Below are positions 1 to 64,000 of a stretch of 64,000 bases of DNA, in pieces. Both the position numbers and the translations under genes were made by a program. Below the pieces are notes generated by a model. The model did no database searches. It was not told where the DNA came from and worked only from the letters and a program-made list of their open reading frames with translations. Within the stretch, counting starts at the first letter, position 1. Each line of letters opens with the position of its first letter. This DNA comes from Lactarius indigo (Eukaryota > Basidiomycota > Agaricomycetes > Russulales > Russulaceae), in NCBI GenBank assembly GCA_025766275.1, contig JAFKAC010000037.1, positions 536,801-600,800 of the forward strand, written 5' to 3'.

Positions 1-2110
<2,110 letters not shown>

Positions 2111-2510
2111 ATGGCGTCCAGCATCGTCTCGCCTCTCCGCAATACCTACCGCTACCTCGTACGTCCCTCCCACTTACGTTTATAGTTCACTCCATCCTGA
2201 CGAACTTTCGTTTTCCAATATGCTGCTTTGCATTGCACACGCATACATTACAGCAACGCCAGGCGCACGAGTCGCCCGTGCTATTCTACTCTGTAGTGAT
2301 GGGTTTCGTCGGCCCCGTGCTCGCATTTGGCGTGCCGCCCATCCGTGAGCGTATGGGCTACCGCCCACCAGAGCCCATACCAACTACGTACCCAAGTGCG
2401 TCCTGTCTCCTTCCGTTCCGACCTTCGAGGAGTCACTCATTTTTTTTTTAAAATGCGCGTCAGTCCCGAAACGCCCGAGACGGCCTTTGCAGGGCTACGA
2501 GGACGAGTGA
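2111..2510 (+). CDS. NADH:ubiquinone oxidoreductase 9.5 kDa subunit
   Basis: Small accessory, membrane-associated subunit of mitochondrial complex I (fungal 9.5 kDa/NI9M family). Exons 2111-2158, 2254-2395 and 2464-2510 give a 78-aa protein. It starts MASSIVSPLRNTYRYL, continues through the family core QAHESPVLFYS and GFVGPVLAFGVPPIRERMGY, and ends RRPLQGYEDE. The third exon is set by the CAG at 2461-2463; the later CAG at 2487-2489 would give the wrong frame and lose the conserved RRP-GYEDE tail. Length matches the family. Too small and fragmented to be seen as a single ORF, hence easily missed. Confidence 0.85.
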
Positions 2511-2845
2511 AAAAGGGCGTTCCTGTGCAGACCTCTCTTTTTCCCCAACATTAAATATCTATTTGTCCAAGGAATAGAAGCTGTCATTTTTCATTTCTCT
2601 TTTTTTTCTGCTGGACCCCCCATGCGCTCTGCATGTGTACGGTTGCTATCTTCGTGCAGTGACTGTTCCGCGTGCCCCCAAACTCGTCTTCGTAACAAAT
2701 GTCCTACAGTCGACGAGTTTCTTAATTTGGTCATAAGATCGCACGTGGTTTATAACTGGACGCGTCAGTTGTGGCGCTTGTAGTCTTGTACTGTACCTTG
2801 ATTGCATTCTTGCACTCCTCGTCCATCTTGACAAAAGCATAGGAG

Positions 2846-4306
2846 ATGTCCGACGACAATCCGAACAGGCCGCGTACGCTCGGGGGCGGGAATGCCAGCG
2901 ATTCACCCCCCTCCTCGTGGTCGCGTCCTTCAGGCTTGTCTAGCTCGCGCATCGGCCGCATCGGCGGCGGGGGAGGAAGCGGAGGTTCAACGTATGTATC
3001 GTATCCTAGCGTAGTATCCGACATTATTGCTGATCTGTCTTTCCCCCTGCGCGCAGAGGTGGTGGACGCCGCATCGCTACTCTCAACGATGACAGCGACG
3101 ACGGTGGCAACGACGAACCCCAGAATTACTTTGCCGGTGGCGAGAGGAGGTATGTCTCGTAGCAAATCTTTCGGTTCTTTTCTCACTAGGGTGTTTACCC
3201 TTCAGCGGGATAAATGTCCAGAACCCGGACAGGGGACCACCCGACGTCTCTGGCCGAGGTCTCATGCGCGATCTCCTCGCACGCGCACTCAACGACCGCC
3301 CACCTGAGCCAGAGCCAGAAGGAACGCAGAGATCGTCTGCATTCTCAGGAAGCGGGTACACGCTAGGTTCCGACGAGGTCGAGAGCACATTCGTCCCTGA
3401 TCCCAACGGGCCCCCGAGTCCCAGTTCGTCTCGTCCTTGTTTCTCTCTGCGTATTCACATCGATGACTTCACCAGCCGAGGAGACCGCCATCCGCCATCT
3501 CACATTCTGGCGCGATGGCTTCAGCGTAGAGGACGGAGAGCTGCGGCGCTACGATGATCCCGCTCAGGCCCAGATCCTGTCCGAGATCAACGCCGGGTAA
3601 CCAAAATTCCTTCATTCATCCCGGACCACGCTAATGAGCGAATAGACGCGCCCCTCCATCCATCCTCGACGTCCTGCCAGGACAGCCCGTAGAGCTGCGT
3701 GTCGCGCGGCGGACCGAGGAAGATTACATAGCTGCGCCGCGGAGGGGGTTCTCTGGTGCCGGCAGTCGACTCGGTGGGGTCGTCCCCGAGCCCGCGCCGG
3801 CCCAGCAGCAGCAGCAGTTCGGAATGCCAGGTTCTTTCCCCGCACCTGGAGGAGGCCCCTCGGCCACTCCAGCCCCCGCGGCATCGCGGTCTCGTGATCC
3901 AGAGAGCGTCGCCACGCGGTTCTCCGTCGATCAGTCAAAACCAACGACCAGCGTACAGGTCCGCCTCGCGGACGGCACCAGGTTCGGCCCCCCCTCCCTA
4001 AGTGATGGCGATGTGTGTGCCCGCTCATCGTATCCCCCCCTTATTTCTACAGAATAGTGGCTCGCATGAATTTGGACCACACCGTGCGCGATCTTCGCAA
4101 TTTCATCAACGCGTGAGCACCCTCGTTCTTTTTTTGATTTCACCCTTTTCGCGCATTGACGATATCCGTGTAGCTCGCGTCCTGAAAACAACACCCGTGC
4201 TTATACTATCGGGACGACGTTCCCGAATCGCACGCTCGATGACGACAGCGTGACGATCGAGGCGGCTGGGCTGCTCAATAGTGTGATTGTGCAGCGGTGG
4301 GCGTGA
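2846..4306 (+). CDS. SHP1: p47/Shp1-type UBX-domain cofactor of Cdc48
   Basis: Adaptor of the AAA ATPase Cdc48/p97 in ubiquitin-dependent processes and membrane fusion. Seven exons (2846-2991, 3057-3149, 3206-3423, 3476-3596, 3646-3981, 4053-4112, 4174-4306) give 368 aa in frame. The N-terminus is Ser/Gly-rich and followed by TLNDDSDD and [17 protein letters not shown], the characteristic p47 linker. A SEP domain follows ([20 protein letters not shown], then [14 protein letters not shown]). The C-terminal UBX domain runs from [10 protein letters not shown] through LRNFINASRP to [16 protein letters not shown]. The usual N-terminal UBA domain is absent or not visible; an upstream exon was not found. 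Cytosolic/nuclear by family. Confidence 0.92.
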
Positions 4307-4988
4307 GGTAAACGAATGCCTACACCACACCAGGTATTTTGGTGCTCGATGGAAGTAGTGTCTCTCTGGTTGTATCTGGACACTTTGTACCAAATTATGT
4401 ACTTGAGGATCCGGGAAGCACGCGTCTTTACTCAGTTCGAGCAGACGGAAACCCCACCATAATACCGCTGAGACCTAACTACACGTTGATTAACGGTCAC
4501 TACGCCGCCATGTTCGGGGGCGTCGGGTCGGTGGCTACTGTGACGTTAGCTTCGTTCAGCATGAAGGTGGCGCAGCGTGATAGCCCGATGTGAAACTTCT
4601 ATGAGAGGGCCGAGACGAGGTCGAAATGCCAGAGTGATGTTGATGACCATTTTCCCGCATACAGTGGCATAGCGGCGGACATGGGAACGAAGTGAGAGCG
4701 AGGGGTCGACTGAGGTCCTCGTACCCGTCGTCAGGACCCTTCGACCTCGCTCGTGTCTACCCGCGGAGCCTGCCTCTAGTACAGAGGTGTGCGCCACATG
4801 CCCGACCGAGATCAAAGTCCACCGAGCACGTACTTGAGGGACAACACGTATCGGTACGTGCGTGAGTACGGGCCTGAGTTTCCCCTGGGGGCGGACGCGA
4901 CATGTCACGTGCCCTCGAATGTCGGATGGAGTAGCGAGCCGTGTGGACGGGATGGGTTATCTCCCTCTCCCCTTTTCGATCTTACAAA
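4307..4988. other. Intergenic, short unsupported ORFs only
   Basis: An 84-codon ORF at 4339-4593 has no recognisable domain, start context or splice pattern and is not called. The rest should carry the p47 terminator and the Nse3 promoter. Confidence 0.45.
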
Positions 4989-6474
4989 ATGCCGCGCGCG
5001 GGCCCTTTATACTTACGCTCACAACGCCAATTTTCGCAGACACGGGCACAAACGCAGAATCCCACGCAGTCGCAGCGTTACGGTCGTAGTCAGCGACGCG
5101 TCGAAGACGAAGACGAAGACGAAGATGAGGAAATACCACTCGACGACGACGACGGCGACGGCGAGCCTGGTGCAAATGAGACCGGAACCGTACGCGACAC
5201 GCACTCTGACCTGACTAGTCGTTTTCCATCTGATCCGAACGCGAATAGGACCTGAAAAAACGCGCGACCGATCTGGTGCGGCTTGCGCTGTTCCAGGAGC
5301 AGCGGCGCATGCCACTGCGCCGAGACGAAATCTCCAAGAAAGTGATGGGTTCGCAGCGCGGCGCTTTCAAGGCCGTCTTTAACGAGGCACAAAGCATCTT
5401 GCGCAACACCTTTGGCATGGAGCTTGTCGAGCTGCCTACTCGTGCTGCCACGCACGATGCCGCTGCGGGCCAAGACCGAAGTCAGGACAAAGCGGGTACT
5501 CAGAATGGCGAGAACGCAGGCGAACGGCAGAAGGTCACTGGGCTTAAGAAGAAAGGTGCGTGTCACGCCATTAAACGCGTTCTTTTTTTCAAAGTGTAGG
5601 TCTGATGATTGGCTGCGTAGCCGTCTCGCAGGGCTCAAAAACATACATCCTCAGGTCAACACTCGACCCCGCACTCATTGAGCGCGCTGCGTTGACTAAC
5701 AAGCGCATATTCGAAGTGGAGGCTGCGGATGCGCCGGACGACGTTGCCGACGCCGAGCCTGGCACGCGCACGTATGGCAGTCTCATCGCGTGGAACAGCG
5801 CAGACCAACTAGCCGCGCTGGGCATTCTCTATGTCATCCTCGCGCTCATCCTCGTCAGCGGCAAGGTCATCAGCGACAGTGCGTCCCCATCCCATCTCAC
5901 CTTATAATCCAAGAACGAGCGGCCGACAATTTTTTTTTGTGTCACAGTGGACCTGCGCCTACTTCTCCGCCGGCTGCGCTTCCGCCCGCCAACACAAATC
6001 GCTCTCCCAGCTCACACGCCTCACCGCACACTCACGTTCGACGCGTACCTCACCCAGCTCCAGCGCCAAGGCTATCTCGATCGCACGCGCATCGGCGCCA
6101 GCGGGGCCGCGCAGAAACGCCGGCGAGGCGGCGTCGGTGCGACGCAAGCCGGCGGTGCGGGCGGCGAGGAGAACGACGTGGTTTGGGAGTGGCGCTGGGG
6201 CCCGCGTGCCGCGGCCGAGATCGGCGAGGCGGCCGTCGCCCGGTTCGTCGCGGAGTTCATGGCCGAGCGCGCGAGCCGCGGAGGCGCAGGTGCGGGTGGT
6301 GGTGGTCCGGGGAGAGGTACTGGGGGTGGCGCTGGCAGTGATGAGGGGAGTGACGAGGAAGTTGGTGGGCGTAGGGCGAGAACGCATCGTGAGGAAGCAC
6401 AGAAGAGGCTCGCGGCGCTGTTGAAGGGCGTCGAGCATGCTGCAGGAGGGGAGCTCGCTGGCGCTACCGTATAG
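4989..6474 (+). CDS. NSE3: Nse3-like MAGE-domain subunit of the SMC5/6 complex
   Basis: MAGE proteins in fungi act as Nse3, pairing with the Nse1 RING subunit and Nse4 in the SMC5/6 DNA-repair complex. Exons 4989-5189, 5249-5555, 5600-5878 and 5948-6474 give 437 aa. Residues 1-67 are low-complexity with an acidic Asp/Glu block. The MAGE homology domain starts at LKKRATDLVRLALFQEQRRM and RRDEISKKVMG, continues with FGMELVELP, GLKKKGLMIGC and SADQLAALGILYVILALILVSG, and ends with the winged-helix strand QGYLDRTRIG and WEWRWGPRA. The tail is Gly/Glu-rich. The large MAGE domain and single-copy context support Nse3; no frame breaks. Nuclear by inference. Confidence 0.9.
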
Positions 6475-8007
6475 TCTCGCTTCCATCCCACCAGCATTTC
6501 CGTAATGCGGAACTCGTGCTCTCAGAACTGGGGTCTGCAGGGACCGGAGTAGTTCACACATTCATGCTCTTGCACGTACTGTAGTGCATTTTTTTTCTTA
6601 CTGTCTTACAGTATACTTAATTGCCTTTCTCAGAGATAGTCATGACTGTCATATGCTAGGGACTTACAATAAGGTGTCAATTTCAAGGGCGGTACTGCAC
6701 AGACGTTCCCTGATGTAGAAAAATTATGGCATTGCCAGGAAGTCGCTCATTGGGACACTTGTCGAAATAAGTCTGATAAGATCTGGATAGGATAAGCCAC
6801 CTGATCTGGCAATGAGTGATCCCAGCATCTTCGTTCGCGACGCTCAATACTTTCGGCCACTGCCATATTCTTTCACCTCGTACACAACTATTTTATCCCC
6901 TCTGCACCGTCTGCACATCCGTATATTTATGGCGCCCGTCCTCGTGGGGGCAATAATACTCGATAAGGTTCGTATGGAGGCTGTACTGTACTGGATTACA
7001 CCGCACTTGTCTGCCGTCGTGTAAATTCCAGTGATATGCCACCTAAAACATTACAAATACGGACGAGAGCCGTTTCAGTTCCTGTAATTATTCGTAATTT
7101 GACACGGGCCAAGACACGGGCGGTATTTCCTGCTAGCCCTCACACTGTCCTCTTATCTATAACTTACCTAAGACAAGGGCCTAGGTTCACTCCTCCTGTG
7201 GTTCAAGTTCCTTCCGTTCCCCTTTAAAGCCTTTAAAGGGCGTCTGTCCTTGTATCCTCTCGCGACCAATATACCGTGACCTCTCGACTTGGCCGACTGA
7301 CGTTGTGACGTGGGTCCGCTTACTCCTGACACCGAGACTCAACAGCTCTGTACGTCCAGTCTTTCTAAGAGTTCATTCCAAGTCTCGTTTACCTTCAGGC
7401 CTAAGTATACAGATCGTTAAGCGCCTATTCTACTATCCCTATGGAGGCGCACGACGGTAGATCAGTATTTGTAAAGCACGCAAGGAACATTGGCAGAGCG
7501 TACCAAAGTCAGGCCATGGAGTTGATTTCCATATGCCTGATCTTCTCTCAAATTGCGCCACATTTGGCACACGAAGACGCCGAGCTGAGGAGGTGATCGA
7601 CCACTACGGGTCCACTTCCAGCTATTGTGTTCCCTTCTCTGACATCCACTCGTAGAATGCTGCGCGCCTGTGATCTTGCGTTGCATTCCGCTGCTGATTC
7701 GGGTCAGAAAGTAACTGATATAGTGAATAAACGCTTTGAAAAAGCGACTCGAGTGTTGTGCAGATACTTTGAGAAATGGCGTCGTCGGTGAGTAACAATG
7801 CCATGCCGATGCTTGCAAAAGACCTCACCATTCACCCTTCCACTCACTTTCTTGCAGGTCACTCTCTCCAGGAATTCCGATATTGCCCAAAGCAAGGCCC
7901 AAAGGAGGGCCGTATATGGTGAGTTTCTCGTGTGACAGTTGCGCTTTGCCATCGGTCCCTCATCAACTTTACTTCTACAGAGGACCAAGGACCAATGGAG
8001 ACCAAAG
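6475..8007. other. Intergenic, includes duplicated promoter-like segment
   Basis: No gene supported. A stretch near 7180-7350 resembles 14900-15020 (shared words such as TTGGCCGACTGACGT and GTGCGCTTAC-like sequence). This suggests the 5' flank of the F-box gene was copied along with the gene. Exon-like pieces at 7775-7786 and 7858-7919 splice plausibly but lead into the wrong frame for the downstream gene, so they are left as possible 5' UTR. Confidence 0.4.
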
Positions 8008-10600
8008 ATGATGATCAAGTTCGTGCTTCTCCGCTCCCCATTGGTAGCCCTTCACGATCCGGAAACCGTCATCGTGCGCCGTAAGCATCGATTCGTGAAC
8101 ATCGTCATCCTCGATAATCTGATTGGCGCGCCAGAGATGCTCAGTGCCAAACCGTCCCTTTCCGAAATTCTTTGGAACTTTAGCCGTTATAAGGACCGTG
8201 CACGAATCACCCTCGAGCAAAACCCTCACTTCTATTCCGGTCTCCCTGCGGACGAGAGTGCATACACGCCTATGTTTAAGCGCCGTCCACTTGGAGACCT
8301 GAGTATAGCCCTCAAACCCCATGATACTGTCTATGTTCTCGTCGATAGGCCTGGTCATGTGTTTCTCGAAGCCGAAGGAAAAAGGCGAAGATTTGGCAAC
8401 GTTTGGATGCTGAACGGTACCCTGATTTTCAAAAGTTTGTGCCACTTTTCCGTCTCGCCCGTCGGCGCTCCCTGACCCTCTTCCAGACAGTTCTGGGGTA
8501 CTCGAGGGTGAAAAACTTGTCAGAAATACTAACACCAACGGCAACTGGTGGCACTACGATGACCCAGTAGTGTTCCCCAAGTGCGAGTGTCGTCCCCGAT
8601 TGAATCCAAATCGCTTACGGCCCATCGTTACAACACTGTCGGCCAATCCCGCATCGGGGATGCCATTTGACGACTGGACATTTCTAAGTCACCCATCATC
8701 TCACTCTATCAACATACAAATCTATTCTGCGCAAGGATGTCGTGAATCTATCACGGATCTGGTGCGTTTCAACGCGTTTAGTACACCTCACAACACTCAC
8801 GCACAAACTTTGACACAGGATCTACCTCCGCCGCCGCCTACATCAGAGGAACCGGAGTACCAAGTACTTTACACGAGTATCAATACGCTCAACGACGATG
8901 TGCTCCTCAGCATATTCAACCGCTATCAGCCAGACGACGAGAATATCTGGAAGCCCCGACTTGGGTGGTTCAAGCTCGCTCACGTCTGTCGGAGATGGCG
9001 GCGCCTCATACACGAATCGGCATTCCACCTTCACGCGCATATCCTATGCACGAAAGGCGCTCCCGTGGTGGACACGCTACCCCTTTTACCACCTCTGCCG
9101 CTCGTCATCGATTACCAATCTACAACCATATCTACGCAAGACGAGTTGGGAATATCGCATGCGCTACGGCTGCGAGATCGTGTATGCCGCGTTGATCTTC
9201 ACGTCCCTCCTTCGAGCTTGCGAAAGTCACTTGTGCTCATGGACGAACCCTTCCCAAGACTAGAACGTCTCTCTCTCTCGTCTACAACTGATGGGGACCT
9301 AATAATTCCCAAGACATTTTTGGCTCCAAATCTCCTCCACCTTAAACTGCATGGCGTCAGCCTTTCAAGTGAATTGCCACTACTGTCCTCCACTGTCTCA
9401 CTCGTCACATTGACGCTCGAAAATATCCGAGACTCTGGTTACTTTCTTCCAATACACCTGATCACGCGCCTTCGGTCGTTTCTCCAGCTCGAGGAACTGT
9501 CTATTTGTTTTTCCAACCCTTTACCCCATTCCAGCGCTGAGATAGAACGTTTGGGTGAATTGGAGACCCCTGTGACGCTTCCCAAGCTCAAACGTTTCAC
9601 ATTCCGCGGTATTAGCGCTTATTTGGAAAGCCTTATCGCTCAAATTAGCGCCCCTCATCTGGAGCAACTCAGCGTTACGTTACTCAACACAGTCGGGTTC
9701 GCGTTACCACACCTGTCCCACTTCACCAATACAACAGAAGGGCTCAGGCTCCCCACGGCCGAGATTATCTTCGATCGTGACGTAGTCGCTGTAGTCATGG
9801 ACCACCGCGGGCTACAACTCGGCAACAGACCCTCAAGCTTCAGCCTCCGTGTCATATGCAACGTATTTGATCGCCAAATTAACTGCGCTGCGCAAATATG
9901 CAGTGCACTTAGACCTGTGCTATCTGGCGTAGAGCAACTCACACTAGTTGACGGACTGTGGATGCCAACAGACTGGGAAGATAGCGACATCGACGATGCG
10001 ATGTGGCACAAACTTCTTAGGCCATTCATCGGAGCGAAGAGGCTTCACATCTGCCGCGTGCTTCTGTGGGAGATTGCTCACGCTCTGCAAGTGGGCGATG
10101 CAGGGCTGGACCCAGGGCTGCTACCCAGTTTGCAGGAGCTCGCCCCCGATATCTCGGCGAGGCACACAGACAACTCATTCACCCCGTTCATCGACGCACG
10201 TCAAGTCGCAGGGCGTCCGGTGCACCTATTGCCTTCGCCGGTGTCGCATACACGGCGACTTCGGCGACGAATCCCACCACCTCCGAGAGAATTCTGGCAA
10301 GTTCCATACATCTCAACAGAGCAATATATACGCGAACCCTATTATTTTCGGTACCACCCACTGCCAGCTCCATGGGACTTTTCCCCTCTTTTGTGGGAAC
10401 TGCAAGATATTCCGCTGGTGCCGCCCGTTCCGTTGCGACGCAATCTCCCCGTTCCATACGTACCGCCAGTCCGGGTGGAACCCAACCCTCCCCATTCTTC
10501 CCGCCCAACCCGCTCAGTTGGGATCCAACCTCCCCCTCCAAAGCATATCCGGAGCCGTCTCCGTCCTTCACACAGGGGAGCAGGCCACGCGTGGCGGTAA
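8008..10600 (+). CDS. F-box protein with unrecognised N-terminal domain (intact paralogue)
   Basis: Likely substrate receptor of an SCF ubiquitin ligase. Exons 8008-8080, 8135-8434 and 8487-10600 give 828 aa. The first ~125 residues form a domain I do not recognise (FVLLRSPLVALHDPETV ... EILWNFSR ... YVLVDRPGHVF ... FGNVWMLNGTLIFK), also present in the next gene. The middle contains a Pro-rich spacer, then an F-box (TLNDDVLLSIFNRY ... KLAHVCRRWRRLIH), then LRR-like repeats typical of fungal F-box proteins, and a Pro/Arg-rich tail. The 52-nt intron at 8435-8486 has a GTTTGT donor and CTGAC branch; without it the frame breaks. The start ATG-ATG is chosen because the paralogue starts at the same point. 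Confidence 0.8.
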
Positions 10601-11691
10601 TTGAACCCAGTCCGTAGAAATAGTTCCAGCTTAACTTAGTACGTTCCGATTGCCGATCGTGGCCTTACTCAGTGAGGGCCCGCTTTGCTTTTTTTCCTTT
10701 AGTAGAATAGTTACGTGCGTTAAGATCCCCACGTACAGCACTTTGCTTGAAATCACGCATCAAAACATGGATTTTCTTATTGCTTACTAATAAGAACCAC
10801 TTCCTGGATTAGGCAGGAAGGCCTGACGCTTTTCGTTTCTAACCTTCTTTCGAGAGCGTCACAGCTATGAAAAAAAAACATCACCTTCGCTACAGTAACA
10901 ACAACCATGACAACGACAACACGCGTTTTCGTTATTGGCGCCTGCCGCACGCGACTCTTCACGGTCAGGTGATTACCCACCGAATGGTCACGTTGCAGGG
11001 TCGAACATACAAAACAGAAGTCATTTTTTGGCTGACGCTGCGTTCATACTCTTTTTACTTTCTAATCTCTGCGTCACTTGGAAAATCCTCTTAAAATACT
11101 GTTTCTGTCTCGCCCTGCTAGTGACCGGAGACTCAAGTCGAGTACTCGATGGATGCCGGAAGTGCGTACCAACTTATCAGGCCTTGGAACTGGTGACATT
11201 ATGCCGTCTTGTCGTGGATGTATGCCCCCAAGCAGCTCAACACGATGGGCTATTGAAACAGTGACTGTTTTTTTGCCTCGATAAGTTCTACTGCTAATGT
11301 TCACTCAGAGCCATGTTAGCGGCAGACGAGGCCTTGCTCTCTGCAATAAACGCAGGGGAGAAGCCTATGGAAAAGCTCAAAAACAGAGCGTTCGCCGCGT
11401 TCATCGAGGCTGAGTGGAGGTTATTTCTATATGAGAGGTCTGCGAACCCAAGGTATTTCATTGCGTTCGGTTCCCGAATCCATTTCCACTGAAAATAAAT
11501 AAATAGATACAGCATCACGGACTTATTCCCGAGAATGGCCGGGGCAAGACAAATTGACAGACAATCTCGAGACCACCTTCAGAGACATAAAGGAAGAATT
11601 TCCACACATGTAGGCCCTAACTCTTACGCGAGGCTCGATTTAAGATGGAATAATATAGCAACTTCTGTACGACAATCTCAGTATCCCGACA
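10601..11691. other. Intergenic between tandem F-box paralogues
   Basis: No gene supported. The first bases after the stop (CCGATTGCCGATCGTGG-like, near 10648) resemble the sequence following the second paralogue near 14073, so the 3' flank was duplicated too. Confidence 0.4.
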
Positions 11692-14071
11692 ATGAAAGTC
11701 AACTTCGTGCTCCTCCGGTCCCCCCTAGCAGTCCCTCACGACCCGGATACTATCACTGTTCCTCGTAAGTAGGGCCTCACGTATGTTTGTTTGTCATAAT
11801 CTCATCACGCATTAGAGCTACTCTCCGCCCAACCGACTGCCGGTGAGATTCTTTGGAACTTTGCCCGTCTTGAGGGTCGTGCACGAGTCACCCTCGAGCA
11901 AAATCCTCATTTCTACGTGGATCTTCCTGTACATGAAGGCGAATTCGACCCTGAATTTTCTAAGGACTCGATGTGGGACTTTGACCTAAGGAGAAACGAT
12001 ACTATCTACGTTCTCGTTGATAGGCCCAGCCGCGTGTTTCTTAAAACTGGTCATAGAAATAGGATCTTTGGCAACGTCTGGGATCTGAATGGTACCTTGA
12101 TCTTCAAAGGTTTGCACTCTATGCCCCCAACTCATCGTTTGATCTCAGACGTCTTTCCAGACTTGCGTGGGCGCCTAGAGGGAGAACGACTCGTCAGACG
12201 TGATATTTCCGGAGGCATTGGGTGGTTCTGCCAACGGCTAGTCGTGCCCACCAAACCCCGTGCCCGATTGAACCGTAGTTGCATACCGGCGATCACTACC
12301 ACACCGTTGACCAATCCCACACCCGGGACGGCATTTGAGGACTGGACATTTTTGAGTCAGCCAGTGCTGAATTTCTTCAACATACACATTTTTGATGAAC
12401 GAGCGTCCCCTCCTGAATCCACAGAGGATATGGTATGTCTCGGCGCATTTGGCATGCCCCACGACAGCGACACAAGAGCTCACTTTTTGACACCGGACCC
12501 GCCTCCACCACCGATATCCGAGCGACCAGGGTACCATGTGCTATACACAACTGCAGATACGCTCAACGACGATGTACTTCTCGGCGTATTCGACTACTAT
12601 CGATTGGATAGCGAGATACATTGGAATACTCGACTTGGGTGGCGAAAGCTCTCTCATGTTTGTCGAAGATGGCGGCACCTCGTATACGGATCGGCAACCC
12701 ACTTGGATATGCATATTCTATGTACGAATGGCACTCCTCCGGTGAACACGCTAGTCCATCTACCACCCCTGCCGCTCGTCATCGATTACCGGTATGCGAC
12801 TGTAGCCGTAGGTGCACAAGATGAGTTAGGAATATTCAACGCGCTCCAGCTGCATGACCGCGTACGCCGTGTTGTCCTCCGTATCCCGCCTTCAATTTTA
12901 GGCCATTTACTTGTCCTCATGGGCGAATCCTTCCCGATTCTGGAACACCTTTCTCTCTCGTCCACAGCCGAAGAGGACGTGACCCTGCTGCTCCCTAAAA
13001 GCTTTCCTAGCCCCAAATCTACATCACCTCATGCTGCTCGGCATCGGTCTTCCAAAAAAGATGCCAGTTGCTCTCATCCACCGTCTCACTCATCACACTT
13101 ACCCTCACAGATATCCGGACTTCCAGCTACTTCCTTCCCCGGCACTTGGCCACACAGCTCAACTCCCTTTCCCAGCTCGAGGAACTGACCATCGGGTTCT
13201 CCGTCCCTTTACCCCGTCCCAGTGCTGAGAGAGAACTGTTACATGGACTAGGAGTTCCTGTGACGCTTCCCGTGCTGAAGCGCTTCACGTTCCGGGGAGT
13301 TGGCGCTTACTTGGACAGTTTTGTCGCTCAAATTAGGGCCCCACTTCTAGTGCAACTCAGCATTACATTATTCAATCAAATCGCCTTCGCATTACCACAC
13401 CTGTCCCACTTCACCGATACAACGGAAGCACTCAAGCTCCCCGTCGCGAAAATTTCCTTTGAACGCGACGCGTTCTCTGTAGTCACGGACCACCGCAGGC
13501 AGCAACTGGGTGATGGACCCCCAAGTTTCAGCCTCCGTGTGATATGCAAGCAGTTTGACTGGCAAATAGACTGTGCAGTGCAAATTTGCTAGCGCGCTTG
13601 CGACTACGCTGACCAGCATAGATGAACTTACGCTCAACGTCGTGGGACGGGAGACGTCAACCGAATGGGAGAACGATGTGGTCGACAGCGCGACTTGGCG
13701 CGAGCTCCTCGGGTCGTTCACTGGGGCCAAGGAACTTCGTATCTGCCACGCACTCGCGTGGGAACTTTCCTGTGCGCTGCGATCGGGCGACGTAGGGTTG
13801 GACCCAGGACTTTTACCCTGTCTGGATGTGCTCGCTCCCGAACTCGAAGAAGAACATGCAGGCAATGCGTTTGCCTCATTCATTCGACGCTCGTCAAGTC
13901 GCGGGTCGTCCAGTACTGCTATCGCCTTCGTCAGTGTCATGCGAACAGCCAATTGCGTTCCCGGAACAGGGCCCTGAAACAAATCCGGTTTCATATTCGC
14001 CCCCTCCCGCCAACCGGCAGGGCTGGTTGCGGAGGGCCGTAATCAACCCGATCAGAAATCGTCTTGGTTAG
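11692..14071 (+). pseudogene. F-box paralogue with four apparent +1 frame breaks
   Basis: Second copy of the gene at 8008-10600, with exons 11692-11764 and 11816-12109 of the same design and a 51-nt intron at 12110-12160 in the same place. The N-terminal domain and F-box (TLNDDVLLGVFDYY ... KLSHVCRRWRHLVY) are readable. Against the first copy, an extra base appears near 13011-13020, near 13062-13070, at about 13591 (TGC-T-AGC) and near 13887 (TTCATTCGAC versus TTCATCGAC). Each moves homology to the next frame, ending with the frame that stops at 14069-14071. The Pro-rich tail of copy one is much shortened. Either a decaying gene or a functional gene with insertion errors; promoter and splice sites look intact. 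Confidence 0.75.
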
Positions 14072-15774
14072 GCCGATTGCCGTTCGTTCAGTCCGTCTCC
14101 ATCCCTTGTCTACTACAGTATGTCCTCACTAGGCTCGGATCGTGACTAGCTACTACATTACTAAAATATGTACTCTGTGCTTGACTCTGTGGTCCATGGT
14201 GAGCTATGGTCCTTGCTATGGTTGATTATTGAAAACGAGTGTCTTTACTCTTGCGTTAACAATTTCCGTCCGCGTCTCTGTATACATTGTGTTCCCTATT
14301 CTCCTCTCATACTATCCTACGCTTCTCCTTGGGCCGACGTCTATTATTCGCTATGGGACTCGCTATACGTAGAGTCGCTGCAAGAATTGCTACTTGCCGG
14401 CTGCACGCGGGACTAGCAAGGACCAACAAGGTCATAACTGCCCAATGCTGGTGAGTAGGTACGGATAATGTAGTGATCCAGCCAGTATGCGAAGTACCTT
14501 GATTTACAATAGTAGCCTACAGTATTGATTTTGAGCAATCCCTTCTCCTTTCTCTTAGATTCCAAGTTAGATTCGCTACATTCAATACTTATAGATGTTG
14601 CAGTGCCGCACGGCCCTTCTCTCACTTCGTAGATTATAGCCTTCTTCTTCTTCTTCCCTCTGTACGGTTCGTATATCCGTGCAGATAACCATCGACCAAC
14701 TCTAGATAATACTCGATTCAGGTTCGTGAAGCCTGAAGTGGCTGTACTCAAGGCTGTATCAGTGACTCTACTGGGTTCCACTGCACGGCCGCCACCAAGG
14801 CCGCCACTCACTGGCAGGCATCCGATTCAGCAAGTTCCTAGTGCTTGTGCTATTATCTCAAGCTTTCGTAGAGAAGGGGAATGGTCTATTGTCACCTTGT
14901 GCAAGCCAAGCTCCTTCCGTTCTCCTTTCAGGACCTCTATAATCCTTGTTTTCCGCCAATTACCTCTTGATTTGGCCGACTGACGTGAGGTGGGTGCGCT
15001 TACCCGTGACGCCAAGCTTCCATGGGAGCCTCTCGTTCTTACTTACCCTCTGGCATAGGTACTACGATGCCGACTCACACCTGCTCTGGAGGGAGTAGGG
15101 GGCCTGGTTTGCCTGGGTTCTGCTCGGGCGACTCCCTTTCCGTGATACATGTCGGTTTGATCACGAGGTCCATGAAATCGAGATGACCTACGTCATAATG
15201 GTACAGTAGTAGCCGTCACCCTCAGCAGATGATACCTCGAATCTTCGGTATCAAGGAAGATTGATCCTAACACCAACCTATCTTTTATATCCAATAATAC
15301 AACACTCCAGCGCTCCACTTGTTGACTTCGAAGACGTCGAGCACAATGCCTGTGGAGCCACGCACCGCAAGATTTTCCAAGTTCGACTGTTTTGGGTTGG
15401 GAAACGAAGTAAGTTATGACCATAACGAGGGCGCAATCATAGGATCAATATCCAAAACGTATGAATCCCCTCCCTTGCGACCAGGGTCCTATGATAGGTA
15501 TGGTATTGCTATCAGCCGACGGACAACGCCTCGTAAAAAGCGAAGCGAACGAGAGCGAGAAAACAACCACAACACAAATTACTAGTGAGAAAAGAAACGG
15601 AGCGTGGGTGTATTATGTTTTGTTTGGACGGGTGTTCGTGGGTCATGACTAATACAAACAAACTAAAACAAACAAACGAAAGGTCCTTTCGGTCGTTCAT
15701 AGAGGGGAATCGTCTTTATAAGGGTAAAAAGGGAATCGTAGCGAGATAAGTGTCAGTTGAATTCGTCCTGGATA
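14072..15774. other. Intergenic, with a third promoter-like copy
   Basis: No gene supported. Sequence at about 14900-15020 matches the upstream flank of the first F-box gene, as if a third unit had lost its coding part. An 88-codon ORF at 15319-15585 has no recognisable features. Confidence 0.4.
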
Positions 15775-17695
15775 TCATCCATCCGAGTCATCATAGCATG
15801 AAGACCGGCGAGAAGCGCCTGTGGCGCAGAGTACTGTCCACAGCGCAGCGCCATGCACGACATGGGTCCGCGCTGAGGACGACTTCGTGCTCCCGGATCC
15901 CGTGCTGGAGCTCGAGGTTGGGCTCGAGCCCGAACCCGTGCCCGTACCAGACCCGGAGCTGTTGCTACCGGAGGCTGTCACCTGGCCTGAGACATCTATC
16001 GGCGAGAAGAAAGGTATTTATGAAAGAGTCCTCTCGTAAAGTGGATCATGGACGTACATTGCTCAAACGTTGGGAGGGAATAGTTGGTCTCCTTGTACGG
16101 CTGCGTCTTGTTCAGCGCGACACCAATGGGGACAATAGCCTAGAATATATGTCAACATTGCTCACGATATCCAATGAGAGAGGAAGAGAGGGTATCGCAC
16201 CGAGAATGCCGCCTTGAGTTGCGGGTACCACTTGATTGCCTCCTGCATCGTAAAGTTGTTCAGCTCGTGGGTGAGCATGATACCTCCGACCGTATCGAAG
16301 GCTCCAGAGGTCAGGTTGCTGATGAACAGGTTGTAGTTATTGTCGACGTCGGTAGCCGTGATGTTGCCCTGTCCAGGCGCGCCAATCGAACGAGTCGTAC
16401 TTCCACACGATCGTCTGCAGGCCAAGCGCAGTGGCGATCGCACGAATGCGGTCCTGCACCCGAAGAACACGTCAATCTCGTGTCAGAGTTGGGAAGATAA
16501 GCACGCGTACATCTACGTCTCCGTAGGGCGGGCGCCAGCAGGTCGGGGTAACCCCAGTGACGAGCTTAATGGCCTTGATCTGGGAGAAACACGTATACAT
16601 ATCAGCATGTACGTAGCGTCGACCACTCCAAGCACTTACAGTATACCACAACTCTGCAAAAGCGTCTTGGCTCTGGAAACGCCGTCACTACGAACGGGCA
16701 TTCAGTAAATTTAATCCATCGTGCATGACTGCTTAGCGCCGAGCGCCGAATAAGAAGCTCACTGTAACGATGTGACCAAGTATCTGCCACGCCACACGAA
16801 CCACAATCAGTTCCGACCGTATGCAAAACACAAGCCAGAACTCACGAGCGCAGATTTCATGCCCATCTGCAATTGCACGCTGCGCCTCCAGCGGCCAGTC
16901 AAGCACGTTACTCCCAATGTAGTACATCGTCGCCTTCTGATTCTGGCTCGAGAGGAAGTTGTAGAACGCATTGTGCGTGCAGTTGGGCCCGTCGTCGAAC
17001 CCGTACCCCATAGTCTTGGGCTCCGGCACAGCTAGACACATCCGACGACAACCCCGTCAACTTCGGCGTCGTACATTGGCGAATCGTCCACCCTGTTCGT
17101 AAAAAGAAGCGTGAATCAGCCGCGGGTTGCGATTTTTGACGGAAGCTTAAAAGTAACCCAGGCGTCAATTCGGCAGCTTCATTCAAGGAAGCTGCCAAGT
17201 TGGCGAGCTAAAGCCGCGCGGCTTCGACGCAGCCATGGGAACAGACTACCAGCCTCGCTATCCCCGCATTGGGCGTCACAGCTGGAAGAAGGGAAACTCA
17301 CAGCAGTCCGGATCGTTCACCGTGTCGTACGTCACGTTAATGGTACTCCCGTTCAGCTGCCCCTTGGGTAGGAATGTTCGTCGGAATGCTCGGCGCGACT
17401 TTGGCCCACAAGGCCTGGCCCTCGGTGTCATTCGCGAGAAGCGTCGCGGGCTGCCATATCGGAGGGAAGGTGTTGACGAACTGGCCCGAGGGAGCGTAGT
17501 AGTACGGCGTGCACTCGAGATTGGGATCTGCGGCGGGAGAGTGGGTGGTAAGAAGGTGGAGGATTGGTGGGTGAGAGGGAGAGGACGCGCACCGGAGATC
17601 TGAGCCTCGGACTGCTCGGAGCTATGGTCCTGAGCGAGGGCAGAGGTCGCGAGAAACACGACGAGGGGGCTAAGCGCCCGCAAGTTGAACAACAT
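15775..17695 (-). pseudogene. Chitin deacetylase (CE4) copy A, frameshifted
   Basis: Secreted polysaccharide deacetylase that would convert chitin to chitosan. It starts at 17695 with signal peptide LRALSPLVVFLATSALA and has the same exon plan as copy B (20638-22365). CE4 motifs are readable: GYGFDDGPNCTHN, HTWSH, CWRPPYGDVD, YDSFDW, GIMLTHELNNF. Relative to copy B it has one extra base near 17365 (before PKGQL), one near 16677 (after MTAF) and one near 16390 (after YDSFDW). The tail after FEQYVSGQVT is a Ser/Gly/Thr-rich linker as in GPI-anchored deacetylases, but a hydrophobic GPI signal is not clear. Called a pseudogene; a sequencing-error explanation for three insertions remains open. Confidence 0.75.
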
Positions 17696-20637
17696 CGCAA
17701 AACGACTGGGGCGTAAAATGGCCCGAGTTTCTTTTTGTGGGGAGCCGAAGGGGACGGGTTGAGAACGCCGGAGGTGACGAGACGTTGATCTAGGAGCGGA
17801 GACGGTGCAGCCTCTGACTCCAAAGAGGGTATAGGGAGGCAGGTCTGGGCTGTGGGTGGCTGGAGAGAAGGGGAGGGAACACACGGCTTGCGGGCATGAG
17901 GGTTGACTTTTAAGCACGAGGTCATGAGCCTCGCCCTCGGGGCACACCGTTCGGCATGATCATGGCAAAGTTACCTGGGCACGCCTTTTTTGGTATCGGC
18001 GAGAAGTCTACGGCGCTTACAATTGGTACTCCAGGCCCCGCTATCGATAGATCCACGGTGGAACCGCTCAGGTCATCAGTACACGTGTATTGGCACGCGG
18101 TTCCAACAAGTGCCTTGGTTTGGAACCATCCATGTATTCACTACTTGCCAAGTGTCAGTGGCCAACTTGAACACACGGAGGCGTTCAGGGACGTTCGGCC
18201 CACCTCGCCGTGCCCAGGAAAGTAGGAAAGTTCTAAAAATACAGTAACGTCACTCCTTGAATGAAACCCACTTTCACAAAACAAAATTTAACCGACAAAT
18301 CGACAGCATCCATTTTCCCTTCAACCCACGCGTTTCCTCATTTGTACTTTACACGAGGCGGCCGTTTCGTTGCAATGCGTGTGTTGCTGTAGGAAAGTCG
18401 AGCCTACAGGTCAGGGGAGATGCCGAATGAGGGGCGTGATGCACGGCACGTGATTTAGTGCCCCCCCCCCCCCATTTGGTCCGAAAAGCACGATTGATGA
18501 ATTGCGTCCTTCCCACTCCCACAGCCTGGACCGCTTCAAAGTCTCTGATTTTGAAACTTTTTTTGTGCTAGGTAAGTAAGTTACATTACACTCAGTACTG
18601 TAAGCACTTTTCTGTGCCCTCACGACTGGCAGTCGCGTCCTCGTATGTCCTTCCTGCGCTTTGTCTTCTGCTTCTGTCCTTCAGTTCGTTTGGTAGTCCC
18701 ACCTCCTTTCTGAAGCTTTCTCGGATTCAGATATACTTCAGACAGGACTCGGACCTCTCGGGCACATTTTCAATTACTTTCCCACGTTATGTCTGGAACA
18801 TCATTTGCGCCGTTACTCCCGTTCGTTATCTGGTCGATCAGGAAGGAGTTCTTGCTGTGCAATGTTTTCAACTTTCATCATGGTTTGCCTGTGCGCTTGC
18901 ATGAAATGCCGACATCACTTATTCCTTCAATGTTCTCCCTTCTTTCCATCCCCCCCTTTTTTTTTTTTCCCTACTCATAGCTTACTCCTCGCCAACAGAT
19001 TGTTCGATGAACACGATATGAGCGCAAGAGACAGCTCAGGGTGTGTTCGTTAAACGATAGACCGATGTCTTAACAGGCAAACCACATCGTCGGATGTATA
19101 CTAAATCCTTAGTAGATTGCAATGCTGACGTCACGAACAAGAATGACTTGAAAGGGTCCCGTGTACTCGTGACCTAACATACATAACAGGTCGCTGTTTC
19201 ATCCAAGGGGCGTGAGATTTTAAGCGCCCATTCGGGATAAGGGGGCCAAATCCTAATGTTGCTGCCTTCCCAGGCTGACGAGGACTAAATTGGCATGCCA
19301 GTTGCACGACCAGATTACGTGCCTCGTCCCCAGCATCGGTGCCCGGCCGGCGTACCTTGACTCGGACGGGCATGACCCCACTCCTTTTATCGAGGACGGA
19401 GGTCACGTCTTCTCTCGACCGACCTACCCCACCGTCGCGGGATCATCTCCAGCATCTCCAAAAGTTGCAGGAAGCGACGTGGTAGCCATGGCCCACTGCT
19501 ACCTACTTTGCTGCATGTCCTAACATGCGCAGAACTACCGACGCAGATACGATACCAGACGGTGACGCGGATGACGATATGTCATCACCGCCCGCCCGCG
19601 CCGCCTCCACCGCTTCCAGCTGTGTGCAGCCAAGCTGCCCAACGTTGGCGCTGCCTTCGAGCACCACATCATTGACAACCCCGCCGCACGATACCCTTGG
19701 TCATCTTCTTTCTGTCCCGCGCCATCGTCTTGATCCTTTGTATCCGCGTCGTCGCCGGGGCTGTTCATTTGTTTTGGCGGCAGGGGAGAAACACAACTCG
19801 GTCATTGACAGAGGTACCTAGCGCGAAATATGATGTATTTATGCGATGTAAAATAATTTTTCTCTGAAGGAAAAAAATGACGACCGCGGTCGAGCAACTG
19901 AGGTCGACTTCACAGATTCGTATGCTGCTGGTCCAGCCGGCGACCCGACGCTTACGCGTGTGCGGCTGCACCTCCACACTATCTCCACTTGGCTGCGGCC
20001 TAATTTTAGGTTCCGAAAAAAAAGCCATAGTTGTAGATAGATGTTATGTTTTTACAGTTATAAAGTTACTCAGACCTACTGTATTCCGAGGCCGAAACAC
20101 AATCACAGAATCTGCCACCCTCTCATCAGAACCGCTCTTACATCTGATGGTGTCATGCCTTAGCTTGACTGCGACGTAGCACTGCGTACTATAAGCGTGG
20201 CTCAACATCTCAAACCATCACCATTGCTGAATGTCGAAAGGTATGACACTTTCGACCAACATTTGCGTGCTGCCGCTCACAGCAAGCCAAGAGTATTTTT
20301 CCTCGAAGTTACAGTTGGCACAGGGAAATCATTTGTATTCTGGTATCGAAAAGTATGCGGTTGATGAAGCCATCGACTCTTTCGAAGTGGTTGTCCCTCA
20401 ATACATCGCAGGGGGGGGACCCACTCATTGACAAAATCGAGTTGCGAAGGGTGATAGAAAAGCCCATCGTCGATCCTACCTTCGCTGAGATTATTTTTGT
20501 GCTTTACAGGAATATTACAGGGATCCGAATGAATTGATTTGCTAGTTGGGTATATAGTCAAGTTCGTCCCATACCGAATTATAACATATTGAGGTTCCCC
20601 CGTTTTCGGCCTGCTAGGTTTTATTACGCGTCCCTGT
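17696..20637. other. Spacer within deacetylase duplication, no gene supported
   Basis: From about 17950 to 18640 it parallels the flank upstream of copy B (22570-23120): GGTATCG ... AATTGGTACGCC-like words, TTTGT-C-CACGAG, CACGTG next to CATTTGGTC. This marks an ancient segmental duplication that included the promoter. A run of 14 C lies at about 18463-18476. ORFs at 19525-19821 and 20231-20431 show no domain. Confidence 0.4.
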
Positions 20638-22365
20638 TTAGCCCGTGTTCGGGATCGTTACCTGGCCAGAGATGTCTGCCAACGAGAAATGAGGTCTACA
20701 AATAAGTTCTCCCGTAAACATTGGATATGAACGCACACTGCTCAAACGTCGGCAGCTGATAGTTGGATTCCTTGTACGGCTGCGTCTTGTTAAGCGCGAC
20801 CCCAACAGGGACGATAAACTAGTGTAAATGTCAGCATTTTTCCTTGAAATGGATTCGAGGGGAATCGGGAAGAGGACAGTTATCGCACAGAGAAGGTCGA
20901 CTTCAGTCGTGGGTACCACTTGATCGCCTCTTGCATCGTAAAATTGTTCAGTTCGTGCGTGAGCAAGATACCCCCGATCGTGTCGAAGTTGCCCGCGGTC
21001 AGATTATTGACGAACAACCAATAGTTTCCATCGACATCGGCGGGGCCAAAGTTGCCTATCCCGGATTCCCAGTCGAATGAGTCGTACTCCCACATGATCG
21101 TCTGCAGCCCAAGCCCATTGGCGATCGCACGAATGCGGTCCTACAATCGGGGAATACGTTGTTCTCGTGTGTTGGCGTTATGAAGATAAGCACACCTACA
21201 TCTACGTCTCCGTAGGGTGGGCGCCAGCAGGTTGGGGTAAACCCGGTGACGAGCTTGATGGCCTTCATCTAGGGGGAGCACGTATATCAGCACACGTAGC
21301 ATCGATCGCCACAAAGGTAAGACAAGTACTCACAGTGTACCACAACTCCGCGAACGCATCTTCGCTCTGGAACGCCGTCACTACGGCCGGGTACCAGTAA
21401 ATGGGACTTGTCGTACATAGCTACTGAGCCCGAAGAAACGCACTGTAGTTATGTGACCAAGTGTCTGCCACGACAAGCGAGCGACAATCAGTTCCGACGT
21501 CGTTGGAACACAGAAATCACAAGCCGGCACTCACGAGCACAGATCTCGTGCCCATCTGCGATAGCACGCTGAGCCTCTAGTGGCCAGTCAAGCACGTTGC
21601 TCCCAATGTAGTACATCGTTGCCTTCTGATTCTGGCTCGCGAGATAATCGTAGAATCTATTGTGCGTGCAGTTGGGCCCGTCGTCGAACCCGTAACCTAT
21701 CGTCTTGGGCTCCGGTACGCTAGACACATCTGGCGGTAACCCCGCAATCTTCGGCGTCGTGCATTGGCTATCCGTCCACCCTGCCGCGAAACGAGCGTTA
21801 ATTATCCGCGGGTGAAATTTGAGCAGGGAAAGGGCGAAGCTAAAAGCGGCCAGGCGAGAACCTGGCAGTCTCATTCAAGGAAGGAAATTGCCACGACAGT
21901 TGGCGAGCCAAAGCCGCGGACCTTCGCTATCCTCGGATCGGACATGTCAGTTGGAAGAGAAACTTACAACAATCCGGATCGTTGGCCCAATTGTAGGTCA
22001 CGTTGATGGTGCTATCGTAGAGCTGCCCCTTGGGCAAAATATTCGTCGGTATGCTGGACGAGATGTTAGCCCACATGGCCTGTCCCTCAGTGTCGTTCGC
22101 GAGCAGCGTCGCGGGCTGCCATATCGTGGGGAAATTGTTGACAAACTGGCCCGAGGGAGCGTAGTAGTATGGCGTGCACTCGAGATTGGGATCTGCGATT
22201 ACGGACGCAGGAGCGTGACGGGTAAGCAAGGAGAGAAGACTGGTGCGTGGAAGGGAGAGGATGCGCACCAGAGATGTGAGCCTCGGATTGCTCGGAGCTG
22301 TGGTCTTGAGCTAGTGCAGACGCCACGAGAAACGCGAAGAGCCTAAGCGCCTGCAAGTCTAACAT
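20638..22365 (-). CDS. Chitin deacetylase (CE4) copy B, intact
   Basis: Secreted chitin deacetylase of carbohydrate esterase family 4, acting at the cell wall. Nine exons (22269-22365, 21968-22192, 21535-21780, 21444-21464, 21334-21380, 21200-21268, 20889-21140, 20737-20818, 20638-20675) give 358 aa in consistent phase, including a 21-nt exon that carries HTWSHNY. Signal peptide: LQALRLFAFLVASALA. Metal and catalytic motifs are all present: YGFDDGPNCTHN (DD), HTWSH, CWRPPYGDVD, YDSFDW, ILLTHELNNF. The protein ends FEQY-ISGQVTIPNTG, stopping where copy A continues into a Ser/Gly-rich linker. Copy B may therefore be freely secreted rather than anchored. Confidence 0.88.
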
Positions 22366-23198
22366 TGCAAAAGGACTGGGACGTGAAAAAGTCAGAGTCC
22401 CTTTTTGTAGGGTGTGGACAGTAGCTGCGAAACAAGAGAGATAGAGTCGACCCGAGGGGATGTAGGAATAATATATAAACACGATAAGACGTCGGAGGAA
22501 CTTGGTTTCTATGACAAGGCGCGCAACTGATGGCCTCACCCCGGTGCACGCCGTTCGGGCAATCATCTCGTGAAATAACCTGGATACACCTCTTTTGGTA
22601 TCGTTGAGTGCAAAAACGAAGAGTAAGGCTCTTGAAATTGGTACGCCACACCTTTGAAACCTCTTGCAGGATCTAGAACTGCTCGGGTCGTGGCTGCGTG
22701 TATTGTTCTGTTGTCCCAGCGTATAGCCCTTGACTTATTCCCATCCAAGGTTTGTTCTCCAAGTGCGAGTAGCCAACACCCGGACACCCTCGGAGGAGCG
22801 TTCGTATCTCGTTGTGCTCGAGACTTCTAAAAATAACTCTTGAATGCAACCGTATTTAACCTACAAAACAACAACATTATCTTGATCCACGGATTGCCTA
22901 CTTTGTGCTCAGCACGAGATAGCTGTTTCTCCGCAAAGCGCATGTCGCTGAAGGTAAGTCAACCCTACAGTCAACTCGTCGAAATGACGCTTTCGGAGTT
23001 TGAACCGTTGCAAACGAGCAAAGTGGCGTGACGCAAGCATGTCACGTGCCGTGACCACCCATTTGGTCTGAATACTGTATTTGGATATTCGGGGCGACAC
23101 TGGCACAGCAGCCGCGCCACTCGTCTCTTCGTCTTGCTCTTCCCTGGAATCATATCCTCATTCTCATTGCAAGAGCTCACGACGGGCTCTGTTCAAAA

Positions 23199-23498
23199 TG
23201 TCAGAGGATCCTGTTGGTGTTTGCTGCTCCATCGCTTTGGTAGCGTGCCTCGACATCTGCACGGGCTTCTGCATCGATTTTGCTTCTTTCAGTGCGTCCC
23301 TGGATTTGTTGGTTCCGTACCCACGAAGCTCACATGTTGCATGCTCCCGAAGGACATAGCTTCACGGAGACTATGTTCAGGTGTAACACCTGCAGACGGT
23401 CTGAAAAGGAAAGGGCCCTGGAGGATGACGACGAGCGCGCACCTCTGATACAACAGACACAGCCGACAACATCCAGGCCTATGGTTACCGACGGTTGA
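23199..23498 (+). CDS. Possible small Cys-rich gene, splicing unresolved
   Basis: ATG at 23199 opens a Cys-rich hydrophobic stretch (VGVCCSIALVACLDICTGFCIDF). A frame ending at 23498 encodes CNTCRRSEKERALEDDDERAPL. This pattern, Cys-rich membrane-like N-terminus followed by a charged acidic tail, suggests a small spliced gene, but the frames could not be joined with a convincing GT-AG intron. TTTTGCTTCTTTCAG at 23277-23291 is a good acceptor. Function unknown; may be broken. Confidence 0.3.
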
Positions 23499-23878
23499 TA
23501 GCTTAGGGGACCATACCGTACGTTCTCACCGGTCTTTCCGTTCCATCCGATAAACCCCTCCTTGCCAGAATCGCGCCATCTTGGCCACCTTTGTAGCCCC
23601 ATGGTTGTATTTAATGCGGTAGCGCACCAGCTCAAATGTAAAGTTATCACGGACTTCAGTAGCCTGTCGAAAATTAATATGCGTAAGTTATGGAGGTGAC
23701 AATCACGACAAGACAACGTGAGTAAGTCTGACGACTCGGAATGTGAGCGCATGCAAGGGGCGAGCGCTATCATACTATGCCTGATCGAGGCCTGATCCCC
23801 AGTGAAAACCCGCACCCAGAATATCTGAGTGAATCTGAGCCTTCCTGGGTGCGACTGAGACCAGCTGACAGTTGTGTA

Positions 23879-23908
23879 CTTTTCGCATACATCCCACGGT
23901 CCGGTCCG
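23879..23908 (+). repeat. Left terminal inverted repeat of the MULE
   Basis: Thirty bases identical to the reverse complement of 29094-29123. Inward the match continues imperfectly (TTCAGACTCCGCTC versus TTCAAACTCCGCTT). Just outside lies a 9-bp hairpin pair CGCACCCAG/CTGGGTGCG. Confidence 0.85.
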
Positions 23909-24284
23909 ATCGGAACCGGCCGAAAGTTCAGACTCCGCTCAAAAGACTTTTTTATTGCTGATTTGAGCAGCAAGTTAAACAACTATTGACTAATAGATTT
24001 GATTAAATAATACCCCTTAAATTTCAGCTAGACTATCTTAGTGAATCATCAATGTGTATTTCTTACTAATAAGGACACATTAACGAGAGAGTGATCGCGT
24101 GAAAAATGACTAGGGAAGATGGGGACGTGGCAGGCGATGCAGGCGGTGGGATCGTCGTTGTGGACGATGGCAGGATGGTCAGTGATGACAAGGCACGTGG
24201 CGACACGGGCGGACGATGACCAAATGTAAGCACAAAGAGATGGGGGGTAGATGGAGAATAGACGTACCGTTAGTTATGGTCCAC

Positions 24285-25972
24285 CAGGAAATCGTGGCGA
24301 ACGCGACTCCCCAAGTCGCGTAGGATCGAAGAGTCGAGGTTCAGCTGCCCCTCCAGATAGGAGCACATCTCGTGCTCCATGTGGTTGACCTCCCAGAGAG
24401 AACACCCCTTGATCCACAATACACCAAGACTTGTTCGAGTACGTCGCCGCAAACAATCTTGGAAGCAAACGTAAAGGCAGAAGTAATTGAACGATGACCG
24501 GATGATCCCTTAGCGGGGAGACGCACCTTAAGAGAGGTAGAGGGCAAAGGTGACAAAAGGGTGGAAAGAGCGAGCCCACGATACAGCAAGACTTGTTCGA
24601 GTATGTGTCGTCGTAGATTATCTTCGAAGCAAGTCTATGAAGGAAGAAATAAATAGGCGATGTCCGGATGGTCCCTTAGCGGGGGGACGCACCTTAAGAG
24701 AAGTAGAGGGGGCAAAGGTGATGGAAGGGCGAAGGCGGGTGAAGCGGCAAAAGAATGCTTCTAATGTGATGGAAGGGTGAGCACCAACGCTGCAAGTGGT
24801 AGAGGCGCAAGGGCGGTGGAAAAACGACGGCGGATGAAGCGCACCTTGAGACGTTGTGAATAGAGTCGCGGAAGTGACGGAAAGGTAAAGGAGCGAACCC
24901 TCGATACAGTAGGACTTGTTCGAGTTGTCGTGGATTATCTTCGAAGCAAGCGTGAGTGTAGAAATAAATAGGCAATGTCCGGATGATCCCTAAGTAGGGA
25001 GACGCACCTTAAGATGCAAGAGGTAGAGGGCTCAAAGGTGACAACGGTAAAGGTAGCGGTGTAAGGACGTAAGGCGTAAGAGTCCGGTGAGTTCGAAGGC
25101 GGGGAGAGCGATTCCGCAGGACCGTGTTTGCGAGCGCCAATGGGAGTTCGAACGGGCTGGGACAAGTAGCTAGAAGCGAGAGGGCGAGAGAAGACGAGAA
25201 GAAAGGGAGAAAAAACGATGATATTCAGCAGTGGAGAGTTCGCCTTTTAAGTACACGAGAACCGTATCCTAATGCTTAGAATAGGTAGGAGTAAGGTGGT
25301 GAAATAGGATGAAAGAAATGGGGGCATGAGCGACACGAGGCGACATGAGGCGATCGAAAATGGAGACAAAACGCGGGATCGGGGCGTAAAGTACGAGTGA
25401 GGGGCGAAACAAAATATAGCCGAGATGGCGTGGCAGAGGCGTTCTACGAGTGAAGCGATGGTGAAAGGAATGAATGGGAAGAGCATGAAGTCGACGGGGA
25501 TGTATGTGCTGGTGCAACACCGGGGTAACACGAGAGCGCGGGCCCAGTGCCCGAGGCCTCATGAAGCACGCCTTGAGACGTTGCAAGATATAGAGGCTGT
25601 AAAGGTCACGAAAGGGTGAGCGCTAATATGATAGAAAGACGAAGATGGGAAACATACCTTGAGATGTTGCGAGAAGGCGACAGAAAGGTGAAGGACGATA
25701 CAGCAAGACTTGTTCAAGTAGGTGTCGTCACAGATTACCTTCAAAGCAAGCATGAAAGCAGAAATAAATAGACGATGTCCGGATGGTCCCTTAGCAGGGA
25801 AACGCACCTTGACATGTAAGATGTAGAGCAGGGACGAGTGCGGTGGGGAACACAGGCTGGTTGAGGGGGTAAAGTGTCGCAAACGTGAGTAGTGGAAGGC
25901 GGCGCAGGAGAAGGGGCGACATCCCAACAAGCGAGGAGGGGAAAAGAAGCGAGCACACGGTTTGGAGGACAA
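24285..25972 (-). pseudogene. Array of captured cyclin (Pho80/PCL-like) gene fragments
   Basis: On the minus strand a segment of a fungal cyclin box recurs in partial copies. The most complete, about 24285-24545, reads LKVRLPAKGSSGHR, SAFTFASKI and then the exon containing EVNHMEHEMCSYLEGQLNLD. Further pieces with the LKxRFP...GHRLFIS...NKSxCIV pattern lie near 24580-24720, 24890-25045 and 25640-25840. Short LYxxQRLK pieces occur near 24840 and 25565. Frames are interrupted, so these are not a working gene. The KVR-PAKGPSGHR and NKSWCIV-type phrases are typical of basidiomycete PCL-like cyclins; the parent gene is not in the window. Confidence 0.65.
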
Positions 25973-25991
25973 AACATCTATTCCCGGGTAT

Positions 25992-28852
25992 CTAATACAG
26001 TGGATTTACGTATTCTATTGGGAGCGAGGTTGGGGGGTTTGGAAATGGCCATAGGGCCAGTATACGGGGTATGGTACTTGATACGGGGTCTGCATATACA
26101 TCCCGGGGGGGGTAAGCCGAGCGAACAGGGTACCACGGGCTCGAAGATGCCAGGGGTGCGGATGGGGCTAGGGTACCTCTGTGCGCGTGCTGTGGTTCAA
26201 AGGATTGCGGGAGAGAGTTTCCCGGTGCACTGGGACTGGCGGATGCGTATGCTCCGCCGTTTTGCGCTGTGTACCATGCGCGAGGCGCCAAGGCAGGTGG
26301 GGGAACCGCTGAAGAAGGCGGGTACGATTGGAAGGGGGTGAGTGACGGGGGGACAGCTGGGGCTGGGGTCGTGCAGCCGTGGCCGTGTTCCTGGGGCTGT
26401 GAGAGAGAAGGCCCCGCACCATTGGCTGCAGCGCGTGCGCGTGCTTGTGCTCGGGCATTTTGGGCAGCAGTTTGCGCGTCGGGGGCAGCGCGTTTGCCAG
26501 AGTTGACCCCGCCACTGTAGGGATCCGTGATCTTCATGCGTTGTCGTTTGCGATTGAGATCCCCAATGCATTCTGTCGCCGAGGGTTCTGGGGAGGATGT
26601 GGTGGTAGCACGAGGTCTCTTCTTCCGCCGCTGTACTCCCATTCGCTGGGCGGTCTCGGTCCACGTGTGTTGATTCGGCGGGATGTCTTCTTTGTCCAGG
26701 AGTGGGCTTTCCGAAGAGTGTGAGTTTCTGACAACAGCAGTCAGGTGTTCCTGAACGCTGTGAAGACTCCGGACAGTGCCCGGAGACTTGGGCGCACCAT
26801 CGCTTAGAAATTCTTTGGAGACAGTGATTACATTCTCCAAAATTGTCGCAGCTGTCGCATCGCTGCACGCATCCGCTGAGCACTCTGATTCAACCGGCTG
26901 CGCTGTCTTAGGGGCTGCGCCGTCGCCTGCTGCCAGCTCCACCAGCTGATCGCCATCTCCAAAAAAATGGGCGACCGCAGTGACGTGTTTGCACAGCCGG
27001 ACCCTGGGCCAGTCCGGACAGTCACAAGACCGTTCGCTAAGCTTAACTAGATAGTTACGCGACGTATCCGCTGCCGATTGCACAGAATAGCGATTGTCGC
27101 CTAGGCCGCGGATGGAGTCGGCATTTATTTCCGGGGTTCTAGTAAGAATTTCTTTGCGACGCTTCTCGGCCAGGTTTGAACCACTGAAACCAACCTCTTG
27201 GCCGTCATGGCGGGCCTGGTAGTGCGGGAGCATATCGATTACGAGCGTGTGGACGAGATGATCGGCGCGCCGATTTCGCTTCCCCTCAAGCCACATTGAT
27301 TTGAGTACATGATGGTAGCTAGATAAACATAGATTTGAGCGATCCCTCTTATCCCTTGGAGCGATAAGCCTACTTACGATTCGATTAGCATGTTTGTGTT
27401 GCCCTCTTGGAAGATCGGCCGATCTTTCCTGTATGTCCCTGACCAAAGTGGTACAATACCCATCCAATTCGCCTTGAGATATTTTACAAGGCTTTGAGGG
27501 ACCGAATCACTGGTTTGCATCTCTTCCCACCAAGAATCAAATTCAATTTGATCGGATGTTCTGACCCACGCGCGGATGCGTTCCCAAAGTTCCAGGAATT
27601 CTTCCGTGCACAAGTACATCTGGATAGCACGGAGCATGTGCCACCAGCACAGTAGCACCGTGGCCCCTGGGTACGCGGCTGAGATTGCATTCATTTGCGC
27701 TTTGTCGCGGTCAGTCATAATAATCGCAGGTGACACATCCGGGCTCCGCACTTTTACAAATTCAAGAAAATATTTGATTGTCGCTTCCGTCCCGTTTGAC
27801 GACAACATCCAAGCGACAGGGACGCCTGTCAAGCGGAATTGAATACAGTCCATAAACAGAAAATGCCAAAAAGCGTACCCTGCCCCCACAGATCTCTCAC
27901 AAGCAGGGTAAACAGCTGGAGCCCTGCATATTGAGTGGTGTTGTGGGTTGCATCAATAGACACAAAATTGCTGCTGAGCACGCGAAAGCGGTCCAACTGG
28001 AATTTGGTCTGGATACATAGGACAAAAGAATCTGGGGATAATCCAGATTCAGGGGGAGGGGGATCTTTCCGGTCCTTCAAGACACACTCAGCACCACTGT
28101 CCTGAAGCCGGAGGACCCAAAGGCAAAGCGAGATCGCGTCATTATCGTCAAGGCGGATTTCCACGTCCTCCACAATCCGATGGTAACAGCTAATGTCGCG
28201 CATTGTTATGTAGTAATCGCGATCGGTCCGCTTGCAGGATTCACGTACGCGTTTTAGCTGAATTATAGTCAGCTCGGCAAAAAAAACAAATTCGTTTGTG
28301 ACTCACCACTATCTTAGAATCGATGCCAGTGTGGACCATGTCCATGACAAGGTCCCTGATTTTGGCTGATAGTCTGGTGAATCGCAGATTATCGTCGCCA
28401 AGTGGGTGATCGTGCTGGTCCTCATACTTCCCAAGCATCACGTCTGTTTGCGGGTACCGCTTAACAGTAAGACAGCATTGACAGCCTGTCTTCTTCGATG
28501 GGATCTTCCTTTCCCATTGGTGCTTGTTTTGGTAATTCCGCTTCCCGCCCGTGAATTCATGTGAGCACCGAAGCACGCGACGCTCCCGCCAGTCCGATGA
28601 ATCTGATTGGAACATTTGACTCACACGAAATTCTATTGTCTTCTCCGATTCCTCGGCTGCAAGCCAAGCCAGGAATTCCTCCTCATTTGCCCATTCCAAT
28701 GTCATCCCGCCGTTCTCGCGGTCAAATGCCATGCTTCCCCTTCGAGGTTTTGTAAGGGCACGTTTGGCGCGGCGCGCCTCTTCTCTGGGACCGTCGTAAG
28801 CGAGGCTCGTTTGAGTAATGGCAGGGCCTGTGGGAATTTCAAAAGTTGGCAT
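25992..28852 (-). CDS. MULE transposase with FAR1-like and SWIM domains
   Basis: DDE transposase of the Mutator superfamily. Exons 28307-28852, 27879-28257, 27378-27825 and 25992-27318 join in phase to 899 aa with no stop. The N-terminal third has a Cys/His cluster typical of FAR1/WRKY-GCM DNA-binding regions (CSHEFTGGKRN, KKTGCQCCLTVKRYP, DQHDHPLGDDN). The catalytic core includes NFVSIDATHNT (first Asp), GVPVAWMLSSNGTEA, IIMTDRDKAQMNAI (second Asp), the CWWH motif, and a downstream Glu among FLELWERIR. A SWIM zinc finger follows (CDCPDWPRVRLCKH). The C-terminus is a long Pro/Ser-rich region. Completeness suggests recent activity. Confidence 0.88.
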
Positions 28853-29093
28853 TCTGTGGGGATTGAGAGAGGGTATTGTTTGTCCCTCCCTTCCCTCCCT
28901 ACCGCGCACTCCAAACCGATACACAGACACGCGCTATTTACGCGCTATTTATGCGCTATTTACCTTTATTTTATATCATGTATTTTACACTAGTTTCTAT
29001 TATAGTATTTACTGTGAAAATAAAATATGAAAGAGGAAAGAAAGTTCGAAAAAAAGCGGAGTTTGAAACTGAGTTGCGGAGAAACGGCAAAAG

Positions 29094-29123
29094 CGGACCG
29101 GACCGTGGGATGTATGCGAAAAG
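29094..29123 (-). repeat. Right terminal inverted repeat of the MULE
   Basis: Reverse complement of 23879-23908 over 30 bases; similarity continues toward the element interior. Confidence 0.85.
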
Positions 29124-30591
29124 TCAAAGACTCCAGCTGACAATTCGCGGTTCAAATCTGAGCTTATATTTTGGACTGAGTTTGAAACCGTCATTTTTTC
29201 AATACAGGTCATCGATGATCATCTGGCGCTCATATGCAGTCGCGCAAGCCTTGTCCTGTCTAGTGTACAACATTGTGTCCTTGTCTCAACTTACCTGTCC
29301 CACCCGACCGTCGCCCACTCCATCCATCCCTTCCGAACAACCTCATATAGCCTCACATTCTGACGGCACTTCTGAAATTGTGGTCGTTGTCCCTGCTTCG
29401 CTCGCATGTACGCCAATATGTCAAATAACCTCCAATGTGCTAACATTTGTGGTGTAGCTCCTTTGTCCGACATGTCTTAGTGCATACACCCGGGTCATGT
29501 TCAACAGTATGCTTCCCCAGTCGCCAGCAGTGCCGGGAAATGATCTGGACGATGCCATGTGGGTAATTCTTTTGCAGGAAGTCAGCATATATCCACTAAT
29601 CTGATGTTTTTCTCATAGGCGAACCCATTGTATGCGCCTACATGAGTTCGCGTTTGGTCCCAAAGCCATCGCTCCAAGTCCTCACCAAGTTTGAGGCTTT
29701 TTTGAAGTTCGGTATGAGTATTTTGTGAGATGCCGAAAATGTACTGAAGTTAAACTAGAAATATGAGGCCTTCAGCAAACAAATGAAGTCAGCTGCCCAT
29801 GACTCCCGTATCGCCTCCCCAGCCCGAGCAACACCCTTTGTGTCAAATGGCAACAGCAACATATTTTGATTGGTAAGTCTACCCCTGTTCTCGCGTTTCC
29901 TTATATCTCACGGAAACCAGCAATCCCTTGTGGTTTTTTAGGGGCGGCCTCCATATCTGACATTGCGCGGATTTGAGCGGGTGGTTACATAGGAGGCGTG
30001 GAGGGTTCAGACTCGGATGGGCTCAGATAGTTCAGATGGCATCTGTAAAATGGTGTATATCTATAAATGTCCTTGCATAAACGTCCTTGCATCCGAAAAT
30101 GTCGGTGCAGTGCGGCAGACTTCGATTGAGCACCGATTAAAGCCGAGAATGATTCAGATTTGACGCAAAGGGACTCTGATATCATCTGAAAAGTGGACAA
30201 GATCCGACAAAATACTGGGGTGGTCTGAGTAATCTGACCCGCTCAGATTGACGCAGACGAACTCAGCCAGACCAGACGTGCACTCTCTCTATAGTAATGC
30301 TCCCCCCTCGAGTCCCCTCTATCAACGAAAGCCAGTTAGTGAAACCACGACAACAACGTTCAAAGACCGACTAAGTCATAAACAAAATATGTGGCCCAAC
30401 TACAGAATTCTCGGATCACCCAACATTAGATCTACTTGTCCTTGTCATGCTCCCCATCTCTACCAAGAAAATAGACTTGTACGGGATACTGCTTCCCAAA
30501 AATACTCAAATCAATTATTTGCACGTGTTTTGACGGAGGACTGAAATGGAACTAAAAGCTTAGAGAGAAATTATCTTGATAGGTGCAAGAA
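29124..30591. other. Spacer with a possible short inverted-repeat element
   Basis: No gene supported. At about 29967-30256 the two ends share TTGAGCGGGT/CTGAGCGGGT and TTCAGATG(G/A)(C/T)ATC words in inverted orientation, as in a MITE of about 290 bp. The relation to the neighbouring MULE is not shown. A phrase DDAMW-like near 29550 hints at an F-box relic but is too short. Confidence 0.3.
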
Positions 30592-33500
30592 TCAACGAAC
30601 CATATCAGTAGCCATAATAAAGCTTGCAAAAAACTCAACCGAGTGCTCTTGAGGTGACAAAAGGTGTAGTTGAATTTTGGAATCAATATTTGCCTCGTGA
30701 TAGTCCAGCTCCGCGTGGGTTAAAGCTGACTCAGGTGACATGTTTGAGAGGCGTAAAAAAGTGGCGTGCTTCAAGATGATGATAACAGCTTCCACAAAGG
30801 TTAAATACACCCTACAAACGATAAAGTGAAATACCAAAGATGAGATGATAACCGCCAAGACTGGTGGGGGAGAGCTAGAGAGATGAATATCATGAGCCAG
30901 GGAGAAATGACCGTAATAAAAAGAGAACACATTTTGAATGGTAGGCAGTGACAAAATCTGCGTTACCTTGTGGAGAAGTGAGAGGTTGTTTGATCAAACA
31001 GACAGAGAGCACTTACAAGCTGGAGAATAAAAGGCGGACAGACATCATTAGCAGACTGGAAAGAAAAGCATGCACGCACGCGCTGGTAGGCCAGAGAAGA
31101 GTACGATCAGCGGAGTGTCAACCCAGGACAGGTGTAACCAGAAAGCATGAAATACAGCAAGGCAAACAGCCACTCACGTTCTAAAGGGCCAAGACAAATG
31201 TCCTTGACAGTCCTGAGACACAGTGAAGCATGGTATCCACTTACAAACTGGAGACGTGGGGACACCCATCAGCATTGATGTCGAAACACCAGTGAGAGAA
31301 TGACTTACTTTCTGGGGAGGCAAGAACAGGCATTGTCAGTCGCCTTGAAACACAGCTACTAGCTATGGCATAGACTCACGTCCTGGAGAGACAAGGACGA
31401 GTATCAACAGCAGCCTTGAAATGCAGTCAGCCACGACAGCAACTCACTCTCTGAAGAGCCAAGGACGGGCATCATAAGCAGCCCTGAAACATAAGGGGCC
31501 CCAGCAACTTACATCCTGGGGAGCAAAGGACAGGCATCGCCGTCAGCTGCCTTAAAATGTAGCAAACTACAGCATCCACTCACTTCCTGGGAAAGCGAGG
31601 ACAGGCATCACCATAATGTTTCAACGGCAACGAGTCATGGAAGCCACTCACTCTCTGGAGAGTTGAGAGCAGGTGTTTTCAGCGGCCTTGAAATATATCG
31701 AGCCGCAGTAATCCACTCACTCTCTGGAGTGGAGGACAGGCGTCATCAGCAACTTTGAAATGTTGTAAGCTAAGCCACAGAAACCACTCACATACTGGGG
31801 AGCCGAGGACAGGCATATTCAGCCAGCTCGAAATGAAGCAAGCGATGGCCGCTTACATCCTGGACAGCCAAGGATAGGCATCGTCAGCACGCTCAAAATG
31901 AAGCAAGTAAGAGTGGCCACTCACTTTCTGGAGAACCGACAACAGGCGCCATCAGAATGATCAAAGAACAGCGGGTCACGGCAGTCACTTACTTTCTGGG
32001 GAGGTAAGGACAGACATCATCAGCACCGTTGAAATACAGCAAGCCACAGCAGTCACTCACTTTCTGGGGAGTCAAGGATAGGCAGCGTCAGCAGATTAGA
32101 GGTGCAACAAGCCCCAATAGCCACTCACATCCTGGAGAATAAAGGACGGGTGTTGTCAGCATGCTTGAAACGCAACGAGTCACAGTGGCCACTCACTCCC
32201 TGGAGACGTGAGGACAGGAATCATCAGAGGCCTAAAACTCAGTGAATCACGGTAGCCACGCACATCCTGGAGAGATGAGGATAGTCACCATCAGTTTGAA
32301 GCGCAGAAAACCACTGTTGCTACTCACCAACTGAAGAGGCGGGGACAGGCTTTGTCAGCAGCCTCGAATGCTGTGAGCCACGACAGCTACTTACTCCCTG
32401 AAGAGCCGAGTGTAGCATCATCAGAAGGCTTGATTACGGCAAGTCATAGCAACTACTCACATACTGAAGAGGGGCAGGCGTCCTCAGAAAGCTTGAAGCA
32501 CAGCAAGCTACTGTAGCTACTCACCAACTGGAGAGCCGAGGACAGGCGTAGTCAGAAGGCTTGAAATCCAGCAAGCCAGGGTGGCCACTCACCCTCTGAA
32601 GAGCCAAGGATAGGAACCATTAGCACACGTCAATGTAGCGAACAGAAATCACTCACAAACTGAAGAACCAAGGACAAACACCATCAGAAAGTTTGAAACA
32701 CAGCGAACCACAGTAGCCACGAACATACTGGAGAGAGAAGGACACGTGTAGTCAGAAGGCTTGAAGTTCAGCGAGACACAGCGACCACTCACAGACTGGA
32801 GAGCCAAGGATAGGCATTGTCAGCAGCCTTGAAAACCAGTGAGCTACTTCAGCCGCTCACAAACTGGAGAGTTGAGGGTGGGCATCGTCAGAAAGCTCGA
32901 AACGCAGCACTGGAAGCCACTCACATCCTGGAGAGCCCAGGACGGGGAGTCAAGGACAGGCGTTGTCAACACTCTTGAAACGCAGTGAGCTACTGCAGCC
33001 ACTCACGAACTGGAAAGCCAAGGACAGGGGTCGTCAGCAAGTTCGAAATGCGGCGAATCACTGCAGCCACACACATCCTGGAGAGCCAAGGGTAGGTGTT
33101 GTCAGCAAGCTTGAAACGTAGCGAGCCATGGTAGCCACTCACATCCTGAAGATGCGGGGACAGGTGTCGTTAGCATATTGAAACGCAGTGAGTCACAGCA
33201 GTCACTCACTCCCTAGAGGTGAGAAGCGTCATCAGTAGCCTTGAAATGTCGCAACCCATTGCAGCCACTCACCAACTGGAGAGGTGAGCACAGACATCGT
33301 CAGCTGCCTTGAAGCACAGCAAATCATGGAAGCCACTAACTTTCTGGGGGGGGGGCAAGGACAAGTTTTGTGAGACGACTCGAAACGCAGCAAGTCACAG
33401 TAGCCACTCACCCTCTGAAGAGCCGAGGACAGGTATCGTCAGCAGGCCCAAAACGTAGCGAGCCACAGAAGTACTCACACCCTTGAGAGCCGAGGACAGC

Positions 33501-35402
33501 CACCATCAGAAGTTTCAAAATGTAGCGGCACATTGCAGCTACTCACCAACTGGAGAGTCGAGGACAGGGATCGTCAGCAGCCTTGATACGCAGCAAGCCA
33601 CGGTAGCCACTCACGTCCTGGGAAGCCGAGGACAGGCATTGTCAGATGTTCAACATGCAACGGTAATCACTTACATCCTGGAGAGCCAAAAACATCCATT
33701 TTCAGCACGTTTGAAACGCGACGGGCCACAGTGGCCACTCACCCCCTGAAGAGGGGAGGACAGGAGTCGTCAGAAGGCATAAAACGCAGTGGGTCATGAT
33801 AGCCACTCACATCCTGGGGAGCCAAGGAGAGACAATGTCAGCGAGCTCGAAACGCAGCAAGCGCTAGCTACTCACTCCCTGGGGAAATAGGGACAAGCAT
33901 CGTCAGAAGGCTTGAAATGTGCGAGGAACTACAGTCACACTTACTCTCTGGAAAGGCAAGGACATGTATCGTCAGCAGGCATAAAACACAGCGAGTCACA
34001 GCAGCCACTCACATCCTGGTGAGGCGAGCACGAGTATGGTCAGAAGGCTTGAAATGCAGTGAGCCTATGGGAGCCGCTCACATCCTGGAGAGGTAGGGAC
34101 AGGCGTCATGAGCAACCTTGAAACTTTGCGAGCCACAACAACCACCCACCAACTGGAGAGCAGGGCGCCAGCAAGGTTACGTCAGTCAATCTGAAAGGCA
34201 TGAGTCAGGGCCGACACTCACATGCTAGAAGTTAGGCGGTATCAGACATCATGAGGTAAGTACCACAAATCAAGACTTTATAAACACTTGCCCAGATATA
34301 TGGAAACGAAATAAGGCATTCCTCAACTATAACCTTATCTTCAAACCTACCATCGGGATGGATACTGCAATGTTCGATGAGATCGTCGCTTACTTCGCCC
34401 ATTCAACTGGTGGACTCACCGGCTCAAAGCTGTTTTGACACTTAATTCTAAATTGCTTCTCTGTACGGCTAAGAGCATCAATGAAACGATATCCCCATGC
34501 AGCGATGCAGCTGTCTTTTCGATGAGATCATTGCAGCGCGTATTTTTCTTGTGCATTTCTGCCCAAGAACGTCAGCATGTAATCTTGGTATGTCTACGGG
34601 CCCACTTTCTAATCGCACAAACCTAACGTCACCACCAAGAGGACGCAGGTAGTGCTCTTGAAATTGCTTCTCCATCACGTCAAGTACATTGTCATCTGGG
34701 CTTCCGAAATCCTCCACATGGATTTGGACATTTCTCCGGAATTGATCAAACTTCGTAAACACCACGATGACAGGGACTTGGAATTATTCAGTTACCGTCA
34801 ATACGGGTCACGAATATCTGTAATGACGCACCATTCCGGTCGGGACAGATGTCCTGGAAAAATTTGAGATCAAGCTGAGGTCGTTGGTTGTCCATTGGGA
34901 CGCAGTACCTCAAAACCCAACCGTCAGTTGTCGTAATCGTGAGCACTCGAGAGTCCAAACCATATTGCATGCAATCTAGAATACAGCCGCGTTTCTCGAC
35001 ACTTGCGTCGAATGAATGTCTTTAAAACCTCAAGTTCCTCCGTACTACCAGACTCGATTCCGCGAGAGTCGTGAAACACATAGCCTTTATGATTGGAGAA
35101 CACAAGTTCGTCATCGATCCTGTGCTCGCCGCGCTGGCTCCTTGTTTAGTGGAAACCAATGCAAAATACTATTTTCACTGACATCCATGGACGGGTTAAG
35201 TTTAACCTAGTCGACGGCGAGATCAGACTCGTAGTTAAAAGGTTGGATCACGTACTTTCTCCAATCCCCGGAATATCCGGTAAAAAATAGGGCTGTCTGT
35301 GGTCTCACAGACTCTTTGTAGAATGGAAGTCTTTCCAGCATTTGCCCTTCCTATGATAAGGACTCGGAACCGGAACTTCGGATTGGGTCGTTGTGTATCC
35401 AT
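30592..35402 (-). CDS. P-loop G protein whose gene contains a giant intron array
   Basis: Predicted GTPase of the single-domain G proteins expanded in mushrooms. Exons 35256-35402, 35183-35206 (24 nt), 34961-35133, 34832-34908, 34606-34776, 34420-34558 and one from 34364 down to about 34264-34277 are consistent in phase. Motifs: G1 IIGRANAGKTS (residues 17-26), G3 VFHDSRG, G4 VVFTKFD, then CNDLIEKTAASLHGD and FPYIWASVYK. About 48 intron units separated by 3-nt triplets follow (31017-34224). The terminal exon from about 30957-30966 to 30592 encodes a hydrophobic segment (VLAVIISSLVFHFIVC, VYLTFVEAVIIIL) and a helical tail, suggesting membrane association. The donor entering the array is uncertain: GTACTT after 34264 gives the wrong phase, while GTCTTG after 34277 gives phase 0. 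Substrate and role unknown. Confidence 0.75.
31017..34224 (-). repeat. Tandem array of ~48 introns separated by 3-nt micro-exons
   Basis: Period 68 nt (most steps 63-72; one of 98, one of 82). Read on the minus strand, each unit is GTGAGTGGC ... TGCTGAC or TTCTGAC ... TGTCCTTGGCTCTCCAG, i.e. donor, branch site, pyrimidine tract and acceptor, about 65 nt in all. Between acceptor and next donor lie exactly three bases. Examples of triplet positions with minus-strand content: 34222 CAT, 34150 TTG, 34082 GAT, 34013 GAT, 33945 AGA, 33876 GGA, 33743 GGG, 33615 GAC, 33412 AGG, 33341 AAA, 32793 TCT, 32725 TAT, 31584 GAA, 31178 AAC, 31080 CGC, 31017 CTT. Among 48: GAT 11, TTG 5, AAA 5, GGA 4, AGA 4, TTT 3, TAT 3, GAC 2, AGG 2, nine others once each. 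Confidence 0.9.
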
Positions 35403-35511
35403 GGGACGAAGTTTGATTGAGCGAGAGTTGCCGATCGACTCAATCCCGTTCAAGTTCGCGATCGGTAGTTCACACGGCTTACTGTACCTTCCTTATTTAT
35501 CGTCACTGGAC
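35403..35511. promoter_or_regulatory. Divergent promoter between G-protein gene and ERCC1
   Basis: The two ATGs point away from each other and are 109 bp apart, so both promoters and 5' UTRs must share or overlap this stretch. No specific element identified. Confidence 0.55.
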
Positions 35512-36719
35512 ATGGCCACCGACCCCAAGGGAAAGCAGCGCCAGCCACCAGTCGTGCAACCAGGCTCAGGCAACTCGATTATCATCAACCCATGTCAACG
35601 TCTTAATCCCTATCGTCGAATGTATCCGCAACGTTCCAAAGGAGTTTGGTGACATCTCACCCGACTACCAGGTCGGTAGAACAACTGGTGTGCTTTTCCT
35701 CAGGTATCTTCATCTCACCTACTCGTTCCAATCGCGGACTGAGTCAATCATTGGGTCGTAGCTTGAGATATCATCGTCTTCACCCAGAGTACATCCACCA
35801 GCGCATAGAACGTCTGGGTCAAGCATACAACCTCCGCATACTACTCCTCATGTGTGACATCGTGCGTCGCGCCCTCCTTACTCTTACGCATCCCAGCTCA
35901 TCCTCTTTCTCCCTAGTCGGAACATCAAGATCCCATTCGAGAGCTGACGAAAATGTGTCTAATTAATAACATCACTGTCATCGTGGCTTGGTCGTAAGCA
36001 GCCTCTCACCAGACGACGGATCCACATACCCATACTACAAGCGTGTAGCGCCGACGAGGCAGGCCAATATCTGACGGCATACAAGCAATCCGAGCACCGC
36101 CCACCAACGCTGATCCGCGAGCGTGTCGACAAGACCCCAGATGCGCTCCTGCGTACGGCGCTGACGAGCATCCCGCGCGTGAACAAGACGGACGTCGAGA
36201 CGCTCCGCACATCATTTGGCGTGCGTCAAACCTGCTCTCTCTCTCTCTCCCATTTCTTCTGACACCTGTCGTCGACCACAGAGCTTCGCGAAGATCGCAC
36301 AGGCTGACGCTGAGCAGCTAGCGCGCCTCCCTGGATTCGGCCCGAAAAAGGTCTCCAGGTTGAAGGACGCATTCGAGCGGCCCTTCCGTACGGGCGCTGC
36401 GGGCGACGCCCCCGCAACATCTACATCCGCGTCTATCTCTGCAACTGCCGCGCCCTCTGCACCTGCTGTTTCCGCACACCCTAGTGGCAGTAAAGGCGGC
36501 GGCGAGGATGCGGTCTGGGACATCGAACTCGATCTCAACTCCCCCTCGCCTGAACCCGTGCCAGCCAAGCGCACACGCAAAGAGCGGGAGAGCCCGCCAT
36601 GGGATATCGAGGTCGACGAAGGTGCCCCGTTGCCCTCCGGGGACGAGATCGAGATCTCGTCCGACGACTCGGACATAGACATCGCGCCTGCGCTGCGCGC
36701 GAAACGACGGCGGGCCTGA
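35512..36719 (+). CDS. RAD10: ERCC1/Rad10 DNA-repair nuclease subunit, one frame break
   Basis: Partner of XPF/Rad1 in the structure-specific nuclease of nucleotide excision and interstrand crosslink repair. Exons 35512-35703, 35762-35861, 35917-35993, 36049-36220 and 36282-36719. Conserved phrases: [12 protein letters not shown], then [78 protein letters not shown], and the HhH element [19 protein letters not shown]. An extra base near 35609-35611 (AATCCCTATCGTC) separates NPCQRLNP from IVECIRNV. The summed exon length is one more than a multiple of three, confirming a single +1. Without it the product is 325 aa. The tail is acidic and Ser/Pro-rich. A repair gene otherwise intact argues that this break may be a sequence error. 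Confidence 0.88.
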
Positions 36720-37055
36720 CGCGTACCGCTTTGACATTTTGGAAGAAAGAGTTTTGACTGGTTACAATTACTACAGTACAGTAGTAAGTGATTGTGATAA
36801 CATGTAATCTGAAGCCTGAATCGCATAATCGATGGCTCGAGGCACACCTCCGCTCCCTCCCACCAAACTGAGAGCTAGTTCGTCCTGAAGGCTCGTCCAG
36901 TCGCCTATCTGCCGCCCCCGCATGCCGTAAGTACAGTGCGTATAGATATGTATATAAATAAATATATGATGTGATATCAAAACAGTCAATGAGTGAGTAT
37001 GCGTGCGTCGTCATCAGTGGCGCATCGGGGTCATATGTTTCGTTAACATCTATCC

Positions 37056-38129
37056 TCAACGTCTAGGAGAAAGAAAAGGGTCATGCCCTATTCCAATAAA
37101 AAAGTGTGGCGGTTCGTTCTCCCCATCGCGAAAGCGGTGCGAGGCTATGGGGGAGGACGCGTCCCCGCCGGTGACGTGTACGGCGGCGGCAGCATATCCG
37201 AATCGCCTTCCGGTCCCTCTCCACAGCCCGCGCGGGACCAACAGTACCCCCTCCTCCTCCTGCGGCTGTTGTTGTTCTTGAGACTGTAGCGGTAATCCGG
37301 GCTCTCCAAGCCGATTGGGCCGCAGCACGATGGGCACAGAGGGCGGCGCCGGGGCAACTTTCGGGTCCGGCAACGGCGGGAGCGGGCGTACCTTGGCCCT
37401 GCCTTTGCCATTGGACCTCTCACTCTCCCTCGACCCCTCACCATCGCGGCTCCTCGAAAGTGTCCCATTCGGAGACGCAGACGTCGGCGTCGGCGGGAGC
37501 GGCTGCGTCGGTGGCGGGGACAGCGGCGGGCCCAGAGTCATGCGCTGTTGTGCCGAGCGCGGGCGCGGACGGCGCGGCGCGAGCATGTCGTCTGAGTTGA
37601 AGAGCGCCTGCGACTGGCAGCGGCGGCACTTGCGCGCGCGGAAGTACAGGGATCTACGCGGCTGCCCCCGCTCCCGCGCCTACTGCCCGAGCTACCGCTT
37701 AGCCGGGCCGCGAGGCCCGGGAGGCTGCTGCGGATGCGCTCGCGGATGGACCGTCGGCCGGGCGGGGGGCTCTGGGGGGAGTGGACTTTTTGAAGGTGGA
37801 GGTGGGGGGAGGGGCGAATTGGGTAGTGTTGCGGTCGTTTCTGTGGGCTCCGCAGCAGCGTCGTCGTCGGTGGAGACGGGCTGCTGCGCGGCGCGCCGTC
37901 TTTGTGCACGTCGGTGCCACAGCACGGTGAAGACGACTAATAGAGAGACGCCGAGAACGGTGGGTAGCACTATTGCGGCAGCAAGCACACCGCCTGAGGG
38001 GCTGTTGGGTTGCAGATGGGTTATGGTTCAGAGTCGGGGAAAGAGTGGGCTCCACACTCACGAAGATGACTTTGTTGTATTCGCGCTCTTAAGCTCGGTA
38101 TATCCGAAGATTATAAGGCGAGGCGACAT
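37056..38129 (-). CDS. Single-pass membrane protein with Pro-rich cytoplasmic tail
   Basis: Exon 1 (38062-38129) and exon 2 (from 38001) join across a GTGAGT...CAACAG intron to give SPSGGVLAAAIVLPTVLGVS and LLVVFTVLWHRRAQRRR, a transmembrane helix followed by a basic stop-transfer. The tail is Pro/Ser/Arg-rich (RIRSSLPGLAARLSG, RARKCRRCQSQALFNSDD, PLPPLPDPK) and ends at 37056. The three tail phrases lie in different frames, implying two frame breaks between about 37690 and 37800 and around 37650. Family members in basidiomycetes usually carry a secreted Ser/Thr-rich ectodomain; here it is very short, so an upstream exon may be missing. Function unknown. Confidence 0.55.
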
Positions 38130-38834
38130 GCTCGCTGGAAAGTGGGAGCGCAATCGAGGGGACGAGCCGCGGGCGTCGTGGGGCAAGCGATTGCGAGATG
38201 GTCGTGGCGAAAGGGAAAGAGTCGGTGGGAACAAGTGTTGGAAAGCAGGTTCTGACCGTAACATGATCCCTGCACCGGGCGCGGAAGTAGTCCATCAACA
38301 TGGAACTTTTATACCGAGCTGTGGGAAGACCACGAGGTCGCGAGAGATAATCAAGCAGCGGACATCACGCCGAGGAGTTCGACGAAGGAAAAAGTAATCC
38401 GAGGTAGAGCCCCACCTTTCGAGCCCGTTCCGGGAAAGCCCTGGCAGAGTGGGTCGCTTCTATGATTCGACGTGGCTCGCACAGCTCGCATAGCCCTGCT
38501 GATGGGCACAAAGAAAAAAATCAATATCATCGATCAAAACCATCCACAGCCAGTCAGGGAACTGCCCGTGATCGGTATTTGAGTTAATGCTCTCCAGGAC
38601 CTATGATAGGGCATGACACCGATTGGCCACGAGACGTCGATCAGAGGAGACTGATTTGTTTTGGAGTTCCTACGCCGCAAGGGTGTTGCGGAACATTCGA
38701 GCTGAGGATTGTTTACGTCTAAAATCATCCACGTGACTTAATGGAAGTGTCGTAAGGCATCGCATTCTAGTTGCAAACGTAGAGTTTGTCTAGTTGAGAA
38801 GAGAACCTTAATTAAAGCGGGTCACGAGGTACTT
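38130..38834. other. Intergenic, no gene recognised
   Basis: Separates the convergent 3' end of OMA1 from the upstream side of the membrane-protein gene. Only short unsupported ORFs. Confidence 0.45.
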
Positions 38835-40512
38835 TTACTCCCACGGCGCTCTCGCTCTCCGCTCTAACCCAATTGCCTCACCAAAGGCGCCCATGTAATC
38901 CGAGACACCGCCGCATGCAGATGCTTGTACTGAGAACGCTTCGGGTAGAAGAGCTTCTAATTGCTATTCGGAATGGGTAAGAGGGTATTAGGCGAACAAC
39001 CAAGACAGAGAGAACCTACCCTGACTCGTTCTTCGGAAGCCGGATGTGTGTTAAGGAAAGAAACATTCATGCCGCCACCAGATTTTTCCTAGAGCACCAA
39101 GGCGTTTAAACATCCTGCACGTAGCCAGCCAGCATGAGCGCTTCGAGAGTACAATAACAATGATGATGACGTACTCGGGCGCTGCGGTGGGGTTGAAGCA
39201 TGCTTTGGCAGAGAGCTTCAGGCCGATCTTGTCCGCTGCAGGGGCGACTTCGGCCAGGGCACAGTGGAACGAAAAAGGTACGAACCTTCGTATTCCTGCT
39301 TACGCGAGTGGGGGAGGTCCATCAGCAAAGTAGTAGCCAACCCGCCGACTCCGGAAGGAAGCCCAATGATGTCGGCGAGCCAGGCCATAGCGATAAGGAT
39401 CTTGGAGTAGGAGTAGCGCTCTGCGGAATGACGGGCGACTGCAAGTACATGATCCTCTAAAAACCCATAACGCTCCCATGCAAAGCACTCACCAACGTGG
39501 CCTATCTCTTTAGATGGGGTTTAGGGTATATTCAAGATTGTATATAGCCCTATAGAACATACCGTGACCCAGTATCGCGGCCAACCCTTGCTCATCCTTC
39601 GCGACGGGGAGAATGCCAGTAAAAACAACGACCGTGCCTGAAGATGATAAGCGTCTAGACGTATGTCCGGTTGAGAGGCATACCTGGTGCTGCCATCGCA
39701 TTGACGACCTTCTGGTCGTTCACTACTAGCAAGTTCCACTCCTTCTTCCAAAGCCATGCGCCGCACTATGCCCGGTGGAATCCGGATCCCACAAATCCGG
39801 AATGGCCTCCTCGGATTCACCATTGCCGAATCCTAACCCTGACTGCAGCACGCTCCGTGGAGGAGTAAGTACACGTCGATCACCGCGAAGTGTGCCGAGA
39901 TTGTTCGCCTCAAGTATTTGCGAGACGACGCGGTGAACGTGCTGTGTGACAACGTGTGATGGTGGGAGAAGCTTTGCACGGTACTGCTGGGAGAGTTCAT
40001 TGTAGGATGCATCCCAGAGCTAAATAGATATAAGTGACCAAAATGTGAACTGCCGGGACAGAGGACCACGCACGGCGGCTTCGAACTTTGGGCTCACGTC
40101 CATGAAACGCCACCGGCCTGTCTCGGGGACCTGCTCAAGGCTGAGTAAATCAGACATGAAGAGATATCAAACGGGAAAGGAAGACAATGACGCACTGTAA
40201 GAGGTAATATGCAACAGACCCAACACCTAGAGTGTAGATGATGACATCACGCCTCTGAAGTCCTGAAAACGACGGTGGCGGGGGGTTTGGATCTTGGTGA
40301 TTCGAGTGGTCGTCAAATCGCGAATATTGTGCTCGACGAGCCGCGGATATCGAGATGTTCCGGTGAGGTGATAAGGGTGATATAAATCTAGGCGGAAAAC
40401 GCGTTTGGACCCTGCTTTCTAAATGGCCATGGAGAACCAGAGGGCTCAGGGTCGGGCGACATCTTGAAGAGCTAGCAGCAAGGAACGGCAGAGCCCTGCG
40501 AATGGCAAACAT
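38835..40512 (-). CDS. OMA1: OMA1-like mitochondrial inner-membrane metallopeptidase (M48)
   Basis: Stress-activated zinc protease of the inner mitochondrial membrane. The N-terminus is a basic presequence (FAIRRALPFLAASSSRCR) followed by a membrane helix (VIIYTLGVGSVAYYLLQ). Later exons read QVPETGRWRFMDVSPKFEAAV, AKLLPPSHHVVTQHVHRVV, WNLLVVNDQKVVNAMAAPG, TVVVFTGILPVAKDE, then HEIGHV, ARHSAER, GVGGLATTLLMDLPHSRKQE, EYEADKIGLKLSAKACF, SFLNTHPASEERV and LEALLPEAFSVQ. The zinc motif is split: ILGH ends one exon, a 15-nt micro-exon (39493-39507) supplies EIGHV. Two places do not join in frame: before WKKEWN near 39750 and before SGGGMNVSFL near 39085 (one extra base). Confidence 0.85.
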
Positions 40513-41322
40513 GTAAGACTCGGAACTTGGAAACGTTTGAAAGTGAGATTAGAGGCGGCGGCAGAGGCGGCAGACGAACAGACAACGCGTCGCGGCGGCC
40601 CGCCAGGACCAGTCATGTGACATCGGATATCTTCGGTGCGTGTCAGACTCAGACTCGGATAAGTTACACGAACGAGATCCACCATCGGCAACCTGGTCCT
40701 AAATAGTCTAAACGCCGTATACTCCACCCGGAGTCGCCCCTCGTATACGCAGAAAGACCTGCAGCCACCAAGAAGACTCAGTGTGAACGCCACGTGGTAG
40801 CATTCTTTTGGTTCTGTAGGGGGTTTTGCAGGCAGGCACATGTACTTGTTGCTAACGCAGTTAAAGTTAGTGCAATCGGCTCAGACGCCCACTTTCTTTA
40901 ATTTACAAGTGTTGTCTCGGCTAAGGTATATTGCACGGACTTTGCAACAAACCCGGTGAGTGGGTAGGTTCGTTGCGTTTGGACGGTCTACCTCTGACGG
41001 AAAAACAGTACTGTATGCAATTTGTATCATCAAAAATAGCGAAACATCCCACAGCTGCGCCATGCGGGACTGGGGGCCGGTTAGCGCAAGAACTTCCGTG
41101 ACTGATCACGGACTCGGTCCAAAAGAAGGAAGAAACACCTGCTAGTGGCCCCTGGTCTTGACACAGGCACATGTCCCGTTAGCACTCATTTCCGGGAAGG
41201 GCAGTAGTGGTTTATTTCGGCTGGTTATGCCTTAAATCGATGCGCCAGCGAGGGACCGAACTGGTCTTCTTTTCCTTCCCCCGCCCTCCTCAGCCAGCGG
41301 CTCGCTGCAGAAACTGAACGCG
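40513..41322. promoter_or_regulatory. Divergent intergenic region, duplicated upstream of amylase C
   Basis: About 40525-41322 is repeated, with divergence, at 47836-48600 (shared GTTGCTAACGCAG, GGCGGCCCG, TTAAATCGA, AGCCAGC-GCTCGCTGCAG). It contains the 5' flank shared by OMA1 and amylase A, so the amylase duplication breakpoint lies close to the OMA1 start codon. Confidence 0.55.
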
Positions 41323-44085
41323 ATGAAATTGTCACTCCTTTCAATTCTCACGTTCGTCGCGCTCGCGCACGCCAATTCCCATGCAGCGCGCTCTTCATCC
41401 CTCAAAAAGGCGCATACCAAGTCAGCACATTCCTCGTCCGCCAGCAAAAGTAAGCAATTCAAACCATCCACGGGTGTGGACGATGCTTATAACCCGCAAT
41501 TCAGCTGTGATTGCCCAGATGTTTGAGTGGACCTGGGACAGCGTTGCTGCGGAGTGTACTACGTTTTTGGGACCAGCAGGCTACGCTTTTGTTCAAGGTG
41601 AGCATTGCAAGCCTATTGGTGTGCCCGCGCGTCAGGTATTGATTATTCTTTAGTAAGCCCCGCACAGGAGCACGTTCAGGGCCCAGAGTGGTGGACCGAT
41701 TACCAACCGGTTTCATACACCCTTACGTCCAAGCGCGGCACGGAAGCCCAGTACGCGAATATGATCAGCACTTGCCATGCGGCTGGTGTAGGGGTTATTG
41801 CTGGTTCGTCCATAAGAAAGCTTTTCAGCCTTGTGGTGACTCATTTATTTATCCCAGATACTATATGGAACCACATGTCCCAGGAAAATTCTGGAACTGG
41901 TGTTGGAGGAAGCAGTACGTTACTGCTCACTTCGCGATCACTCTTGTTGAGTTGTAAACTGTTTGCGACAGGCTTCACCCACTATAACTACCCTGGCATC
42001 TACCAGTACCAAGATTTCCATCATTGTGGCCGCCAGCCAGATGACAACATCGTTAATTATAATAACGAAACCGAAGTATTGGACTTGCCAGCTCAATGGC
42101 CTCGCAGAGTGCGTATCGGCTTTCGAGGTCATTGTTGATGTGCTGAATTTGTCGTGCGGGACAGCCTGGCAACGGATACAGACTACGTTCGCCAGCAGGC
42201 TTGCTGCGTACACAAATGATCTAATCTCTTTGGGTGTTGACGGTCTACGGTTGGATGCGTCTAAGCGTATGCACTGGATTTCCACGTTTTGGAAAGTTTA
42301 AGTTGACCGTATGTGCGCACAGATATAAACCCCAATGACATCGCCAATATTTTAACTAGATTGACTACCCGTCCTTATATCACTCAGGAGGTGGGGTTCT
42401 GCTCATCACATGTCGGACTGCTGTTTACCGAAAACGTAGGTTATATATGGTGCAGGGGAACCAGTAACGCCAGCTTTATACACCGGGAATGGCGACGTGC
42501 AAGAGTAGGATTGTTTTGTACTCATCTGGCCTCGGGGCTAATCTCTCCTTGTTTTTTAACTTAGGTTCCGTTATACTTATACAATGAAGGATGCGTTCCT
42601 TACTAGCGGCCTGTCATCGCTGCAAGACCTTGATAACCGAGGCTGGGTGGCAGGATCAGGTGCGAACGTATTTGTCAGTAACCACGATACCGAGCGGGTA
42701 CGACCGATCTATCACGTCTCGCTCTCCATTGGTGTTTACATTCCACGTAGAACAAGGCCTCTCTCAATGCTTACTCACCTTCAAATGCATACACCTTGGC
42801 AACTATCTTCTCCCTGTATTGGCCATCATCCCTACCTGTTCGAGAATTGCTCTTGATGTAATTGCTCTTGTATGTAGCGCCCACCCTTACGGCAGACCAT
42901 CCGTCCTCTCAAGCTACACCAACTTCAACAACGACGCGGGGGCTCCTAACAGCGGTACAGCCCGACTTTTCGGTCAATGAAACCTCCTCGATATTGACTG
43001 TTTCGCTAGGTACGGGAACTTGCACTGGCAACGCCGGAACGAACGGGTGGTACGCATGAGTCAATCATCGCGAGGTGAAATACGTTCTGAGCGCGAATGA
43101 TCGTTGTTCCTTTGCAGGTTTTGCCAACACCGCTGGCAGGCTATTGCCGGAATGGTCGGATTCCGGAACCAAGTCGGCAGCGCGCCGCTCTTAGGCTGGG
43201 CCTCCCCGTCGTCCCAGCGTATCGCCTTTTCCCGTGGTACGAATCTCGCGCGTTACCTCTCTTCTCTCTACCTCTCACACGCACGGAGTACAGGCTCGCT
43301 CGGCTTCGTCGCGATCAACAACGCGGACAATGAATGGAGCGCGACATTTACGACGGGCCTACCCGCCGGATCGTACTGTAACGTCATCGACGGTATGTCC
43401 ATTGCTGGGGTGTGTACTGGGACTGCGTACGTGGGACCTCATTCGGGCGATACAGGGAAAGAAATGACTAACACGTCACGTGTTCTTTTTGTGCAGTTTT
43501 ACGATCAATAAGGACGGCAGTTTGGTTGCCACCATTGGCGTGCGCCAGGCAATCGCCGTGCATGTGGGCGCGTTAGGAAGCGGAACGATCGTGCCAAAGG
43601 TAGCGCAGCAGGTGCCAGTGATGTTCTACGAGAACGCGACGACCATATATGGCGATGTAGGCAATTCTTCATTTTCGTCGTGTGCGCCTTGCCCATTGCT
43701 ATTTTTTTCCAACAGAATATTTTCGTCGTGGGGAGCGCACCGCAACTTGGCAACTGGGACCCGTCTAACGCAGTGGGTCTCCTCGGGGTCTATGTAGTTC
43801 TGGTCGCTGATAACGTCACGTCCGCACAGATACCGCTCGATCCGACCAACTACCCGGTGTGGGCTGCGACGGTGTACCTTCCCTCAAACACCCCATTCCA
43901 GTACAAGTTCATCCGTAAACAATCCAACGGCACTGTTCGTCCTTTTTCCCTATTCTCTCTACACCCGCGCGATGAAGTACTGAGCCTGATGGATTGACGA
44001 ACAGATTGTGTGGGAGTCGGATCCCAATAGGCAGGACACAACACCGGCTTCAGGAACACAATCAGTCGTGACATGCTGGCGCTGA
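41323..44085 (+). pseudogene. Alpha-amylase GH13 with CBM20, copy A, frame breaks
   Basis: Secreted starch-degrading enzyme. Signal peptide LSLLSILTFVALAHA. Exons match copy [40 protein letters not shown] (region I), GLRLDASKH (region II, nucleophile Asp), TQEV (region III, acid Glu), FVSNHDTER (region IV). The C-terminus has a CBM20 starch-binding module (VPVMFYENATTIYGDN, SAPQLGNWDPSNA, YKFIRKQSNGT) and ends SVVTCWR. Against copy C it has an extra base at about 42078 (GAAGTATTGG versus GAAGTATGG) and another near 42196 (CAGCAGGCTTGC versus CATCAGCTTGC). All introns keep GT-AG except the one before TGSLGFVAINN, whose acceptor is unclear. Possibly functional if the insertions are errors. Confidence 0.75.
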
Positions 44086-44782
44086 TAACATATCTAAAAC
44101 AATTCCGGCACATGCATATAGCATGCTTGTGCTCGTCTTCATAGCCTTTTGTTGATTTATTAGTTATTTTGGAGATACCCATAACGTGGCTTGTCGTTTG
44201 TTGATGCTGACACTGTGTAGTAAACATAGTGAGCACTGGCAGCATTTGATCTTGAGATGCCGTCGCTGTTCTTGCTTGGCAGTACATTGTACTTGGCCGT
44301 ATGCCACGAAGTTATAATGTCCGAGTCTGTTCCTTCCTGCCATCAACTACAGTATGTAAGCACCTCCGATGATAATTAATACGACATGAGGGTCAAGTGG
44401 AGCGTTAGAGTTGGGCATGGCAGTTGGCATGGCTTGATGGCAACCTTGGGTATACCTGTAGTATAAGGTTATAAGCAAGTCGAAATTATTAACAAAAGGA
44501 AAAGCTTGTGAATTAACTTACCTTATGTAAAATATGTATTATAAGTCAAATGATTATTATAAGGCCGAATCCGTCCGGAATTTGGCAACCACAAACCAAT
44601 CACATCTCCAGGTTGCGTCTGCACCGCATGGAACATGGGGGCAACTCGCCAGCTACAGCATTCTGGAAAGCCAGATCTATCTGGGGGCTGTGATCTCGAT
44701 TCTTCATTTTGAGACTGGCATCAGCCAGCCTGGCGACCCGAACGAGCCCATTTAATACCCTTAATTTTGGTCTCTGAACACG
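44086..44782. other. Intergenic between amylase A and B
   Basis: No gene supported. Should contain the amylase A terminator and amylase B promoter. Confidence 0.45.
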
Positions 44783-47560
44783 ATGTTCTGCTCAAATTGT
44801 TCCCTTGCTCCAATCCTCTCGTTCATCGCCCTCGCGTACCCTAGGCGACATACAGCACGCTCCATGTTCGAGAGTAAAGGTGGGCAAGATCTGTCCGTCT
44901 GCATAAGCTGAAGAGGAAACTGACAAATTGAACTCGCCTCCCAGCCGTGATTGCCCAGATGCTTCGAATGGAACTGGACATGCGTCGCGGACGGAGTGCA
45001 CTGATTTCCTTGGCCCAGCCGGCTACGGATTCGTTCAAGGTGAGCATTTGAGACTTATCGCTTGCGTGTCGGGTGCTGACCGTCCCTCAGTGAGCCCTGC
45101 TCAGGAGCACGTCCAGGGCCCTCCAATGGTGGACAGATTACCAGCCCGTCTCGTACACCCTCACGTCCAAGCGCGGCACCCGGGAGCAGTACGAGAACAT
45201 GATCCACACCTGCCACGCAGCCGGCAGTTGGGGTCATTGCTGGTTCAGTCGAGAATATAATGACCCTGTCCTCGTCACGACCCCCTCCTCAGATACTGTA
45301 TGGAACCACATGTCTTCGCAGGATTCTGGGAAGGGTATTGTGGGAAGCGGTGCGTGGGTCGCTCTACTGTGCGATGATCGCCCTTCATTGGGTTCTAAAC
45401 TGCACCCTGTTTGGCAACTCTCAGACTTCCCCCGCTACGACTATCCCGGCATATACAAGGGCCAAGATTTTCACCATTGCGGCCGCGAGCCGAAATAACA
45501 CCATCGTCGACTATGACAACAAAGTCGAGGTGTGGACGTGCGAACTCGATGGACTTGCTGAGTACGTGTCTGAGTTCGAGGTCCATCTCTTATGACCATG
45601 TTGATGTGTCGCTGCACAAGCTTGCCAACGGAGACGGACTACGTTCGCGGGCGGCTTGCTGAGTACACGTAACGATCTTATCTCTTTGGGAGTCGATGGT
45701 CTGCGGTTGGATGCAGCCAAGCGTGCGCGACGGATCTCCTCGCGTTCTGAGTTTTACACTTGATGCAATACGCTTACAGATATGGACCCTGATGACATCA
45801 CCGATATCTTGTCAAGATTGACGAGCCAGCCTTACGTTACACAGGAGGTGAGTTTCAGTTTACAGATTCCTGTGATGGCAGTCTCTGATTGTTAGACTGC
45901 TGTTAAATAGATTATTTGGGGTGAGGAGCAACCTGTCACGCCGGATTTGTACACAGGAAACGGCAACGTGCAAGAGTAGGACTATCCAAATTCGTCCTGG
46001 TCTCGCAACTCATCTCCTCACTTGGTAGGTTTCGCTACACTTCTGCCTTGAGGGATGCGTTCCTCGGAATCGACGATGAGATCTCCTCGTTGGAGGACCT
46101 CGATAGCCGAGGCTGGGTGGCAGGGTCCAGTGCGAATGCGTTTGTCAGCAATCACGATACCGAGCGGGTACGACCAAACGATCTAATCTATCGTGCCTCG
46201 TCTTTTGTAACGTTGACACTGCACGTAGAACAAGGATTTCACTGAACGTGTACTCGCCTTCGAACGCGTACACCTTGGCCACCATCTTCTCCCTGTAAGG
46301 ACCCTCGTCCATATATACCCAAGAGTTGTTCCTGACGTAATTCACTCGCATACAGCGCCCATCCTTATGGCAGGACTTCAGTCCTGTCGAGCTACAGCAA
46401 CTTTTTCGACACGGATGCTGGAGCTCCCAACTCTGGTACGACCCATATTTCTCTTGGAATCGGACACACTCTCAACCCTCGGGCTCTCCTCCCAGGTGTG
46501 GGGAGCTGCCATGGCGAGCACGGTGTAGATGGGTGGTAAGCGCCACGCAGGCTCGCAGTCGTCGTAGCTTGACAACTTGAATATTGAATCGTCATCCTTT
46601 TGCAGGCTCTGCCAACACTGCTGGCCGGCTATTTCCGGCATGGTCGGATTCCGGAACCAGGTCGGCAGAGCACCGGTCACGAGATGGGTTTCCCCGTCGT
46701 CCCAGCGAATTGCTTTTGCACGTGGTGCGCACCTCAAAACCTTACTTCCTTGGTAACTCACGTACAGGAAACACAGGCTCGGACGGCTTCGTCGCGATCA
46801 ACCACGAGGACAGCGCGTGGAGCACGACATTCATGACGGGCCTTCCCGGCGGGTCATATTGCAACGTCATCGACGGCTCGTCGTCCCCCGAAGGACACGT
46901 GCACCGGGGCCGCGTACGTTTCGTTTCCGCTTCTCCTCCAAATTCGCAGAATGACTTTCGATATAGTCTTTCTATTGGTTTCGATGGCAGCCTAGCCGTC
47001 ACCATTGGCGCGCACCAGGCGATCGCGGTACACACGGCTGCGTTGGGCAACGGGACGAGCGTACTGAAAACGGCGGAGCTGGTTCCGGTGTTGTTCGAGG
47101 AGTACGCAACGACCACTTTTGGAGAGGTGCGCACCCCCCCTCCCCCTGGGTCTCGTCGCCCACCACTGATCGTTGCGGCAGAACGTTTTCGTCATGGGTA
47201 GCGTGCCGGGGCTCGGAAACTGGGATCCGAACAGCGCGGTATGTGTTCCCTTGGACATGAGGGCCTGTTCTGGTAGCTGATGACGCCGCGCGCGCGCAGG
47301 TACCACTTGATTCCATCAAGTACCCCATTTGGACCGCGACGGCGTACCTTCCCCCAAACAGCGAGTTCGAGTTTTCGTTCATTCGCAAAAAGTCGGACGG
47401 CACCGTGAGTCACCCTTCCTTTCCCTGTACGTGTGCGGATGCAACGATGTGCTGACGCAATGGATGTGGTACGGACAGATTATCTTTTCGGAGTCGGGTC
47501 GGCCTAGCTTTGACATAACCCTAGTGTCGGGAGTAGTGTTGTTCGCTGGTCGATGCAAAA
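44783..47560 (+). pseudogene. Alpha-amylase copy B, many +1 frame breaks
   Basis: Signal-like start (FCSNCSLAPILSFIALAYP) and the same exon plan as copy D. Readable pieces include [54 protein letters not shown] and the CBM20 strand AIAVHTAALGNGT. Compared with copy D, single extra bases occur near 44962 (ATGCTTCGAATGG), about 44985, 45127 (CCAATGGTGG), 45226 (GGCAGTTGG) and 46893 (GAAGGACACG). The 3' end is degraded around 47500-47560. The most damaged of the four copies. Confidence 0.7.
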
Positions 47561-48600
47561 AAAGTCGTACGCCGCTTTTCCAGCTTCAAGGCACATCGTA
47601 AGTACTTCAAAAATTGCAGTAGTAAAACCAAAGTGTATGCAATGAAACGGTTATCTTTTATTCTCTGAATTATGTGGGTTCTGTGGAAGTGCAGCAGACT
47701 TTCAAGTTTGCCTGTACTCTTACTCTCCTACATCTAAATGGCGAATCAGAGTGCCCTGGGAGGGTTGACGTCATGAAGCTTGGAGAACTAGTACCATGGA
47801 ACCGCAGCATCCCTCAAGTGTAATAGGCTCGATGCCGGCAAACGTTCGAAAGGGAGATTAATGCAGGATTAGAGGCGCACATGAGCAGACCAACGTGGAA
47901 AAAGACGCGTCTTGGCGGCCCGATATTTCCTTGGCGCCAATCTCTTCGATGCAGGGATGATCATATGAATGAATGATCGATCCAAGGATCGCTCGGTGAC
48001 TTTCCTTACATAAATAGTACTGTACTGCGGAATGAATCTGCCTCTCTTGTAGAGATCTGTGACCACCAAGAAGACTCAACATAGAAGCTAGTGGCAACAT
48101 TCTTTCGGCTCTCGTCTGGGGCGATGAGTGCGAGCCAGTGCCAGTGGGCCCGTGCACGTTTATTTGTTGCTAACGCAGCCAGTGCAACTGGCTCTAATCA
48201 GACACCCATTTTTTTGTATCGATGTTTCGACTCGTGTAGTGCACAGACTTTACCATATGGAAGGTGAGTGAATAATTGTTTTTCTTTAAACAACTCTAAC
48301 AGAAAAACATCATATCCACGTGAAATAGCTCACGGCTGCGCCACCGGCACGCGGGATCAGCTAGTGTAGGAACTTCCATGACCGAGCATAAACTCGACAG
48401 AAAAGGAGGGAAAATACCTGGGCCCTCTGGTCTCGACACATTTCTTGTTGGTCCCCATTTCCGGGGAGGTTAATCCGTGATTTACTTTGGCCGGTTGTTC
48501 CTTAAATCGACAGTCCCAGCGAATGGACCGAGCAGGTCTTTTCAGGCTTCCTCACTTTCCCCTTCCTTAGCCAGCTGCTCGCTGCAGCAAGTTGGGTTTG
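47561..48600. promoter_or_regulatory. Duplicated 5' flank of amylase C
   Basis: From 47836 it repeats the region upstream of amylase A, including a fragment that in the original lies just 5' of OMA1. No gene of its own. Confidence 0.5.
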
Positions 48601-51485
<2,885 letters not shown>

Positions 51486-52910
51486 AATGCGGCTCCTCCT
51501 TCGTTCAAATTGAAGGCTGGTCAAGTGTATTGAACTCTATACCACTGATCTTAAGATGTCACCGATGTTTTCTCGGAAACAGTGATACCCGATTTTACTG
51601 TAATATTCTTGGTAATGGTCTGAAGTTACTCTATATGCCTTTTTAAATGCAAGTTATGATATCTCAGGCTCGCTCGTCGCGGTTCTTTTCACGTGATCGT
51701 GCCATTAGGCGTGGTTCAAATAAGTTTTCCCACAAAGATCGATGACCGTAGAGTCAAGAGTCCCACCTCGTTTCTTTCTTATAGCGTCTTTCATACATTC
51801 TGGGTCACTGCACGGAGGACAGCTAGTCAAATTTTACAGTATCTGAGGCAATTTCATGTGCGACGAACAGCGAGCAGTGTTCCCAGAGTCCCCGACTTAC
51901 TGATCTATGGTTGCATGCGACTTGTCAATACAACACTGCTCACCATTCTCAGAATGGACAGTTCCGAATGGCCTGGTATCGAATTCGATGGCACGATGTG
52001 GCACGAGCCTATTAGGCCATTCGTCGGGGCGAGGTAACTCTTGTGTCTGCCTCGCGCGCTCGTCTATCAACGGCCCGAATCCGCGGGTCGCCCTGACGGT
52101 CTATGGTCTTCCGGCATTGCATGCGCAGTCAGGTCGGTTGGAACACAACCTATCCGAGACGTGTCAGGTGTCGTCTCCGCTCTCCGCACAGAGAGGTTAG
52201 CTCCAGAGGGTCATTAATCCAATCTTTGGCGCGCTTCCAGTAGCGTCTCGATACGTAACCCTATCCTGCGGGTCCGCTTTGGTTTGAGCTTCACCAACAC
52301 GGGGCAGTTATGTACGTTGCACTCCTTCTGACCCGCTGCATGGTTGGTTGCGAAGTTTAAATGAAACAAAAAATAACCTGCAGCTCTGGTTTGCGAACCG
52401 TATTACTCCTTCGTTTATCCGGACATGTGGACATACGTCAAGAATTACTCGAGTTTGATTACTGGTGCTGTAAGTGAAACAGTCCAAGGAAGAGCATTGG
52501 TGTACTGGACACCTGTGTGCTTGTCCTTAACCCACAAAGCGCAAATGTGTAATTGGCTCTTTCGACAACGTCGTTGTTTTGCCTCAAATTCCAAGCCTCA
52601 AGATTACCGAGGAATCTAACAACAAGTCCTGGTGAGCGGTTACGAACTCATTCCATCCGGATGTGTCTACTTCCGATAGAAGGATAGCAACGCCATGTGT
52701 ATCATAAGGTGACGTCAAACTTTTGAAACATATGCCGCGGCTGCGTTGCACGGGACACTGGCGGGCTGGCCCATCAGCCACACGTTCTGAAGTCAATCTG
52801 GGGCGTTGCTTAAAGTTAACCAGCAGCAGTCAGCCCGGGGATTGAAACGAGTCCATTTAGTACCCTCGTTTTTCTTTTTACTCACCAGCTCATAGCAGCA
52901 ATTTCTACCT
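51486..52910. other. Spacer with F-box gene relic
   Basis: Around 51900-52200 a piece reads SSEWPGIEFDGTMWHEPIRPFVGAR, which matches the C-terminal part of the F-box gene at 8008 (DDAMWHKLLRPFIGAKRLHICR). A truncated, displaced relic, not a gene. Confidence 0.5.
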
Positions 52911-55665
52911 ATGATTCTCTCTCTTGTTTCAGCCCTCTCTGTCGTCGCCCTCGCTTATGCTGGGTCCCATACAGCGCGCTCTGCAATTGAGAAGAAAGGT
53001 AGGCGAGACTTGCATAGGCCGAGAGGAGGCTGACAACCCACCTCCCAGTGATTGCCCAGATGTTCGAGTGGAACTGGGACAGCGTCGCAGCGGAGTGTAC
53101 TAGTTTCCTCGGCCCAGCCGGCTATGGCTTCGTTCAAGGCTAGCATTTGAGGCTTATCGCATGTCGGGTGCTGACTGTCCCTCAGTGAGCCCTGCACAAG
53201 AGCACGTCCAGAGGCCCGAATGGTGGACAAGTTACCAGCCCGTCTCATACATCCTCGCATCCAAGCGTGGTACCCAGGAGCAGTACGAGAACATGATCCA
53301 CACTTGCCACGCTGCGGGAGTCGGTGTCATCGCTGGTTCGTCGGGAACATAAAGAACTAGTCACTAGCCTTGTTACCACTTGCTGATATGCTCCCCAGAT
53401 ACTATATGGAACCACATGAATTGGCAGGCTTCCGGGACAGGTATTATTGGAAGCAGTACGTAGGTCGCTCTTGTGCGAAGATCGCCCTTCGTTGGGTTCT
53501 AAACTGCAACCGTTTGCGAACCCAGTCTTCACCCACTACAACTATTCCGGCATCTACACGAACAAAGATTTTCACCATTGCGGTCTTGAGCCCAACGACA
53601 CCATCGTCAACTATGGCAACAAAGTCGAGGTGTGGACGTGCGAGCTAGGCGGACTTGCAGAGTACGGCTCTGGGCTCGGGGATCACCTCTTGTAACCACG
53701 CTGACGTATCGCCGTGCACCAGCTTAGCAACGGAGACGGCCAACGTCCGCGGGCAACTTGCGAACTACACGAACAACCTTATCTCTCTGGGGGTCGATGG
53801 CCTGCGGCTGGATGCAGCCATGCGTGCGCACCAGGTCTTCTCACATTGTGAGGTGTTTTACGCTGACGCAATACGCGCTCAGATATGAACCCCAGCGATA
53901 TTGCCGATATCTTGTCAAGACTGACGAGCAAGCCTTACGTCACACAGGAAGTGAGATTCAGCTTACCAGATGGCAGTCCATGGTTTTCGGGCTCATATAG
54001 AATAGGTTATTTGGGGTGAGGGGCAACCTGTCACGCCGAATTTGTACAAAGGAAACGGTGACGTGCAAGAGTAGGAAGATCCAAATTCGTTCTCGAGCTG
54101 CGACTCATTTCCTCTTCACTCGCCGGCAGGTTTCGCTACACCTCTGCGTTGAGGAATGCATTCCTCGGCCAAGGTGGTGGGATCTCCTCGTTGAAGAACC
54201 TCGACAACCGAGGCTGGGTGGCAGGATCCGGTGCGAATGCATTTGTCAGCAACCACGATACAGAGCGGGTACGACCAACCAACCTAATCTATCGTACCTC
54301 GACTTCTGGAGCTTTGACTCGAACACTACGCGTAGAATAAAGGCTCATTGAACGCGTATTCGCCTTCGAACACTTACACGTTGGCCAGCGTCTTCTCTCT
54401 GTATGGACCCCCGTCCTTATCTGCTCAAAGAATCGCTCCTGACGTAATTCACTCGCGTACAGCGCGCATTCTTACGGCAGAATTTCGGTGCTCTCGAGCT
54501 ACGGCAACTTCTTCTACACGGATGCTGGAGCTCCCGATATGAGTACGACTCCCATTTTCTCCGATGATTGAAATCTCCATCAACCTCACTTCCCCAGGTG
54601 CTGGGAGCTGCTCTGACGCGCCCAGTGTAGACGGTTGGTAAGCGCGGGTCGCAGTCATTGTAATCGCACCTAACAAATTGAATCGTCGTCCTTTGCAGGC
54701 TCTGCCAACACCGCTGGCTGGCTATTTCCGGCATGGTCGGATTCCGAAATCAAGTTGGCAGCGCACCGATCACGAAATGGGTCTCCCCGTCATCTCAACG
54801 AATCGCCTTTGCACGCGGTATGCACTTTTCAACCTTGCCCCCTGGTAACTCACGCGTGCGGGGAAAACATAGGCTCGGTTGGCTTCGTCGCGATCAACAA
54901 CGTGGGCAGTAGGTGGAACGCGACGTTCATGACAGGCCTTCCCGGCGGGTCGTACTGCAATGTCATCGACGGCTCAGCGTCCTCCGATGGCACGTGCACC
55001 GGGACCGCGTAGGTTTCTCCCGCCGATTTGCAGAACGACAAAACTTTTAATTTTGCCACAGATTTACTATTGGCTCTGATGGCAGCATGGCCGCCCTAGT
55101 TGGCGCGCACCAGGCGATCGCGGTGCACACGGGCGCGTTGGGAAAAGGAACGAAGCCGAAGTCGACGGAGCTCAGACTAGTGCCGGTGTTGTTCAACGTG
55201 AACGCGACGACTATTTTTGGAGAGGTAGGGTCTCCCCACGATTTCGTCGCCGACCACCGACTGACTTTGCTGCGACAGAACATTTTCGTCTGGGGTGACG
55301 CGCTGGCACTTGGATACTTGGATCCGACCAACGCCGTATGTGTTCCTTTGAATGAGGGCCGGTTCTGGTGGCTGACAATACTACACCCGCCCAGATACCG
55401 CTTGATGCGACCAACTACCCTCTGTGGACCGCGACAGTGTACCTTCCTCCAAACACCACATTCCAATATTCCTTCATTCGCAAAGAGCCGAACGGCACCG
55501 TGAGTTATTCCGCTTTGTTCGTGCGCGTGCACCTGTAACCGACCGAGCGCTGATATGGCGGAATGGATGGGGAATGGACAGCTGATCTCAGAGTCGGCCC
55601 TTCCGGCTAGGGAGGGCATAACCCCAGCTTCGGGAATACTTTCGATCGTGACTAGCTGGCAGTGA
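52911..55665 (+). CDS. Alpha-amylase GH13 with CBM20, copy D, nearly intact
   Basis: Signal peptide [15 protein letters not shown]. Readable in frame across many introns: [140 protein letters not shown], then the C-domain and CBM20 ([26 protein letters not shown]), ending SIVTSWQ. Two splice sites look altered: the donor after GYGFVQ reads GCTAGC instead of GTGAGC, and the acceptor before [10 protein letters not shown] reads CGG. Region II has AAMH where other copies have ASKH or AAKR, a Lys-to-Met change next to the nucleophile. Confidence 0.75.
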
Positions 55666-55988
55666 TCATCAATAGTACCATATCATACTTCTACGCCTTG
55701 GTTTTTATTTTCCTGTCTCTTATTTATTGACTAATTTGTGTTGACCATCATTAAAGAGCTTATTGCTCGTTAAGGTTGGCTGGGCAGTAAACATGCAAGC
55801 ACTGAGAAGTTATGTTGAGTCGATTTTAGGAGTCGCGTTAATGTCCTGGTGCTCCTAATAAAGTGTTGTTTGGAGAAGAGATATGATAATTGATATGGGC
55901 TACATAATTTTGTTTTTGTTTGAACGATGACATGATGACATTGGACTACCTGTAATCTAATAAATCGACCTTTTCTATCTCTTAGGTG
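55666..55988. terminator. Convergent 3' region, amylase D and F-box gene
   Basis: The stops of the two genes face each other over 323 bp. Several AATAAA-like words (CTAATAAAG, CTAATAAAT) could serve polyadenylation on either strand. Confidence 0.4.
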
Positions 55989-57436
55989 TTACAGTACAGA
56001 GCGATTAGAGTGCCCGCGCATAGAGGTGAACCGTTCCAAAGTTGTCACTGACTGGCCCTCTAAGTATAGCGAGTGCATGCATGGCAACACCTCGGCAACC
56101 ATCGCCTCTGTGACCTCTTCGAGCGCAAGAGAAACATGTCCCGCCAACCGCCGACATACACGCAGCGTCTCCACAGCGATAAATGGGCGAAGGAGTTCTA
56201 GCCATTCGTGATGGTCCATATCGTCCCGCCATCCGCGTTGTAGAGCGACCTCATCGATGGAGAGTTGTCGCAGGCTGGAGAGCATGATGGAGCATTGGCT
56301 AATCAGCTGGGCCATCGAGGATACTTGCCAATCTAACCCCTGGCATGAGATCTGAAGGAGAAGGTATGTTTTATGGGGCTGCTCTCGACGACAATCAAGG
56401 CGGACGTTGACACTGTTACCACCAAAACATACGCCCGCGCTCTCGGGGTGGGCCGCCGGGAGATTTCCAGCACGACTGATGAACTGGGAAAGTTGAGGAA
56501 CTCGAAAGACGAGTTGATTGAAATACGTTATTTCTAAGATGGTGAGTTCGGGAGCGTCTATTCGGGCCACGAGCGCCTCCAAATACTCGCAAACACCGTA
56601 AAATTCGAAAAAGGTGAGAGCAGCAAGGACAACTCGCGTTAGGGGAGCGGGGTGTCTTTGATCAGGGATAGAGGTCGGCGATTGAAATCGAATGGAAAGG
56701 GTTTTGAGCCTAGTCAGTGCAGCTAGACCGGTTACCATTGCCTCCGGTGAAATGTAACCAGTCTGGGGTATCTTGTCGAGTTTGAGAGCGACAAGGTCAC
56801 CTGCCGACAGGAGAAGCGCTGGCAGTGCCGGAAAGGGAATTCCGTCTAAGTGGATATCTCGTAAACGTGGGGCAGATCTCCCCAGGAATGAACCAGGAAG
56901 GATGGGCATTTCCCCATCCTTCTGATTCGACGAAAGCCGAAGGCGTGTCAGCTCCGTAAATGGCTCTTGCATCACGGTGGCCATCTTTCCTAATAGCGAG
57001 TTCGTGACAACAATCTCGACACGGCGTACACGATCGGGGTGCTCGATTGCAGCAATGACATCGTCTTCGTCGTTTGGAGCCGTACCGTTGCTGCCGTAGT
57101 AAGAATAGATGAAATAGTCAACGATGATAGGATAGGTTGGCCAGTGACCCAGATTCTTCCTGACAGGTGTTCCGTGTGTACAGAGAAGTTCCAGGTTGAG
57201 ACGGCGTGGTGATGCAAATACGATACATCGCCATCGTCGGCAAACATGTACCAGTTTGTTCCAGCCCCATACAGGGAGAATTGGAAGCCCATAGAAATCC
57301 ATTCGACAGAAGTCAAATATTTCTAGAAGGACACTGTCCGGAAGAGCGCCGATTGTTACAACTATGCCCGGGCCAGACCGGTCAGTGGTCGTCGCAAGGG
57401 CTATTAGGAGCTTGGAAACGTACCTCGAGCCCGCAT
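55989..57436 (-). CDS. F-box/LRR-like protein
   Basis: Putative SCF substrate receptor. The main exon 55989-57361 is one long frame. It begins TIGALPDSVLLEIFDFC, continues WNKLVHVCRRWRCIVF (the F-box), then weak leucine-rich repeats (RLRLSSNQ, LKTLSIRFQS, LEITYFNQLVFRVPQL). A tiny first exon 57424-57436 (ATG plus four codons) joins across a 62-nt intron with CTGAC branch, giving 461 aa. The start is the weakest part. It lacks the N-terminal domain of the 8008 gene but is otherwise the same general family (compare LTILEITYFNQLVFRVPQLSQF with LEQLSVTLLNTVGFALPHLSHF). Confidence 0.8.
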
Positions 57437-58224
57437 TCCCCTCAATTTCTTAGAGTAATTTCCAGCAATATTTGAGCCGTTATGGAGCCCGCGTGTCCGA
57501 GTTGAAGTGTTGTGATTGGGCGAATAAAAATAAGCAGGATCACACGGCGGGCCATGGGACGCGATATGACTACTGAGGGATTAACGGCCAGTCCTTGGTT
57601 AATTGATAGTCGAGTGATGCCAAAAAAAGGAGATCATACACACCAATGAGAACCCATTAATGGAAACAGTGGGGTACCTGGACAACTTAGGACGACGGGA
57701 TAGGGTGTGCAACTTCATATACTGTGCCAGCATCCCTTGCAATTTTTTTTTTTTCTTTTTTGATGTGCGCATCACCGCCACATCATGTAACTTACAGCGT
57801 GGTAAGCGCGTCAACAGCGTCTGAATTTCAAAACGGACGCTTTGACCATTGTTCCACGATTATCACTGCGTTGGCGGTCATTGATCAGAGTTGGCTCGAT
57901 TCTGCCGCCGCCTGATCACTCCTGTGTAGGCTTTTGCATTCCACGAATGGTTGGGGAGAGCGCTTACCGCCCAAGTTACTCACCCATCTATTCCGGCTTT
58001 ACCAAAACAGATTCCCGCGCCCAGCGAGAAGAACAAGGCTTGAAAATGGGTCCAGTTACCAGAATAATGTGGGTCATGCCAAGTTGGGGGCTCTAGGTGT
58101 TGTAGAAATACAATAATAGCGAGAGAGGACGGAAGACTTGCCGTAAGTAAGGGTGGGGGGCACCATACAGTATGTTACGTGACCCCAGGCCTGATACAGT
58201 GAACTGACTTGTCGCCCTTTGCAG
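57437..58224. other. Intergenic, no gene recognised
   Basis: Upstream side of the minus-strand F-box gene; contains a run of T with interruptions at 57740-57761. No supported ORF. Confidence 0.4.
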
Positions 58225-59076
58225 GTAAGTTACTACCAACTCCACTGGCTGACTACTGTATATGCACCTTTCGACCCTGCCTCTCCTCATGGCAACTCGT
58301 AGTGGGGATATTTGACGCGTTTGGGGACATAACTTCGTCGCGACTAACAACAACGCAAACCGCGAGTGGTGCACGACGGTCACAACGGACTTTCCCCGCG
58401 GGTACTGCAACGTCGTCGGCGGCTCGTTGTCCTATGATGAGGGCACGTGGAACGCGTCGGGACCGCATTCGGCTCCACTCTTCTGCCGGGATACTGCAGA
58501 TTAGTCATTTATTGCAGTTTTGCGATTGGCTCTGAACAATAGCTTGCGCGCCGCCCGTCAGCGCGCACCAAGGCGATCGCAGTGCACTATTGGCACGTTG
58601 GGCAGCGAGCCGAGGCACGTGCCAGTCTGTGTGTCGCTCATCATTCAACTTGAGCGCGACGACCACTTTTGGAAAAGGTTGCGTCGCTGATCTATGATGG
58701 ACTGTGTCCCAAAAACAGAACACTTTTTGTCGAGGGCAGCGCGTCGCAACTTGGAAACGGGCGCCCTGTCCAAACGAACGCGGTATGTCTTTCTTCCCTT
58801 AGGCATGGGGATCGATTCTGGTCGCTGACGACGCCACGCACGATGCAGATACCGCTCGATCTGACGAACTGACCCCGTGTGGACCCCAACGACGTACCTT
58901 CACCCCCAGTACTCGTTCGTCTGAATTCGCAAAGCGTCGAATGGCTCCGTGTCATTTCGCCTTTGCGCGCCTACGCGTGACATGATGGAATGAATGGGTT
59001 CTATCATAGTCGCCTTCGGCTAGTGAAGACACAACCCCAGCGTCAGGAATATGCTCTGCTGATCGTGACTAGTTCA
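58225..59076 (+). pseudogene. Relic of a fifth alpha-amylase (C-domain and CBM20)
   Basis: Decayed similarity to the 3' third of copies B and D: CTTTGCAGG followed by CCAACTCCACTGGCTG, then GTCGCGACTAACAACAAC, GCGGGTACTGCAACGTC-TCGGCGG, CGATCGCAGTGCAC, GCGACGACCACTTTTGGA, GATACCGCTCGATCTGAC and a 3' end GATCGTGACTAGTT. No frame is open. The catalytic barrel is absent. Confidence 0.65.
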
Positions 59077-60011
59077 TAAATGGTGCCATATCGGCCCCGC
59101 TTTGCTCACAAGCGTTTCTGCGCTTGTTTTCACTTTACCCATAAATTTCAGTAAAGCGCTTCGTTGTTGTTGGGGCTGGGGGTGGGTGGGCGTTCGCAAC
59201 TTGATGCGCCTTGATGGGTTAATTTTAAGATGCCGTGGTGTCATGTGCTGTCAATGTTCAATGCTGCGTTACGTAGCCGAGTTCGACGGAATAATGTCGT
59301 AGGCTGTCATAACTGTATGAAAAAACCTTTTTTATGACAGTTAGACAGTAAAATCAATCATAACGAAGCAGGGAGCGTGTTCGTACACGAGCAATACAGC
59401 GACGATACATACAATGGATACATATGAAGAGATGCATGTGCGTGATTCACCACTAATGTCTACATCCGTGGGCTCTGCTTGATGAACATGGTACCTATAT
59501 GTATATATGAAGTGGGTGTAGTGCGATTATGCGCTTTGGCGAACTGATGGAGAAGAGAAGCGGATCTAGACAGGAGCCCGCGGGGGAGAGCGCACAGATA
59601 ATTGGTTGCCAGAACGACGACGCCTTATTGACGCCGTGTGAAGGGTGCGCAAAACTCAACATTTCTCTAATTTCACATCCACTTCACCAAACCTGGGAAT
59701 GTCTTGGTCAAAGGCGGGACGCAAGGATCGTCAGTCCGGCGGGAGGAAGGGGCTGGTCGATCGTCAAGACGTGGACGGGATCAAAATCGAAGGACCAAGA
59801 TCGGCGTGAATGCGTGACTAGCGATTCTTTGCTTTGCAGCCACTGGCATGGCCACCCATCTCCGCAGAACCTCGGAAATTAAATTCGACTTCTATTGCAA
59901 ATCACCATCCTACGCACGGCTTCAAAATGTTCATTCACACTCCACTTAGGCAGCCTTTCTTCTGGCCTGTCTGTTCCCTTTCCCCCCCACCGACACCCTC
60001 CTCCTCCCACC
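59077..60011. other. Intergenic, no gene recognised
   Basis: Holds the promoter of the gene starting at 60012. A 117-codon ORF at 59529-59882 has no recognisable feature. Confidence 0.4.
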
Positions 60012-61671
60012 ATGCCGTCCTTCATGCGTAGGTTCAAGCAGTCCCAAAATCTCGACATCAAAGACACGCCCAGTCTCATGCATTCGCCATCTACGATCTC
60101 GTCGACATCTCAATCCTCTGCCTCGATATCCCTGCGCCGACGGATGACGACCCTTGCTTCTATGTTACATTTTCGTAGGGGACGGGGACGCCCCTCCTCC
60201 AAGGCCATTTCTCACATCTCCAGTGTTCCATGGCCCCGCTCTCCTAGCCGCTCGCCATCGCCTCCATCTCCTGATATCCGTCCTCCCAGCGGCCTCGGCC
60301 GACGTGCTAGCATCATCTCCGAGCTCGACATGGGCTGCACCGATTCGCCCGTCTCACCTACCTTCCCGCGCATGTCCGAGATGTTCCCCAGCGTACCAAC
60401 ACACATCGTCCCTCCCAGCGCCCGATCCTCTTTCCAAACGCACCCCACCCGCGCCCGCACACTCAGCTCACCAGCATTCCTTCACTCCCCAACCGAGTCC
60501 GCGCATACACCTCCTGCACCACCACCACCACCCCAGCGTATCATAGTGACTACCCCACAGGCATTCGAGCCGCGCAGCCCACGGTTGGCCCGACAACAGG
60601 CGCGTCAGAGCCCGCCGATCCCACTCTCATTCGTCTTGGCACATATCCCACGCTCGAGGCTACCCATCCTTGCACGTGTCTCAAAACGCTTCAGCGCCGC
60701 CGTCCAACTCGCGCTATACCGCGCGCTCGAGCTGACTGCCGACGACGCCGACGCATGCGTTGCGCGGCTAGCTGGCGCACCCCATCTCGCGGCGCTCGTA
60801 ACGACACTCACGCTACGCGCCTACCCGCCCGCGCACGGCCCGTCCTTCGTGCTTGCGCTAGCCCTGGCGCTCCGCTCTATGCGCGCGCTCTCGGCGCTGA
60901 CCCTGCCGGCCTTCGACACGGAGTTGCTCTCCGCGGCGCCGGGCACGCTCACACATCTCACGCTGCTCGCCGACACGCTGCCCTACGCGTTCTTCGACGA
61001 CTTTCTCGCCGCACCTGCGCGTGCGCGTCTCACGCACCTTGCGCTTCCTCACTTCGTCGGCGTGCCCCCTGCAGCGCACGAAGTCCCACCCGCCGCCGTG
61101 CCACGCCTTGCCGTGCTCGATAGCAGCCCCGGCCTCGCGGCTGCGCTTGCTCCTGACCGTCCGCTCCGCAGCGTGACGATGCGCATCGCGAGCACGCTGT
61201 ATGATGGCTTGCGCCCCGCGGCGCTGTTTGGCGCGCTCGGCGGCGCACTGAAGGAGCTCGTGCTTGTTCTTGCGCCTGACGTGGACGTGCGTACGCGCGG
61301 GCGGTTATTGGGCGCGCTGGGAAATACGGGTGCGGGGCTCGAGATACTCGAACTGAGCCTGGACGGCACTTCAGATGAGGTACGCGTCGGCTGCCCTTCT
61401 CTGTACTACTACTTTGTCTCTGACTGATCGGTACTAGGTCTCGCTGCAAGCGCTTTACAAGCAAGTCGGATCGCTATTGCCAAATGTGCAGGCGCTTCGA
61501 ACGCTCCGCCTACGGGCTTCTCTGCCGACCGAGACTGCCAAGTCGGACGAAGGTCCGTCGCGTCTCGCGATGTGGACGCGACCTCCACTGGGATCGGCAT
61601 TACGCTACGTCGTCTTTCCTTCGGGGGCGCATTGGGAACTGGAGCAGGGGGAATGGGTACGTGTGAACTGA
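60012..61671 (+). CDS. F-box-like/LRR protein with long disordered N-terminus
   Basis: Exons 60012-61379 and 61438-61671 give 533 aa. The start is the ATG in CACCATGCCG; an upstream in-frame stretch from 59895 is less likely. Residues 1-195 are Ser/Pro-rich with many basic patches. Around 200-240 an F-box-like helix pair appears (PIPLSFVLAHIPRSRLPILA, RVSKRFSAAVQLALYRALEL). Then come Ala/Leu-rich LRR-like repeats (MRALSALTLPAF, GTLTHLTLLADTLPY, RARLTHLALPHF) and a Trp-containing C-terminus. High GC and codon bias resemble the housekeeping genes rather than the amylase region. Exact role unknown. Confidence 0.78.
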
Positions 61672-62233
61672 ACTTATTTATGTATACTTTTTTTTTTTTT
61701 GGATGTTTTCTTTGCGCATATATCCCCCTCATTCGATAACCACGCTCATTACGACTTGACCTTTTTTCTCAAGAGAGAAGGGCACAGGTCTCCATCCAGA
61801 CAGCCTCTCTTTATTTGATCGCTGCATGATCGCTACCCGATATCCTCGCATTATAGCTGTCTATAGTTCCGTCGTAAAGCCCATATACATCACGTTACTC
61901 CCACCGTGTACATAACACGACACGCACTCAACAAATCATTACCTTGTCTAAACTGTCCTGGATTGCGTGCTTCGCTCTTCTATCTGAGAATAGTCGTTAA
62001 GTACAGACTATGATCGAATTCATGACAGAGTCTATGTAGCAAGTATAAAAATAACACACATACGTACATACCGATGTTGGTGGGAGATATATCAGATCAT
62101 TGAGACATTAATGTATTGCACCGAAAACAGTTTTTCCAAAACCTAATCGACTTGACCGCCGTTCACCGGAATTGGTTCGAAAAGTGACAACGGATACATC
62201 AGCCTGTATACCATGAGAAGGTGGAGCGCCGGT

Positions 62234-62451
62234 CCAGCGCCAAGGGCAATTCGTGCGCTGGTACCGGGTCGGGGAGTGGGAGCGTGACGTTAGGGTTATG
62301 GGGCGGAGGTACTTCAGCCAGGCATGTACGTTCTTGTGCGGACCAGCGCCAAGGGCAATTCGTGCACTGGTACCGGGTCGGGGAGCGGGAGCGTGACGTT
62401 AGGGTCATGGGGCGGAGGTGCTTCAGCCAGGCATGTACGTTCTTGCGCGGC
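62234..62451. repeat. Tandem duplication of a 109-bp unit
   Basis: Two copies beginning at CCAGCGCCAAGGGCAATTCG (62234 and 62343), nearly identical through GCATGTACGTTCTTG. The minus strand reads through both copies without a stop (LPLPDPVPVHELPLALV repeated). A minus-strand segment at 62470-62680 (FLVLDVHDLAVCRNWPFEED) could be spliced to it, but no gene model is secure. Confidence 0.75.
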
Positions 62452-63347
62452 ATCAGGTCTATCTAAGAAGGGGGTATGGAGACGGTAGACACGTACCGAT
62501 CTTGTCACCCTTCGCCTCGCGCCCGAGCACTGCACGTCCTCCTCGAACGGCCAGTTGCGGCATACAGCCAGGTCGTGCACATCAAGGACGAGAAAAGAGT
62601 GGATGCAGGGCTGGTATAGCTTCTCTATTGTCTTTCCGCTCCTGGAAGATGACGGCTCCGATGCAGCGGATGGGATGTACATCGCGCATGGAGGGGAGTC
62701 TGGGCTCAGACGTTATCGTCGCGTCTTTGTGATGCGAGTCACGCGGCGGGGACTGGGTAAAATGGGTCAGTATCCAGGTTGGCGAGAAAGATGGAGAGGG
62801 CGGTTATGCCATTTTCTTTGCTCTGCTGCTGACTTCTGAGAACGCGTAGGCGGACGGACACCTGGTGTCATTTTCGAGTTCTGAGCCAGACTGACGTCCT
62901 AAGCGAAGATAATTGCGCACGTACTCCATTTGAGGGGCAGTTTAAGTCGTCTTTTGCGTGTGTTGTTGAGAGGGTCACAGGGTTGATTGAGGGGGATGTT
63001 GTCGAGCTGACTATTTCCGATGAATTGGTGTCAACGAGAGCGAGAGCAATGAGATAGTTGAGAGAAACGCCGGCGGCCACAAGTCGAGCCAAACGGCGTG
63101 GTCGACTGCCCCATGTCATCAGACAGTTGATGGCAGTTGGCAATTCTGGGCATGTCGTCGAGAAAGTTGGAACAGAACGGCTCAAAGCGCTCGTGCATCG
63201 TGGCGCAATGCCGCTGTTGTTTTTCACACGTGCGTCTTCCTGCATCTATCCACCTCCATTCGTCGCTCCTACATCCACCTTTGCTTCATCGGAGTTCTTC
63301 ACACAGCACCCAAGCTTAGAAAACCAAATTCCTTATATCTTGGAATG
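62452..63347. other. Unresolved region, possible minus-strand exon
   Basis: A minus-strand stretch at about 62470-62682 looks protein-like (KTIEKLYQPCIHSFLVLDVH) with a GTACGT donor at its end, but start, partner exons and family could not be established. Confidence 0.3.
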
Positions 63348-64000
63348 GAATCGAATTCACGATCTGCAACTAATGTGGACGTTCAGGATCAGTTAGTCGA
63401 GCAACTTCTACTTGAGCATACATAGGCTGACCGGTTCACGTACAGATATATTCATTTAAAAAGTATATGGGACCTATCATTGCTTCTGAGCAGAATTGAT
63501 GTTCCCGTAGAAATATCTGTCGACTTTATCGAGAAACGTCCTACATACGACCTAGAGCTCATTTTCATGGACGATGCCGGTGTCAAATACAAGTCCAACA
63601 CATTCAAGAACGACACCCGTGTTTGGTGGAACCCTAAGATGTTCGCCGTATTTGCCCTCACCATCGAATGCTAATTTCTTTCGCACAGCCATGTTAGGAC
63701 CTTCACCAGTTCGACGTTGTCCATCCAGCAGCGAGCGCGTCTCAAGATAAGGGCTACCACCATTTCGGTCAATTTTAAGCCAGACAAGTTCGGAGACAAC
63801 AATATTGTCCGTCTGGAAGGTGGTGATGCCTTGTTCCTGGTACAGCCCGTTTCATGCTCAGAGGCTTCACAGATAGCAAGCGTCGCGTTACCGTAACCTT
63901 TGTGTACGGGAAACCCAAACCCGTGGGTCTTTGGTTGTTCCCTAGTGCCAGGAAGCCGTTGAATTCCCCCTGTAGTTGACAGGCGTCACTCGCGCTCTTG
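63348..64000 (+). CDS. 5' part of a C2-like, beta-rich protein gene (runs off window)
   Basis: Exon 1 starts at about 63348 (MESNSRSATNVDVQDQ). A GTTAGT donor and CTGAC branch give a 54-nt intron, after which exon 2 reads YIHLKSIWDLSLLLSRIDV, PVEISVDFIEKRP, YDLELIFMDDAGVKYKSNTF and RVWWNP. A further exon from about 63690 reads RTFTSSTLSIQQRARLKIRA, TTISVNFKPDKFGDNNIV. The alternating beta pattern and WWNP phrase resemble the C2-like N-termini of large mushroom proteins, some of which are NACHT/WD receptors, but the rest lies beyond the window. The exon 2 to 3 joint does not fit any phase cleanly. Confidence 0.45.

What the first reader, a model, noticed from the sequence alone, without database searches (positions are those of the whole stretch)
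31017..34263. Forty-eight consecutive introns separated by 3-nt micro-exons inside one gene
On the minus strand a 68-nt unit repeats about 48 times. Each unit is a complete fungal intron: GTGAGT-type donor, CTGAC branch site about 22 nt before the end, pyrimidine tract, CAG. Acceptor and next donor are exactly three bases apart in all 48 junctions, even when unit length varies. The array lies between recognisable exons of a G-protein gene, in the sense orientation. If spliced as drawn, the transcript would assemble about 48 codons from 48 separate 3-nt exons. I know of no comparable described structure. Single micro-exons and intron-derived repeats (introners) are known, but not a run like this.
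Basis: partly seen in the sequence, partly recalled or inferred. Interest (0 to 1): 0.96.

Follow-up and report, generated by a model that had tools for sequence, protein, structure and literature searches.

The report
One-codon-per-exon arrays in mushroom genes
A gene of a mushroom (likely a milk cap) contains 48 three-base pieces, each exactly one codon, separated by short intron-like units that are likely spliced out one by one, and at least 19 sister genes show the same layout, which would make it a protein segment spelled one exon per codon.

Summary
The window gene (minus strand, 35402-30592) reads as 8 ordinary exons plus 48 triplets, each lying exactly between an AG and a GT; spliced as drawn it gives an intact 440-residue GTPase-like protein. 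The preceding exon ends on a codon boundary, so each triplet is one codon. I read 20 such arrays in this genome (almost certainly Lactarius indigo), all in paralogs of one gene family; 34 of 49 terminal-exon loci showed an array, 15 were not seen either way. In 984 triplets there is no stop codon; within-array shuffles of 18 arrays gave 97 on average. Donor, acceptor and branch site are nearly invariant while the codon is, on average, the most variable part. Codons ending in AG, which would spoil the acceptor, are avoided. Relatives on short JGI contigs, probably transcripts, read 38-60 variable residues in one frame where the array lies. Best reading: each unit is a real intron and the mRNA carries a hypervariable segment of single-codon exons. 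Untested: RNA from this species, the order of splicing, the function. Listings of ten literature searches showed nothing comparable.

The parts
35256..35402 (-). exon 1, start codon and P-loop (GRANAGKT)
   Evidence: homologous Lactarius proteins
35183..35206 (-). exon 2 (24 nt)
34961..35133 (-). exon 3 (HDSRGIESG)
   Evidence: homologs
34832..34908 (-). exon 4
   Evidence: homologs
34606..34776 (-). exon 5 (VVFTKFD)
   Evidence: homologs
34420..34558 (-). exon 6
   Evidence: homologs
34292..34364 (-). exon 7, ends ...FPYIW on a codon boundary; GC donor
30967..34291 (-). micro-exon array: 49 introns around 48 three-nt exons (first triplet 34224-34222, last 31019-31017)
30592..30966 (-). terminal exon, 124 codons and stop, with a hydrophobic stretch
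   Evidence: 49 loci in own genome

Best explanation
The window gene is a GTPase-like gene whose middle part has 48 three-nt pieces, each a whole codon in phase 0, separated by intron-like units of about 65 nt that are likely removed one at a time by the ordinary spliceosome, so that the mRNA would carry a 48-codon segment assembled from 48 exons. Shown by sequence: the junctions, the phase, the absence of stops, the conserved donor, branch and acceptor, and the same layout in 19 further arrays that I read. Inferred: each unit is recognised by intron definition. A 3-nt exon is too short for factors to sit on its acceptor and its donor at once, so neighbouring introns should leave in turn, each excision lengthening the exon for the next. 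Inferred: because every exon is one whole codon, gain, loss or exchange of a unit, or skipping of exons, never shifts the frame, so unequal exchange between near-identical introns can rewrite the segment codon by codon. Inferred and weakest: the segment is the specificity part of a membrane-associated GTPase family under pressure to diversify, perhaps in recognition of self or of microbes.
For: Phase 0 before the array at 18 of 20 loci, not found at 2; phase-0 terminal exon at 11 of the 12 loci where its start was found. 0 stops in 984 triplets of 20 arrays; column shuffles of 18 arrays (two near-identical copies dropped) give 97 +/- 7, minimum 74 in 1,000; stops in the other phases 37 and 131 for the 933 core triplets. 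Mean non-consensus frequency over 18 arrays: codon 0.43-0.62, donor 0-0.06, acceptor 0-0.03, rest of intron 0.03-0.28. CTRAY branch A at one fixed distance in 812 of 946 introns. K/Q/E codons end in AG in 13 of 226 micro-exons, against 29 of 56 in this gene's ordinary exons. JGI proteins P0005, P0088, P0121, P0123 on contigs of 1,265-3,017 nt read FPYIW/FPYLW + 38-60 variable residues + terminal exon in one frame; 38-60 unspliced units would need about 2.6-4 kb. P0063 reads four codons after FPYIW and then one translated intron unit. A distant paralog (L056, chained with relaxed settings) has 84 triplets without a stop, spelling a hydrophobic Cys-rich stretch that 0 of 5,000 shuffles reach.
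Against: No RNA of this species was seen. For the JGI proteins I saw neither DNA nor source, so 'transcript' is inferred from uninterrupted frames and short contigs. The window array is the most diverged of the 18 (rest of intron 0.28, from 16 units), single intron columns there vary more than the codon, and 10 of its 49 donors are neither GTGAGT nor GTAAGT. At L018 no phase-0 acceptor was found for the terminal exon, at 5 loci a second AG in another phase lies 4 nt further on, and 8 of 20 loci gave no start motif. One L. tabidus model (P0004) joins FPYIW to the terminal exon through only two residues. The encoded segments show little helical periodicity (2 of 24 above z 2), and 35 of 60 residues of the segment are below pLDDT 50 in the one model. 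A role in recognition is untested.
Confidence: 0.87

Rival explanations
1. The array is one long intron: the spliceosome joins exon 7 to the terminal exon and all 48 triplets are thrown away. The units would be an intronic minisatellite grown from a duplicated intron.
For: The frame is also open with all triplets skipped. A predicted L. tabidus protein, P0004, has only two residues in between. TRF sees parts of the array as diverged 68-nt tandem repeats.
Against: Nothing would then forbid stops (0 of 984), keep donors, acceptors and branch sites, hold the triplet at 3 nt while unit length changes, or avoid AG-ending codons. JGI proteins carry 38-60 residues at the site.
Confidence: 0.06
2. The triplets are alternative exons: each transcript includes a different subset, always in frame, so one gene yields many protein variants.
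For: All exons are one codon and the skipped form is open. Near-identical donors and acceptors make neighbour skipping plausible. Two of the JGI proteins appear to keep an array intron (P0063, P0091).
Against: Nothing observed shows two subsets from one gene; intron retention is not exon choice. It is an addition to the best explanation, not a contradiction of it.
Confidence: 0.25
3. The array acts at RNA level, as a host of intron-encoded RNAs or as a splicing-based switch, and the triplets are only filler.
For: Tandem intron arrays that host snoRNAs exist: 48 tandem introns carry SNORD115 (PMC11608373, start of abstract).
Against: No Rfam family matches either strand of 30500-35500 at E <= 1. 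The window's introns are conserved mainly at splice signals. It does not explain absent stops and the variation peaking at the codon.
Confidence: 0.03

Closest known systems
Ultra-small single micro-exons, e.g. the 1-nt exon of Fusarium CYP621A (PMC12940212, start of abstract and passages seen) and the micro-exons of human RPS24, one of them 3 bp (PMC12686416 and PMC11162997, search listing and abstract starts)
   Same: An exon of 1-3 nt between ordinary introns; in Fusarium the authors report RNA evidence of accurate splicing
   Different: One, or in RPS24 three, micro-exons per gene; no run of dozens, no one-codon rule, no hypervariability
SNHG14 host gene, 48 tandem introns carrying SNORD115 (PMC11608373, start of abstract)
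   Same: Long tandem array of homologous introns
   Different: As I recall, exons there are non-coding and longer and the product is intronic RNA; no codon-sized exons
Introner-like elements in fungi (PMC4457414, listing and abstract start)
   Same: Near-identical introns multiplied in a fungal genome
   Different: As I recall, introners are dispersed over many genes; here every array read lies at one place in one gene family, head to tail
High-internal-conservation repeats of fungal NLRs (het-d/het-e type; PMC4986451, abstract start and passages)
   Same: Homogenised repeats whose variable positions diversify, repeat-number differences, exchange within and between family members
   Different: There the repeat is protein (WD, ANK, TPR) in the coding frame; here the homogenised part is intron and the variable part a single codon per repeat
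Schistosome micro-exon genes (recalled; not tested)
   Same: Genes built from many small exons whose length is a multiple of three
   Different: Exons there are recalled as up to about 36 nt and not in homologous intron arrays

Membership tests
spliceosomal U2-type intron (each unit) | GT-AG ends, branch site, pyrimidine-rich 3' part | tested here: met
   +5G 1.00, branch region 0.90-0.95 over 946 introns (GT or GC and AG were required in the chaining); window 48 GT + 1 GC donors
spliceosomal U2-type intron (each unit) | removed in RNA | not testable with these tools
   no RNA of the species; indirect support from JGI proteins
protein-coding micro-exons | in phase with flanking exons, no stops | tested here: met
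   L018 is the one exception on the downstream side
neutral minisatellite | divergence spread evenly over the unit | tested here: not met
   codon 0.43-0.62 against donor 0-0.06
introner-like elements | dispersed insertion into many unrelated genes | tested here: not met
   all 20 arrays read lie in paralogs of one gene; the 14 further loci lie upstream of the same terminal exon; listings were truncated
snoRNA host array | intron-encoded known small RNA | tested here: not met
   no Rfam match at E <= 1
fungal NLR with high internal repeat conservation | NACHT/NB-ARC plus WD/ANK/TPR repeats | tested here: not met
   Pfam scan lists only weak GTP- or ATP-binding families
P-loop GTPase | G1, G3 and G4 motifs and G-domain fold | tested here: inconclusive
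   GRANAGKT, DSRG, TKFD read by eye; MMR_HSR1 at E 7.6e-4 but 20 bits, below its cut-off of 21.9; the fold of relative P0005 matches dynamin-like, YsxC and G-alpha chains only weakly

The most novel reading that the evidence does not exclude
The array is a codon-cassette diversifier: near-identical introns serve as homology arms around single codons, so recombination rewrites a receptor-like protein segment codon by codon, never breaking the frame, and the spliceosome then assembles the text one codon at a time. Two gene copies with 98.6-99.2% identical flanks already carry largely different codon strings.
Probability: 0.45. Interest if true: 0.98.

Novelty: categorically new. Interest (0 to 1): 0.95.

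Why it matters
If true, the smallest useful exon, one codon, is used serially dozens of times per transcript, which tests how a spliceosome handles exons too short for both flanking sites to be occupied. It gives a route by which introns serve protein evolution: they isolate single codons so these can be gained, lost and swapped without frameshift. It also means that many automated models of this family in Lactarius stop at the array or run into intron sequence, so a hypervariable protein region has been overlooked.

Tried and rejected
Regular helix or coiled coil: the 100-degree hydrophobic moment exceeded z 2 in 2 of 24 segments and the 170-degree one in 3 of 24; rejected as a general rule. 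Codon tied to its intron: same-codon units had more similar downstream intron halves in 9 of 20 arrays (p <= 0.05) and upstream halves in 6 of 19 valid ones (L009 gave no value), with differences of a few per cent; units partly travel as blocks, but this does not explain the turnover. Known RNA families: none. Fold class: weak G-domain-like matches only. A second protein search drawn from P0005 residues 255-435 found only P0005 itself. A first free-length test used a stricter acceptor and a faulty bound for L009; one search replaced it. A first search for terminal exons found a frame at 7 of 20 loci; one search replaced it. Literature: the listings of 10 searches showed no array of micro-exons; 'Lactarius' with 'microexon' gave 0 papers; preprints and most subscription journals are not held. 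Passages of two papers were read.
Full report
Observation. The minus strand from 34291 to 30967 contains 48 triplets that each lie exactly between an AG and a GT. The first intron (34291-34225) has a GC donor; the last (31016-30967) is 50 nt. Donors are GTGAGT in 31 and GTAAGT in 8 of 49; acceptors are CAG in 44, TAG in 3, AAG in 2. If the array stayed unspliced, the frame would hit a stop after 57 nt, and its 3,325 nt are not a multiple of three; of the 49 introns only one could be kept alone without a stop or a frameshift.

Gene. Exons 1-7 (35402-34292) and the terminal exon (30966-30592) were placed by splice sites and homology. Joined with the 48 triplets they give one open frame of 440 residues. 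The first part has GTPase motifs (GRANAGKT, DSRG, TKFD, read by eye). Pfam gives MMR_HSR1 at E 7.6e-4, just below its cut-off. Exon 7 ends ...FPYIW on a codon boundary, so each triplet is a whole codon; the terminal exon is in phase 0 and holds a hydrophobic stretch. The gene is also open if all triplets are skipped.

Organism. Proteins named Lactarius indigo lie on contigs of 600,800, 2,105,802 and 473,168 bases, the exact lengths of contigs C223 (the window's), C2 and C231. I therefore take the genome as L. indigo, an inference. Taxonomy: Russulales, Russulaceae.

Family. A search with 301 bases of the array found 35 places; the junction pattern gave 1,509 hits with up to 2 mismatches against 3 for the reversed control. 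I fetched 17 loci and one distant relative, and two overlapping 3-kb loci gave one more; with the window that is 20 arrays. The flanks of 18 of them were compared and match each other on both sides wherever enough sequence was held; L028 and L056 were tied to the family by exon 7 and the terminal exon. The terminal exon protein has 67 matches, which I merge into 49 loci. At 34 of these an array is seen upstream on the same strand (counted by eye from the listings); for the other 15 the truncated listings do not tell.

Coding test. With exon length left free, 934 of 989 strong donors have their acceptor 3 nt upstream, 40 have none in range, 15 lie at other distances. Chains scored without regard to the triplet gave 933 core triplets in 20 arrays: 0 stops in phase 0, 37 and 131 in the other phases. 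Extending L056 with relaxed settings gives 984 triplets and still 0 stops. Independence of the three positions predicts 57 TAA, 31 TGA and 22 TAG. Shuffling columns within each of 18 arrays (L016 and L024 dropped as near copies) gave 97.1 +/- 6.9 stops, minimum 74 in 1,000 shuffles. Units within an array are related, so this is no strict probability. Exon 7 ended in phase 0 at 18 of 20 loci; at L009 it lay outside the stretch, and at L021 it was not found within 800 nt of the chain. The start motif of the terminal exon was found at 12 of 20 loci; at 11 of these an acceptor lies in phase 0 exactly 15 nt before it, with a second AG in another phase 4 nt further on at 5 loci; at L018 only an acceptor in another phase was found; at 8 loci the motif was not found in 700 nt.

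Two constraints at once. Across 18 arrays the codon positions are on average non-consensus in 0.43-0.62 of units, the donor hexamer in 0-0.06, the acceptor in 0-0.03, the rest of the intron in 0.03-0.28; in a few arrays, the window's among them, single intron columns vary more than the codon. In the window array GT, AG and +5G are 1.00 in the 46 units tested, while other intron columns fall to 0.41 (the triplets were defined by AG and GT, so for those four bases the informative fact is that no unit is missing from the run). Lys, Gln and Glu are written AAA, CAA, GAA: 13 of 226 end in AG, against 29 of 56 in the window gene's ordinary exons. An AG just before the donor would offer a second acceptor that deletes the codon, so this bias fits splicing.

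Transcript-like evidence. JGI proteins P0005, P0088, P0121 and P0123 sit on contigs of 3,017, 1,547, 1,265 and 1,497 nt and read through positions where the window gene has introns. After FPYIW or FPYLW they carry 60, 46, 39 and 38 variable residues (limits set by eye) and then the terminal exon. An unspliced array of that size would need about 2.6-4 kb. P0063 (1,124-nt contig) continues FPYIW-FFFN and then VIGCCALLCFKPVDGTCHWISS, a translated intron unit (70% identity over 20 residues, E 2e-9); its second residue implies a changed donor, which could explain its retention (inference). P0067 reads 11 residues and then VSGCNGLI, by eye only. That these contigs are transcripts is inferred; I saw no DNA.

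Other species. Of 115 protein tails tested, 25 match translated array introns of L. indigo (reversed tails 0): 2 JGI proteins and 23 NCBI models, from L. tabidus, L. vividus, L. sanguifluus, L. hatsudake, L. hengduanensis, L. pseudohatsudake and L. quietus (species). So the array is likely widespread in Lactarius, and many models stop there or run into it. P0004 of L. tabidus has only two residues at the site, and P0060 of Galerina about 33; their gene structures are unknown to me.

Hypervariability. L010 and L013 have 98.6% and 99.2% identical flanks. Compared unit by unit, 30 of 43 codons differ (0.465 of codon bases, against 0.063 of intron bases), 22 of them with 20 identical flanking bases. 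The middle of the codon string is hardly more alike than shuffled (longest common subsequence 17, shuffles 15.6 +/- 0.9, maximum 19). L009 and L011 (97.2% downstream flank) differ at 49 of 71 in register (0.512 against 0.107), but their middle is more alike than any of 500 shuffles (32 against a maximum of 30). Both pairs lie about 31 kb apart on C218 and C259 in opposite contig orientation, which fits two haplotypes, untested. In contrast L014/L016 differ at 1 of 29 and L022/L024 at 5 of 64 codons. Each array uses 8-20 distinct codons, mostly one or two per amino acid, which speaks for copying of units rather than scattered point mutation. How the codon text turns over in some pairs remains unexplained.

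What the segment may be. It is rich in E, R, L, F, D, G and S. In the model of P0005, 35 of its 60 residues are below pLDDT 50; it lies between the G-domain part and later helices (mean pLDDT 67). L056 spells KEFSVLLVCCLCCFCPICIPCCLCNC; its most hydrophobic 19-residue window (2.75) is reached by 0 of 5,000 shuffles, so there the order of the micro-exons matters for the protein. My functional proposal, a diversifying recognition segment, rests on analogy with fungal NLR repeats (PMC4986451, passages).

Verdict. What is missing is RNA.

Noticed in passing
L056 (G000:C1:1970800-1977800): Distant paralog with an 84-triplet array that spells a hydrophobic Cys-rich stretch (VLLVCCLCCFCPICIPCCLCNC), unlike the other arrays read.
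   Followed up: yes
L010 versus L013, L009 versus L011: Near-identical gene copies with largely different codon strings; the process that changes codons but hardly the introns is unexplained.
   Followed up: partly
contigs C223 and C231 of G000: 13 and 14 of the 49 terminal-exon loci lie on these two contigs, a strong clustering of the family.
   Followed up: no
P0040, P0045 (L. indigo proteins): Some family members carry roughly 140-150 extra residues before the GTPase part (ETRPTSDLELVFKD...), a domain not identified.
   Followed up: no
window 25992-28930: ORFs on the minus strand that resemble a MULE-type transposase with a SWIM-like Cys/His motif (by eye, not searched).
   Followed up: no
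window 16733-17947 and 21488-22566: Two similar ORF groups resembling polysaccharide deacetylases, apparently a duplication (by eye).
   Followed up: no
window 41605-47201 and 50003-51113: Repeated alpha-amylase-like fragments, several copies (by eye).
   Followed up: no
window 24414-24721 and 62230-62450: Two short tandem duplications, periods 166 and 109 nt.
   Followed up: no
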